Assembly: GCA_907163375.1 (NCBI GenBank)
Contig: CAJQUW010010362.1
Coordinates: forward strand, 1-64,000
Direction of reading: 5' to 3'
Source: Prostheceraeus crozeri
Taxonomy: Eukaryota; Platyhelminthes; Polycladida; Euryleptidae
DNA: 64,000 bases
Made by a program: the position numbers and the translations under genes. Every line of letters starts with the position of its first letter. Within the stretch, counting starts at the first letter, position 1. The notes below the pieces were generated by a model. That model was not told the origin of the DNA and ran no database searches. It saw only the letters and a list, made by a program, of their open reading frames with translations. Positions 1 through 64,000 of this stretch are shown in pieces.

Positions 1-546
1 ATTATTAATTATATATTTTATTATATTTAATATATTATATTTTTAATATATTTATTTTATACTTTAATTTTATATTATTATATATTTATTTTTATTTTAT
101 TTTACTATTTTTATTTATATTTCTTCTTCTATCTTTATATTTATATTATATATTAATTATTTTTTTATTACCATTATTAACTTCACTTCTCTCACAATTT
201 AATATAAACTACTATATATTTTCAATTCCTTCACATTATATAATACACACTTAAAATAAAACAACCTAAACCCTCAATACAAATATATTTATTAATTATT
301 ATTACAAACTCTAACACCCTTACATCTTTTATTAAAACATTACACCTTATATATACTAAACACAAACATTCACTCTATACTTCTCAATTATCACCTAACA
401 TAAACACGTACCAATATACACTCCATATTATTATATTTAATAAACACTAATAAAATTTACTATTTTTTTATTCTGTATTTAATATTGATTTATATTGTTT
501 TTTAATTACTTAATTTTACCCCCCACATCTAAAAACGATCCCCCCA
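1..546. other. G-depleted AT-rich tract
   Basis: The first 407 bases contain no G at all. The first ~170 are nearly pure A/T; after that C joins A and T. The first G is at 408 and only a handful follow before 546. No gene or recognised repeat is visible. It abuts the G/T-only tract, so both may share one cause. Confidence 0.85.
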
Positions 547-586
547 TTGTTATTTAGGTTGCTTGAAGTATTAGGTTTTTGTCGCA

Positions 587-3500
587 TTGGGGTTTGTGGT
601 TTTGTGGTGTGTTGGTTGGTTGGTGGTTGCTTTGGTGGTTTGTTTTTGTTGTGTTGGGTTGTGGGGGGTGTTGTGGGGGTGTTGGTGGGGTTGGGGTTTT
701 GGGGGGTGTTTTGGTGGGGGGGTGGGGGGGGGGGGGTGGGGTGGGGGTGGGTGGGGGGGGTTGTGGGGGGTTGGGGGGGTGGGGGGGGGGGGTGGGGGGG
801 GGGGGGGGGGGGGGGTGGGGGGTGGGGGGGGGTGGGGGGGGTGGGGGGGTGGGGTGGGGGTGGGGGGGGGGGGGGGGGGTGGGGGGGGGTGGGGGGGGTG
901 GGGGGGGGGGGGTGGGGTGGTGGGGGGGGGGTGGGTGGGGGGGTGGGGGGGTGGGGGGGTGGGGGGTGGGGGTGGGGGGGTGGGGTGGGGGGGTGGGGGG
1001 GGGGGGGGTGGGGGTGGGGGGGTGGGGGTGGGGGGGGTGTGGGGGGGGGGGTGTGGGGTGGGGTGGGTTGGGGGGGGGTGGGGGGGGGGGGGGTGGGTGG
1101 GGGGGGGGGTGGGGGGGTGTGGGTGGGGTGGTGGGGGGGGGGGTGGGGTGGGGGTGGGGGGTGGGTGGGTGGGGGGGTGGGGGGTGTTGGGTGGGGGGGT
1201 GGGGGGGGGGGGGTGGGGGGTGGGGGGGGGGTGGGGGTGGGGGGGTGGGGGGTGGGGTGTGGGTGGTGTGGGGGGTGGGGGTGGGGGGTGGGGGGTGTGG
1301 GGTGGGGGGGTGGGGGTGGTGGGGGGTGGGTGTGGGTGGGGGGTGGGTGGGGGGTGGGGGGTGGTGGGGGGTGGGGTGGGTGGGGGGGTGGGGGTGGTGG
1401 GGGGGGGGGGTGGGGGGGTGGGGGTGTGGGGGGGGGGGGGGGGGGGGTGGGGGGTGTGGGTGGGGGTGGGGGGGGGGGGGGTGGGGGGTGGGGTGGGGTG
1501 GGTGGGGGGGGGGGTGTGGGTGGGGGGGGGGTGGGGGGGTGGGGGGGGTGGGGGTGGGGGTGGGGTGGGGGGGGGGTGGGTGGTGGGGGGGGGGGGGGTG
1601 GGGGGGTGGGGGGGGGGGTGGGGGGGGGGGGGTGGGGGGGGGGGTGGGGGGGTGGGGGGGTGGGGGGTGGGGTGGTGGGGGGGGTGGGGTGGTGGGGGGG
1701 GGTGGGGGTGGGGGTGGGGGGTGGGGGGGTGGGGGGGTGGGGGGGGGGGTGGGGGGTGTGGGGGTGGGGGTGGGTGGGGGGGGGGTGGGGGGGTGGGTGG
1801 GGGTGGGGGTGGGTGGGGGGTGGGGGGGGTGGGGTGGGGGGGGTGGGGGGGGGGTGTGGGGGTGGGGGGGGTGGGGGGGGTGGGGTGGGGGGGGTGGGGG
1901 GGGGGTGGGGGGGTGGGGTGGGTGGGGGGGGTGGGGTGGGTGGGGTGGGGGTGTGGGTGGGGGGGGGTGGGGGGGGGGTGGGGGGGGTGGGGGGTGTGGG
2001 GGTGGGGGGGGTGGGGGGGGGGGGGTTGGGGGGTGGGGGGGGGGGGGGGGGGTGGTGGGGGGGGTGGTGGGTGGGTTGGTGGGGGGGTGGGGGTGGGGGT
2101 TGGTGTGTGGGTGGTGGGGGGGTGTGTGGGTGGGGGGGTGGGTGTGGGTTGGTTGGGGGGGTGGTTGGGTGGGGGTGTGTGGGGGTGTGGTGGGGGTGGT
2201 TTGGGGTGGGTGTGGGTGTGTGGGGTGGGGTGTTGGTGTGTGGTGTGGGGGTGGGTGGGGTGGTGGGTTTGTGTGGGTGGGGTGGGGTGGTGTGGTGTGG
2301 GGGTGGGTGGTGTGGGTGTGGGTGTGGGGTGTGTGGGTGTGGTGGGTGGTGTTGTGTGGGTGGTTGGGTGTTGGTGGGGTGTTGGTGGGTGGGTGGTGGG
2401 TTGGGGGTGTGTTGGTGGTGTGGGTGGGGGTGTGGGTTGGTGTGGTGGGGTTGTGGTTGGGTGGGTGGGTGGTGTTGGGGTTGTGGTTGTGGGGGTGTGG
2501 TGTTGGGGTGTGTTGGTGGTTGTGTGTTGTGGGGTGGTTGTTGGTGGGGGGGTTGTGGGTGGTGTTGGTGGGGTTGGTGGGTTGTGGTGGTGTGTTGGTG
2601 GGTGTGGGGTGGGTGTGTGGGGTTGTTGGTTGTGGTTGGGTGGGTGTGGGTGTGGTTGGTGGGTGTGTGGGTTGGGGGGTTGGGTGGTGGTTGTGGTGGT
2701 GGGGTGTGTTTTGGGGTGTGGGGTGTGGGGGGTGTTGGTTGGTGTGTTGTGGTTGTTGGGTGTTGTGGGTGGTGGTGGTGGTTGTGTGGGGTGGTGGGGT
2801 GTGGTGGGGGTGGTTTGTTGGGTGTTGGGGGGTGTGGTGGGTTTGTGGTTGGTGGTGTGGTGGTGTGGGTTTGTTGGTGTGGTTTTGTTGTGGTTGTGGT
2901 GTGTGTGGTGTGGTGGTGGTTTGTGTGTTGGTGTTTGTTGGTTGTGTTTGTGTGGTTTGTTGTGTTGTTGTTGTTTGGTTGTTGTGTTGTGGTGTTGTGT
3001 TTTGTGTTGGGGGTGTGTGTTGTGTTTGTTGTTTGTGTGGTGTGTGTTGTGGTTGTTGTTGTGTGTGTGGTGTGTTTTGTGTTGTGTGGTTGTGTGTTTT
3101 GTGGTTGTGTGTTGGTTGTGTGTGTGTGGTTGTTTGGGTGTTGTTTGTGTGTGTTTGGTGTGTTGTTGTGTGGTTTGTTGTGTTGTGTTGTGTGTTGGTG
3201 TTGTGTTGTGTTGTTGTTGTGGTTGTTTTTGTTGTGTGTGTTTGTGTGGTGTTGTGGGTGTTTTGTGTTGTTGTGTGTTGTTGTGTTGTGTGTTGTGTTG
3301 TGTTGGGTTGTGTTTTGTGTGTTGTTGTTGGGTGTTGGGTGTTTGTGGTGTTTTTGTTGTGTGGGTTGTGTGTTTGTGTGTTGTTGTTGTTTGTTGTGGT
3401 GTGTTGTGTGTGTGTTGTGTGTGTTGTTTGTGTTGTGTTGTGTTGTGTGTGGTTTGTTTGGGTGTGTGGGGGGGTTGGTTTGTTGGGTGGTTTGGGTGTG

Positions 3501-6500
3501 GGGTTGGTGGGGGTGGGGTTTGTTGTGGTGTGGTGGTTTGTGGGTGTTGTGGGGTGTGGGTGGGGGTTGGGGGTTGGTGTGGGGGGTGGGTGGGGTGTGT
3601 GGTGGTGGTGGTTGGGGGTGGGGGGGGGTTGTGGGTGGGGGTGGTTGGGGGTGGTGGGGGGGTGGGGTGTGTGTGGTGGTGTGGGGTGTGGGGGGGTGGT
3701 GGGGGGGTGGGGGTGGTGGGGGGGGGGTGGGGTGGTGGGGGTGGGTTGGTTGGGTGGGGGGTGGGGGGTGGGGGTGGGGGTGGTGGTTTGTGGGTGTGGT
3801 GGGGTGGTGGTTGTGGGGTGGGTGGTTGTGGTGGGGGTGGTGTGTGTGGGTGTGGTTGGGGTTGGGGGTTTGGTGGGTGGGTGGGGTGGTGGTGTGGGTG
3901 TTGGTGTGGGTGTTTGGGGTGGGTGTGTGGTGTGGTGGGTGTGTGTGGGGGTGGGGTTGGTGGGTGTGGTGGTTGGTGGGTGGTTGTGGTTGGTGTGGGG
4001 GGGTGTGGTGTGGTGGTGGTTGGTTTGGGTGGTTGGTGGGTTGTGGGTTGTGTGGTGGGTGGGGTGGTGGTGGGTGGGTTGTGGGGTTGTGTGGTGGGTG
4101 TGTTGGTTTGGGGGGGTGGGGGTGTGTGTGGGGTTGTGTGTTGGTGGTTGTGTTTGGTGGTTGTGTTGGTTGTGTGTTTGTTGGGTGTGGTGTTTGTTGT
4201 GTTGGGTGTGTGGTGGTGGGGGTGGGGTGGTGTGGTTGGGGTTGGTTTGGTTTGTGTGGGTTGTGGTGTGTGTGGTGGGTGTGGGTGTTGGGGGTGTTGG
4301 GGTTGGGGTTGGGTTGTGGGGGGGTGTGGTGTGGGTGGTTGTGGGTTGGTGTTTGGTGGGTGGTGTGGGGTGTGTGTGTGGGTGGGTTGTGGGTTGGTTG
4401 GTTGTGGTTGGGTTTGGTGTTTGTGTGGGGTGGTTGTTGTGTGGTGTGGTTTGTGGTGGTTGTGGTGGGGTGGGTTGGTTGTGGTTGTGTGGGTGGTGTG
4501 GTGGTGGTTGTTGTGGTGGTGGTTTGTGTGGTGGTTGGGTGGTGGTTTGTGGTGTTGGGTGTTTGTTGTGGTGGTGTGGGTTGTTGGTTTGGGTTGTGTG
4601 GTTGTGGTGGGGGTTTGTTGTGTGTGGTTGGGTTTTGGGGGGGTGGGGTTGGGGGTTGTGGTTGGGTGTGTGGTGTGGGTTGGTGGGTGGTTTGGGTGGT
4701 GTGGGTGGTGTGGGGGTGGGGTTGGGTGTTTTTGGTGTGGTTTGGTGTTGGTTGTGTGGGGGTTGGTGGGTTGTTGTGTTGTGGTGTGGGGGTTGTGGGG
4801 TGGTGGGTTGTTTGGTGGTTTGGTGGGGTGTGTGGTGGGGTTGGTTGTTGGGGTGGTGTGTGGGGGGGTGGGTGGTGGGGGTGTGGGTGTGGTTGGTGTT
4901 GTGGTGTTGGGTGGTGGGTTTGGGGGTTTGTTGGGTTTGTGGTGTGGGGTGGGTTGGTGTGGTTGGGTGTTGGTGGTTGTGGTGGGGGTGGTTGTGTGTT
5001 GGGGTGTGGTGTGGTTGGTTGGGGGGTTGGTGTTGGGTGGGGGTGTGGTTTTGGTGTTGGTTGGTGTTTTTGGTGTTGGGTTGTGGGTGTGTTTGTTGTG
5101 TTGTTTGTGTTTGTTGGGTGTTGTTGGGGTGGTTGGGTTGTTGGTTTTGTGTTGGTGGGGTTTTTTGTGGTTGGGTTTTTTTGGTGTGTGTGGTTGTTGT
5201 GTGGTGGGGTTGTTGGGTTTGTGTTGTGGTGTTGGTGGGGTTTTGGGTGTGTGTGGTGTTGTGGTTTGGTGTGTGGTGTGTTGGGTTGGTGTGGGTTGTT
5301 GTGGGGGTTGGTTTGTGTGTTGGGTGGTTGGTTGGGTGGGTGGTTGTGTGGGTGTGTGGTGTGTTGGTTGGGTGGTGTGTGTGGTGTGGGTTGTGGTTGG
5401 GGTGTGGGGTTTGTGTGGTGTGGGTGGTTGGGGTTGTGGTTGTGGGTTGTTTGGTTGTTGTTGTGTTTGGTTGTTTGGTTTGTGTGTTGGGTGGGTGTGG
5501 GGGTGTGGGTGTGGTGGGTGGTGGGGGGTGGTTTGGTTGTGGTTGTTGTGTGTGGTTGTGTGGGTGGTGGTGTGGGGGTGGTTGTGTGTGGTGTGTTGTG
5601 TTTGTTGTGGTGGGTGGGTGGTGTGGTGTTGTGGTGGGTGTGTGTGGTTTGTTGGTGGGGTGGTGGTGGGTTGTGTGTGTTTGGGTGGGTGGTGTGTTGG
5701 TGTGGGTGGGTGTGGGTGTGGGTGTGGTGGGGTTGGTGGGGTGGGTTGGGTGTTGGTGTGGGTGTGGTGTTGGTGTTGGTGTGGTGGTGGGTTGTGGTTG
5801 GGTGGGTTGTTGGTTGGTGGTGTGGGGGTGGGTGGTTGTGTGGGGGTTGTGGTGTGGGGTGGTTGGTTGGTGTTGGGTGGGTGTGGTGGGTGTGTGGTGG
5901 TTTGTGTGGTTTGGTTTGGGGTGGTGGTGTGTGGTGTTGGGGTGGGGTGTTGGTTGGTTGTGGTTGTGTGGTTTGTGGTGTTGGTGGGGGTGGTGGTGTG
6001 GTGTTTGGGTGTGGGGTGGTGGGTGTGTTTGGGTGTGGTTGTGTGGTGTTGTTGGTGTGGTTGTGGTGGTGGGGTGTTGTGTTGTTGGGTTGTGGTGGTT
6101 GGGTGTGGTGTGGGTGGGTGTGTGTTTGTGGGTGGTGTTGTGTGGTGGTTGTTGTGGTGGGTGGGTTGGTGTTGGGGTGTTGGTTGGTGTTTGTGGGGTG
6201 TGGGGTGTTGTGTGGGTTGTGTGGGTGTTGTGTTGTTTGGTGGTGGGTGTGGTGGTTGTGGGTGGGTGTGTTGGGTGGTGTTGGTGTTTGTGGGTGGTGT
6301 GTGGTTGGGTTTGTTGGTGTGGTTGTTGGTGGTTTGTGGTGTGGTTTGGGTTGGTGTTGGTGGTGGTGTGGTGGTTTGTTGGTGGTGGTTGTGTGTTTGT
6401 GTTGTGGGTGTGGTGGGTGTGGTGTTGGTGTGGGTGGTGTTGGTGTTGGGGTGTGTTGTGGGTGGTTGGTTGGTGGTTGTGTGGTTGTTGGTGTGTGTTG

Positions 6501-8971
6501 GTTGGTTTGTGGGTGTGGTGGGTGTTGTGTGGTGGTTGGGTGGTGTTGTGGTGTGGGTTGTGTGGTTGGTTTGGGTGGGTTTGTGGTGTGTGGTGGTTGG
6601 TGTGGTGGTTGGTGGTGGGTGGGGTGTGGGTGTGTGGTTGGTTGGTGTGTGTGTTGGTGGTGTGGGGTGTTGTGGTGGTTGGTGTGGGTGGTTGTGGTTT
6701 GTGGTGTGGGGTTGTGGTGTGGGTGTGGTTGGGTTTGTGGGGTTGTTTGGTGGGTGTTGGTGTGTGGGTGTGGGGTGTGGTGGGGGTGGTTGTGGTGGGT
6801 GGTGTTGGTGGTGGTTTGGTGGTGTGGGTTGGGTTGTGTGTTGGGTTGTGTGTGTGTGTGTTGTGGTGTTTGTGGTTGTTGTGTGGGTTTGTGTGTGTTG
6901 TTGTGTGGGTTTGTGGTGGTTGGGTGTGTGGGGTGGTGGGGTTTGTTGTTGGGTGTGTTGGGTGGGGTGTGGTGTGGGTGTTTGGGGTGGGTTTGGTTGG
7001 TGGTTTGGGGTGTGGGTGGTGGGGTGGTTTGTGGGTGTGGGTGGTGTGTGGGGGTGTTTGGGTTTGTGGGGGGGTGGGGTGTGGGTTGTGTTGTGTGTTG
7101 GGTTTTTGTGTGGGTGTGTTGTTGTGGGGTTGTGTGTTGTTTTGGGTGTTGGTGTGTGTTTGTGGTTTGTGTTGTGGTGTGGTTGTGTTGGTGTTTGTGT
7201 TTGTGTGGTTTTTGTGTGGTGGTGTTGTGTGTGTGTTTGGGTGTGTTGGTGTTGGTTTGTTGTGTTGTGTTGTGGTTTTTGGTGTGTGGTTTGTTGTTGT
7301 TGTTTTGTTTGTTGTGTTTGTTGTTTGTGTTGTGTTTGTTGGTGTTGTTTGTGTTTTGTTGTTTGTGTGTTTGTGTTGTGTTTTGTGTTTGGTTTGTTTG
7401 TGTGTGGTTTTGTTTGTGTGTTTGTGTGGTTTTGTGTTGTGTTGTGTTGTTGTGGTTTGTTGTTTTGTTGTGTTGTGTGTTGTGGTTGTTGGTTTTGTGT
7501 GTGTTGTTTTGTTGTGTGTTTGTTGTGTTTGTGTTGTTTTGTTGGTGTTGTGTGTTTTGTTGTTTGTTGTGTTTTGTGTTTGTGGTTGTTGTTTTTGTGG
7601 TTTGTTGTGGTGTTGTTTTGTTGTTGTTGTGTTTGTTGTTGTTGTTTTGTGTGTTTGTTGGTGTTTGTTGTTGTTTTGTTGTTTGTGTGTGTTTGTGTTG
7701 TGGTTGTTTGTGTTGGTGTTTGTTGTTTTGTGTTTGGTTGTGTTTTTGTTTGTTGTTTGGTTGTTTGTGTTTTTGTTGTGTTGTTTGTTTGTGTGTTGTT
7801 TGTGTTGTTTTGTTGTGTTTGTTGGTGTTGTGTTTTTGTGTTGGTTGTTTGGTTGTTTGTTGGTTTGTTGTGTTGTTTGGTGTTTGGTGTTGTTTTGTGG
7901 TTTGTGTGGTTGTTGTTTGTGTTGTGTTTTTGTGTTGGTGTTGTGTTGTTTGTGTGGTTGTTTTTGTTTGGTGTTTTGTTGTTGTTTGTTGTTGTTTTGG
8001 TGTGTTTGGTGTGTTGTTTTTTGTTGGTTTTGTTGTTGGTGTGTTTGTTGTGTTGTTTTTGTTGTTTGTGTGTTTGTTTTGTGTGGGTTGTTTTGTGTTT
8101 TTGTGTTTGTGTTTGTTGTTGTTTTGTTTGTGTTGTTGTTTGTTTGTGGTTTGTGTTTTTGTTGTTTTGTTTGTGTTGTTTGTTGTTTGTTGTGTTTTGT
8201 TGTTGTGTGTTTTGTTTGTTGTTGTGGTTTGGTTTTGTTGTTGTTGTTTTGTTGTGGTTGTGTGTTTGTTTGTTGTTGGTTGTTTGGTGTTTTTGTTGTG
8301 TGTTTGTTGTTGTTGTGTTTTGTTTGTTGTGTTGTTGTGTTTTTTTGGTTTTTGTTTGTGTTGTGTTTTTTGTGTGTTTGTTTGGTTGTTGTTTTGTGTT
8401 GTTGTTTGTTGTGTTTGTTTTTTGGTGTGTTTGTGTTGTTGTGTTTTGGTTTGGTTTTTGTTTGTTGTGTTTGTTTGGTTGTTTTGTTGTGTGTTGTGTT
8501 GTTTTGTTGTTTTTGTGTGTTTTGGGTTGTTGGTGTTTGTGTTTTGTTGTTTGTGTTGTTTTGTTTGGTTTGTTTTTTGTTTTGTTGTTTGTTTTGTTGT
8601 TTTGTTTGTTTGTTGTTTGTGTTTGTTTTTTGTGTTTTTTTGTGTTGTTTGGTTTGTTTTTGTGTTTTTTGTTTGTTTGTGTTTTTGTTTTGTGTTGTTT
8701 TTGTTTGGTGTTGTGTTTTTGTTGTTGTTTGTTTTGTTTGTTGTTGTTTGGTGTTGTTTGTTGTTTTGTTGTGTTTGTTTGGTTTGTTGTTGTTTGGTTG
8801 TGTTGTTTGTTGTGTTTTGTTGTTTTTGTTTGTTTGTGTGTTGTTTGGTTTGTTGTTGTTGTGTTTGTTTTGTTTTGTTTTTGTTGTTGGTGTTTTGTTT
8901 TTGTGTGGGTTTGTGTTTTGGTTGTTTTGGTTGTTTTTTTGGTGTGTGTGTTGTTGTTGGTTTGTTTTGTG
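587..8971 (+). repeat. 8.4 kb tract of G and T only
   Basis: From 587 to 8971 the + strand has no A and no C (last A at 586, next C at 8972). Composition drifts: almost pure G with scattered T to about 2100, G over T to about 2900, T over G to about 3470, G-rich again to about 3800, mixed to about 7100, then T-rich. There is no fixed period. Every stop codon needs an A on this strand, and the reverse strand has only A and C, so six frames stay open for about 2800 codons. The glycine/valine/cysteine-rich or proline/threonine-rich translations are meaningless and are not annotated. It could be a purine/pyrimidine-skewed satellite, but the drift without period favours a base-calling or assembly artefact. 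Confidence 0.9.
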
Positions 8972-10190
8972 CTTAGTGGTACTGGTTTTGTGTGCTCAAG
9001 CAACATCCTTATTCCATTTACCATAGTGCTCTATCCGTTTTTCCGACGTGGAATGACCTAGTAGTTGATTAACTTATTGTCTACACATCAGCTTCGACAT
9101 GCTGTATATGCCCTTCTCTTGGCCCCTAGATAATGATCTCATGGCTCATTAAGGGGGCGCAGCCTTTCGGTTGAAAACCACTGGCCTTTATACAATGTAA
9201 ACGGTCCAAAATTACAAATTTTGACTTTCAAAGTAATTGCTTCAAACGTCACAATTGTTATTAAATGAATTTTGCGACGAAAACAGTACAGGTCCCAAGA
9301 TTATTACCCCGAAGAATGTTTCCAAGATCATTAGTTTATAAATATATAATTCAGTAAGACACAAAACAATTTTATCCTGTAACTTATGTCACAAAAATGC
9401 ACTGTCCTACTTTAGTCTCTAGCTTTATATTCTCTATCATAGTCATTCTTGTCAAATTAAGTGATAAATTTATCTATTATGCAAAATAAAATTCATTTTA
9501 AGCAGCATTAATACAGCAACAAAATAAATGAAAACCAAAACAGTGACATGTACTGTATTGTCATTTTTTGGATTCCTTAAATCAATGCACAGTATTTCGG
9601 CCGTCATGGCCAGCTTTAATGGGACAACAACATATTTGTTAAATTATGCGATCCAAGAGTTCCAAACATTTCCTCCCCTAAAGCTGGCTGGCCGTGACAG
9701 TCGAAAAATTGGGCTCTGTAAAGAATACACAAATAATTATACACATTGCAGATTTGTCCTTCATTTGATTTGCTGTCATTTTATGCATAATGCAACGATC
9801 TATCAAAACGCTGTTGTTAAATAGAGTTTGTCAAAATAAGTCAAAATAATGCCTCTATGGAATATATAGTAAGTTCTAAAAGTTTCTTCACCCAAATGAC
9901 TCTCATCCTAAAATCTTGAGACAAAAATGCTCCATTTTATTTATTTATTTGTGCTCTGTAATACCTGATAAATACTCTCTATTTCCTAAATATGAATCCT
10001 TGATTTCTTACTAAATAAATGATCTTGGACATAAATTGGAGAAGAAAACACAAATGCTAGTTGGAAGAGAGAAGTTTTGTCTTTCTAGGTAGAACCAATT
10101 CCCTTCTTTCTAGCTTTCTAGGTTGTGTCTGCGTCATTGATAATAGAATAAAATAATAGATGTGACTTATTTGTCAAATATTCTATGCAA
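8972..10190. other. Noncoding, decayed repeats
   Basis: Ordinary-composition DNA resumes at 8972. I see no supported gene; a 98-codon frame at 9528 has no recognisable features. At 9170-9183 the sequence gttgaaaaccactg matches, in reverse complement, the usual CAGTGGTT...AAC start of hAT/Charlie elements, so one hAT end may lie here. At 9595-9618 and 9680-9706 there is an imperfect inverted repeat around ggccgtcatggccag. Confidence 0.4.
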
Positions 10191-10396
10191 GGTGAAAACA
10201 TAAAATTGGAATTTACAGAAGCTATAGTTGGAAATCATGCAACACAATTGAGATATGTACATCAATCCTAAAGGAAGACATTAAATCAGTTTACAGCGAA
10301 ATTTTTTTAAGATCCTTTAGGATTGATGTACATATCTCAATTATGTTATGATTTCTAACTGTAGCTTCTGAAAATTCCAATTTCATGTTTTCACCT
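10191..10396. repeat. Foldback (inverted repeat) element
   Basis: The ~87-bp arm at 10191-10277 is repeated in reverse complement at 10310-10396 with a few mismatches; both contain gagatatgtacatcaatcc or its complement. The ~32-bp spacer is AT-rich. This is the structure of a small foldback or MITE-type element; no open frame fits inside it. Confidence 0.75.
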
Positions 10397-10966
10397 GTAT
10401 GGAAAGAGCACTGTCTTTGTCTGTCTTCGGGTGATTTGCAAGTGTTACTGTCTAGATGACGGCTGGTTGTTACCCGAAAAGCGTTGACAAATCAATAATA
10501 GAAGAACACTCTGCAACCTTAAGTGTTCTCATTCGAAGTGACATGCAACTTTCCTTAAAATTTTACCTTTGTTTTAGCGCGTTGACGCGCAACCAGGTGA
10601 ATTCAGCTCATCTGATGAACTATGTTGCTTTTAGTCTCTCTTGTTTCTGATCATGCTGCTGTAACTTGGTATTAGCTGTAACTTGGTTTCTTAGCATCAC
10701 GAATATTGTCTTCCTATTTCACAGGTTACTATGCCGTTACCAAAATCAACATTTGCACATATAGGACGTTTTAGAAACTCAACTACAAAATTATTACATA
10801 TCATTGCAATGTTTACTTCTTTACGAAGTGCTTGCAGCACAAGCATTTTCCGAGTTTTCTCAGTCTTAAGGATAACAACAAAATCCTGACTCCAGACACC
10901 ATACAAGAGCGGCAGCTCAATAAGTTGTCCAAGTAAATCGCTCAGTATAAAGCCAAAATTTAGAAG

Positions 10967-11817
10967 TTGAGTGGACACGAGTTGATCTTCAGTAAAATAA
11001 ACGTTTTTGACATGCTTCTTTTTGTTAAACTCTTCACCAGGGAAAATACCAAATATGTCAAATCTATTTTGGCAACCCACCAGAAAATGTTTCTGAAACT
11101 ACACATCCAAAAAAAGGTATATACACCGGAAGGCACAGTTAGTAATCCTAGTAGTATCAATTTGGCTGAAGATCAGCTTGATATTTTGAAGACTGGGTTA
11201 CAACACCCATACATTCCTTGTGATAGGGACTGTATGAACTTGACTTACCAGCTAGAAAAAAGTGTATATAACTTAAAAGATAAAATTTGCAAAAATTATT
11301 GTAATGAAGTTAGGTATTCGTTGTAAAAATTACAACAAGCGTGTGAAAAATGTGTCTAAGACGGCCTCGGCCAAACACAATCGTGAAACTTTGAAGCCTC
11401 TAAAAAATGATAAAATCAAAATTGTTCCTATTGATAAAGGGAACGGAGAACTCTCAAGACAAACTCAATGCTATCGTCGGGGATGCTAGTAAATTCTTAT
11501 GCATCCATTGTAACGACAGTGATCTTTTATTGGATCATCCTGGTATTCAGCAACAAAATAAGTTGAAATATTTCCTCAATAAGCATGTCAAACGGGCTCT
11601 TGACCCTAAGATTTTTTCTTCTCCGAATGGATCGTGTAGCGGTGAATTGTATGGTTCACCGAAAGTTCATAAAGATAATGTCCCTCTCAGACCTATGGTC
11701 GCATGTTTTGGCACGGCAGAGTGCAACTTCGTAAAATATTTGAATGAATTTATTGTCAAAATAATTCCTAGTGCCTTTTCGGTCCAAAACAATACGATTC
11801 TTAACCTGTGTTCTTAA
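10967..11817 (+). pseudogene. Penelope-like element RT fragment
   Basis: The N-terminal half of a Penelope-like reverse transcriptase is spread over three frames. Frame one (10967-11326) has the pre-RT region with VSNPSSINLAEDQLDILKTG. Frame two (11304-11489) has KIVPIDKGNG, the Penelope equivalent of a conserved PADKGN-type motif. Frame three (11407-11817) has GELYGSPKVHKDNVPLRPMV, typical of the RT fingers (YGLPKIHK...PLRPIV). Two frameshifts separate the pieces, the catalytic YxDD region and the GIY-YIG endonuclease are missing, and the sequence breaks off at 11817 in a short tandem repeat. It is a dead 5'-side fragment lacking the 3' half. Confidence 0.75.
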
Positions 11818-11860
11818 CCTGTGTTCTTAACCAGGTTCTTAACCTGTGTTCAATCGAACC
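11800..11860. repeat. Short tandem repeat ttcttaacctgtg
   Basis: Three to four imperfect copies of ttcttaacctgtg follow directly after the broken Penelope-like sequence. Confidence 0.7.
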
Positions 11861-12121
11861 CCAGGGGTTCGGATGCTCAGTTCTCCCCATAAACACATAA
11901 ATAATTAACCAGAAGCGACACGCTACCCAAGCGTCGTTTCTAGTCCTTATATATCCAATGTTGGTAAAGATAGTGGCACTTGAGAATTATGGAATCTGGC
12001 TGCGCTATTTCTTCCCAAAACTTACATCATCTTTGTTTACACCATCCATTGGTGCTATCGTCTCCGAAATTTTCCGTAAAATAGGCCATCAGATCGTATA
12101 CAAATCGTAGCGTACCCTCTT

Positions 12122-12304
12122 ATTGCTAAGAAAGCCCTCGAGATACTCATATCGTTTGTTGCAACATGTCTTTGCGAGCAGTCCTTTTCGATGATGGTCA
12201 TAGAAATTGATAACAAGAAAACCTCTAGAATAGAAGTTAAGCTTCATGCAATACACAGAAGTGGCACAATATCAACGACGAATAACAATTCTCTAGAATA
12301 GCCC
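12122..12304 (+). pseudogene. hAT transposase C-terminal fragment
   Basis: A frame open from 12122 to a stop at 12302-12304 encodes KKALEILISFVATCLCEQSF followed by an Ile/Lys-rich stretch and RIEVKLHA. This matches the C-terminal dimerisation region of hAT/ZBED-type transposases (typically ..LLPF.TTYLCE.GFS......K.RNRL..E.DLR.A). No start codon, DDE core or zinc finger is present, so only this terminal piece survives. Confidence 0.6.
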
Positions 12305-13945
12305 TATTCTAGGATTAGTCATTCGCGAATAGAATCATGCTTCATGCCAACATGGATTATTCGCAGAATAACTAGTCGGCCAATTTATTCCAATGCGAAC
12401 CAATGCGAAGACCAATGCGATTCAATGAACAAAGTTTAATAAATTGAGCATTCGAATTCAATTTCCACGCACAAAATAGTTTAAAACTTGGTTTCAGCTA
12501 CTAAACTACTTATTAAATCACTAACAACAAAAATAAATCTCGGGATACCGGGAATTCGAGGCTTAAAAAAACCTACAGGATCTGGGATTCCAATGTGAGA
12601 GACTATGGAAGTTGAGACAGGGCTAGACCCTGTCAATTGACGCTGATCTCCGGTCAGCGTGGACTAGTTAATGATGGCATCGGTTTTCAATTGAAGCTGT
12701 GACCTTTACGCCAATCTCAGTAGCGTATTGCCAGTGCTTGATATTACTAATATTAGTCAAATTCTTGATGAACAGATCCACACACATGCGTGGGTGTTAT
12801 TGATTATATTGTCATTAGCATGAAATTATAAGAAAATATGCTATTGAAGAGTCTGCATTCATTAAACAATACATATTATTTAAGTTATTCTGATTTTTTT
12901 CTATTTTAATTGGATGCCTTCAAGTTCCTATTGACCAAAGGTATCGTCAGTATCACCATCAGTAAACTGGAACGCTCCAGTAGCATGATATCGCATAGTT
13001 ATCAAAAGCTGATCCCTCGCTGAAAACGGCCTGTTTCGATTTCACGCAATATCATCGATATGAGTTTCGATGAGAGAATACATGCAATTGACACCAGATT
13101 TTAAAAATCGGCATCGCCTCCGAAATTCATCGTCTTTGTAGATCATCCACAGATCAAGTCGTCTATCTAAACCTGTAGCCGAATTCTCACAGATCCGATA
13201 ATCTGTCGATCATACTCTTCGTAACGTATTACTGCAGCCAAAATCGTAAAAATAGTGAGCTCCGATGCCTTTATTCCATGCTTTAAACCTACTACCTTTC
13301 AGGATTAAAATCTAGCGAATAAACATACAATTTATTCCTCTTGTCACACTATTCGTCGTTGGTACAAGAAACAAACAAATATTCCGGAATAAAGCAAATC
13401 TCGGAATAACTTCATTCCGAGAATTAGCTATTCCGCATTGGTGCAAGAGGACTAAGTTATTCCTTCATTTATTCTCGGATTACTGTTTATTCCGCGTTGG
13501 TTCATACGGGGGTTAGACGCACTTGTCAACGGCTGAATAATTGGCTTAGAATCAGTCACAAGTGCAATTCTAAACTTTTCATTGGTGGTCCATGCCCCAA
13601 CTTAGTTCCCCGGATGTGCCACGACATTGAGTCAATTTCCATTCTAGTCAACTTGAAATAAGCAATCTATTTCTATGATGATGGTAGAAATAAAACGAAG
13701 AAGAGGAACAGACTTAGTTGTGAAAATTATATGAGAGTGGCACTTGCCAAGGTCAAGTCGCGCATTTCTGAAATCTTCTCTAAACGGCAACAGCAACAGT
13801 CATATTGATTTGCAGTGAATATTCATTTTGCTTTTGTTTTTTAGTGAAATTCATATTTTGTTAGTTTTGTTCTTTGAACACAATGACTTTGTGTGCAAGT
13901 GATGCATGGTACAGTTTGTGCACTTATACAGCATATAGTAATTAT
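12305..13945. other. Noncoding, possible nonautonomous element
   Basis: No coding sequence is visible. The 12-mer caacgacgaata at about 12270 reappears in reverse complement at about 13352 (attcgtcgttgg), and repeated motifs of the type 'attcc...gaataa' cluster at 12290-12400 and 13340-13510. This could be the ends of a short inverted-repeat transposon; the rest is unexplained. Confidence 0.3.
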
Positions 13946-13949
13946 GATA

Positions 13950-14642
13950 CCCGCTACCGCCTCCTAGGCCGACTGACGCAAAGGGCCTTGGTGTAATTTC
14001 TCCATGCGTTCTGTCCTGAGCTCGTCCCTCGATGTTCTCCCAACATTCTGCAGCTTCCTTCTTCATCGTCTACAACCAAGTGGGCCTATGTCGACCTCTT
14101 CTCCTTGACTCGTTTGGTTTCCACTTATATGTTTTCCGTGATATGCTGTGTGACTCCCGTCTCAAAGTGTGTCCGAGCCATCGCCATCTCCAGTTCATCA
14201 GCACTTCATCCAATCATGGCACTTTCGTTGTTTCACGGATACTAATATTTGCTACTTTGTCCTGTCATTTCACTCCCAGGATCCGTCTTAAGGGTTTATT
14301 CTCAAAAACAGTGAAACGTCGGGAAATTGTCTCATTGTCGTACCAACTTTCACAGCCATGTGTTAGTACAGATCTCACCAACGTCTTGTACAGAGATACC
14401 TTTGTATGGATCATCAATCTGCGTGACCGCCATACTTTTCCTAACATATCCATAGCTTGATTTGCTTTCATGAGACGGGCCGATAACTCTTCTTCAAGAG
14501 ATCCGGTTTTCTGAATAACAGAACCGAGATATTTGAATGTGTCGCACTCCTTGATATGTACTCCATTCAAACTCACATGTCCGGTGCATGCTTCTTCAGT
14601 TCGCATTACTTCAGTCTTCCTGAGATTAATCCAACTCTCCAT
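13950..14642 (-). pseudogene. RTE/craniofacial-type LINE 3' end
   Basis: Reading leftwards from 14642 the frame gives INLRKTEVMR, FKYLGSVIQKTGSLEEELSA, KVSLYKTLVRSVLTHGCESW and RRILGVK, then, past three in-frame stops, WRWRWLGHTLRR and a Trp/Arg-rich tail with GRHRPTWL. This is the standard C-terminal part of RTE/Jockey-like reverse transcriptases (thumb and connection region). The YADD catalytic part and endonuclease are absent. The stops (two TGA, one TAG) sit where tryptophan or similar residues are usual, consistent with decay. Confidence 0.75.
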
Positions 14643-15153
14643 GGGTTGTTTGACACACGGATGCGGAAGTTTAGAATACCTACGTATAGCATGTTGCCGA
14701 CATTACAGATGCCTTGTTTCACATATAAAAACAGCTGCTGAGTTTGCCAGCACATTTAATAGGTTGATCATTCAAAAATAAAGGGCTAGATAAAGCTGTT
14801 AGAATAATAGGAAGAAACAAAACGTGATGCTACTTTCGTTTTAGGCATTTCAAATAGTATGTTTTTCCAAATCCTTCTCACTAAAAGAAGAATCTCTACA
14901 TAAGAATTCAAATTGTGGTGTGTCCGATAAAATTCTATCATTTTAAATCTTACTCTGATTTTGAGATGTTCGAAAATACATGTAGGTATGTGGGCTATGC
15001 GCGGGCCGGGAACTAGCTTAGCAGGTTGCTGATTGACTGAGTTGTGGGCTGCGGGGTGGGCCGTAAGAATCCAGCCATCATGCAAACCTGTTCCGGATAA
15101 ACGTCTATCCAACGTTGACCCATATTAACCGTCAAATCAAGTGTTGTACATAC

Positions 15154-15589
15154 CGTTGCTTAACCAGCAAAGCAGATGCAGTGCTCGATTCTCCAGGCTT
15201 CAAACGGCCTCCCAGTTGTCTGAGATTTTCTCTCGCTTCCTCTAATTGTCTCTCGACTTCATTCACTCGATTTCGAGCTCGTTTTTGTGCTTGTTTCATC
15301 TGTCCAGGTGTCAGACGGACACTGGTGTCGCTCTGAGTATCATGAGTAAAAACGCCAGTGTAGTGATGTTCTAAGGCCTCTGGATCCGCCTTGTAAACTT
15401 CTTCATCCGAATCAGGCGGAATGTTCCCACCTTGAAAGACTAGTGTATCGTTGATTATTTGAAGAGAAGCAATATGACCGAACCGACGAGCTATATCCTT
15501 TGGTGTATCGCCTGTGTTATTTTTCATCGTTGGATTCCCTCCATTCTCAAGCAGCCATTTAATAATTGCCACATGACCTTGACCACAAG
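15154..15589 (-). CDS. ANKRD42: ANKRD42-like gene, exon e (last one seen)
   Basis: This exon completes the last ankyrin repeat (GQGHVAIIKWLLENGGNPTM, then GDTPKDIARRFGHIASLQ) and runs into an acidic linker and a charged helix (KRARNRVNEVERQLEEAREN, then LRQLGGRLK), matching the start of the C-terminal coiled coil in ANKRD42/SARP. The acceptor is tacag at 15590-15591 side and the donor is CG|GTATGT at 15153. It begins with 2 nt completing a codon split after exon d and ends 2 nt into a codon, so at least one more exon should lie below 15154; I could not find it in the window. The order of repeats and the LRQLGG segment (human has YKHLGG) support orthology. Confidence 0.8.
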
Positions 15590-15656
15590 CTGTATAAAAT
15601 ACGTTAGATCTGAATTACCAAATCATTTTGTTGCAAAAAAAGCACATTTTCGTTAC

Positions 15657-15828
15657 CCTTATGTAGAGGTGTAGAACCTTGATCATCTCTCTCATTGATG
15701 TTTGTTACGCCGCATTCCACCAATCCTCGCAACCTCGCTAAATCGCCAGAGTATGCTGCAGCGTGTGCGGGAAATGCTGTTGCCATTGCTTTGGTCTCGT
15801 CAGTTTGCTCAAAAACTTCTCCTTGAGT
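15657..15828 (-). CDS. ANKRD42: ANKRD42-like gene, exon d
   Basis: The exon encodes a short linker then FPAHAAAYSGDLARLRGLVE and INERDDQGSTPLHK, which aligns with the FPGHVAAFKGDLG...INERADNGSTPMHK segment of vertebrate ANKRD42. The acceptor is tttcatag before 15828 and the donor is AAGG|GTAACG at 15656. Its length (172 bp) leaves one base that joins the two-base start of exon e to make an alanine codon, so the splice phases agree. The internal ATG at 15786 is a normal methionine and not a start. Confidence 0.8.
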
Positions 15829-16599
15829 CTATGAAATGGAATTTACAAGCATTGATTTTCCTCAAAAAATATTATTGTTAGCTTATCTTGCCTCATACCA
15901 AGACACGAAGTCATAGCAAGTGAGGGGTCACACAATTATTGAAACATTAAAAAAAGTTTCCTTATTTTTACTTTCCAACCAATAACTCGATCATAGTTAA
16001 GATCAGCATTTCATACAACCGTGTAACTTAGCTGGTGCAGACGCATAAAACAAAAAGCATGCTTAACAAATACTGGCAAGTCATGACTTACGAAAAAAAC
16101 ATTTCGAGATACATCTTCGTGTATTGTATAGCATTAAAATATATTGCCAGCAATTGTGAACCAAATTCTAGTTTGCAGCTGTTATGAACTTTCTAATTCA
16201 CAGCAGGTCTAACCTGAAACCTACAATCGCGGTCACACGACTCTGTTGAACCGAATGCAGATAGCTTATCGTACCGTTAATCCATGTGTGGAATTAATGA
16301 ATGAATCTGACGATGCAACAAACCATCAAAAGTACTGTGGAACCATTGTAAGTGACGATTCACTAACATGAAACGAAAATTTAACTAAGTGCTCATTTTC
16401 AAGTATTAGGGCTGAGGAGTTATGTAAAACAGCAGCTGCTGCACCCAAAAAACCCTGAGTCATCAGCTGAGCGCCATCCATCACCGAGATTTCTACCCAT
16501 TAAGCTCATCTCTCAGGATGGTGGGTCCGCTCGTTGCGCCCAGGTCCTTCACACAAAGCTGCTACCTTCTTCCACCTTTGCACTCAACTTATTGATGGT
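15829..16599. other. Intron, no feature seen
   Basis: This is intronic sequence between ANKRD42-like exons d and c. I see no coding, RNA or repeat structure in it apart from the LINE fragment that starts beyond it. Confidence 0.5.
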
Positions 16600-17520
16600 G
16601 ATCTTTACGCTTTTAACACTGGCTTTAGCAAGAAATTTCCTCTCCGATGGACTGCGAAACCGCGGCATCTCACTTCAAAGGGCATGAACTCACATTTCCA
16701 CTCTTGCCTCCGAATCCCTTCAGCAAGTTCTTCATATTTGGCAGCTTTCCTCTTATGGGCATCCTCAACGTTCTCTTCTCAGGGAACGTTTAGTTCGCCC
16801 ATAATCATTATCGTCCCTACCGCATCGATCAACACTAGGTCAGGCCGTTGGTGAGATAGGGACAATTCATATGGCAGCTGTCTATCAACACGAACTTCCG
16901 CGGAACAGATCGAGACATAGGAGGATACCTTTGACCACTCGGCACAAATTGATTCCCGTTAAATGCCTGGAAGGTACTGCATCTGAGACTGCTTCCACAA
17001 TCGCATGCAGGACCAAACCATGACGGTGCGTGAACCATCCTCTCTGCAGTGTCAAATGACAACCAGAGAGCATATGGCGAAGATTGGCATGCCTGCCACA
17101 CAAGTGATACTTAGGGTCCGTGCGGATTCCCCAACGTGCCAAATTAGCGGTTTTGGAAGCACATCATAGGTCCATTGAAGCTTCCGCTTCACCTGCCCAT
17201 AGCCCATGTTCCACCAATCTTTCCATGAGATCTTGCGATCTTCAACTTCCCACTTGAGCCATCTTCCTTGCTGCCCTTATTGCACTGGCAGGGCAAGTCT
17301 CTTCTTTTCTTCCAAGGTTCACACCTCATTCTCTCGTAACTTCCTTCTTTGGTCACTTTCGTTCATTTCTGACCAAAATTTGTTTCCCTTTTCCATTCCA
17401 AAACCTCTCCTGCCGTTTTGGACAACTCCCATTACCTCTTCGTGTTTTCTCATAGAGCAGATGGAGGACATGACTTCCGCCACATCCCACTTTCGGCCCA
17501 TTTTCAACCGAGGTGGATCT
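16600..17520 (-). pseudogene. R2-superfamily LINE 3' end in intron
   Basis: Reading leftwards, a degraded frame gives VQNGRRGFG (pre-finger region), then the finger CHLCGRHANLRHMLSGC, spacing C-X2-C-X7-H-X4-C, as in the CCHC of R2-type elements, then RPDLVLIDAVG followed by GELNVP and AHKRKAAKYEEL. The last part fits the restriction-like endonuclease (PD...(D/E)xx) that ends restriction-enzyme-like LINEs, in the form RPD...ELTVPWE...A..RK..KY. One TGA replaces the usual Trp of PWEE and there are frameshifts. The RT domain is gone. It sits in the intron between exons c and d of the ANKRD42-like gene, in the same orientation. Confidence 0.6.
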
Positions 17521-17967
17521 GAGCAGATAGCGTTTTTAAACAGCTTTCACTTACACATTCTCCGTTGCTAGATATTCTAGAAATCCATGATTTGCAATCA
17601 TATGTATTATTCATCTTCAATACCCAATGTATGGATACTCAGCAATTTTACAAAGATTCATAAACAAATCTTTGTATTTCATCGTACCATCTTTTTGGAT
17701 ATCTTTGCATGTAGCACGGAAGATTTCAAAGTTTCGTCTGTATCTTAACAAAACTTGTAAGAACTTTCTTAATCAGCTTTGGAAGACGGCGAACTTACAA
17801 ATCTTACATTATCTTCACAAAGATTCTCAAAATCAAAGTCACACGTGGTACTATTATGTAACAATGGCTCCTGACTGTTTGTCACTTTAAGTTGTTGTCT
17901 GTCATAAGTTATGTAGGTTCCGATTGACAGAGAGCAATAGCCTTCTAGTCTTCAAATGTCAACTTAC

Positions 17968-18285
17968 CGAAAGTTCTTCTTCGAGATTTGAAATCATCTC
18001 TGTTATGGCTTTCTTCTGGTACTGTTCCGCTAACAATTTCGGTGTCTCTCCATGATCATTGCGGGCATTTATAACGTTGAACTTGCTGTGACTTTTAATA
18101 AGGAGAAAGCGAAATCCGTCAGCGTGGCCTTCCATTGCTGCTAAATGAGCCGGAGTGTTTCCAACCTTGTCTGTATCATCCATGCTAGATCCCCAACGGA
18201 TCAAAATCTGCATGCATCCAACTCGCCCATGATATGCAGCACAATGTAGAGGTGTCCATCCGTGCGTGTCTGTATCATGAAGATG
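17968..18285 (-). CDS. ANKRD42: ANKRD42-like gene, exon c
   Basis: The 318-bp exon (106 codons, phase 0 at both ends) encodes TDTHGWTPLHCAAYHGRVGC, then GSSMDDTDKVGNTPAHLAAM and EGHADGFRFLL, and then NDHGETPKLLAEQY with a helical tail. These are two and a half ankyrin repeats that align with the ANKRD42 segment WRPVHYAAFHGRLGC...[20 protein letters not shown]. The acceptor is cttttccag before 18285; a second possible AG lies 18 nt upstream. The donor is TCG|GTAAGT at 17967. Ankyrin repeats mediate protein-protein contacts; the protein is probably a soluble scaffold. Confidence 0.85.
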
Positions 18286-18885
18286 CTGGAAAAGTTTCGA
18301 AATCTGGAGACAACTCAAGTCACGATTAAGCTGACATCAAGTTTGTCATTCTTAATATCATTTTGTGATTTTTTTTCATCAGGAAATAGCATACGTGACG
18401 TTGGCTCGACCACTCAACACGGCCATCGTAATGTGCGTGTACCACTTCTGAAATTTATCCTATACTGCAGTTTTGAGCTATGCCAGCATGTGTTACCAAT
18501 TATTTAGGAAAATGTGCCATCTTCGCAGAAAAATACCGGTATGGTTCAAAGTTCAAAAGGCATATATGTGAAATCAGCCAGCAAGACATCAGCTGCTCTT
18601 TTTAGGTGTGCCACCTCTTTTCGAGGTGAAATTTGTAGAGATATGGAGAGACAGAAGCTGGTGCATTTCAAAGGGGTAGATTTGCACCGCTGGTTTTATT
18701 TTCAAAGTCAATTTTGAAAACGGCCGGAAAATTCACTCAGAAGAAGACACTTTTATCAAAAATAGGTGCTGACACATGCAGGCACACCTAAATAAGTAGG
18801 GTAATGGTTTCAGGAACGGCATGCGAATATTTGAAATAGTCGGGTTGGGTTTCTGGGCTACATTTGCAGACTTCAGGAAAGTCAA

Positions 18886-19035
18886 ATGAGACATTTAAAT
18901 GAAGAACGTGAAAATGAGAGGAATAAGAAAGAACTGACTGCATTAAAAAGCAAACTAGAAGAGACAGATACAAAGAAAAAAGGATTATATAATGATTGTG
19001 TCCTAAGTAAAGCATCTTTAACTGCATGTGTTTGA
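18886..19035 (+). other. Small charged coiled-coil ORF, doubtful
   Basis: A 49-codon frame opens with ATG at 18886 and encodes a Glu/Lys-rich helix (RHLNEERENERNKKELTALK then SKLEETDTKKK). The heptad-like spacing resembles a coiled-coil segment and not random DNA. There is no homologue that I recognise and no promoter. It may be a remnant of an exon or retrocopy inside the ANKRD42-like intron, on the opposite strand. Confidence 0.3.
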
Positions 19036-19281
19036 GTAATTATTTGCTCTCTATTATTTAGGGACTGAGTTCAATTTCTTCGTTGCATTGGTGCTCATTT
19101 GGTACTTCATTCGTTACGCAACTGATGCGCCGTGCTGTTTATGACGAATAATTGTACAACTAGAATATGAAGTATTTTCATGCAACTCGAGCACTCAATA
19201 TCACTAAAGTGTTCTATCTATGTACAGGCGGGCGTAGTTAATCGTCTCCATTCAATTAATCGTGCGAAAGAATCAATCACA

Positions 19282-19305
19282 CGATTCCTGACTGATCAGG
19301 AATCG
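19282..19305. repeat. Perfect 10-bp hairpin
   Basis: CGATTCCTGA and TCAGGAATCG form a perfect stem with a CTGA loop, followed by a run of T. It may be a transposon end; nothing else supports a function. Confidence 0.5.
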
Positions 19306-20664
19306 CGCGATTTTTTTGCTTAGTGACTGCGCAATGAAACTCGCATGAGCAGGAAGAATAAGATTATCATGCTATTCACTCTTGCAGCATCTGGGATAAT
19401 TGCACTGAACAGAAATGTGACACCTGCGTTTGACATCTATGCGCGGATAATCGTGCCTGAGATCATATCATGCATGCAGCTAGGATAAGACAGTAAATCT
19501 CTATGTGAGCCCAGTGGGACTTCCCACACATCGCAGAAATGCACAATTATTTGCTATAGCAGTAAACATGCTCGCATAGTACCGGTACCCGATTTATGCG
19601 ATCATACATGTTGTCAAATATAAGTGGACCCCTTTGGAACTATATCTCCGAATTGAAAGCATATGAAGTTGTTGATAAGAGCATTAATGCCTAATTTACA
19701 TTTAACATGTAATTATAAATGGTATTAAATTTATTAAATTATAATGGTACACTATAAACCTAACCCAGCAGCATGCACTCTCAAATAGTCTAAGATTTGC
19801 AAATGCTTTCTTAACTTTTAAAGTCTCTAGATTTACAGTAGATTCTTTATAATATAAAAGTATTTATAAAATATTATTTTAATATAATATATAAAAAAGA
19901 GTCTTTTCAGACGAGTGTCCCTAATTCACAGAATATCTTGCCAAATAATATACACTTGTATGAATACGTGCATAATTTTAGATCGTTGTGACCATGAGTT
20001 AAGAGGTCTAGGTTTTACATATAGCTAGTGCAAGACATAGGAGTGGAAAATTTTAAAACTTTGTACAAGTTAATGGATCAAAATAAAATTTTCATCTTCA
20101 AAATACACATGCAAAATCACCGCATCATGTGAATTTATTCGCTTTTGAAGAAGCAACACAGTCTAGAAAAGCTTTCGAATTTCTTGATTTCTCATAAGTA
20201 ATCTTGCTTTACCACAAATAGTAAATGATCAAGTATAATGATTAGATTCGGAAATCCAATGACATAAATTGCACCCACATTTAGTACTCGTAAGTCTCGC
20301 ATAACATAATTAGGAACCTAAATGCATCTTATTCTGCCATGGAAAGACATGACATGAAATACGATTTTCATCTCACACTCAAAGACATCTAAAGGCAATT
20401 TTACTTTCGAACGAGTATAAATATTTGCTTTAGAATCGTACATGCTGTTGAATCTACTTTTGATAATTTTTTGTTTAAGTTATTTCTATAATTTTGTTGT
20501 CTTTAGGCATTCAATATGACAGTGAGAAAGAAGGAAGATGACAAGGTCAGACTTCTGTCAATTTTCAAAACTAAAATGTAATCATGATGATCGCATAGTG
20601 GCAGTTCGCCATGGTGTAGAATGGAAAGATATCCTCAGACTTGAACAAATTAAGTACACAAATT

Positions 20665-21170
20665 GAGGATATCAATCTATTCGACGCCCAACTTCGTGGC
20701 TACGTAACCTCCCTACTCCAGTCCATACAGTGGTTACCCATACGAGACCGTGTAACATTTCGTCTAGCAGTCCTTGCTTACAAATGTCTTCGAGGTGGTG
20801 CCCCAAGTTATATGTCTTCCTGTCTCAAACCTGTGTCCTCCAACCCTTACCGCAGCCATTTCCGACCTGCCTACAACGACCAACTTCTCATGCCGACTTC
20901 CCGACTGAAGACAGTTGGTGCTAGAGCTTTCTCTGCTGAAGTTCGCATCTGGAATGACCTAGCAACAAGCTTGAAAGCTGCCCCGTCAGTGGTCACCTTC
21001 AAGAAATGCCTAAAGGCTGAACTGCTGCGAAGAGCCTTAGCCTGACCATTCCTGACAGTTGCACTGTAGATAGCTTCAGACATATTAATGTCTTTATTGT
21101 AAAGTGTCCTTGAAGTCTGATCGGACAGAAATGTCACTTAAATATGTCTTGTTCAATAAATAAATATTAA
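20665..21170 (+). pseudogene. CR1/L2-like LINE 3' end
   Basis: The 134-codon frame (stop at 21043-21045) has the usual C-terminus of CR1/L2/Jockey reverse transcriptases: IQWLPIRDRVTFRLAVLAYK, CLRGGAPSYM, SRLKTVGARAFSAEVRIWND and FKKCLKAELL. It ends normally and is followed by a ~100-nt 3' UTR with aataaataaatatt near 21155, a typical LINE tail. The rest of the element is missing, as expected for a 5'-truncated insertion. It lies in the intron between exons b and c. Confidence 0.8.
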
Positions 21171-21739
21171 AATTTTTACACTGGATTTTATAGAAACCTG
21201 AACCTATCTATCTATCTTCCAAATCTGTGAAAATGATTCAAAAAGAAAAGGAAAATTTTCACGACCGTTTAATTGAAGGTTAAAGCGAGGTATGTACAAA
21301 AATAACGACCTATAACATATAAAATATCAACAACGACATCCAGTGCTGAAAAATTTGCTTCCGAATAATATGTAACCTGTCTCGATAAAGGCGACAGCCA
21401 AAACGTCGACAAGTTTTAGTTTATTTTTGTACATGCCTCGTTTTAACTTTCAATTAAGTCAAAATAATTTCGAATTATAATATCTATGTATTTATATTAT
21501 TTTTTATATATTATCATATCATATTTTTTTATATATATTGTAATATAAATAATTATAAAAAAATATTGTAGGGTAATTTCGTGAAAAATTTCTTTTCCTG
21601 TTTTGAATTTTTCTACCGACCACTGGCCATCATCAAAGAATACTGTGAAGATGAAGTGTCATGATATGAAACATGTCGCAGGTCCTCGGATTTCTACATT
21701 TCCTTGCCCTTGTGGCTTCATAGCAGGCTGCGTGCTTAC
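21171..21739. other. Intron, AT-rich
   Basis: No gene is seen. A strongly AT-rich stretch runs from about 21475 to 21575. Confidence 0.5.
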
Positions 21740-21859
21740 CCCGCCAGCTCGAAGCAGTGTTTGCAATGTAAATGAATTGCCATGGGCGGCTGATAAATGT
21801 GTAGGTGTTGATCCTCGATGATCCGGTAAGTTGATATCCCCACCTTTGTGAATCAGTGC
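21740..21859 (-). CDS. ANKRD42: ANKRD42-like gene, exon b
   Basis: This 120-bp exon (40 codons, phase 0) encodes ALIHKGGDINLPDHRGSTPT then HLSAAHGNSFTLQTLLRAGG, one ankyrin repeat that aligns with ANKRD42 (ALIMNGANL...[21 protein letters not shown]). The acceptor is ttttcag before 21859 and the donor is GGG|GTAAGC at 21739. Phase and content join directly to exons a and c. Confidence 0.85.
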
Positions 21860-23498
21860 CTGAAAATTAATCAATAACGTTTTAGTACTGATGGTCATTA
21901 CGCAAATTCCAATAAAAGCGTCTGAGTAAAGTGTGTATTTATCTGAAATTTATTAAAACTAATCCTATTCCAGCTTACGAATGTTGATGCTGGCTATTTA
22001 TTTAATCTGCAATTTTCTCAAGGGTACTTAGGAATTTGCTGTAGCAGAGGTTCCTATAACAGGCATCTCAGTTTGAAAAATATAGCATCACGAATTAATT
22101 TAGCTAATTTGTTAGGTTTTTCAAGATCACGACTTAGAATACGTGTTCACGGAAGTGGAATATTTTAAAATCATTACTGCAATCGATGCACTTTAGAGAC
22201 AGTATGCTGAATTGGAGTCATTTATTAAGTAGAGAAAAGCTCTGCATGAATTACATTGTCAATGTGATAGCAGCTTCGATTTCACTAATATGAACTCTTT
22301 TCATATCTACTGCCGCATATAGTGCATTTTTGCTGCCTTGGACAAACTTGCAAGGCATTGACTTAATGGTAGAAATGTAGAAAATAGAATCATGTTTTTA
22401 AATCCTTCGAGTCCACTAATAGTTCACTAGTATGTTTCGCACAATATATGAAATATATGCAATATACATGTCCCTGATACTGACATAAAAAGCATCATAA
22501 TCAAAGATAATGATTATAATTAATTGAAAGATATAAATTGGTCTATAACTTAATTCAGAAAAAGCTAGAGCTTGATTTCTTGAATCATAGAATCATACCT
22601 AAGAAATTTGAATTCATCCGCATGCATAAATAATTGATATAGTTTCAAAGTATTGTGATTCTGACGATTTATAACTCAATGCTACAATACATGATAACTT
22701 TTATTGATCCTTTGCATGCAGTTCACTAACTATTTAGAAAAGTGTGAGCTCAACATAGCCATGTAGCCTGTTGGAAAAAAGGCATTAACAAGATTGTTCA
22801 TTAAATTTCCTTGATTATATCAACATTGAAGCCGTTTTCTACTTCCAAGAATTCTACTGGACATTGCTTTGTCAGCTACTATCGTCTGGTGAATATTTCC
22901 CTAGATCAAGTAAGAGTGTCACTCTATCATAAATAGCATGAAGAGTAGTGATCGAAGCTAAGACTTCTAGAAATGATTCCTAAAAGAAGCCACGTAACAG
23001 CAAGAGTACAATCATTGACTTCGAAATATAACTAACGGCGTTACTATATTCGGCAGTCTATTATCCACTGCACGTAAATACTTTAGGCCTATACATTATC
23101 CAAACCAGTTAAAAGTCGCTTCGCTCCAACCTCTTCACCGCTTCGCTCAGCTCATTGTCCTTTACCGCTCCGCTTCGAGTTTCCTCCCGATCCAGTTCCG
23201 CTCCAGATCCAACTGGCCAGTCAGTCAGTCCAAGCCGATGGCGAGACGCCGAGAATTTACTGTTCTATTTTCATAGACTGAGTCGCTTGAAGAATTGTAT
23301 TTCCCTTTGGTCCTATATCTATGAAAAATTTTTATTTCGTAAAATTGTTTCTCCTTCGTCAGGAACAGCTCTCCTCTTTCCTCCCACTTTTACAGGAATC
23401 AGTGATGAATTTTATTAACTGCCAGCCTATTACCAAAAAAGAATGCTCACAATCTCTTTATAAGCAAAAATTGTGATTAAGTATATCGGAATACTAAC
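21860..23498. other. Intron, no gene seen
   Basis: This is the intron between exons a and b. I found no coding or RNA feature. At 23108-23215 there are irregular repeats of the words cgcttcgctc and ccgctcc. Confidence 0.5.
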
Positions 23499-23767
23499 CT
23501 GCAAACAACCATCTTGTCCCCTTATTGCCGCGACATGGACTGGAGTCCATCCCTGTTTAGTGACCGCATTGATTCTGACATTGTGCCACAGTAGCCATTG
23601 CAAACATTCGAGTGAGCCTACAGCTGCAGCCCAATGAAGAGGAGTAAAACTATTTGCCGGATCAACGTCATTTACACTCATTCCACCTTGTACCATTCTC
23701 TCCAATTCATCCACATCTCCGCCTTGAACTGCCTCGTGCACAGACTTGTGACAAAACGTTTCGGGAA
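23499..23767 (-). CDS. ANKRD42: ANKRD42-like gene, exon a (first one seen)
   Basis: The 269-bp exon encodes HKSVHEAVQGGDVDELERMV, then SFTPLHWAAAVGSLECLQWL and QGWTPVHVAAIRGQDGCLQ. Vertebrate ANKRD42 has the same run (IHDAVRAGDVKQL..., CLHWLLWHGAD, GWTASHIAAIRGQDAC). This exon starts the ankyrin array. The acceptor is attattacag before 23767 and the donor is CAG|GTTAGT at 23498. The exon starts 2 nt into a codon, so the initiator lies in an upstream exon that I could not identify. Confidence 0.85.
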
Positions 23768-25504
23768 CTGTAATAATGCTATAAAACCACTTTAATAAAC
23801 CGCATAGCGCATACTGCAGCAGATAGATTGAAACCATTATGCAAGTACGTGCTATACCGTCATTCCGTCTTCTCCTTATTTGGTTTCCGATCAAGTGTTT
23901 GCAGCTAAATTGATCTGCCACATTAATTAGGCTATTTTTTATATTGATAGGAATATTGTTGAAAGAGTTTAATACATTTTATGAGATCACAATGCAGATC
24001 ATAAGAATTATAAAACGAATATGTCAACATCAATTTCATCAATCTTCTTTTTGCTATCAATTTAATTGTTATTCAATCGATAACGTCAATAAGCGGAAGA
24101 CGGATTTTAGGTGAAGTAATGCCCTGAAATATACCACATCATAAATGTAGAAACTTACGATCTTGGGTCGATTTGAACCTGCAAAAATAAGATTCATCCA
24201 GTATAGAGGAACATTCCAAATTTACTGCGAGAAATTGAGGATTAGTCACAACAGAATGATTATGAAAATGTTGATTTGTCAGGTAGGCACGGACAACTTG
24301 ATAATTGTCATGTAAATTATGTTTGAAGGCATTAATTACACTGGCTTCAAAAAAAAATTTTGCAACTTTGCTGTTTTTCATAAAGCCATGCGTGCGTGTA
24401 GATCATAGTCGTCTTGATCAATACTTTGCTATATTCAACACGTCACTTTGCTCAGCAACTTTTGATGTCTCAGGCCTGCTTTTTTTGCATTACTGTTAAA
24501 TTTCATTTGCTTGAATCTGAGTAGAGTTACAAATGCAAACAAAATGTGGTTTCTTATAGGTCAGGACAAGCCTCGATATCTCGGTATTGCATCTTAAAAT
24601 TTTAATCTTGGCAGATATGCAAGTGCAAAGTAAATTAAGTCTCCTGTACTGTCGAGTAAAATGACGTCTCTTGCAAATGTATTGTCGAGCAAAACGACAA
24701 CACGTGCGCAAATGTTTGTGTACACAATATTTCATATGTACCACGGCTACGGGCGGCTCCGACTCTTTACCACGGATCTGGGCGGCTCCGGCTCCGATTC
24801 TTCACCACAGCTCCGGGCGGTTCCGGCACCTATTCTTTACCACAGCTCCGGGCGGCTCCGGCTCCGATTCTTCACCACAATTCCGGGAGGCTCCGATTCT
24901 TTACCGCAGTTCCGGGTGGCTGCGATTCGGCTCCGACCCAAGACTTTATATTGTAGGGTCCACAACACATGTACATGCCATTGTTTAAAAAGCTGAAACC
25001 ATATAGATTCATCAAAGCGTTACTTTTTGTCGTCAGACACCATTTTGATTAATTTTTAGCTGAAACTTTTTTAGTCTTTAAACACATTTTGGCATACATC
25101 AAAGATCTGAGGCATACACACATAATGTACAGGATAAAAAGTGGCCTTAAGATATTCCATTCTAAAAATTATGAGTAATGACTTAGCTGTTGCTTCCCAC
25201 TTAAAACTGTTTATGAGTTAAGAGTCACAGAGGGAGCGATGGAGATTTTCTCTATTTTCAAGGGACTTATTGAAGTCTCTGATTTAGTCCTTTACACGAC
25301 CTTTCTTAGTGCTTAACCAAAGGCGAGAACAAGTATTTCATTCTTCCAGAGTGAGACACTATTAATTAAAAAGAGTCATTTTAGTCAGACACATTGGTCG
25401 CAGTGAAAGAGTTTTCAAAAACTTCAATCCACACGCACTTGGATTTACATGTGCATTTTTCCTGTCTGATAAGAACAGGAACCGGGTAGAACTCGGGAGA
25501 CGCG
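23768..25504. other. Noncoding with a GC-rich minisatellite
   Basis: Upstream of exon a I see no start exon. The only structure is the 35-bp minisatellite listed separately. The flank up to 25504 is the Polinton insertion site. Confidence 0.5.
24752..24935. repeat. 35-bp GC-rich minisatellite
   Basis: About five imperfect units of roughly 35 bp, each with gggcggctccg and attctttaccaca or close variants. Two frames are open through it only because of the repeat. Confidence 0.8.
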
Positions 25505-25510
25505 TACATT
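25505..25510. repeat. Polinton target site duplication, left
   Basis: The 6 bp tacatt lie directly before the AG that starts the element and recur exactly at 43774-43779. Confidence 0.95.
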
Positions 25511-26114
25511 AGTAATGGGCAAAAGACCGTTCCAGGACACCATAAAATTCAAAAAAATAGTATCTTTAAAAACGACATAAATTCATGAATTTAGTCCTTT
25601 TTTCAGGTTTTTAAGACCTAAATACATGAATTTAGTCCATTCAAAAAGTACCATTTTTTCAAAAAATGACATTTTTAAAAACGACATAAATTCATGAATT
25701 TGGGCGTTTTTAAAAATACCCAATTTTCAAATTTTTCAAAATCTCAAATTTGAGAATTACAATCGGGCGAAGCCCTAGAACCTTCGGTTCGATTTTCACC
25801 CCCAAAATCATGACCGTTCCAGGACACCGAAAATCATAAAAGTTAAGAATCTCAAATTTGAGATTAAGATCATTTTTTTACTTTGAAAATCATGACCGTT
25901 CAAGGACACCGAAAAAATCATAAAAGTTAAGAATCTCAAAATTTGAGAATTACAATCGGGCGAAGCCCTAGAACCTTCGGTTCGATTTTCATTGCTTAAA
26001 TCATGACCGTTCAAGGACACCAAAAATCATAAAAGTTGAGAATTTCAAATTCATGAATTTTATCCATCTTTCAGGTTTTTAAAATATATCATGTGACTAA
26101 TAATATTTCTTTAA
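25511..26114. repeat. Polinton left terminal inverted repeat
   Basis: 604 bp matching 43170-43773 in reverse complement; I noticed one mismatch (26022 versus 43262). The core word ccgttc(c/a)aggacacc occurs four times (25527, 25813, 25896, 26007), and two GC-rich double hairpins with gggcgaagccc and gaaccttcggttc lie at 25763-25792 and 25956-25985. Confidence 0.95.
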
Positions 26115-26132
26115 AAGTGGAAGAAACAAAAA

Positions 26133-26190
26133 GTGGAAGAAGCCGCAAGTATATATCCTTCAATATCATATGAACGTAGTTCTACTACCC
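26133..26190 (+). pseudogene. Remnant of the 226-aa gene's 5' end
   Basis: From 26133 the sequence reads as V-EEAASIYPSISYERSST, very close to the N-terminus of the Polinton protein at 40972-41652 (MEETARIYPSLSYERSST), with GTG in place of the ATG. It ends in a C-rich stretch before the protease. It is a leftover of a rearrangement between the two element ends. Confidence 0.7.
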
Positions 26191-26259
26191 CCTCCCTTCT
26201 AACTTCTAGGGGTCCCTTCTGACTTCAAGGGGTCCCTTAAGAAATTTTTTTATTATAAA

Positions 26260-26748
26260 ATGAACAACATAAATGAGTTTTTAAAATTATATGGAACGCA
26301 AACTACGACAAATTTCGACCTAAAGAAAATCGCAAATGAATTAGGAATAAAGAATTTTCATGTTCTAATGAGAGACGAATTACAATTCCTAAAAAATAAG
26401 CCAACAGGAACCTTCAGTTCCCGGAACAAAGTTCCATCAATAACTGTAAATTTCGTAACCAATCTTCACACTTCAGACCAAAAAGGCGTACATTGGTCAG
26501 CAGGCGTTAAAAATCATCAGCAGAACTATTATTTTGATCGCCCGGAGGCTGAGAACTATTGGTTCGATTCATACGGTTTGCCCCCTACAAATGAAGTAAA
26601 AGAATTACTTGGAACGGGAACATACAATACGTTTCAAATTCAAACACCAGGCACTACCTATTGTGGACAATTATGTTTATACGTTTTGTACAAATTACAA
26701 AAAGGAGTACCATTTCTAGATATAATGTTAGAATTGAACGAACCGTAG
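26260..26748 (+). CDS. Adenain-like cysteine protease (PRO)
   Basis: This 162-aa Polinton maturation protease is of the adenovirus endopeptidase/Ulp1 type (C5/C48). Likely catalytic residues are His78 in GVHWSAG, Asp103 in WFDSYG, Gln128 and Cys135 in YCGQLCLY; the Gln sits 7 residues before the Cys exactly as in adenain. The N-terminal MNNINEFLKLYGTQ and FHVLMRDE are typical of Polinton proteases. The family cleaves capsid precursors during virion maturation. Residues 50-58 (GTFSSRNKV) are encoded by a pair of small hairpins, and the stop TAG lies inside another hairpin (26740-26752), so this C-terminus was probably set by the insertion. It is the only rightward gene at the left end. Confidence 0.9.
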   Translation: MNNINEFLKLYGTQTTTNFDLKKIANELGIKNFHVLMRDELQFLKNKPTGTFSSRNKVPSITVNFVTNLHTSDQKGVHWSAGVKNHQQNYYFDRPEAENYWFDSYGLPPTNEVKELLGTGTYNTFQIQTPGTTYCGQLCLYVLYKLQKGVPFLDIMLELNEP

Positions 26749-26833
26749 GTTCTATGGCTACGCGCTACGCGCTATGCCTAACAAGGGAATTTCATTCCTG
26801 AAACGTTAGTTCCAATAATAATAATAATGATAA

Positions 26834-28207
26834 TTAAAAATCAGTTCGTTGTAATTCATTTTGATAAAAACGGCCTCTGATATCTTCATCATCTAAATCT
26901 TTGATTTCGTAAGTAATCGGATAACTTTGATTTATTTTAGAAATTTCAAATATTTCTTTAGTCCAATAACCAACAAAGCCTTTTTCAAATTTATTCTTAT
27001 ATTTAAATATTCTAACTCTATCTCCAATTTTAAATTTCGGCTTAAGTTTCTGCAAATTCGGATTACTCTCATTCAAATTATTATTCTCGAATATTTTCTT
27101 TCGTATCAAATCAGGGTCGTCAGAAGCATTCTTTGGGGTTTCTTCAATACCAGAATGAACTTTATTATTGTACGCTTCTACAACTCCTGGTAATATCTTC
27201 AACCATTTCTGATTTCTTTGCTCAGTAAATTTCTTGAATAATTTATTTTTTAACGTCCGATTGAATCTTTCTATCACTACAGCTTTTCCAGCGTTTTCAG
27301 TTGAATAAACTGAGCCTTGGCGATGACTTTCGTCTGTTTCAAATAGTGGTTGAACGTTTCGGTTATAAAATTCCGACCCTTTATCAACAAACAATTTCCT
27401 TGGCTTTCTATTACTTTCTTTAAAGATTTCTTCAAACGCATATTTAACTGATAGACCACTTTTATTTTTTAAAGGCTTTACCCAAGCGTATCGTGTATAT
27501 AAATCTATAAAGGTCAATGCGTATTTATAATCTTTTTCATTCGGCATATGAATAAGATCAGCACTCCAAATATCATCTTTATTAAATACTTTTACTTTCA
27601 ATAAATATTTAGGCTTTCTATATTCCTTGTGGATTTTGGACGCGTAGGTTCGTGCGTTGCTCTCAGAGTTATTAGTTCGAGCGTTGCTCTCAGGGTTATT
27701 AGTTTCATTTAAACCCTGGCCGAATAATATTTTAGCTTGTAAAGCTTTCTTAACAAACATTCTTTCAATTCTTTCTCTAAATGTAGGATTCTGAATACTA
27801 TCTAATTCTTGTATCATCTTCTTATCAGCTGCATGTCGAGAACTTAGATCATGATTTCGATAAGCTAAATCATGCCTGTAAGCGGCGGCATCTACTCTAT
27901 TTATTGGTTCTTCACCTGGTTTCGGATTATTATTCTCATCTAGTCTTATATCTAATCGAGTTCCTGGACCGGTAGATGAATGACCAGGAAGATGTTTTTC
28001 TTTCGAATATTTACTCCAAATAAATCCAGGAAAGTTTTCTAATGTTTTTTGTATGTCACCACCGTAGGTAGTAGCCAAACTTTGTTTGTCGTCGTTACCT
28101 TCATAAATTTTACAATTTAAGTTTTTATTTTTGTTTAATAGATAATTCAATAAATCTAAATTAGAAATTTTTAATTTAATTAAATTTTCGGAATTTTTAG
28201 AATTCAT
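26834..28207 (-). CDS. PLA2-like domain fused to Polinton integrase
   Basis: The single 457-aa frame has two parts. Residues about 70-135 look like the parvovirus VP1-type phospholipase A2: LPGHSSTGPGTRLD, then NRVDAAAYRHDLAYRNHD with the HD pair at 112-113. Residues about 205-455 are a retroviral-type integrase: Asp217 in WSADLIHM, Asp275 in FVDKGSEF and Glu313 in VIERFNRTLKNK, followed by a chromo/SH3-like tail with KIGDRVRIF and ELQRTDF. The usual HHCC zinc finger before the core is not visible; PLA2 stands in its place. Between them, residues 172-187 carry a duplicated SESNART-type peptide encoded by a tandem repeat with a hairpin (27648-27703). Integrase inserts the element; PLA2 in virions breaches endosomes. 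ATG at 28207 is preceded by an A-rich leader, like the neighbouring genes. Confidence 0.85.
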   Translation of the reverse strand: MNSKNSENLIKLKISNLDLLNYLLNKNKNLNCKIYEGNDDKQSLATTYGGDIQKTLENFPGFIWSKYSKEKHLPGHSSTGPGTRLDIRLDENNNPKPGEEPINRVDAAAYRHDLAYRNHDLSSRHAADKKMIQELDSIQNPTFRERIERMFVKKALQAKILFGQGLNETNNPESNARTNNSESNARTYASKIHKEYRKPKYLLKVKVFNKDDIWSADLIHMPNEKDYKYALTFIDLYTRYAWVKPLKNKSGLSVKYAFEEIFKESNRKPRKLFVDKGSEFYNRNVQPLFETDESHRQGSVYSTENAGKAVVIERFNRTLKNKLFKKFTEQRNQKWLKILPGVVEAYNNKVHSGIEETPKNASDDPDLIRKKIFENNNLNESNPNLQKLKPKFKIGDRVRIFKYKNKFEKGFVGYWTKEIFEISKINQSYPITYEIKDLDDEDIRGRFYQNELQRTDF

Positions 28208-28261
28208 TTTAAAAGATAAAAAAAATTTAAAAGATAAAATAAAATAATTGTTTTACCGAAA

Positions 28262-28276
28262 AGAACCAAAGGTTCT
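28262..28276. repeat. Hairpin agaaccaaaggttct
   Basis: A small palindrome between two genes, of the same family as the coding-region hairpins. Confidence 0.7.
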
Positions 28277-28283
28277 GAGGTTA

Positions 28284-28769
28284 TTACCTTATCATACTAG
28301 GACTTAGATATATTCCAGAACCATCTTTAGTTTCTTTAATTTCAATTAAATCATCAACATTGTGGAGAATATTTTTAAGAACTCGTTTTCCTTCATCAAC
28401 TAATTTTAATTTACTAATAAAATTATCTACTATTCCTTCTCCCCTAGCAACTTTCTCTAACTCTCTATTATGACGTTTTTGTTCTTCTAATGCTGCCTTC
28501 TCTGATTTATTTTTATTTACTGCTTGGACAATACCAGCTGTCCCACCTGCAACACTTCCTGCTGCAGCTATGCCACCTATTATTAGTGGAATTAATGGGA
28601 GAATCCCGCCATTCTTTTCTTCTTGTAATTGAATATTCTCTATCATTGGTTTACTTATGTAATACTTTTTTTTATTAATAGTAATAGTTTTAGGGGTATT
28701 TTTGTCAACAATATTACGTAATTTTAATTCAACAGTTTTATTATTAATATTACTTTTCGCTTGCGACAT
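28284..28769 (-). CDS. pX-like virion protein with membrane segment
   Basis: This 161-aa protein has a basic N-terminus (INKKKYYISK) and one long hydrophobic Gly/Ala/Ile segment at residues 54-84 (GGILPLIPLIIGG and on), then a charged helix. Proteins with a GG-x-LP-LIP-type segment next to the capsid genes of Polintons and adintoviruses have been compared to adenovirus core protein pX or other membrane-active virion proteins. That assignment is by pattern and position only. It is the second leftward gene, 76 bp from the integrase. Confidence 0.5.
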   Translation of the reverse strand: MSQAKSNINNKTVELKLRNIVDKNTPKTITINKKKYYISKPMIENIQLQEEKNGGILPLIPLIIGGIAAAGSVAGGTAGIVQAVNKNKSEKAALEEQKRHNRELEKVARGEGIVDNFISKLKLVDEGKRVLKNILHNVDDLIEIKETKDGSGIYLSPSMIR

Positions 28770-28789
28770 TTTTAATAAAAAAATTTTAA

Positions 28790-29005
28790 GTTATCAAAAA
28801 TTTAAATCTATTCTAGTTATGAAAAAATTTCAAGTTACCAAAAAATTTTAAGTTACCAAAAAATTTTAATCTATTCTAGTTATTAAAAAATTTCAAGTTA
28901 CTAAAAAATTTTAAGTTACCAGAAAAATTTTAATCTATTCTAGTTATGAAAAATTTTAAGTTAAGAATTTTTAATCTATTCTAGTTATGAAAAAATTTTA
29001 ATTAA
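28790..29005. repeat. AT-rich tandem repeat between genes
   Basis: Four imperfect units, each with taatctattctagttat followed by aaaaaatttcaagtta. It probably includes the promoter of the pX-like gene; hairpins gagcgaagctc and ggctttagcc follow at 29013-29037. Confidence 0.8.
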
Positions 29006-29031
29006 CTTATCAGAGCGAAGCTCCTCTGGCT

Positions 29032-30365
29032 TTAGCCTATCCTTACCATCTTTCCATTAAGAATTTCAATAGAATATTTTACATCTTCTAGCAATAAACC
29101 ATAAGCCATCAATGAAGTTGTGGAATCTTTCTTTTCAATATTAATTGTTACATCACAACCAGTCTTGATAATATCTTCAGATTGTGCACTTAAATCGAAA
29201 CAGAAAACAGGATATAAATGTCTCCAATCTCCAGGAGTTAATTGTGGTTCAACTCCAAATTCTGTACAAAGATTTCGATAACAATCATATCCTTCCATAA
29301 ATTGATTATTGGTATCATCGAATCTTAATGGATCAATTGGATATCGGGTTTGATTTAATGAAACTTGTAAACTTCGAATTGTATTAAAATGAAAAATATT
29401 GTTGTTCTTATCAAAACTTGGAGAATTATTTCTTTGAAATGTTAGTAATAAATATCTTGGAGTATTCGCAGTTCTAGTAAAATGCCAGTTAAATCTTTGT
29501 TCGGAAAAAGTTACTGAACTAGCAGTACGCTTTAGAAAATTTACTGGAATTGGTTTGTTAGTATTTAATCTTTTTGCAATAGCTGTTTCAATCTCTAAAC
29601 TAGGAGTAATATGCTTAATCCACCATTCAAGTCTATCAATTTTTAAATATGCTTTTTTCCCAGTCTTACCAAAAAAGATTAATTCATTATTTGCTGCACG
29701 ATGAATTATTAATTTAAATTTTAATTGATATGATATTTTATCATAATCTAAATATCCGAATAATGGAGACAATGACCAATTTACTGTCTGTTTACTTTTT
29801 TGTTAAATTCACGTCTTTCTTTATATGCATCATTATTTGTTTTATTTAAATGTTTTACAATATTTTCTACATCTTTCGCAATTCCTGCGGCATCTGTTCC
29901 AGCGTGAGTTAAATCATCAACAATTATACCATCATTAGTATCAGGAAACCAACCTTCGATTTCATACTTTTTATTATTTTCACCAATTGTTACAAATCTA
30001 AGCATTGTATCAATTACACCTGGAGAATCACTTATTGTTTCTATATTTTGAGTTGCAACATCTAAACGCATTTGTGTAAATAATCTTGGAAAGAAATTAT
30101 TCTCTAGTGCAATATTATCGGTTTCTGGTAATGGTGTTGTAAAATTGGCATCACTATACAAAGAATATTCACAGTGTAAAAATGAATCAGGTAGATATAA
30201 ATAACTCTGCTGATTATCAACTTCAAAAATTAAATCACCTCCAGTATTTACTCTACTGGAAGATCCGGGATTCATAGCAATTCTTATATAGTCATTCTTT
30301 TTTTGATTATAACTGACGAACGGAGGATCGTCTAATCTAAATTTATTTTCGATAAGCGAAGACAT
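29032..30365 (-). CDS. Major capsid protein, split by a frameshift
   Basis: Two leftward frames make one gene. The 5' part (30365-29781, 194 aa) holds the first jelly roll, with NDYIRIAMNPGS and PRLFTQMRLDV. The 3' part (from about 29802 to 29032) holds the second, with FNWHFTRTANTPRYLLLTFQ and LYPVFCFDLSAQ. Together the size fits the double jelly-roll MCP of Polintons (PY). The frames differ by -1 and meet at a run of six A on the coding strand (29796-29801); one missing A would explain it. A real mutation, a sequencing error or programmed -1 shifting are all possible. The second part has no ATG at its 5' end. The stop lies next to hairpins at 29013-29037. MCP forms the icosahedral shell. 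Confidence 0.85.
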
Positions 30366-30419
30366 TTTTATAAAAAATAATTTGACTTTTTGTTTTTTCT
30401 CACAGACAGAAAAAAATTT

Positions 30420-30490
30420 TACTAAAATAATTTTGCTAAAATAATTTTGCTAAAAAAATTTTACTAAAAAAATTTTACTAAAAAATATAT
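30420..30490. repeat. Short tandem repeat aattttactaaaa
   Basis: About five copies of a 13-17-bp A/T repeat in the gap between the major capsid gene and the next gene. Confidence 0.7.
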
Positions 30491-30491
30491 T

Positions 30492-31052
30492 TTAGAATTT
30501 TGCTAGACCAGCTCCGCTACAGCTTTGCTGGTTAAACCGAAGGTTGCTACTCACGCCATTTCCTCTTATTTCTTCAATTGTTTTTTTATTATTTTTATTT
30601 TCATTATGTTTACTATTAGACGGAGCTCCGCTCCTCAAGGTTTCCCCAACAGCTATGTTAGCAATTTTGTTTTTTGTTTCCTCTGAAAGTTTTTTTAAAT
30701 TTTTTAGTTCTTCAGAATCATTCCTAAGTTTACGAATAGCTTCTAGTTGTTTTAATTCGTTTTGAGACTTGACAGCATTTGATATTGCACTAGCTGTACT
30801 ACCTATAGCAGCTGCTCCTTTTGCAGCAGATGTAATTAAATCTTTATTATTTTTAATTAAGTTAACGATACTTCCAATACCAGAAAAGATGCCAGCCCCT
30901 TCTTTTTGGACGGCACCTGCGGTGCCTAGGAACTTTTGTGTTCCGACTGTTTCTCTATTATCATAATGGTACACAGGTTTCTGAGATGGTTCATGAGCAA
31001 TTTTATTATTTGATGCAAAATGTTTAAGATTGTGTTTATAAATTATAGGCAT
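30492..31052 (-). CDS. pVI-like amphipathic virion protein
   Basis: The 186-aa protein has an Ala/Gly-rich amphipathic stretch at residues 52-96 (GAGIFSGIGSIVNLIKN, then AAKGAAAIGSTASAI) followed by a charged coiled coil. This is the layout of membrane-lytic minor virion proteins like adenovirus pVI, and it precedes the MCP. Function is inferred from composition and position only. At least three hairpins fall inside the frame (30507-30545, 30622-30634, 30912-30944), encoding peptides such as GTAGAVQ, LRSGAPS and SCSGAGL. Confidence 0.45.
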   Translation of the reverse strand: MPIIYKHNLKHFASNNKIAHEPSQKPVYHYDNRETVGTQKFLGTAGAVQKEGAGIFSGIGSIVNLIKNNKDLITSAAKGAAAIGSTASAISNAVKSQNELKQLEAIRKLRNDSEELKNLKKLSEETKNKIANIAVGETLRSGAPSNSKHNENKNNKKTIEEIRGNGVSSNLRFNQQSCSGAGLAKF

Positions 31053-31095
31053 TATTTAGGATTAAATTTGACTTTTGGGAAAAATATCTACGTTC

Positions 31096-31122
31096 GGCTA
31101 AAGCCTTGAGGAGCTTCGCTCC
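31096..31122. repeat. Double hairpin ggctaaagcc / ggagcttcgctcc
   Basis: An intergenic copy of the palindrome family; nearly the same pair occurs in the polymerase gene at 35058-35083. Confidence 0.8.
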
Positions 31123-31151
31123 GATAGGTTAGAAACCCAAGACTTCGTCGA

Positions 31152-32039
31152 TTAAGATTTACGTTTGTGAATGGACAACAACTTCGAGATAACTTTATTA
31201 ATTGCCTGTTGCACTTTATCTATTGCGTCAAGCAGCGTGTGATGTACTTTAATTTCTTTTCTATTAACTTGCATTTTCACCTGATTCATCTTCAACGCCG
31301 TTTTAAGTGCATTTAACTTAAATTTAAGAACATCTAATTGTCTTTTAACAGAATCTAACTGTTCTTTATTTTCTTTAGAGTTTTCTTGTAAATTTTTCTT
31401 TAATTCATTTTCTAAATTGATTTTCAGATTTTTCATTTTATCAACTTTTTCATTAAGTGAGTTTACTTCATTTATTATTCTATTCATCTTTTTCATTTGT
31501 TGAGTAATTTTAGAACTTAATTCATCAACACTTTTTTGGAATGTAGTTTGTAACTGCTTTAAATTTTTTTTAATTCTTTCAGGTAGTTTTTCTATTTCAT
31601 CTTCTAATTGTTCTTTTAACATTTTTATCTGATGTTTATTTTTAATTACAGCAGATTTTAAATTTAAAGAAAGTAATATTAAAATTTTTGATTGTTCAGA
31701 AATCTTTTTAAAAAGTTTTGCTATATCTGCTTCTAGCTCTCTATCCTTTTTATCAAGTTTTAATAATTTTTCGTTTAATGATTTGTCATTAAGTTTAAGC
31801 AACTTTAATTCGTTCATCAGTGGAACCAAAACATCGTTTATATATTTTTCCTTTAAGTCATTGATTTGTGTATCAACATATTGTTTATTTGTCAACTCTG
31901 TATTTTGTTGCGGAAGAATAGAAAGATGTAATGGACCAGATAAAACGTCTCCAGTTTTCATGATATAATTTTCTATCTCTATTTCTAATTCACGATTATT
32001 CGGGATATATGCACCTCCACCAACATTTGGTAACATCAT
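31152..32039 (-). CDS. Fibre-like trimeric coiled-coil protein
   Basis: The 295-aa protein has near its N-terminus (residues 27-57) MKTGDVLSGPLHLS...LTNKQYVDTQI, the motif that repeats in phage tail fibres and tail collars (MTGxLxLxGxP...ATKxYVD). Residues about 58-270 are an almost unbroken Lys/Glu/Leu coiled coil. No knob domain is visible at the C-terminus. The likely role is a virion surface fibre or spike, but this rests on one motif plus the coiled coil. It is the first gene of the leftward block and faces the rightward block across a short A-rich promoter region (32040-32147). Confidence 0.55.
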   Translation of the reverse strand: MMLPNVGGGAYIPNNRELEIEIENYIMKTGDVLSGPLHLSILPQQNTELTNKQYVDTQINDLKEKYINDVLVPLMNELKLLKLNDKSLNEKLLKLDKKDRELEADIAKLFKKISEQSKILILLSLNLKSAVIKNKHQIKMLKEQLEDEIEKLPERIKKNLKQLQTTFQKSVDELSSKITQQMKKMNRIINEVNSLNEKVDKMKNLKINLENELKKNLQENSKENKEQLDSVKRQLDVLKFKLNALKTALKMNQVKMQVNRKEIKVHHTLLDAIDKVQQAINKVISKLLSIHKRKS

Positions 32040-32147
32040 TTTTAAAACAATAAAAAAGTAAAACTTTTTTTTTTATAAAAATAATAAAAATAAAATTTTT
32101 TCTAATAAAAATAAAAAAATAAAATTTTTCCTAATAAAAATAAAAAA
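32040..32147. promoter_or_regulatory. Divergent promoter region
   Basis: About 108 bp of A/T-only sequence separate the leftward virion block from the rightward block. It contains three copies of taaaaataaaaaaat-like sequence. Both flanking ATGs follow A-rich leaders. No TATA box can be singled out in such sequence. Confidence 0.5.
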
Positions 32148-33425
32148 ATGGAAAATCCAAATTTAAAAAAATTATATTCGCCCGCATCATCCTGTTCTTC
32201 TTATTCGACGAGATCAACGGGATTTGAAAATTAATGTTTTGATAATAATAATAATAATAATAATCCATGTATAGATGTTAATCTTTTGTTTGAATTACAA
32301 GCCGAAATATTTAGAGAACAGACTAAAGGTCTACCTTCTATAGAAACTAATTATTGTTTATTTCCAGGTGATCCATTTATTAAATTTATGGAGATTGTAA
32401 GTAAATATAATGATGTAGCTTATGTTGAATTAAATAAAGAAAATATGGTTATAATTGGTCATAATAATGTATATGGGTTTATCAGAGCAGTTTTGCCGAT
32501 TAGTAATACTGATTGGATAGAAACTAAAATTATTAATTATATCAATATTAAAGAATTAGTTAAAAAATTAAAATCTTTTTCGAAAGAAAAAATTAGATTA
32601 TTTGTTGACGATCAAAATCAATATAACATTCACATAGAGAGTAAAAAACATAATGAAGAATTATTATGTCAAGTTTATTATAGAGACACAATTTATAAAC
32701 AAGAAACATTAGAAATGCCCCAAAGATATGATGATGATACGTATATAGGATTATATTCCAACTTAAATATTAATTTATTAAAATCTTATATAAATGGTTT
32801 AGCTCAACAAGAGAAAATTTATATGTGGACTACACCTTATACTATTAACAATAACCATAATCATATTCATAATAAACGAACTGAAGGTTCTAGGGCTTTG
32901 CCCGATCTTAGAGAATCTTATGATAATAATGATGATTCTGTAACATCTGAAAAAGGTGTAAATGGTAAAAAAGATTATAAAAATATTAGTAATTATAAAA
33001 ATTTATCTAAATTTCATTTTCTTACAATTGAAAATAATAATGATGGCATAGTTGAAGATACTGTTAGACAACTATGTGTCGGGTCTACAAAATTTAAATT
33101 AGGATTTACATCTAATCAATTTAAAATTTTATCATCTTTAACAAAAACTAAAAGTGATTCAGATTATGGTGGTGTTATTAAATTTTCCAAAAGAGATCAA
33201 AGACCAATATTTTTCTCTATTATATTATTATCAGATAAAAAATGTAATTTAGAGTTAGATATTCCAATAAGAGAATGGTATCCTATCATGGAAGGGCATC
33301 CTATGCCAAAAAGTGTAATTTATGATGATGATGAAGAAACAATTTATGATGATGATGATGAATCAATAGTTAGTGAAAAAAAATTTAAATTATCTTTTGA
33401 TAAAACATTATATGATGAAACTTAA
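32148..33425 (+). CDS. Unknown Polinton protein, early in-frame stop
   Basis: An ATG at 32148 opens a frame that hits TAA at codon 29 (32232-32234) and then continues open, in the same frame, through an Asn run to 33425 (379 codons from 32286). The long part has no ATG near its start. It contains alternating beta-strand-like segments (VAYVELNKENMVIIGHNN; RPIFFSIILLSD) and an acidic tail with DDDDES. The strand pattern and position next to the polymerase faintly recall a sliding clamp, but no motif proves it. A double hairpin at 32878-32903 adds the peptide RTEGSRALPD in frame. Alternatives are a nonsense mutation, an upstream short peptide, or readthrough. Confidence 0.6.
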
Positions 33426-33596
33426 TAAGATAAAACTTAATATGATAAAACTTAATGTGATAAAGAAAAAAAATAACTAAAGAACGTGAAATATATAATA
33501 ATATAAAATAACACTCAAGTCCTAAATATTAGAATGTTTATATCTAAAATTAAAACACAAATTTTTCCTTAAATTTTCTCTAAAAAAATAAAAAAA

Positions 33597-36500
33597 ATGG
33601 AATATACCAAGTTTTATTGTGTCTTATGTAAAAAAAAGTTGCAAACAAAAAGAAGTTATCAATCTCATTTAAATAGTAAATTGCATTTACAAAATGTAGA
33701 ACGAGTTGATGAAGGAAATATATTAAAATTAAATAGTTATAAAAACTATCTAGAAACATTGCCTACTGATATAAAAGTTAAAAAAATGTTTGATGATTAT
33801 TCACATTCGGAATATAAAAAAGTTTTTAATAGTGAAGATGAGACCATACATGGGACATCGGAGATGTCTTCCAGGGCTTCGCCCGTACCAGATGGAAGAT
33901 ATTTATTTAGCGATACTGATGAATTTAACGAAATAGATGAATTTGATGAAGCCGTAACAGATATAAAATATTTATTTAATGAATCGGTTCGAACCGAAGG
34001 TTCCAGGGCTTCGCCCGTTGAATATAATGAAACCGATAAAACTTTTTCTGATATTCTAACCAACTTTTATAATATATTTAAGAAATCTTTCAAATGTTAT
34101 ATGAATGTAGAAGTACTTTATACAAAAAATGGATCTGATGGAATTCCTGAAGAAATAATACAAGGACATTTTACAAATTCACAAGAAATACATAATGTAA
34201 ATAATATACAACCCATATTTCAATCGATGATACTTAAATTAGAAAATTGTATAATTGAAGCCCAGTTACGTGAATCTGGTTGGAGATTTGTGAAAATACT
34301 ATCTAAGAAAATAGTAATTGATAAATATAAAAATAATACTGGTGGTAGTTATGTTCCTTTACCTTTCAGTTCACCTCAATTAATCAACATAAAAAATGAA
34401 GATGATTATTGTTTTCTGTGGAGTATTATAGCACATTTACATCCTGCAAAATATCATAAAGAAAGACTAAGTCATTATAATAAATAAGAATATATAAAGG
34501 AATTTGTTCTTTCTGATGGCTTAGATGAATTTCCATATGATTATAATAGATTAATAAAGTTTCATAAAAAGAATAAAAATTTAATTGAAGTAAATGTTTT
34601 TGAATTAAATGTGAATTATGTTTCTATTGGTAAAATTATTCCACTTTACTCAGATTCAAAAAAATTTTATTTGAATAATAAAAATTTATGTCAATCAGAA
34701 ATAGTATATAATGATAGAGGAAATTACATGCATCATAATATTTTTTACCAAGGAAAAATAATATGTACTGAAAAATTTGAACTTGTTAAAACACTATCAC
34801 CAATAATGATTAATCATAATAATTATAAAGGACGTACTGATGATTATAATTACAAATATTCATCTTTATCTTCAGAATATCAACAAAAATTAGAAAATTT
34901 AAATAAAAGTTTACAAAAATGTAAAATAGATTATCAACAACAAATAAAAATGTTGCTACAAGAATATCAACATAAATATCAAAATGAGATAGAAACAATT
35001 CAAAAATTAAATGAAGAAAATAATAAAGAATTAAATAATGAAGAAAATAAAGAATCGGCTAAAGCCAGAGGAGCTTCGCTCCGATTAAATGAATGTTTGA
35101 AAAAATGTCTACAACAATATAAAGAACAATATGATAAAGAATATATTTATCAGCTACAAATATTAAATCAAAATTATCATCAAAATACATTTAATATTAC
35201 AAAAGAAATTAATGAAACACATAAATATATCAAGATAAATTTGAAAAACTAGAACAGTCAAAACAACCAGCACAAGCGAATATATTATATTATCAGGGTC
35301 ATTTTATATTGTGTAAAGATGTTTTTATATTTACAAAAACTTCAGATAATAAAAATTTTCCTTGTCTTCAATGTATGACAAGTTTTAGAACTTTAGAAGA
35401 AATGAATAGACATTTGGAGAATTGCCAACAAAATGAAGCAGTTCAAAATACTTTTCCTAAAGATGATTATTTAGAATATAATAAATGGTATTTTAAAAAT
35501 AAAGTACCCTTTACTATTTATTGTGATTTTGAAGCATATAATGTTAATATGACACAAAATCGAACGGAAAGTTCCAGGGCTTCACCCGATTCTGAAAATT
35601 ATAATTCTGAAAAAAGTGCGCCTGAAAGAAGTGCACCTGGAAAAAGTTCAGCTGAACAAAGTAAAGAAAAATATTTATTTGAACAAAAACCATTATGTTG
35701 GGGAATGTACATTCATTCAAATTATCCTGAATTATTTAAATCAGAATATTTTCAATACTATGGTGAATATAGTTCAGAAATGTTTACAAAGAAAGTAGAA
35801 GAATTACAAGGACGTTTTTCACAATTGCTTGAAACAAATATTCCAATGATGCCATTAACAGAAAAAGAAAAATTAAATTTTATTAATGAAACAAAATGTT
35901 ATTACTGTGGAAGAGAATTTACAAAAAATTATAAAAATGGCAAAGGTAGATATCTTGACAAGCGAAGCGACGGCTCTGCCGTCAAGGTAAAAGATCATGA
36001 TCATCTAAATGGATTATATAGAGGTGCAGCACATAATTCTTGTAATCTTAATGCTAATAAATTTAAATATAACTTTGTTCCTCTATATTTCTACAATGGT
36101 TCTAAATATGATTTCCATCTAGTAATGAAAGATTTATTTTCATCTGAAAAATTACAACAACAACAAATAAATGTACGATGTAAAACAGAAGAAGAATATT
36201 TTTCAATGCAATTAGGTTGCATTAGAATTTTAGATGCATTTAGATTTTTTACTCCTTATTCATTAGATGTTATGGGAAAAACTTTGAAATCTGAACAATG
36301 TAAAATATTAAATAAATATAATTTAAAACCTTTAAAAGGAATATTTCCGTATGAGTATATAGCCTGCGGCTCACAGTCGAAGACTGATATAACTGGAGAT
36401 AAAACCTGTGGTTCACAGTCGAAGACTGATTTTAATTCTGTGAATAAAATTATGGAAGAAGAACAACTTCCTCCAATAAATAAATTTAAATCAACATTAA

Positions 36501-38233
36501 AACAATCAAAATTATCTGACGAAGACTATCCAGAAGCTGAAAAAAATTGGAGAGAGTTAAATTGTAAAAGAAAGAATGATTATACAATGAAATATCTTCA
36601 GATAGATGTATTAATACTAGCTGATCTTTTTGAAAACTTTCGTGATATGTGTTTAGAATATTACGGAATAGATCCATGTTATTGTTATTCTACACCAGGT
36701 TTAACATGGCTAGCAGGATTAAAACATACTGGTGTTCAAGCCGATGGCTCTAGGACAAAGTCCGTTAAACTTAAACATCATAAAGAAAATACATATGATA
36801 AATTATTATTTTTTGAATCTGGAATTAGAGGTGGAGTTTCATCAGTTTTAGGTAATAGATATGTTAAATGTTATAATAAGAAAGTAAATCCACAAGAATA
36901 TGGAATAATGAAACCTTTATCTCCAGAAGAAAAAGAAAAAATATTAGAAATTTTTCGAACGAAACGAGAAGGAGTAGAACGTGAAAAAGCAATTGATGAA
37001 TTCATGAGAGAAAACTATTTGTTATATTATGATTTTAATAGCTTATATTCTTCTTGCATGATACAAGAATTACCAACAGGTGAAATGTCATGGTGTAATA
37101 ATCTAGATTATCAAAGAACATATGATGGTGAAAATAATTTTGGTTATGTATATGAAGTTGATTTAGTATACCCTGATGAAATAAAAGATAAAACAAAATA
37201 TTTTCCTTTCTGTCCCGAAAACAAAATTCCTAATATAGAAGATTTTTCAGATTATCAAAAATCTTTAATTCCTAAGAAATATAGACCAACAAAAAAACTT
37301 ATGTTAACACAAAGCAATAAAGGAAAGTATGTTGTTGAAGGAAGAATGCTAGATTGGTATTTAGATCATGGAATGATTCTCACCAAAATACATCGAAAAC
37401 TATTTTATCAAAAATCTAGGTGGTTAAAAAATTATATAGAGTTCAATATTGAAAAACGTAAAATAGCTAAGAGAAATAAAGATGATTTTGGAAACGTGTT
37501 CTTCAAATTAATGAATAATGCATTTTATGGTAAGACTTTAGAAAATGTGCGTAATAGACAAAATATTGAAATAGTTTATGATAAAGATAGGTTTCAAAAT
37601 TTAACAAGGAAACCTACATATAAAAGAACTACTAGATTTAGTGATGAACTATGTGCTGTACATTTACGTCGAATTAGCGTAAAACATGATAAGTTTAATT
37701 TTATTGGTTTCACTATATTAGAATTAGCTAAACTATTTATGTATAGATTTATATATGATTATTTAGCACCTGCTTATGGCAAAAACTATAAATTACACTT
37801 AACAGATACCGATTCTGTTTTCTTAGAATTAACAATACCGTATAATTCTACACTTGATGAAGAAATAGATAAAATAAAAGATATCATTCATCCTTCTGAT
37901 TTATGTAAAGTAAAAGATGAATTAGAAAGAAATGAAGATTTCATAACAGAAGCTATATTTTTAAAATCTAAATGTTACTGTTATGATACAACTAATAATA
38001 TTAAAACACATAAAACATTAAAAGGAATTTCAAAGGCATCAGTGGCTAATCAAATAACATTTCAAGATTATAAAAATGTATTATTTAATAATGAAATAAA
38101 AACAGCATGTAATTATAGACTTAATTCAAAGAAACATAACATGTATTTAAAAGAAGAACATAAATTAGCATTAGATCCATTTGATGATAAAAGAAAAATT
38201 TTACCTGATGGAATAACTACTGAACCTTTTTAA
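33597..38233 (+). CDS. Protein-primed type B DNA polymerase, interrupted
   Basis: The gene lies in three pieces: 33597-34484, then TAA at 34485-34487 with the same frame continuing to 35252, then a -1 shift near 35222-35232 into the frame ending at 38233. Piece one starts with a C2H2 finger (FYCVLCKKK...H...H). Piece three has a second finger, the exonuclease motifs DFEAY (ExoI), YNGSKYDF (ExoII) and YLQIDVLILAD (ExoIII), an endonuclease VII-like zinc module (CYYC ... DHDHLNGLYRGAAHNSCN), and polymerase motifs DFNSLY (A), KLMNNAFYG (B) and DTDS (C). All catalytic residues are present. A Gln/Lys-rich coiled coil lies between pieces. At least seven hairpin insertions sit in the gene (33854-34016, 35058-35083, 35562-35588, 35954-35986, 36374-36428, 36740-36763), all frame-preserving. 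It replicates the element by protein priming. Confidence 0.92.
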
Positions 38234-38315
38234 TTTTCTAATTTCTAAGATAGACAAATTTGATATATATATAAAATAAAAAAAAATATTGTAACACTAT
38301 ATTTGTATATTTTTA
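38234..38315. terminator. AT-rich gap between convergent genes
   Basis: The polymerase and ATPase genes converge here. The sequence is nearly pure A/T; ataaaataaaaaaa at about 38270 could serve as a poly(A) signal region. Confidence 0.3.
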
Positions 38316-39082
38316 TCACTCCGCGAAAATATTTTCGATAACTCTTTCATGAATTTTTTTATCAATATTAATTGTAATGAAGCCATAATCTTTTGACCAA
38401 GCATTATTACACGATTGTTTAAATTCATCTTTATTTCTTACGCATAAATCTCTTAACAAATCACTTAAGTTTCTTGCATTTATTTCAAATAGTATAAATA
38501 TATTTGCATTCTTTCTAATAACACTTCCGTCTAATGAATACATACTTTGTGTTAAATAAAATACACTACAGTTATTATGTCTACCTCTTGTGAAATAATT
38601 TCTCTGAACTGACTGATTTCTATCATTAACACAATCATCAAAAATTACACAATGTTTCATTGTTTTATCTAGTTTACTAGGATCTTGCATATTACCACTA
38701 TCATCTATTAATTGTATCTTTATATGGTTATTTTTATTAGATTCTACTAACTGATTATTTTTTGCTGCTTCTTCACACCACGAACTTATTTCTTCTTCAT
38801 CTTCAGATTTTTCATATTCTTTGAATAATGAAGCAATTGCTGTTTTTTTAAGATTATTTTCAAATCCATATTTTAAAAATTGATAGACGGGTTGTTCTGC
38901 CGTTGTTGTATAAATTATAAGATTGTTATAATCCAAAAAATTTGGAGTCGTTAAAATTTTAAACAATAGATACGTTTTTCCACAACCTGATCTTCCACAA
39001 ATAACTGACAAAACTTTATTAGATAAATTTGGATGATGATTAAATTTAAGTTTTTTTTATTTAATGGAGGTAGTTCACTCAT
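38316..39082 (-). CDS. Packaging ATPase (FtsK/A32-like), frameshifted
   Basis: The 231-codon open part (from 39011) has Walker A CGRSGCGKT, Walker B KHCVIFDDC and the downstream motif NNCSVFYLTQS, typical of the genome-packaging ATPase of Polintons and poxvirus A32. The open part lacks an ATG. A better start is the ATG at 39082 (MSELPPLNKK), whose frame joins the main frame if one A is added to the run of eight A on the coding strand (39051-39058). So the gene is complete except for a probable one-base deletion. It pumps the genome into the capsid. Confidence 0.9.
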
Positions 39083-39168
39083 TTTTTAATAAAAAAATTT
39101 ATTTTTATTTTATTTTTGTTTTTAAAGAAGAAGAACAAAATTAAACTTCTCTAGCTTCGCGTGGGAGT

Positions 39169-39957
39169 TTATACCTCTCGAACCAAAAGATCTATCATAA
39201 TCTCTTCACCTCCAAAATTTATTTCTTGTCCTTTTTCATCAGTGATTCTAATGCCAATGTTGTTAATAGTTTTTCTTGTAATAGGAAAATATATTAATGT
39301 TTGTGGAATTACATTTAATCTATAACCAATGGGTACAGTAAAAGCTGGAAAACTGAATATTAAATTTGATAATTTACCATTTATATATCCTCCTTCAATA
39401 ATGTCACAATGTACAACAATTGAATTTATTTCAGTTATTTTTGGAATCTTCTCACCTAAATGATAACCTTGACTATAGGTTTGTTTATTAAATCCTAATA
39501 GCTTTGACAATGATCTATCATGATTAAAATCAACTTGATGATTTTCGTCTAAAGTAAGAGAAAATTTATTAACTGCCGGTTCAACTGCAAAATGTAATTG
39601 TTTCTTATCTTTAAATGATATACCTAAATGTCTCTTAATTTCATTTGATATTGATTCAACTTCGTAAGAACCAGGAAGAAAAGTTAATATTTTCCACGTT
39701 TTGCCTTTATCAGTAGAATATCTAAATTGATCATTCACATCTTTGATAACGTTTTGAATAGTGTTAAATGTAGAGAAACTAGTCAATGCAATTTGATAAT
39801 TTTTATTTTGTTCCAAATGTAGAATGGGTTCTAAATTACAAGTGTGTGATGAAGTAGTTGTTATAATTTTTAACGTCGTACTAAATTTTGATGAACCCAA
39901 AATCTCTGTCAAATTTTCTAAATGATTATTAATTTTGTCTAAATCTGCTGAACACAT
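39169..39957 (-). CDS. Minor capsid (penton) protein, single jelly roll
   Basis: The 262-aa protein has the layout of the Polinton penton homologue (PX): NYQIALTSFSTFNTIQNV, PGSYEVESISNEIKRHL, then SKLLGF, a DIIEGGYINGKLS segment and a C-terminal INFGGEEIMIDLLV. The LTxFxTxNxIxNV and PGxYxxxxI patterns are recurrent in this family. It forms the capsid vertices. ATG at 39957 is preceded by an A-rich leader. It lies between the ATPase and the next unknown gene, as is common in Polintons. Confidence 0.8.
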   Translation of the reverse strand: MCSADLDKINNHLENLTEILGSSKFSTTLKIITTTSSHTCNLEPILHLEQNKNYQIALTSFSTFNTIQNVIKDVNDQFRYSTDKGKTWKILTFLPGSYEVESISNEIKRHLGISFKDKKQLHFAVEPAVNKFSLTLDENHQVDFNHDRSLSKLLGFNKQTYSQGYHLGEKIPKITEINSIVVHCDIIEGGYINGKLSNLIFSFPAFTVPIGYRLNVIPQTLIYFPITRKTINNIGIRITDEKGQEINFGGEEIMIDLLVREV

Positions 39958-40023
39958 TTTTTAGTTAAAATTTTAAATAAATATTTTTTTTAAAAAAAAT
40001 TAGAAACAACATATTTCAGCTAC

Positions 40024-40055
40024 GGGCGAAGCCCTGGAGGACATCAGAGATGTCC
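40024..40055. repeat. Double hairpin at a gene's stop codon
   Basis: gggcgaagccc (40024-40034) and ggacatcagagatgtcc (40039-40055); the stop of the leftward gene at 40044 lies inside the second palindrome. Confidence 0.85.
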
Positions 40056-40865
40056 AGTTACACTTTTATAATCCTCTTCATTTAGAATCTTCTTTTCTAA
40101 CAGTCTTTTCAATATAGCATGAATTTCATTGAAACTAGAATTATGTCCTTCTTTTATTGCAGATATTAAAATATTTAATCTATTTAGTAATTCTTGTGGA
40201 TCATCTGGTAAAAATACAGTTGTTTCAGTTTTCTGTTTTTCAGATAAACCTTTCCCTACTTTAACTCCCGTTGATAATAAATTTTCTAATTGTTTATAAC
40301 GTCTAAGAGATTTTACTGCACCAACTCTGTCTAACATAGCTTTATATTTTATGAGATCTTCTACAGCATAATTATTTAAATCTGCTCCTCTTAAAAGATT
40401 AACAAAATTTCTATCTAAATTAAAAGGAGATTTATCTGGTGAAAAAATTATACCTCGAAAAGTTTGTGGAAATATTTCTTTTTGTCCGAGATAAAATCTA
40501 GGTATTGTTTTTCCATCTATAAATGAAATAGAATGTTCAAATTGCATAGATTTTGGTAATTTCTTATTAATGTTTGATTCTAGTAATCCATAGTCATCTA
40601 ATATAGTTTTGTGCTCTGGATCTGTTATATCAATTTGTTTATCATTATTTGTACTTTCTTTTTCAAGAGTTTTAAATGGTTTCATAGTTTTCTCAAAATC
40701 AGTTTTTACTTGCTCGGTTTGCTGCATTTGTTCAAACATATCAGATTGAATACCAGCTTTTATCATTCTATGTTGAAGATGATTTTCTTTCATAATATTT
40801 CTTTGTTTTATTAACTCTTCTAATTGTTTTATTCTTTTAAAATTATCAGCTTTAATTTTATCCAT
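40044..40865 (-). CDS. Conserved Polinton protein, unknown function
   Basis: The frame extends to 40931 but the likely start is the ATG at 40865 (MDKIKADNFKRIKQLEEL), preceded by aaaa as in neighbouring genes, giving 273 aa. The N-terminal third is a coiled coil, followed by LDDYGLLESNINKKLP, GKTIPRFYLG and LRRYKQLENLLSTG. Proteins with this LLxDY...LRRYxxLxxLL layout recur next to the penton gene in Polintons; no function is established that I can name. The C-terminus (SVTGHL) is encoded by the hairpin at 40039-40055, so the original end may have been different. Confidence 0.6.
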   Translation of the reverse strand: MDKIKADNFKRIKQLEELIKQRNIMKENHLQHRMIKAGIQSDMFEQMQQTEQVKTDFEKTMKPFKTLEKESTNNDKQIDITDPEHKTILDDYGLLESNINKKLPKSMQFEHSISFIDGKTIPRFYLGQKEIFPQTFRGIIFSPDKSPFNLDRNFVNLLRGADLNNYAVEDLIKYKAMLDRVGAVKSLRRYKQLENLLSTGVKVGKGLSEKQKTETTVFLPDDPQELLNRLNILISAIKEGHNSSFNEIHAILKRLLEKKILNEEDYKSVTGHL

Positions 40866-40971
40866 TTTTAAAATATAATATTTGAATTTTGTGGTAACAT
40901 TGGAATACAGCAAAAACATTTTACTGAACAAATTATTTTTTTATTGCTTTGTTGTTTGACATCTTTTCGCT

Positions 40972-41652
40972 TTAAGTTTTGTTTAATAAAGTTTTGCTTA
41001 AATTTTCGCTTAAAGTTTTTAGCTCTTCTAAAAAAATTTTGTCATTTTCTTCATTAGAAATTTTGCCATCACTGGAAATTTTGCCATCCTTTTTATTTTT
41101 ATCATCAACTTTTTCTGTCTGTGATTGAAATGATATTTGATTTACTTCATTAGCTATTTGATCAAATTTTTCAATCTCATCTAACGTAATAACATTATCA
41201 TCACATACTCTTTGAAAGTAGTAATGTAGTTTATCATAGACTTCTTTAATATGTAAATGCTTAGTTTTTAATGATTTTCGTTTCTTAGTTATTAAAGATT
41301 TATCTAACATTGTAACAAGTGAAGTTGCAAAAACACCCGTACCTGTTAAAGCTGTAGCAACTACTGGAATTACTAAAACACCTGAAGATATAACAATTGT
41401 TAAAGCACTTAAACTTATTGTTAAGAATATGCCAATTCCTTGTGTTACATTCTTAACTTTAGTCCATCTCTTTCTTAATTTTTTATAATGCTCTAATCTT
41501 AATAATAATTGAGATTCCTTATCTTTCATATAGCGTACTCTATCTTTGTGTTTTTCAATGTTCATTTTTTCAATGTTAATCTTTTCAATATCCATTAAAG
41601 TAGAACTACGTTCATATGATAACGAAGGATATATTCTTGCAGTTTCTTCCAT
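40972..41652 (-). CDS. Conserved Polinton membrane protein
   Basis: This 226-aa protein has a basic coiled coil (KESQLLLRLEHYKKLRKRW), a hydrophobic region of about 45 residues at 70-115 (GIGIFLTISLSALTIVI then GVLVIPVVATALTG) that can form two membrane helices, a Lys-rich KKRKSLKTKHLHIK, and a second helical region with an acidic tail. Similar proteins with RWxKVxNxxxxxG followed by a hydrophobic pair accompany Polintons in other invertebrates, with unknown role; virion entry or membrane remodelling is a guess. An N-terminal remnant of it lies at the left end (26133). Confidence 0.6.
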   Translation of the reverse strand: MEETARIYPSLSYERSSTLMDIEKINIEKMNIEKHKDRVRYMKDKESQLLLRLEHYKKLRKRWTKVKNVTQGIGIFLTISLSALTIVISSGVLVIPVVATALTGTGVFATSLVTMLDKSLITKKRKSLKTKHLHIKEVYDKLHYYFQRVCDDNVITLDEIEKFDQIANEVNQISFQSQTEKVDDKNKKDGKISSDGKISNEENDKIFLEELKTLSENLSKTLLNKT

Positions 41653-41828
41653 TTTTTAAAGAAATATTTTGAATAAATATTTTGAAAACAATCTTCTGAA
41701 ATGCTATTTAAATCGAAATACGTAGTTGTTTGTTTGTCGTATATTTCTAAGAACTCAGTCATGTTATTAACCTGAGGTAATATATCACCTATATTACTCA
41801 GTATAACTGTCGGATTTTCATCATTCAT
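41595..41828 (-). pseudogene. Remnant of a second protease N-terminus
   Basis: From ATG 41828 the frame contains MTEFLEIYDKQTTTYFDLNS, closely matching MNNINEFLKLYGTQTTTNFD of the protease at the other end of the element. After that it diverges and runs, out of frame, over the start of the 226-aa gene. No catalytic residues are present. It is best read as a decayed copy of the protease 5' end. Confidence 0.65.
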
Positions 41829-41849
41829 TTTAAATGAAATAAATTCCAA

Positions 41850-42265
41850 TAACTGTAATAATGTCTACTTCTTGTACAGGAAAATGAAAACAACGGCAGT
41901 GTATTTTGCATCAAATATAATAATACAACAATCAATCTTATCACACAATTGTACAATGTCAGTCTACTATCAGTAGACTGGAGAACAAAAGGAAATTTAA
42001 TTACATTTCAAAATAATCCAAAATGCGTTACTACTAAGTTCCATGAATCATTCTTAAATATCAAAGATTATGTTACATACTGAAATATAGATCTATACAA
42101 TAGCAGTCTCATGGTAGTAGACTGGAGAACAAAAGGAAATTTAATTACATTTCAAAATAATCCAAAATGTGTTACTACTTATAAATAAGTCTTCATAAAT
42201 ATGTATACATCAAATATGCATGTACATTGCACATATCTTAAAAAGTGAAACAACACAGTTAATGT
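41850..42265. repeat. Intergenic with 64-bp direct repeat
   Basis: No gene. A 64-bp unit beginning agtagactggagaacaaaag occurs at 41972-42035 and 42116-42179 with a single mismatch, each preceded by a short palindromic tctactatcagtagac-like sequence. Confidence 0.85.
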
Positions 42266-42871
42266 TCATTCATCTTGGGAACCAAACCTCATTTCTTCTA
42301 TAGCTGTCGGTTGATTCAATTTTTCTATATAAATTTTGATTTCTTTAAAATGTTTTCTAACAAAACTAATGGGCATTGATGAATTTAAAAATAATACGTG
42401 TGGTAGAATTAGATCTGATAAGTTCATCAAGAAATAACAATAACTTACGTTATAGGAAATTCTAAATAGTTCCAAGTTTACCACAAATCTGTTTTTTTTA
42501 TTGTCACTCAATTCCAGAATTCTTTTAAATCCATAACCTTGATAAGCAGCACTTCTCAGCAACGACCCATGGTGCACTTTATCACTTGCAATCAGTTTTG
42601 AAATCATAGTAGCACTATCTTCGATGGTAATGAAATGTTCTTTTGTAACATTGAACTGAGGAATTGTAGTAGTGTTAAGATACTGTTCTATTTTTACTGT
42701 AATATCCTCCACTTGTTTTTGAGAGTCCAATTTGTTCTTCTTTCTCGATTGAATTTCTAACTTCCACTCTTCAAAGTATTTATTCGCAGTTTCCTTGTGC
42801 TCTTCTTTAATTAAGTTTAGTAAAATCGGCATGTAAAACGAAAAAGCTTCTGCGGCAGTACGTTTTGGCAT
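42266..42871 (-). CDS. Unknown gene near right Polinton end
   Basis: The frame reaches 42898, but the ATG at 42871 (MPKRTAAEAFSFYMPILLNL) is a better start, giving 201 aa. The protein is mixed helical with KVHHGSLLRSAAYQGYGFKR and a hydrophobic C-terminal part (YCYFLMNLSDLILPHVLFL). I do not recognise the family. It is leftward like its neighbours, less AT-rich than the core genes, and carries no hairpin, so it may be a recently acquired accessory gene. Confidence 0.5.
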   Translation of the reverse strand: MPKRTAAEAFSFYMPILLNLIKEEHKETANKYFEEWKLEIQSRKKNKLDSQKQVEDITVKIEQYLNTTTIPQFNVTKEHFITIEDSATMISKLIASDKVHHGSLLRSAAYQGYGFKRILELSDNKKNRFVVNLELFRISYNVSYCYFLMNLSDLILPHVLFLNSSMPISFVRKHFKEIKIYIEKLNQPTAIEEMRFGSQDE

Positions 42872-43169
42872 TTTGCAATAAGGAAAGAAAACAGTCACTA
42901 GTTATGATTAATGGAATTGTAAATGAAGTCTTACTTCCTACATGCTGCAATTATATGCCACGTCTTTACAAATGAATAAGTGGGTGTAGCAGCTGTCTGT
43001 TCTTTCATACATTGTTTCCTTTCAAATGTTTGAGTTGGAGGTCACAGCTCTTTACACTGAAATGCCTTTTATTCATAAATGCGAGAAGCAGATGTTCTCT
43101 ACAATTGAGTGAACATCTGAGTGCAAAGCAGTAACAATAACAGGCATTGCGAGAGATTGTGTTACATTC

Positions 43170-43773
43170 TTAAAGAAATATTATTAGTCACATGATATAT
43201 TTTAAAAACCTGAAAGATGGATAAAATTCATGAATTTGAAATTCTCAACTTTTATGATTTTCGGTGTCCTTGAACGGTCATGATTTAAGCAATGAAAATC
43301 GAACCGAAGGTTCTAGGGCTTCGCCCGATTGTAATTCTCAAATTTTGAGATTCTTAACTTTTATGATTTTTTCGGTGTCCTTGAACGGTCATGATTTTCA
43401 AAGTAAAAAAATGATCTTAATCTCAAATTTGAGATTCTTAACTTTTATGATTTTCGGTGTCCTGGAACGGTCATGATTTTGGGGGTGAAAATCGAACCGA
43501 AGGTTCTAGGGCTTCGCCCGATTGTAATTCTCAAATTTGAGATTTTGAAAAATTTGAAAATTGGGTATTTTTAAAAACGCCCAAATTCATGAATTTATGT
43601 CGTTTTTAAAAATGTCATTTTTTGAAAAAATGGTACTTTTTGAATGGACTAAATTCATGTATTTAGGTCTTAAAAACCTGAAAAAAGGACTAAATTCATG
43701 AATTTATGTCGTTTTTAAAGATACTATTTTTTTGAATTTTATGGTGTCCTGGAACGGTCTTTTGCCCATTACT
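43170..43773. repeat. Polinton right terminal inverted repeat
   Basis: 604 bp, reverse complement of 25511-26114 in strict register. The gap 42872-43169 between the last gene and this TIR holds nothing I recognise. Confidence 0.95.
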
Positions 43774-43779
43774 TACATT
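43774..43779. repeat. Polinton target site duplication, right
   Basis: tacatt, identical to 25505-25510. Confidence 0.95.
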
Positions 43780-44707
43780 TCTAGCAGCCATGGATAAGGT
43801 GCACTGCACTTTCCTGCATTTTTGTTCCCTGCAGAAACTCGTGCTGCCGGTCGGACGAGATGATTCAATCACCTAGCTGTCAAGCGTTTAATATTCTTCA
43901 ATCAAGTAAAACAATAGAATTCTTACAAATTGGACCAAAATTCTTTTTATATAGAAAGCACTTCTTCATAAGCAGGGTATTTTAATGCTTCTTCTAAGTA
44001 TATTGTTGAAAATCAGGCACTTATGCAATCATGCACTTTTAAGGGAAGAATTATTGAAAATCAATATTGTGCTTGAATAATAAGTACAGTAAAACTGAGG
44101 CGAGAATGCATCTGCATGTTGTTCACCAAGAGCTTTTCTCCCGACAGTTGTGTTTTCGGCTGAAACATAATCTTTAGGAAGTCCGCGGTCTCCTTTAAAA
44201 TCCAGATAAATAATTCGCAGTTGATTATGTATAGAGAGGAGATGAAGGTCAGCAGGTTCTGGGAGGTCTACAACGATGACACAATTGCATTTGCTTCAGT
44301 TACACTGTCAAATATCACTTTTTCTCGCAAAGTTACTGAATTCAAGTACTTTCAAATACATACAAAATTTCAAGCCGTAGTCGTGGTATTTTCTATCGAC
44401 TCCGATGTGCAACCTCGGCTCCTAAACCTTGATATGTGCACATGCAGCTAATTTTCAAAAATTTTGATAGCAAAGACCATGCAACTTTTTGGGTAATTTA
44501 CGGTTGCAGATTCCAGTATCCTCCCATCACGCAAGGATTTATGACTGCAAGGATTCCACTGTATTTTAAATATGCTACGCATATGTAGCCATATACTCAT
44601 CGAAGGACATCAAATACAACATTCTACGTGATTAAATTATCAACATGAGCTTACTTAAAGGTGGATATTCGGATGGAAGTTCCGAAAGACACATCAAATA
44701 GATTTAC
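43780..44707. other. Host flank, no feature seen
   Basis: Ordinary noncoding sequence to the right of the Polinton insertion. A 76-codon frame at 44221 has no supporting signal. Confidence 0.4.
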
Positions 44708-44920
44708 CAAGAAGCGAAGAAATAAGAATCACGATACATCTTGGGGTGAATTGCTTGGGAGTCACGATGAAGAAAGCAGTAAAAATCCGCCAGTGTATTT
44801 GCTGTGACAATGATGTGTGATAACAGAAGTTTATCAAGATGTGGATGTAAATCGCAAAGTTTCGGTGAAATTTTGTCACTCATCTGTCGGTAAACATGCA
44901 GCAGTTCCTCCACCATAGAC
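44708..44920 (-). CDS. Possible exon of an unrecognised host gene
   Basis: This stretch reads as a coherent helical protein segment (MVEELLHVYRQMSDKI, then LHPHLDKLLLSHIIVTANTL and ADFYCFLHRDSQAIHPKMYR). It is bounded by a good acceptor (attacag before 44920) and a donor (TTG|GTAAAT at 44707), 213 bp, one codon split at each end. I cannot name the family. No matching upstream exon is certain; the frame at about 45230-45408 is a candidate. Confidence 0.4.
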
Positions 44921-45229
44921 CTGTAATCTGGAGATCTGTAATCAGTAGACAATTTCAGCAGTAGACAACTTGTCAATCAAAGTAGAGTTTTCTAGTCTTC
45001 GTCTCATGAGGTGACCTGCTAAAAATCCCCCTCAATGATTTTTGCAGGTGTGTGATGGAATATCGATTTAATGATGATTTGTTGCCGCTCCGCCGTAATT
45101 CAATCTTCTAATGAAACTGTTCACAATTCTAACTTGCACTCTATTTGAGTGTGTAAGTAATTTGCATGTACAGTACATGCAAGAGTAAATTGCCGACATC
45201 AGAATATTTTTCATATTATTCTCATCTTG

Positions 45230-45408
45230 TGCAGAAGGGGAATTCCTAGGTTGCCAACATCTTCGAATATAAAGTTAAACCTTGATTGGACTATCTCCTT
45301 ATAAATTAACGCATTTGCATTTTTCAAAAATCCAGTTTGCAAATCTATGACGAGGTCAATAACTTTCATATCAACGCAATGCTTCTGTTTGAAGATCAAA
45401 CATAGCAT
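45230..45408 (-). CDS. Weak candidate exon
   Basis: After a plausible acceptor (cttcaaacag at about 45409) the frame gives HCVDMKVIDLVIDLQTGFLK and IVQSRFNFIFEDVGNLGIPL. It looks protein-like but has no clear donor; a GT follows CAATCAAG at about 45285. It lies upstream of the 44708-44920 exon on the same strand and could belong to the same gene. Confidence 0.25.
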
Positions 45409-45447
45409 ATTCTTTATAAAACATAACTTTTGCTTTTTCATGCACAA

Positions 45448-47814
45448 AAACTACTTCATCCGAAGTAACTAGTTTGTTCTACAGTAGAATTAATTGAATT
45501 TAGCTCTTATTTAGTTTTTCGTATAGCTGAAGCAGATGCCGGTATCTACATGCAGCTGCTGGATCGAGGCACTCTCGTAATTGGTGGCACTCCCAATAGA
45601 GCACCACTGCAGATATGTTGATGTAGACAAACGATCTAAGCTAATGTTCGGATACAGTAGAATGAACGTCGACTGGTTGCCGTGTAGGTGGATCAGTTGT
45701 TTAACTTTCTAGTTTACTTGTGCACGAATCCTGGCAAGACGAATTGTGGTCTTGGGAAAATTCCATGTTAGCGTGCATTTGGATTTAATTTGTGTCATAT
45801 CTATGATGACCATGCAAAAAGAAGTTTCACACAAATCAAGGAATTCCATAATCAATAATCTCAAAATATCATAAACAATTTATCATTCCATATAGGAATT
45901 AAGTCGATTACAAGCCCCACACTGAAATTTTGAACAGTGTAGTTTTTTGGTGTTATCAATGGATATTATTGGAATCAATGAACATTTAAAAAAGGAAGAT
46001 CGATTACATGCCAAAAATGAGCATGTCGATCAAAACACGGACAATTCAGTAGTGTCAAGATAAAACTACAGTGCTTATTTTACCGATAACGTCATGGGTG
46101 ATTCACCAAGTTGAGCAAATAATACTGTTTTTGTTCTCACCTTCATATTCAAGCATGTGCTCACGACTGCGTAGCTTAGAAAATGACTTCATTTGTCACT
46201 AAGTCTCTGTTTTTACTGTCGGTAGGACCTAAATGTCAGCGATTTAAATGTCAAACAAGCTGCTGATTGAATTTAATTGTAAGCTACACTCACGCTTATT
46301 ATACTGAAATCAGGCGTTAATACACAGACGATTGCAATCTGCATGCCGACGAATTCTATGGAAACGAATTTTCACATTCGGAAAATATAAGATAGTTCTA
46401 GTTCACTAGTGCACACAGAATAGGGAGTTGTCCACAGGCTTAAACTATTGCCAATCATAGACCTACTTAGACCCATTTCGTCCTACAATAACTCTTCAGA
46501 AGTGGATTGCATCAATAATATATCCTGTCATGGAATTTAATAGTGATTGAATTGTTTAAGTTTGGATGTCTTTCGATCCTAGGCTAAGGTGAACTTTCAC
46601 TCCGTAACCTTTTATGATAATTAGCAGCAGACAATATAGCCAGGATAAATACCCACTGAGGAGCCTGTTGCAGTCCATCATCAGCTTGTTCAGAGATTCT
46701 AGATGTCATAAGCTAGTTTGAGGTTTGCGAGCCGCATTGATGGGTCCTTGCGGAACGAAACGCAACGTCTACGGCTGCCAATAAATTTAGTACTTGCATT
46801 AAAACGTTCAAGTCTGTGGATATTTTTCTATCCAATTGTCTTATTCATAAAGTTAATGGAAAAATTATCTTGATGGATATAGCCAATGTTGTACGCGTCA
46901 TGTCAATGAAAATAATTGCAAAAGTAATTGATGCCGCCGCGAGCGTCAGCGTCAAGCAATCCTGAAATTGACGACACTAGCGTCAGCGTCGATTCTTAGC
47001 GTCAATTTTTTGTCATACGTTATCATTGATTTTGAAAGTCAAACGGTAAATAGAAATTGTCGCTACGAACATACTTTTAGTAGCACTCACCTATAGACAC
47101 TCCAGGAGCAGAAAAATATCGTCGACGGGCGGTTGGGCGAATTACTGATAAAAGTGAAAGTAAGCGGGACCAATCACTGAAAAGCCTGTAGGCGAACTGT
47201 CGATTCAGACACAGTCGATGCGATTTTCCACACTGAACAAATTCATTCTATGTCATTCTATTTCATTCAACCAGAGTTTCAGTTATCTCAAAATGTCACG
47301 AAACCCACAAGATAAAATTTCGTGTGATCATCATAATTTAATTCAATGCTACATAATTGACATTTGCAGATGCAAAAAATGGAATGCACCAAATTAAAAA
47401 GACAAGTCTATATTTTCATAATCATCACCCAGTGACGTATAGTTACAGTAAAACGATGCGTGCAAACAAAGTTGAAGTTTTAAGGTTGGCATCTGTAATT
47501 CAAGATTTATTACAAACAGGATTTCAAAAATTAATTGAATTTAAAATAATTAGAACTTATTGGTTGAAAAATCCAATTCCAATCAAATTAATTTGCTTCG
47601 TTAAATCTCTAATTTAATTTAGTCAATTGGTCAAACTTCCAATCTCAATTATTTGTTTTTTCTGATCAATAGAACTGCAAACTCTTTTATTTTCACCGCC
47701 ACTGTTGTCGACATGATCGTAGTTTAAACTTTCTCCTCTCTTCTGTCACTGTAATCATGAGGGTTATTGCACAATCGACTAGAAAACAAAGCTCTTTCAC
47801 ATGAAGCAGTCACA
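45448..47814. other. Noncoding, nothing recognised
   Basis: About 2.4 kb with no frame that shows family features. The words gcgtcagcgtc recur near 46940-47010. Confidence 0.4.
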
Positions 47815-48199
47815 CTGTGAATGCATGGATTACACCCTGAAGTTTGCGCATTTATACCTCTTTGAATAAATAAGGTGAAGTTAACATTGAACTGTGAATG
47901 CATGGATTACACCCTGAAGTTTGCGCATTTATACCTCTTTGAATAAATAAGGTGAAGTTAACATTGAACTGTGAATGCATGGATTACACCCTGAAGTTTG
48001 CGCATTTATACCTCTTTGAATAAATAAGGTGAAGTTAACATTGAACTGTGAATGCATGGATTACACCCTGAAGTTTGCGCATTTATACCTCTTTGAATAA
48101 ATAAGGTGAAGTTAACATTGAACTGTGAATGCATGGATTACACCCTGAAGTTTGCGCATTTATACCTCTTTGAATAAATAAGGTGAAGTAAACATTGCA
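47815..48199. repeat. 77-bp tandem repeat, five copies
   Basis: Five nearly identical 77-bp units start at 47815, 47892, 47969, 48046 and 48123 with ctgtgaatgcatggattaca. The last unit ends with a small change (gaagtaaacattgc). Confidence 0.95.
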
Positions 48200-51100
48200 T
48201 CATTATCATTTTTGAAAATTGTGAATTTAAACTAGTAATGAATCGGTTTGTTCATTTTTCTTTTGTCAATGTATAGACTACATGCATGTGACCTAGATTT
48301 TTCAGTAATCATTTATCGCAAAAAATGTTCGCGTGTACATGACAGCGACGTAGCCGAGAGGCATTGAAGAGAACATTATTGTTTTGAATTTCACTCAGAG
48401 CTGACCTCTATCCCTAAGAAATATAGGGTTGAAATATTTTAGACCCACCAATGCTCGAAGATAAAGTATGTTCATTATTATATCATACTATGATGTTATA
48501 TATGTACATGTATATACAGATCACATGTACGCACATGTAACTGTGTAGATTGTTGCATTGTTGGCAGAACTCGCAGGCATTGGCGACGCGAATTACAGAA
48601 CATAATTGCGCCGTTGACTCGTGGCCGAACTGGGAAAGCTTGACATCTGTGACTCAAGCGGCAAGTCCATGAATCATTATTCCTCTATTAACAAACAGGA
48701 GATTTTACGTAAATGGTATAAGTGTCTACTTCGAGCTGCAAGAATGTTACAAAATATTCAATGATATTATACAGTTATGGGATAATCAACTAAGTTAATG
48801 ATAGCGTGTGCTATCGATCAGGTAACTATGCTTATCTGATAACGATGCCGTCGATCAGTATATATTTTATTTCAAACTCCGGAGTAACAACGAGTGTGAT
48901 GATTCATAACGTCAATTTGATAAAGCAGTAGCTATTACACTGAGCCGGTGCAATAGTGTCTTGACATTAACCACGACTCTCATTTTTCAGCTATAGCCTA
49001 TAAGAGACTCCATATAACTCAATGTAGCAAGAAATATGCATATTTGTCTTGCTTTGCTTTACTTGGTGTTGCTTCGTCTTTCAAGCTATTTTCTTGAGAA
49101 ATTTGGAGATTTTTTTAAGCGAAGCAAACTTATTTCCATCTATAAGTGACCTCAAGACTCCCAATAAAAAAAGCTACTTTTTTGTGGATAATGTACTTGC
49201 GTGTTTTGCTTGTTTATGCGGCGATCAATATCACCGCTTCAGCTGGTGTAATAGCCGCGAGACCAAAATTGTACCGGCCCAGCTACTGTAGGCTACTAAT
49301 TGCCACTGCCATTAAAAATCCAAATGACCAGATATTCACCCAAAGATTGTATAAACGCAAAAATAAATCGTTTTGTTACGTAAACTCCTGCCCGTCGTCA
49401 TCATCATTCAAAAAACTACTTTTAATCGGCACCAAAAGTCTGTCACTTATTCTGTCATTATCTATTCCATGATATGCCTCCTCTTTAACGCCAATATTTA
49501 CTCGTCAAGAATATCCCTCTCTAGGTTCACCGAAGCTCGTTTATTCTATAACTCCTTCAAGAGATCTAGTTAACTTTCATCTTGGTACCATCTCGTTGTT
49601 CTTTCTCTTCGATAGCTTTCATTTCCTCCAGGGCCAAGTGCCTCTTTTTACCGGAACTTCGACAATAGGATAGAACTTCCTTCGTGTTTGTCACATTCAG
49701 GGGTCCTCCAGCTTGTCAAATTGATTTGTGATTGATTGTGATTTGTTGTTGTGATGGATCAGATTGATTAACGTGCAAAATTACCAGACATAATCTTGGT
49801 GAATCGACCAATATCTCCTAAATGTAAAAAAATCTTGTATTGGAAGTAATAGTAGGATTTAAGTGGTACAATTTTCAAAAAGTAGCACGAAAGTAGTGCA
49901 AGTAGTACACTCGCGCGAAAGTAGTACATCATAGTAGAAGCCGTATATGTTAGAAACCCTGAATTATAAATATCATTTCTGTTCAAAAACTAACTGAACT
50001 TTAACTGGAAAAATACTAATTGTTATGAAACAATAACATTAATAATACTGAAATATTAAAAGAAAGATGTGTCTATTCATTTTAGACATGATAAGTCAAG
50101 TTCTGAGAAAATTGTTCTCAATTTCTTCATACACACTATAGAATCAGACTGAAATTTAGGATTACCAATTTGATAGGACTAGTTACCTGTTTCGCTATAC
50201 TCGACATAAATCGTTGTGTGCAGTTGTGGAGTCAGTGATTGAATAATTGCTCCTATAGCACCAGAGTGGAGCTTTTCAACTCCGATATGAATGCACTGAC
50301 CTCCATGAACAACACACAGCAAAAGCAGAATCAGCGTAATTTTGAATTAACATATTTTAACAGTAATGCAAGTCACCTATGACAAAATTACAAAAAGCCT
50401 ATACGCCATGCTCAATAATCTGGATTTGGTGCAGGTTAGCCTAGGCTATCTAACAATACTGCACAAGCATAGTGATAAGTTACATTTAGATAATATTAAT
50501 ACAAGCACCTGGTTTGATGTAGGCCTACATGTTTACTTGAAAAATGCGCTTTGATGATGTTAGGGATCATTGATTTAGATGGCTGCATTGTGTGACATTT
50601 TCATGAATATGATATGCATCAAAAATATCTGATCTTGGAATTAGTTCTTACTCCAGCAAACCAACCCAGTTAAGATCACTCTTCCAAACGGGTAGATATG
50701 TTAACTGAAATATTGTGTACAATCAGTTTTAACCAACGGAATTCACTCTAGGACATTATTTGGACACTCCAAGTCATTGTTGCTTGACGGTAGAGGGTGA
50801 CGTCTAGTGAAATATATCGCTCGATTAAAAAGCTCAAGTATGATTCATGATAAGAATTGTAAGTCCATGGCAATGTGAATTATAATTTTGATACTTGCGA
50901 AAATATCACTGCTTATTAATGAAGAAATCGTGAAGAATTAAAAATGAATTTCATTCTAGTTAAGTAGATTAAAAGAACAATACCGGTACGTAACTATTAG
51001 TCAATAGCGGAACTATATGCAATGATTATGTATGTGAATCTATATGTATTGTTTCGTTATGTTGTTTCGAATCACTTATTTCTTCTTAATTAATTTTGTC

Positions 51101-51346
51101 TGGTTGGTCTCCCTGATGTTTTGAATGAGTAATGCCTGTTGAGTTTCTTGGCTTGTCCGTCTTTCCTTGTCCTTTGCTGTCCCTCTGTATTGCATCACCG
51201 ACTTGCCACGCAGTTTCAGTTCCGTAACTTAGCGTGGGCCGCTCGTGAATGGCTCCCCTGCTTGCTCGCACGCGCACAGTCCTCAGCCCTATAATCAGTT
51301 TGATATTCCCAATCAAACTAACATTGTGATCTCCGCCGACCGAACG
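48200..51346. other. Noncoding, nothing recognised
   Basis: About 3.1 kb without a supported gene. Frames of 60-108 codons around 49050-49570 lack family features and splice support. The GC-richer part from about 51160 to 51346 may be leader or LTR sequence of the BEL/Pao element that follows, but no LTR pair is seen. Confidence 0.4.
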
Positions 51347-51742
51347 GGCAGCGCAACAAATCCGAATTGTGTATGAAACCTATTTGAGAAATACTATTGA
51401 AATACAAGAGAATCACGATTCACGACACGAATTGTTGCCTTTTAATCCTATTTACTCGTGGGATAATAGAACATCATTCGAATTTGTTGCGCTGCCCGGT
51501 TTGCTGCTACTGACGATGAAATCCTTTGCCATCAATTTCAATTCTAGGAACTTTTGATGACATTCCTCGATAAATACTGCAATGCCTACTATCTGCTCGA
51601 AAGTCGCCACGAGGAGTACACAAATCTACTCGAAGATGACGAGTTCGAGGAAGAGGAGAAATTTATCGAGGAATGTCATCAAAAGTTCCTAGAATTGAAA
51701 TTGATGGCAAAGGATTTCATCGTCAGTAGCAGCAAACCGAAG
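51347..51742. repeat. Nested foldbacks at the BEL/Pao 5' edge
   Basis: Two inverted repeats lie here. gggcagcgcaacaaatccg (51347-51366) is matched in reverse at about 51481-51500. A longer arm, 51501-51583, is the reverse complement of 51661-51742, part of the gag coding sequence, with a spacer of about 78 bp. The antisense 62-codon frame at 51369 is a product of this. Confidence 0.85.
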
Positions 51743-54058
51743 GAAGGTGATACCGAAATAACCGCGAAATCATCTGCAGCAACTGGTTCATCGAAGATGG
51801 AGACACCAAGCAGTGACCTTAAATCCGAATCTGACGACCATTCGGAACAGGTGAGCAAGTCAGTGATGCAATCTGTCCCCACTTACAGTAAAATGGAGGT
51901 TTCGAAACCTAGTTTACCCTCTCTCTCTGGTGACGTGCGTGAATTCTTTGAATTTAGGTCAGATTTTAAACACCTTGTCGAGAGTCATGTCTGTAAGCGA
52001 GATGCTGTGACTATGTTGAGGTCTTGCCTTCTTGGCAAACCGCTAGATATGGTGAGGGGTCTAGGTCAAGACTATGATACTATGTGGGACACTTTAGAGA
52101 CTGCGTATGGGAATCCAAGGTTCATCTCTGACGCGATTACTAATGACATAGTCAAATTCAAACCATTATCTGAAGGAGAAGACTCTCGTTTTTGTGATTT
52201 AGCCCAGCTTGTCAGAAGGTGTTTTAACTTACTCAAGGAAATTGGTAGAACAGAAGATATGGACAATAATTACGTCATTGCTCTTTTGGAGCAGAGAATG
52301 ACTAGCGAAGATAAAAAGATTTGGTCGAGACATTTAGAACATGAGAGAAAAGAGCCTACTTTATCAAATCTTCTCGAATGGATGAGCGTAGAGATGAGAT
52401 TGCGTCTCAGGGCAGTGTCTGCTGTAAGGTCTACCGCTCGTCCTTCAAAGCCTCAAGTCAACCAAGTTGTTTTGAATAGCCATGCAGAGAAAAGTCATAA
52501 ATGTTGGATATGTAATACTAACTCACATGTCATAGCTCAATGCCCTACTTTCATCAACAATTCTGTTAAAGAAAGATACGAGTTATTGAAGGAAAACAGA
52601 TGTTGTTTCAGTTGTTTGAAGAAAGCGGGAAGAAGTCATCGCGCCCATACTTGCTACCATAAACAGGAATGCTCTGAGATACGAAACGGTGTGACCTGTA
52701 AGAAGTATCACCATAAATTATTGCACTCAGATCCTGTCAACTCTGTCGGGATGGCATCGACTCAGAGCCGCAACAACCTTTTACCTGTAGCAACTCTCGA
52801 GATTAAAGGGAAAGAAACTCGCAGCAAGTCCTGCAATATTATGTTGGATTCAGGCGCGCAAGTGTCACTGATAAGAAACGCGGTAGCTCAAGAATTAAAT
52901 CTGTCAGGAAATAATGTCAGCATATCTATACTGAAAGTAGGCGGCGCAGAAGAAGAAATAGTATCAAGGGTGTACGAATTATCAGTTGTTTCCCCTAGAA
53001 GCGGTCATAACTATCTCGTCAAGGTAATTGGAATTGATGAAATTAATGACACCTATACGCAGATGATCGACACCGATTGTTTGAGTCGTGAGTTAGGAAT
53101 CAAAGGAACTGTTCTTCCCAGGTGTTCTGGCGTCATTGATGTTTTGATAGGGATAGATCATGAGAAATTGCACTGTGGAGAGTCAGTTGAACTGAATAAT
53201 TTGGTTGGTAGAAATACTCCAATGGGATGGATATTTTTCGGAGGATCGAGTGAAAGCAAAGGTCAGCACTCCCTCATGTATGTCTCCCTCTCTAAACCTG
53301 TTGAGATAACCGACTTCTGGACTACGGAAGGTATGGGAGTCTCGTCTCCAAATTGCCGGTGCTCCCAGAATGAGCAAGACCAGGTGAATAGTACAGAAAT
53401 GAACAATTTATGTAGTAAGACACATAATCAGTGGACAATGGAGTATCCTTGGATAAAGAATCCTGAGCTCCTTCCAGACAATAGAGTTCAAGCTGAGAGA
53501 TTACTCCACGTCAGAGAAAAACAACTACAGAAGTCACCCGCTCTAGCAAATTCCTACGATGAGCAAATAAAGGAAATGGTTAGCTTGAAGTTCGCCAGAA
53601 AGCTAACAGCAGATGAAGTTGAAACCTACGAGGGGCCTCATTTGCCTCATCATGGTGTGCTGAAGGAGAGCAAAAGCACCCCTATAAGATTGGTGTTCAA
53701 TTCATCTATCACATTTAACGGTCATTCTCTAAACGATTATTGGGAGAAAGGCCCCGACCTGTTCAATGATTTGCTTGGGGTTCCGCTGAGGTTTAGAGAG
53801 AATAGTGTCGCACTGGTAGGTGATATATCAAAAATGTACCACAGAATCCGATTAACAGTGAAAGATCAGCATGTGCATAGATTCTTATGGCGAAATATGA
53901 ACCTCCAGAAAGTGCCCGATACGTATGTCATGAATGTACTTACATTCGGCGATAAACCTGCGCCTGCCATGGCAATGACAGCTTTGAGAAAAACAGCTGA
54001 TGAAAGACAAGGTGACCTACCTGAAGCAGCCAATACAATTCGTCTGAGTAGTAAGTAA
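51554..54058 (+). pseudogene. BEL/Pao gag-pol, truncated inside RT
   Basis: The 834-codon frame has a gag-like region (DUF1759 type, residues about 115-290), a zinc knuckle C317-X2-C320-X4-H325-X4-C330 (CWICNTNSHVIAQC), more Cys/His-rich sequence to about 385, an aspartic protease with LDSGAQVSLI at 431-440, and the start of a BEL/Pao reverse transcriptase (TPIRLVFNSS, VGDISKMYHRIRL, LTFGDKPAPAMAMTAL). It stops at 54058 before the YxDD motif, so the rest of RT, RNase H and integrase are missing. The first ~10 codons lie in an inverted-repeat arm, so the true gag start is lost. No LTRs are identifiable. It is a dead fragment, though one intact frame suggests it is young. Confidence 0.88.
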
Positions 54059-54351
54059 AACTCCACTTCTGGACCGCGCAAGATGGCCGCCGTCGCTGAC
54101 GTCCCCGCCCCCCTCTGGAACGGCAGAGTGTCGTGGTCGGCCGCCGTGGTGCTTTGAGTCAGACGTCCCTCCCCCTCTGGAACGACAGAGTGTCGTGGTG
54201 TGCCGGCCACGTGCGTCCGTCAGGTTCGCTGACGTCCCCCCCCTCTGGCCGACCGTCGTATAGCGCGCGGTGATGTGGTGTCTAGGTTGGCGTGGTGTGC
54301 CGGCCAGGTTGGCGTGGTGTGCCGGCCAGGTTGGGAGGGTGGACTGTCGTA
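54059..54351. other. GC-rich sequence with local duplications
   Basis: Words such as ctctggaacggcagagtgtc and gcgtggtgtgccggccaggt are repeated two or three times. No gene is seen. Confidence 0.6.
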
Positions 54352-55195
54352 GCTCACCTGAAAAAATCCTGTGTCAGAGTGGCTTTGTATGGGTAAAATT
54401 TTGAAAATTTTCCAAAGTGTGGAATTTTGACCTGGGACCGTCACCAAAACATTTTTCATCAAATTTCACTGACCCCCCCCCCCCGACAGCAATCTTCTAA
54501 CTTTGGTTCTAGTGAACGGATTTTGTCTTACAGCTACTCGTTTGAAAGAGGAGAAAAAACTGCTCGACCCCATTTTTGCCGCGAGTCAATCGGACCAGCC
54601 GTTCAAAAGTTAGAGCTGTTACAAGATTTTAGGTCGGAGCTCGCTCACCTGAAAAAATCCTAAGTGTCAGAGTGGCTTTGTATGGGTAAAATTTTGAAAA
54701 TTTTCCAAAGTGTGGAATTTCGACCTGGGACCGTCACCAAAACATTTTTCATCAAATTTCACGGACCTCCCCCCCTCTGGACAGCTCGCTTCGATCTTGG
54801 CTTCTAGTGGACGGATTTTGTCGTGCAATAGCTCGTTTGAAAGCTAAGAGTGAGACAAATTCAGTGAAAGAAACGGCTTGTTCATATCTGTCTTCGTTCA
54901 AAAGTTAGAGCTGTTACAAGATTTTAGGTCGGAGCTCACCTGAAAAAATTCTAAGTGTCAGAGTGGCTTTGTATGGGTAAAATTTTGAAAATTTTTCAAA
55001 GTGTGGAATTTCGACATGGGACCTTTACCAAAACATTTTTTATCAAATTTCTCTGAACGAGGGGGGGAGGGGGGTCCGTGAAATTTGATGAAAAATGTTT
55101 TGGGTAAAGGTCCCAGGTCGAAATTCGGAAGTTTTAAATTTTTCAAAATTTTCACCACACTGGAGCTCTCACACTTAGGAATTTTTTCACTTGTG
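54352..55195. repeat. 291-bp tandem repeat with inverted last copy
   Basis: Units begin gctcacctgaaaaaatc at 54352, 54643 and 54934 (period 291). The third is cut at about 55062 and followed by a partial copy in reverse orientation (about 55066-55195), so the array ends in a foldback around a C/G run. Confidence 0.9.
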
Positions 55196-55361
55196 GCATG
55201 TTACATGGACATGTGCTGACGGACCAACTTCCCGTGGTCATATGAGAATGGTTCAGGTGTCATATGATAGAGAATGATGAGACAAATCGTTTGCAACAAA
55301 CCGCATGTCGCTACGATGAATACTTTCGGAGATAGAGCCATTTTAAGTTTTCTTCCGAGAA
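55196..55361. other. Upstream region of the ribozyme locus
   Basis: No repeats or genes seen; it precedes the TATA box at 55362 and may contain promoter elements. Confidence 0.3.
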
Positions 55362-55400
55362 TATATATAAACCCCCGACAACGTAAGTCTGATCACTTCA
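55362..55400 (+). promoter_or_regulatory. TATA box and initiator, gene 1
   Basis: tatatataaa at about 55362-55371 lies ~30 bp before gatcacttc (55391-55399), an initiator-like site. A short first exon would then end at GAG|GTAAGC (55412/55413). Confidence 0.6.
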
Positions 55401-55412
55401 TCGAAAGACGAG

Positions 55413-56188
55413 GTAAGCGACGGTCGTCGCTCTGAGCTCCCGATATCGGGTGTTTCAAAGGACTCTATCTTTTGAAGTAGGCAAGCATAGTTTTAATATG
55501 TAGACTAAGGTTTTCAAGTATGCTGAGTTCAAATCTGCTATCAGATTTGAAATTTAACTCAGTCAAAGGCAGCTTTGAGGGGTTAGATCCCAGCTACTGA
55601 TCACTACTTTTGACTCGGCGTTCCTGTTACCACTTCGGGGCAGTGACAATGATGTCTTCAGCTGTAAAGAGCGGGTATCGGGGAAGATCTCTCACTTCCC
55701 TAGTGATCAGTACAAGGCCTTCGGGCTGTCGACGGGATCGAGTGCCACTCACTACACTCAAATCTATCATTCCTCACTAAGTGTTGATATTATGTTGAAT
55801 GTTGACTAAGTTGAATGTTGAATGTTGAATAAGTGTTGAATGATAACATTATGTTTTAGGCCGTATGCTACATTCAAATCTGCTATCAGATTTGAAATTT
55901 AACTCAGTCTAAGGCAGCTTTGAGGGGTTAGATCCCAGCTACTGATCACTACCTTTGACTCGGCGTTGCTGTTACCACTTTGGGTCAGTGACAATGATGT
56001 CTTCAGCTGTAAAGAGCGGGTATCGGGGAAGATCTCTCACTTCCCTAGTGATCAGTACAAGGTCTTCAGGCTGTCGACGGGATCGAGTGCCACTCACTAC
56101 ACTCAAATCTATCATTCCTCACTAAGTGTTATGCTTTAGTCTGTATACTACATGATTCCAAACTTATACAAATTTCATTATCTTACAG
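55413..56188 (+). other. Predicted 5' UTR intron of gene 1
   Basis: The donor AG|GTAAGC at 55413 and the acceptor tatcttacag ending at 56188 frame a 776-bp intron. Exon 2 would begin at 56189, 20 nt before the ATG. The intron contains the two 258-bp repeats. Confidence 0.5.
55528..56130 (+). repeat. Two 258-bp repeats, possible structured RNA
   Basis: Copies at 55528-55785 and 55873-56130 have equal length and a few differences. Each can form an AAATCTG/CAGATTT hairpin at its start, then nested pairings: GATCCC with GGGATC (55586-55591 and 55734-55739 in copy one) enclosing TACTGATCACTA with TAGTGATCAGTA (55595-55606 and 55701-55712). A small GCC-TTCG-GGC hairpin becomes GTC-TTCA-GGC in copy two, still pairable. 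The spacer is rich in ttgaatgttg repeats. Confidence 0.7.
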
Positions 56189-56208
56189 TTAACGATAAAA
56201 TCGCAGCC

Positions 56209-57438
56209 ATGGTCAACAATGACAAAAATAAGAAGTTCCACATTAAAATGTGTGTATGCGGCCGAATTAGCCGCCGAGACGGTCTCAAGGACCACATCAA
56301 GAAGGCAGGGGCCGACCACATGGTTATCCTGAGTAGGGTTGCCTGTGTGAAGTGCAGGGTGCTGTTGGTTGCTGTTGGTGCTGTTGGGCAGGAGGCCGAG
56401 TTTTATTTGAGGCATGGTGAGTGCACAGGAGGGTTGGTGACCGATTTGAGATTTGTGGAGTTGATGAATGCTGAGAAGGAGCGAATGTTGGGGAAAGAGG
56501 CCAAGAATGTTGTTGAGAATGCTAGTGGGAATGTTGTTGAGAATGCTAGTGGGAATGTTGTTGAGAATGCTAGTGGGAATGCTGTGGAGAATGAGGTAGA
56601 GAATGCTGTGGCCGGTTTGAAGGCTGACAAGTGGCGGAAGAGAGTGTTTGAGAGTGATGAGGATGATGTGGATTTGGATAGGGAGCGAGTGAGGAAGCGT
56701 GTGAGGAAGTTGAGCTCTTCGTCGTCGGAGGTATCCGATATTGTCATTACCGACCCCCCGCAGAGCTCATCTTCCCCAATAGTGAAGGGTGGTGGGGTAC
56801 GGAAGCAGTCGGCGCGGTGGGATGAGGACATGGAAAAGAAGCATGTGTCGCAGCAAGCGGCACATGCTTTGTTGGTTGATCGGTACGAAAGTTTGAAGGT
56901 GAATGAGAGAACGTTGAGTGAGTTGAGTGAGCTGAAAATGAAGGTGAAATGTAAAGAGGTGGCAGATGAAAATATCCGTATGAGGCGTGTTGTGAAAGAG
57001 TTGAAGGAGAATGTGCGAGTGTTGGAAGACAAGAATGATGAGCGAGAGAAGAGGACGAGTGCTGCAGAGAGGAGAATGGGAGAGGCAGAGTCGAAGTATG
57101 AGGAGTTGATGAAGGAGATGAGTGTATTGAGAGCGAGGAATGCTGAGTTGGAGAGGAGTGTGAGTAGGCAGGGTGATGAGAGAGAGTCGTTTGCGAAGTT
57201 AGAGCGCATGAGGAATGAGTGGAATCGTGTGAATGAGGACAGAATGTTTGAGTTCCGCATCCCTATTCGGGATAACCATCTGGACGGTCAAGTCCTCGTC
57301 AACCAAAGCCTAGACGAGAGTATAATCTGCTATAATGGTCATCCGACTAAGAAGTGCTTACATGCCACACTCAGAATGCGCGGCCATTTACAAAAATTTT
57401 CAGCCAGGAAGCCCGCGAGACTGCCTAAGGATGACTAA
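56209..57438 (+). CDS. Gene 1: zinc-finger and coiled-coil protein
   Basis: The frame is open from 56152 but the ATG at 56209 is in a near-ideal context (gcagccatgg) and lies just after the predicted acceptor, giving 409 aa. The N-terminus has a Cys/His-rich module (CVCGRISRRDGLKDHIKKAG ... H ... ACVKC) resembling a C2H2-type finger. A 24-bp repeat (56506-56577) encodes three NVVENASG units, followed by acidic and Arg-rich stretches with a Ser run (a likely nuclear localisation region), then a coiled coil of about 130 residues and a C-terminal basic tail (KFSARKPARLPKDD). I do not recognise the family. A nuclear, nucleic-acid-binding role is suggested only by composition. A 60-bp intron follows the stop. 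Confidence 0.65.
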   Translation: MVNNDKNKKFHIKMCVCGRISRRDGLKDHIKKAGADHMVILSRVACVKCRVLLVAVGAVGQEAEFYLRHGECTGGLVTDLRFVELMNAEKERMLGKEAKNVVENASGNVVENASGNVVENASGNAVENEVENAVAGLKADKWRKRVFESDEDDVDLDRERVRKRVRKLSSSSSEVSDIVITDPPQSSSSPIVKGGGVRKQSARWDEDMEKKHVSQQAAHALLVDRYESLKVNERTLSELSELKMKVKCKEVADENIRMRRVVKELKENVRVLEDKNDEREKRTSAAERRMGEAESKYEELMKEMSVLRARNAELERSVSRQGDERESFAKLERMRNEWNRVNEDRMFEFRIPIRDNHLDGQVLVNQSLDESIICYNGHPTKKCLHATLRMRGHLQKFSARKPARLPKDD

Positions 57439-57442
57439 CTTG

Positions 57443-57502
57443 GTAAGTGAAAAGCAAATAAGATAGTATATCCTATTCTAATACATATCATCTTCATTGC
57501 AG
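57443..57502 (+). other. Predicted 60-bp intron in gene 1 3' UTR
   Basis: G|GTAAGTG at 57443 and tcttcattgcag ending at 57502 are strong splice sites. The intron starts 5 nt after the stop codon. Confidence 0.5.
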
Positions 57503-57533
57503 ATCTTTGCCTGCCTTCACCACCCCATCAATT

Positions 57534-57680
57534 CACTCCCGAGAACGAACCATCGGCTCTCTTAAGGGCCATCTAGGGGCAAGACATGATAGAACCTCCA
57601 CGCGGTTTGCCCTGGGCAGTCTTCGGACTGGCGAATACTATCATTAAGTTGAATCTGCTATCAGTCAACTTGAACGTTGC
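57534..57680 (+). ncRNA. Histone-type hairpin + HDV-like ribozyme, copy 1
   Basis: The conserved block starts near 57536. The hairpin ggctctcttaagggcc (57555-57570) fits the histone 3' consensus GGYYYUHHUHARRRCC. Five bases later begins an HDV-like ribozyme, 57576-57644: P1 GGGGCAA (57576-57582) with TTGCCCT (57607-57613, giving the typical G1-U wobble); P2 ATGATAG (57586-57592) with CTATCAT (57638-57644); P3 ACC with GGT around loop TCCACGC; P1.1 GG next; P4 CAGTC-TTCG-GACTG (57617-57630); J4/2 GGCGAAT with the likely catalytic C at 57632. All elements of the nested double pseudoknot are present. The cut should fall between 57575 and 57576. A hairpin AAGTTGA/TCAACTT follows (57646-57671). 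Confidence 0.85.
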
Positions 57681-57695
57681 GTCGCGTTAGAGGGG

Positions 57696-57734
57696 TATAT
57701 AAACCACTGCCTCTCATTTCATTTCATTTCAATC
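57696..57734 (+). promoter_or_regulatory. TATA box and short leader, gene 2
   Basis: tatataaa at 57696-57703, then a pyrimidine-rich ctctcatttcatttcatttc before the ATG at 57735. Expected initiation about 30 bp after the TATA box leaves a leader of only about 10 nt. Confidence 0.65.
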
Positions 57735-58001
57735 ATGCAGACGCCGAACAGTCAAGTCAGCTCTCCTCGCGGACCGCAGTTAAGGCCGCGAAATTTATTT
57801 GAGGAGTTTGTCAGGCTAGAGGAGCAAGACAGAGTTTATAATAATCTTGCTCGGATTGGCAATCCGATGACAGCAACTGCTGTCAATCCAACGGAATGGC
57901 GCTACATTCCACTTTTTAGCCATGTACCAGTTAGTGTGGAAGTCGACAGTGCTACCAAAGAGAGAGTCAAAGACTCTCTCAGCAGAATTGGTAGGGTGTA
58001 A
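57735..58001 (+). CDS. Gene 2: unknown 88-aa protein
   Basis: The intronless frame encodes a small protein with a basic/proline-rich start (SSPRGPQLRPRNLFEEF), a charged helix (VRLEEQDRVYNNLARIG) and a second one at the end (ATKERVKDSLSRIG). The two ends both finish in a L-RIG motif. It is not related to any family I recognise. It has a TATA box about 39 bp upstream of the ATG, and its stop lies 50 nt before the predicted cut of ribozyme copy 2, with no AATAAA between. Flanking architecture shared with gene 3 argues that it is a real gene. Confidence 0.6.
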   Translation: MQTPNSQVSSPRGPQLRPRNLFEEFVRLEEQDRVYNNLARIGNPMTATAVNPTEWRYIPLFSHVPVSVEVDSATKERVKDSLSRIGRV

Positions 58002-58009
58002 GATGACGT

Positions 58010-58156
58010 TACTCCCGAGAACGAACCACCGGCTCTCTTAAGGGCCACCATGGGGCAAGATTTGATAGAACCTCCTCGCGGTTTGCCCTGGGCAGTCTTC
58101 GGACTGGCGAATACTATCATTAAGTTGAATCTGCTATCAGTCAACTTGAACGTTAT
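58010..58156 (+). ncRNA. Histone-type hairpin + HDV-like ribozyme, copy 2
   Basis: The hairpin (58031-58046) and the 69-nt ribozyme (58052-58120) match copy 1. Differences: P2 5' strand is TTGATAG (one pair lost), and L3 is TCCTCGC, the sequence found in genomic HDV. The likely catalytic C is 58108 and the predicted cut is 58051/58052, after ACCAT. The following hairpin is at 58122-58147. Confidence 0.85.
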
Positions 58157-58219
58157 GCAGTCGATTGCTATCCCTGAAGCATTCTGATTCGCTGTTGAGC
58201 AATTCATTGTTGAAAACCC

Positions 58220-58267
58220 TATATAAGCCAGAAGATTGTAGCGCTTCTCATTCAATTTCAAGTCACG
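58220..58267 (+). promoter_or_regulatory. TATA box and leader, gene 3
   Basis: tatataag at 58220-58227, then ttctcattcaatttc before the ATG at 58268. The TATA, the ctcatt(c/t) initiator-like word and the spacing resemble gene 2. Confidence 0.65.
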
Positions 58268-58522
58268 ATGGAATCGACATCTGCCAACAGCATTCCCGTC
58301 TTCATCGATGAAGACAACGCCATTCCCGAGTTCGTCATCCTCGACGAGTGGGATGAAGAGGATGATAAGAAGGGGAAGATCAAGAGGATCGTTTGGATGG
58401 ATGGGGTGTGGACTCCGAATACCACTCGCATCCGAAAGGTGCCAGATGCACCAGCACGAGCTAGGCGGTATATGGTCTATGACAACCTAACCGTCATACC
58501 CATTGACTATTCCAGCCAATAG
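58268..58522 (+). CDS. Gene 3: unknown acidic 84-aa protein
   Basis: The frame encodes an acidic N-terminal half (IDEDNAIPEFVILDEWDEED) followed by a basic patch (DKKGKIKRIVW) and WMDGVWTPNTTRIRKVPDAP, ending in a hydrophobic VYDNLTVIPIDY. It is not homologous in sequence to gene 2 as far as I can see, nor to any family I know. The stop is followed 55 nt later by the predicted cut of ribozyme copy 3. As with gene 2, no poly(A) signal lies between. A small secreted or structural role cannot be inferred; there is no signal peptide. Confidence 0.6.
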   Translation: MESTSANSIPVFIDEDNAIPEFVILDEWDEEDDKKGKIKRIVWMDGVWTPNTTRIRKVPDAPARARRYMVYDNLTVIPIDYSSQ

Positions 58523-58535
58523 TCAACTTAAATTC

Positions 58536-58684
58536 ACACCCCGAGAACGAACCATCGGCTCTCTTAAGGGCCACCATGGGGCAAGACATGATAAAACCTC
58601 CACGCGGTTTGCCCTGGGCAGTCTTCGGACTGGCGAATACTATCATTAAGTTGAATCTGCTATCAGTCAACTTGAACGTTGCAA
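58536..58684 (+). ncRNA. Histone-type hairpin + HDV-like ribozyme, copy 3
   Basis: The hairpin (58557-58572) and ribozyme (58578-58646) match copy 1. P2 5' strand is ATGATAA, losing one pair. L3 is TCCACGC, the likely catalytic C is 58634 and the predicted cut is 58577/58578, after ACCAT. The following hairpin is at 58648-58673. No fourth ORF with this architecture is seen downstream. Confidence 0.85.
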
Positions 58685-59075
58685 ATGAAGTTCGGTGTAA
58701 TACTTCCTTTCGACGGGCGTTCCTGTAAAGGGCGGCGGTGAAACCCGTAGCTATGTATACCGCAAGGGACATTCGGCAATGGTCAATCTTGTTAAACCTC
58801 TCTGCGTCATGTTTGCAAGTGATTGCCTCTGTCTCAACGTAGTATACATTCGCGTCAGGGCGACATTTAGCCAACTGTCGAAGGTTGCCTAAAACTTTCC
58901 ATTGCATACGTTATGAGAACCATGAGTTCTACCTGTCTCTATCAATGAGACGAATTGATGAATGGGATGAAATGGGAGGACACTCACGCGCCACACACAA
59001 CATAACACACCTCTCTCTTCCGTAGTCGAACAAGCTCTTTACACATGGATCGCAGTCGATTGCTATCCCTGTATC
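58685..59075. other. End of the ribozyme locus
   Basis: No rightward gene is seen. gcagtcgattgctatccctg occurs here (about 59049) and also at about 58157 just after ribozyme copy 2, so this may be the decayed start of another unit. A leftward 137-codon frame crosses ribozyme copy 3 and is probably spurious. Confidence 0.4.
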
Positions 59076-62000
59076 ATGTAAGCTATCTAAATTTTATTTA
59101 ACACTATTTCATCTACCATTTCAAGAGTTTACAAGTTAGAAATAAAGTTTCAATAGTGTATGCGTTAGAAATAAAGTTTTAGCTGTTTGTATATCAAAAT
59201 AAAGTTTCAAGAGTTTACAAGTTAGAAATAAAGTTCCAATAGTGTATATGTTAGAAATAAAGGTGTAACTGTTTTTAAAAATAAGATCGCAAGATTTACT
59301 AGTTTACAAGTTAGACTAAGTGTAAATTAAAAATAAAATTATAACTGTTCACGAGTTAAAGCGTTGATGCAACGATGAACAATTAATAAGCTGAAAAGTT
59401 TTAGATTCACTTTAACATTACCATATGTTTACAGATAGAAATGTATCACAGCAAAGCTACTTCATGAGTTAGTTTGCCAGGAGTGTATCATCTCAAACTT
59501 TTACTCCGACTGTGGAACATTGATTTCCATGATGAAGATTTAAATAGTTAGATTCGATGACAAACAAGATTTACTAGTTTACAAGTTGGACAAAGCGTTC
59601 TACTATTTGTAAATGAAAGATATCATTTCAACAGTTTACCAGTTAGAAATAAAGTTTCAATAGTGTGTATGTTAAGAATAAACTTTTATCTGTTTATATG
59701 TTAGAAATAAAAATGAAGGTTCACCAGTTTACAAGTTAAGAATAAAGTTTTATCTGCTTGTATGTCAGAAATGAAATAAAGTTTCACCAGTTTAAGAGTT
59801 AAAAATAAAGTTTCAATAGTTTGCAAGTTAAAACTAATGTTTCAATAGTGCATATGTTAAGAATAAAGTTTTATCTGTTTGTATGTTAGAAATAGAAAGA
59901 AGTTTCACCAGTTGGCAAGTTAAGAATAAAGTTTTATCTGTTTGTATGATAGAAATAAAACAAAGTTTCAACCGCTTATAAGTTAAAAATAAAGTTTCAA
60001 TAGTTTACAAGTTAAGAATAAAGTTTCAATAGTGTGTATGCTAAGAATAAAGTTCTATCTTTTTATATGTTAGAAATAGAATGAAGTTTCACCAGTTTAC
60101 AAGTTAAGAAAAAAATTCTATCTGTTTGTATGTTAGAAATAAAGTTCTATCTGTTTATATGTTAGAAATAGAATGAAGTTTCACCAGTTTACAAATTAAG
60201 AATAAAGTTCTATCTGTTTGTATGTTAGAAAAAAAACAAAGTTTCAACCGTTTACAAGTTGAAAATAAAGTTTCAATAGCTTACAAGTTAAGAATAAAGT
60301 TTCAATAGTGTGCATGTTCAGAATAAAGTTCTATCTGTTTATATGTTAGAAATAGAATGAAGTTTCACCAGTTTACAAGTTAAGAATAAAGTCTATCTGT
60401 TTATATGTAAGAAATAAAATGAAATTTCATCAGTTTACAAGTTAAGAATAAAATTGTATCTGTTTGTATGTTAGAAATAAAACAAAGTTTTAACCGTTAA
60501 CAAGTTAAAAATAAAGTTTCAATAGTTTGCAAGTTAAAACTAATGTTTCACCAGTTGGCAAGTTAAGAATAAAGTTTTATCTGTTTGTATGTTAGAAATA
60601 GAATGAAGTTTCAACCGTTTACAGGTTAAAAATAAAGTTTCAATAGTTTACAAGTTAAGAATAAAGTTTCAATAGTGTGCATGTTCAGAATAAAGATCTA
60701 TCTGTTTATATGTTAGAAATAGAATGAAGTTTCACCAGTTTACAAGTTAAGAATAAAGTTCTATCTGTTTATATGTTAGAAATAAAATGAAGTTTCATCA
60801 GTTTACAAGTTAAGAATAAAGTTTTATCTTTTTGTATGTTAGAAATAAAACAAAGTTTCAACCGTTAACAAGTTAAAAATAAAGTTTCAATAGTTTGCAA
60901 GTTAAAACTAATGTTTCAATAGTGTGTATGTTAAGAAAAAAGTTTTATCTGTTTGTATGTTGTTTGCTTCACCAGTTTACAAGTTAAGAATAAAGCTTCA
61001 ATAGTGTGCATGTTCAGAATAAAATTCTATCTGTTTATATGTTAGAAATAGAATGAAGTTTCACCAGTTTACAAGTTAAGAATAAAGTTCTATCTGTTTG
61101 TATGTTAGAAATGAAACAAAGTTTCAACCGTTTACAAGTTAAAAATAAAGTTTCAATAGTTTACAAGTTAAGAATAAAGTTTCAATAGTGTGCATGTTCA
61201 GAATAAAGTTTTATCTGTTTGTATGTTAGAAATAGAATGAAGTTTCACCAGTTGGCAAAATAAGAATAAAGTTCTATCTGTTTGTATGTTAGAAATAAAA
61301 CAAAGTTTCAACCGTTAACAAGTTGAAAATAAAGTTCTATCTGTTTATATGTTAGAAATAGAATGAAGTTTCACCAGTTTACAAGTTAAGAATAAAGTTC
61401 TATCTGTTTATATGTTAGAAATAGAATGAAGTTTCATCAGTTTACAAGTTAAGAAAAAAGTTTTATCAGTTTGTATGTTAGAAATAAAACAAAGTTTCAA
61501 CCGTTAACAAGTTTAAAATAAAGTTTCAATAGTTTGCAAGTTAAAACTAATGTTTCAATAGTGCGTATCTTAAGAATAAAGTTTTATCTTTTTGTATGTT
61601 AGAAATAAAACAAAGTTTCAACCGTTAACAAGTTAAAAATAAAGTTTCAATAGTTTGCAAGTTAAAACTAATGTTTCAATAGTGCGTATGTTAAGAATAA
61701 AGTTTTATCAGCTTGTATGTTAGAAATAAAATTAAGTTTCACCAGTTTACAAATTAAAAGTAAAGTTTCAATAGTGTGTACGTTAGAAATAAAGTTTGAA
61801 GCGTTTACAAGTTAAAAATAAAGTTTCAATAGTTTGTATGTTAAGAATAAAGTTTTATCTGTTTGTAAAGTACGATCGTAGGATTTACTAGTTTGCAAGT
61901 TAGACTCAGCATTCTACTAGTTGTAAATGAAAAATATCGTTTCAACAGTTTACAGATTAGAATAAAGTTTCAATAGTGTCCACGTTAGAAATAAAGTTAT

Positions 62001-62582
62001 GACTGTTTGTATGTGTGTGTGTGTTAGAAATAAAGTTTCAACCGTTTACAAGTTAAAAACAAAGTTTTAACAGTGTGTATGTTAGAAATAAAGTTTTATC
62101 TGTTTATATGTTAGAAACAAAACAAAGTTTCAACAGTTTACAAGCTGAAAAATGAAGTTTCAACGGTTTGTACGTTAGGAATAAAGTTTTAACTGCTTGT
62201 ATGTTAGAAATAGAGGTATGACAGTTTATATGCTAGAAAGAAAGGTATAACTGTTTGTAAGACAAGATCGTAAGATTTACTAGTTTGCAAGTTAGACTCA
62301 GCGTTCTACTAGTTGTAAATGAAAAAATATCGTTTCAACAGTTTACAGATTAAAATAAAGTTTCAATAGTGTGTATGATGGAAATGAAGTTTAAGCGCTT
62401 TGTGCGTTAGAAATAAAGTTTCAGCCGTTTACAAGTTAAAAATAAAGTTTTAACAGTGTGTACGTTAGAAATAAAGTTTTAGCTGTTTATATGTTAGAAA
62501 CAAAGTAAAGTTTCAACAGTTTACAAGTTGAAAAATAAAATTTCAACAGTGTGTACGTTAGAAATAAATGAAAGTAAGAACT
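59076..62582 (+). repeat. AT-rich satellite, forward arm
   Basis: Imperfect units of about 28-38 bp of the form agaaataaagtttcaacagtt / tacaagtt and variants (ctatctgtttgtatgtt, aatagtgtgtatgtt) repeat throughout, with higher-order patterns several hundred bp long. No genes. Confidence 0.95.
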
Positions 62583-62692
62583 TCATCTAATGAGTATTCA
62601 AAGCATGTTTTGTAAATCAAATGTGTGTCGTACTGACATGATAGAATCAAATCAACTTGACAAACGCGTTTCTTCCTTTCATTACTTACTTC
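62583..62692. other. 110-bp unique spacer at palindrome centre
   Basis: Nonrepetitive DNA between the two satellite arms. Confidence 0.85.
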
Positions 62693-64000
62693 AGTTCTTA
62701 CTTTCATTTATTTCTAACGTACACATTGTTGAAACTTTATTTTTCAACTTGTAAACTGCTGAAACTTTATTTTGTTTCTAACATATAAACAGCTAAAACT
62801 TTATTTCTAACGTACACACTGTTAAAACTTTATTTTTAACTTGTAAACGGTTGAAACTTTATTTCTAACGCACAAACCGCTTAAACTTTATTTCCATCAT
62901 ACACACTATTGAAACTTTATTTTAATCTGTAAACTTTTGAAACGATATTTTTTGATTTACAACTAGTAGAACGCTGAGTCTAACTTGCAAACTAGTAAAT
63001 CTTACGATCTTGTCTTACAAACAGTTATACCTTTCTTTCTAGCATATAAACTGTCATACCTCTATTTCTAACATACAAGCAGTTAAAACTTTATTCCTAA
63101 CGTACAAACCGTTGAAACTTTATTTTTCAGCTTGTAAACTGTTGAAACTTTGTTTTGATTCTAACATATAAACAAATAAAACTTTATTTCTAACATACAC
63201 ACTGATAAAACTTTATTTTTAACTTGTAAACGGTTGAAACTTTATTTTTAACACACACACACACATACAAACAGTCATAACTTTATTTCTAACGTGGACA
63301 CTATTGAAACTTTATTCTAATCTGTAAACTGTTGAAACGATATTTTTCATTTACAAGTAGTAGAATGCTGAGTCTAACTTGCAAACTAGTAAATCCTACG
63401 ATCGTACTTTACAAACAGATAAAACTTTATTCTTAACATACACACTATTGAAACTTTATTTTTAACTTGTAAACGGTTGAAACTTTGTTTCTAACGTACA
63501 CATTATTGAAACTTTATTTTTAATTTGTAAACTGGTGAAACTTAATTTTATTTCTAACATACAAGCTGATAAAACTTTATTCTTAACTTGTAAACTGGTG
63601 AAGCTTCATTTTATTTCTAACATACAAACAGATAAAACTTTATTCTTAACATACGCACCATTGAAACATTAGTTTTAACTTGCAAACTATTGAAACTTTA
63701 TTTTTAACTTGTTAACGGTTGAAACTTTGTTTTATTTCTAACATACAAACAGATAAAACTTTATTCTATTTCTACCATATAAACAGATAGAACTTTATTC
63801 TTAACATATACACTATTGGAACTTTATTCTTAACTTGTAAACGGTTGAAACTTTGTTTTATTTCTAACATACAAACAGAAAGAACTTTATTCTTAACTTG
63901 CCAACTGGTGAAACTTCATTCTATTTCTAACATACAAACAGATAAAACTTTATTCTTAACAAGCACACTATTGAAACTTTATTCTTAACTTGTAAACTAT
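62693..64000 (-). repeat. AT-rich satellite, inverted arm
   Basis: From 62693 to the window end the sequence is the reverse complement of about 61275-62582 in the same order of variant units, with a few percent differences. The arm continues beyond the window. Confidence 0.93.

Follow-up and report, generated by a model that had tools for sequence, protein, structure and literature searches.

Three HDV-like ribozymes lie in a row between small open reading frames in a contig of the flatworm Prostheceraeus crozeri, which raises the question of what self-cleaving RNAs would do in such a position. We addressed this in the window, the whole 64,000-nt stretch of DNA that was analysed, and in the assembly from which it comes. 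We propose, with a probability of about 60%, that the ribozymes are part of 3'-end modules which would give mRNAs ribozyme-made, histone-like ends without poly(A).

HDV-like ribozymes and their flanking hairpins

Our own descriptor parse found three HDV-like ribozymes of 69 nt each on the plus strand, with G1 at 57576, 58052 and 58578. Descriptor and Rfam register place them at 57576..57644, 58052..58120 and 58578..58646, with the catalytic C at 57632, 58108 and 58634. In all three, P1, P1.1, P2, P3 and P4 of the nested double pseudoknot occur in the correct order. P1 is GGGGCAA/TTGCCCT, 7 bp with a G1-U wobble; P2 has 7, 6 and 6 bp in ribozymes 1, 2 and 3; P3 is ACC/GGT with a 7-nt L3 (TCCACGC, TCCTCGC and TCCACGC, respectively); GGG is available for P1.1; P4 is CAGTC-TTCG-GACTG; and J4/2 is GCGAATA, with the expected C present. 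A sequence-only reading of this DNA had claimed three HDV-like motifs with all helices at this place and on this strand, and both the descriptor and the Rfam register agree. The parse also recovered the details it had listed, namely the compact 69-nt size, the G1-U pair, the 3-bp P3 with 7-nt L3, the TTCG-capped P4, the J4/2 C and the P2 pair missing from each of copies 2 and 3. The double-pseudoknot plan, the G1-U pair, the GG for P1.1, the L3 sequences TCCTCGC/TCCACGC and the GGCGAA joining strand are shared with HDV and R2-type HDV-like ribozymes.

In a search of 2.4 kb, the Rfam models HDV-F-prausnitzii (26.8-28.5 bits, E 0.011-0.027) and HDV_ribozyme (24.8-28.1 bits, E 0.2-0.85) matched all three ribozymes in the same register. 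These scores lie below the Rfam gathering scores (at most 28.5 against 44 for RF02682, and at most 28.1 against 50 for RF00094), a gathering score being a database threshold and not a defining part of the HDV-like fold. The strict descriptor gave three matches in the window, all on the plus strand and none on the minus strand, and one match in 100 dinucleotide shuffles of the window searched on both strands; a looser descriptor added two chance-like matches on the minus strand, at 54706 and 33021. A 24-letter core pattern had three exact matches in the window and none in 100 shuffles at up to three mismatches. The descriptor and covariance check suggested in the sequence-only reading was therefore borne out by the three strict matches and the correct Rfam register, with scores that stayed under the gathering level. 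Together, sequence and covariance-model register support the three units as HDV-like ribozymes, for which self-cleavage is predicted.

Each ribozyme sits in a 143-nt direct repeat (57538-57680, 58014-58156 and 58540-58682, the second and third being 94% and 97% like the first), in which a histone-type hairpin is followed by 5 nt, the 69-nt ribozyme and a further hairpin. The histone-type stem-loops (GGCTCT CTTA AGGGCC in all three) lie on the plus strand at 57555..57570, 58031..58046 and 58557..58572, and were identified by sequence and Rfam and, for the second, also by folding. They have the 6-bp stem of GGCYCU/AGRGCC type and the 4-nt loop. Rfam named all three Histone3 in a 2.4-kb search (17.0-18.8 bits, E 0.08-0.41), the best score of 18.8 bits lying below the gathering score of 34. 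The 5-nt spacers before the predicted cleavage sites are ATCTA (57571..57575), ACCAT (58047..58051) and ACCAT (58573..58577). The conserved hairpin 3' of each ribozyme (57644..57673, 58120..58149 and 58646..58675, plus strand) contains CTGCTATCAG; the second copy was folded (z -3.21), and the first and third were assigned from sequence as its homologs. The sequence-only reading had included neither the histone-type hairpin 5 nt 5' of each ribozyme, nor the copy number, nor the surrounding element.

Genomic copies of the unit

We searched the window's own assembly, which comprises 2.05 Gb in 14,165 contigs. A 37-nt ribozyme core matched at 14,758 places with up to three mismatches, and a 26-nt pattern of hairpin, junction and P1 at 14,194 places; the two counts agree, and the reversed control gave 0 for each. 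A DNA search with the complete unit had given 0 matches in this genome, an outcome explained by its skipping of common words. The sequence-only reading had counted a failure of genomic copies to conserve P1, P1.1 and J4/2 as evidence against ribozymes, and the 14,758 near-exact core copies keep them.

From 52 fetched loci and the window we collected 71 distinct units, 60 of them full length and 35 distinct in sequence. The fetched loci all come from exact matches to the core or their surroundings, and core conservation is therefore favoured in this sample, in which P1 is perfect in 58 of the 60 full units and the GGG and J4/2 C are present in all 60. The hairpin and spacer were not directly selected for; the stem GGCTCT/AGGGCC is intact in 59 of the 60 full units, as is the loop CTTA, and the predicted ribozyme site falls 5 nt past the stem in every one. 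The spacer is ACCAT in 40, ACCTA in 17 and another variant in 3. The partial units number 11. Six of them are truncated where the locus ends, and the other five (L043, L047, L057, L058 and L059) each represent a diverged first copy, which lacks the hairpin and is altered in P3, P1 or P4. Covariation was not usable because the copies are too alike. Candidate compensatory P3 changes in diverged L057 and L059 were rejected, as they are not compensatory on strict columns.

Some copies have an inverted partner about 10-20 kb away, which we saw by eye on at least 11 contigs among 100 of the 14,758 places. Five fetched pairs, chosen for their opposite orientation, align as inverted repeats at 88-99.6% over 4.4-8.8 kb. 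These pairs may reflect either inverted dimers or errors of assembly; the unit itself is unaffected by this question, because direct copies without an inverted partner exist among the matches listed.

A mobile DNA element with a sharp left end

Comparison of the loci places the hairpin-ribozyme units in a mobile DNA element with a sharp left end. In the window this end, AGTAGTAAGTAAAACTCCACTTCTGG..., lies at 54047..54075 (plus strand), inserted in a BEL/Pao-type ORF. Of 12 upstream loci, 11 have the left end AGTAGTAAG and one (L074) has it with a single letter changed; the sequence preceding it varies among these loci. Tandem subrepeats of about 290 bp lie 5' of the first promoter (54350..55060, limits approximate, plus strand). 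The third unit is followed by a conserved non-coding tail (58690..59110, end approximate, plus strand), 95.8-98.1% alike in matching element loci. A stable fold at 58690-58800 in the tail was ruled out (z +0.81). Beyond the tail, some copies including the window's continue into AT-rich arrays and others into a minus-strand ORF; the window's array (59119..64000) runs off its end, and other copies continue toward a polymerase gene.

This gene was found in L055/L056, where a TATA box and the coding sequence of P0009, a protein of 1289 aa, lie downstream, past the minus-strand ORF. P0009 combines a C2H2 finger and an endonuclease-VII domain with motifs of DNA polymerase B. The adjacency of polymerase and element was read directly at one place (contig C82, both arms; L055/L056). 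The 1,737 nt leading to the polymerase are matched to position 1,429 or beyond at ten other places, one of them (L040) at 82% and some with internal deletions; three of the ten (L030, L031 and L034) reach the start of the polymerase or end one base before it. The assignment of the polymerase to the element rests on this one adjacency and on the matches to the lead-up, which suggest that it belongs there. Its family includes 682 proteins at E <=1e-5 among 6,306 candidates; the best 120 of the 682 carry mostly endonuclease VII and in some cases DNA_pol_B_2 (PF03175), a profile that gave no match to P0009. The polymerase of L055/L056 is a DNA polymerase and not a reverse transcriptase, and no reverse transcriptase was found in the element proteins scanned.

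Polintons/Mavericks are likewise large DNA elements with a family-B DNA polymerase gene, but the polymerase of the present element differs in carrying an endonuclease-VII domain. The part of the element read, its left half, showed neither an integrase nor a capsid gene. A separate Polinton occurs elsewhere in the window, at 26.8-42.9 kb.

We also considered viral carriers of the ribozyme pattern. These were rejected: of 22 contigs, the loose descriptor gave chance-like matches in 8, none at the matched place. Alignment searches with gene 1 and the polymerase found no relatives in viral contigs and one distant MAG contig (L075) among prokaryote genomes, and megablast of phage records gave no match.

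Genes of the element and their 3' ends

The element carries three plus-strand genes upstream of its tail, each with a TATA box. The box of gene 1 (55362..55372) is followed by a predicted first intron, GTAAGCG...TTACAG, at 55413..56188, with splice sites read from sequence. This intron holds two copies of a 268-nt structured repeat (55518..55785, fold z-score -2.63, and 55863..56130), without a convincing Rfam match. Gene 1 (56209..57438) encodes a coiled-coil-like protein; its ORF is open from 56152, and a homolog starts at the methionine at 56209. A second intron of 60 nt is predicted in its 3' UTR (57443..57502). Gene 2, an 88-aa ORF at 57735..58001, has its TATA box at 57696..57702, and gene 3, an 84-aa acidic ORF at 58268..58522, has its own at 58220..58226, so that the TATA boxes which the sequence-only reading had placed before two small ORFs are present. 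None of the three genes gave a convincing Pfam family match. Gene 3 has three homologs of 83-85 aa, 84-87% identical, and gene 1 has two, at 92% and 60%, among the best 8,000 candidates scored.

Most copies keep the reading frames of genes 2 and 3 open. In codon counts that exclude gapped copies and count changes common to several copies several times, 32 copies of gene 2 differ from the window copy by 138 non-synonymous or stop changes and 91 synonymous ones, an N/S of 1.52 against 2.96 expected; one copy is frameshifted and two stop changes occur among the 32. Counted in the same way, 17 copies of gene 3 show 87 non-synonymous or stop changes and 37 synonymous ones (N/S 2.35 against 3.22 expected), with two copies frameshifted. 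Gene 1 gives no N/S test because, of its 10 copies, no ungapped one differs from the window copy. Gene 2 thus has fewer amino-acid changes than expected. This bears on the idea that the ribozymes are dead and that their conservation reflects only recent spread as a transposon or satellite. Such spread would fit the likeness of the copies (35 distinct among the 71 units, 60 of them full) and the five diverged copies without hairpin, in which P3 or P1 is changed. It is at odds with the deficit of amino-acid changes in gene 2 and with the window's pairing and catalytic positions, which are intact save for a single P2 pair in each of copies 2 and 3, and we consider it very improbable.

Modules 1-3 of hairpin and ribozyme each lie 3' of a same-strand ORF, that of genes 1, 2 and 3, respectively. 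Across 10 loci, all 18 ribozymes counted had a hairpin directly 5' and, upstream on their own strand, an ORF of 70 aa or more; this count missed some further ribozymes in the same 10 loci, which BLAST recovered. The ribozymes lie 3.5 kb inside the left end, after genes, and not at the 5' end of the element. The contrast with the 5' ends of R2-type elements, drawn in the sequence-only reading, therefore holds: here, in a DNA element, the ribozymes stand at the 3' ends of several genes and are preceded by a histone-type hairpin, whereas R2-type ribozymes lie at a retrotransposon 5' end (PMC3774820).

R2 does provide a precedent for another reading, in which the ribozymes would process read-through or polycistronic transcripts and release element RNA, their position at gene ends being incidental. 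The HDV-like ribozyme role known in R2 (PMC3774820) is in its favour, as is the conserved hairpin with CTGCTATCAG after each ribozyme. However, the ribozymes follow the genes instead of occupying the 5' end of the element (54047), a TATA box of its own precedes each gene that comes after a ribozyme, and the polymerase identified is a DNA polymerase, not a reverse transcriptase. These observations make read-through processing distinctly improbable in our judgement.

Poly(A) signals were also sought on the plus strand of this region. Neither AATAAA nor ATTAAA occurs from 57401 to 59140; AATAAA first appears at 59141, some 560 nt past the start of ribozyme 3. Rarer variants of the signal are present between 57401 and 59140, namely AATACA at 57480, TATAAA at 57698 and GATAAA at 58590, and count against 3' ends made by ribozymes; the second of these is the TATA box of gene 2, and the third lies inside ribozyme 3. 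At locus L055, the minus-strand ORF of the element has an AATAAA overlapping its stop, so that a further element gene could be polyadenylated.

Likeness to histone mRNA ends and the host SLBP

The vertebrate histone loop is of the UUUC type, from which CTTA differs; a C at the first loop position is unusual for vertebrates, and vertebrate-type SLBP prefers U there. The histone consensus after the stem is ACCCA. A first-position C is natural in other animals, since the histone loop is CTTT in C. elegans, with CTTA in four H2B genes (PMC1924863), and also CTTT in bdelloid rotifers (PMC2642717). The predicted ribozyme cut also falls where histone ends do: U7 snRNP cleaves histone pre-mRNA 4-5 nt 3' of the stem (PMC7026596), and C. 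elegans histone mRNAs end 3-6 nt past the hairpin, after A or U (PMC1924863). The units therefore share with replication-dependent histone mRNA ends, which depend on SLBP and U7, the 6-bp stem, the 4-nt loop and a predicted end 5 nt on. They differ in that a predicted cis ribozyme replaces the U7 snRNP, in having ACCAT or ACCTA for ACCCA, and in that the genes are not histones.

We searched the host genome for the SLBP RNA-binding domain and found two exon-like matches, of 52.7 and 32.9 bits against a cut-off of 27, on contig C10478; one contains an internal stop. None of 14 control genomes had a match over the cut-off. The six best places for host histone H4 are on contigs C3379, C3797 and C9657. 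None of the 39 places of a first hairpin pattern (all 39 considered) is on these contigs, and 29 of the 39 are one-letter variants of the element hairpin. A looser pattern has 276 places in total; among the 100 considered, which extend to contig C4901 with C9657 outside, none is on an H4 contig. The commonest hairpin among the listed matches to the looser pattern is a second repeated hairpin, GGCTCTTTTAAGAGCCAC, the inner 16 letters of which occur at 196 places against 1 for the control. Several of its copies follow one another at 468-478 bp, similar to the 476 bp of the gene-2 unit, and it may represent an older subfamily in which a U-A pair replaces U-G.

These results bear on the possibility that the ribozyme forms the 3' end while the hairpin is not an SLBP target, being instead generic or bound by an element protein and blocking 3' exonucleases. 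The CTTA loop, unlike the vertebrate UUUC type, would suit such a hairpin; the patterns matched no host histone hairpin at the best H4 places, and the products of genes 1-3 match no Pfam family convincingly. On the other hand, both the sequence GGCTCT-CTTA-AGGGCC with its following ACC and the spacing agree with histone 3' ends, the C. elegans H2B genes have the same CTTA loop (PMC1924863), and this genome contains the further repeated hairpin GGCTCTTTTAAGAGCCAC. We regard a hairpin independent of SLBP as unlikely.

A proposed route of 3'-end formation

We favour the reading in which the units are 3'-end modules with SLBP as partner. RNA polymerase II would start at a TATA box and transcribe a short gene, the histone-type stem-loop and then the ribozyme, which would cut the nascent RNA 5 nt 3' of the stem-loop. 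The resulting mRNA would lack a poly(A) tail and end in the stem-loop followed by ACCAT or ACCTA. Host SLBP would bind this end, protect the mRNA and promote its translation as for a histone mRNA, and the element genes would be expressed in step with S phase, needing neither U7 snRNP nor a poly(A) signal. The scheme starts from what the DNA contains: the motifs with their order, spacing, strand and copy number, the lack of AATAAA and ATTAAA as far as 59140, the open ORFs and the host exons for an SLBP domain. Cleavage, use of the TATA boxes, absence of a tail, SLBP binding and coupling to S phase are its predictions. In its broader form, the proposal is of a third animal mRNA 3'-end route, in which a cis-acting HDV-like ribozyme and SLBP would act without the poly(A) or U7 machinery in thousands of copies; we put this at marginally better than even odds.

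Several observations argue against the proposal. In sequence, both motifs score under the Rfam gathering scores, and the two hairpin patterns, among the places considered, gave no host histone hairpin at the best H4 places. HDV-type cleavage leaves a 2',3'-cyclic phosphate. Such an end, as predicted here, would contrast with the 3' OH carried by C. elegans histone mRNAs (PMC1924863). A laboratory construct in HEK cells (PMC4456446), in which a histone stem-loop was placed before an HDV ribozyme, speaks partly for the proposal and partly against it. The ribozyme alone had lowered the level of the unspliced transcript, and the stem-loop restored the level of the non-polyadenylated transcript. 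However, the end made of stem-loop and ribozyme did not support splicing, yet gene 1 has two predicted introns.

The reporter and the present units have the same two parts in the same order; the former is man-made and in human cells, whereas the latter are natural and in thousands of copies. Among the literature matches listed, with bioRxiv and most subscription papers outside their scope, none describes a natural histone-type hairpin before a ribozyme, and the design of hairpin then ribozyme appeared only as this laboratory construct (PMC4456446). PMC10388802 and PMC6303110 describe replication-dependent histone mRNAs as the only known non-polyadenylated metazoan mRNAs. If our proposal is true, the element genes would provide a second class of such mRNAs, and self-cleaving RNA would have a natural role in mRNA 3'-end formation. 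A selfish DNA element would then use the host SLBP pathway several times per element, which would suggest a means by which such an element links its expression to S phase.

Mobile elements within the window

The mobile DNA element that carries three HDV-like ribozyme modules (the ribozyme element) has its left end inside a BEL/Pao-type retrotransposon ORF (window 51557-54058), which it breaks. This ORF has matches to DUF1759 and weak matches to aspartyl protease. A distinct Polinton/Maverick element occupies window 26834-42898 and encodes an integrase, a double jelly-roll capsid-like protein, DNA_pol_B_2 and a zinc finger. Near the window start, G and T make up almost all of one strand for approximately 8.4 kb (547-8970), and GC content drops from approximately 0.63 to 0.33 along this stretch.

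Structure and copies of the ribozyme element

Gene 1, the coiled-coil-like ORF of the ribozyme element, has a predicted first intron that contains two structured repeats of 268 nt each (window 55518-55785 and 55863-56130), the first with a fold z of -2.63. Both repeats contain the hairpin core CTGCTATCAG, which also occurs in the hairpin 3' of each ribozyme.

An element copy on contig C82 of the host assembly (locus L055) extends to a DNA-polymerase-B-like protein with an endonuclease-VII domain (L055:5037-8906). This protein belongs to a large family with 682 homologues, for which a literature search found no name. Head-to-head inverted pairs of element copies, 11-15 kb apart, were present on contigs C82, C91, C125, C205 and C33 (loci L053-L062), with identity of up to 99.6% over 7.5 kb. 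These pairs may be inverted dimers or assembly artefacts.

Histone-related sequences in the host genome

The host genome contained 151 histone H4 matches, many of them partial or with stops, which suggests that H4 pseudogene copies are numerous. A second histone-type hairpin, GGCTCTTTTAAGAGCCAC, is also repeated in this genome, with tandem copies spaced approximately 470 bp apart (for example C1841:83461 and 83930; C2406:48823 and 49294; C4032:33018 and 33496). These copies possibly represent an older subfamily of the ribozyme element.
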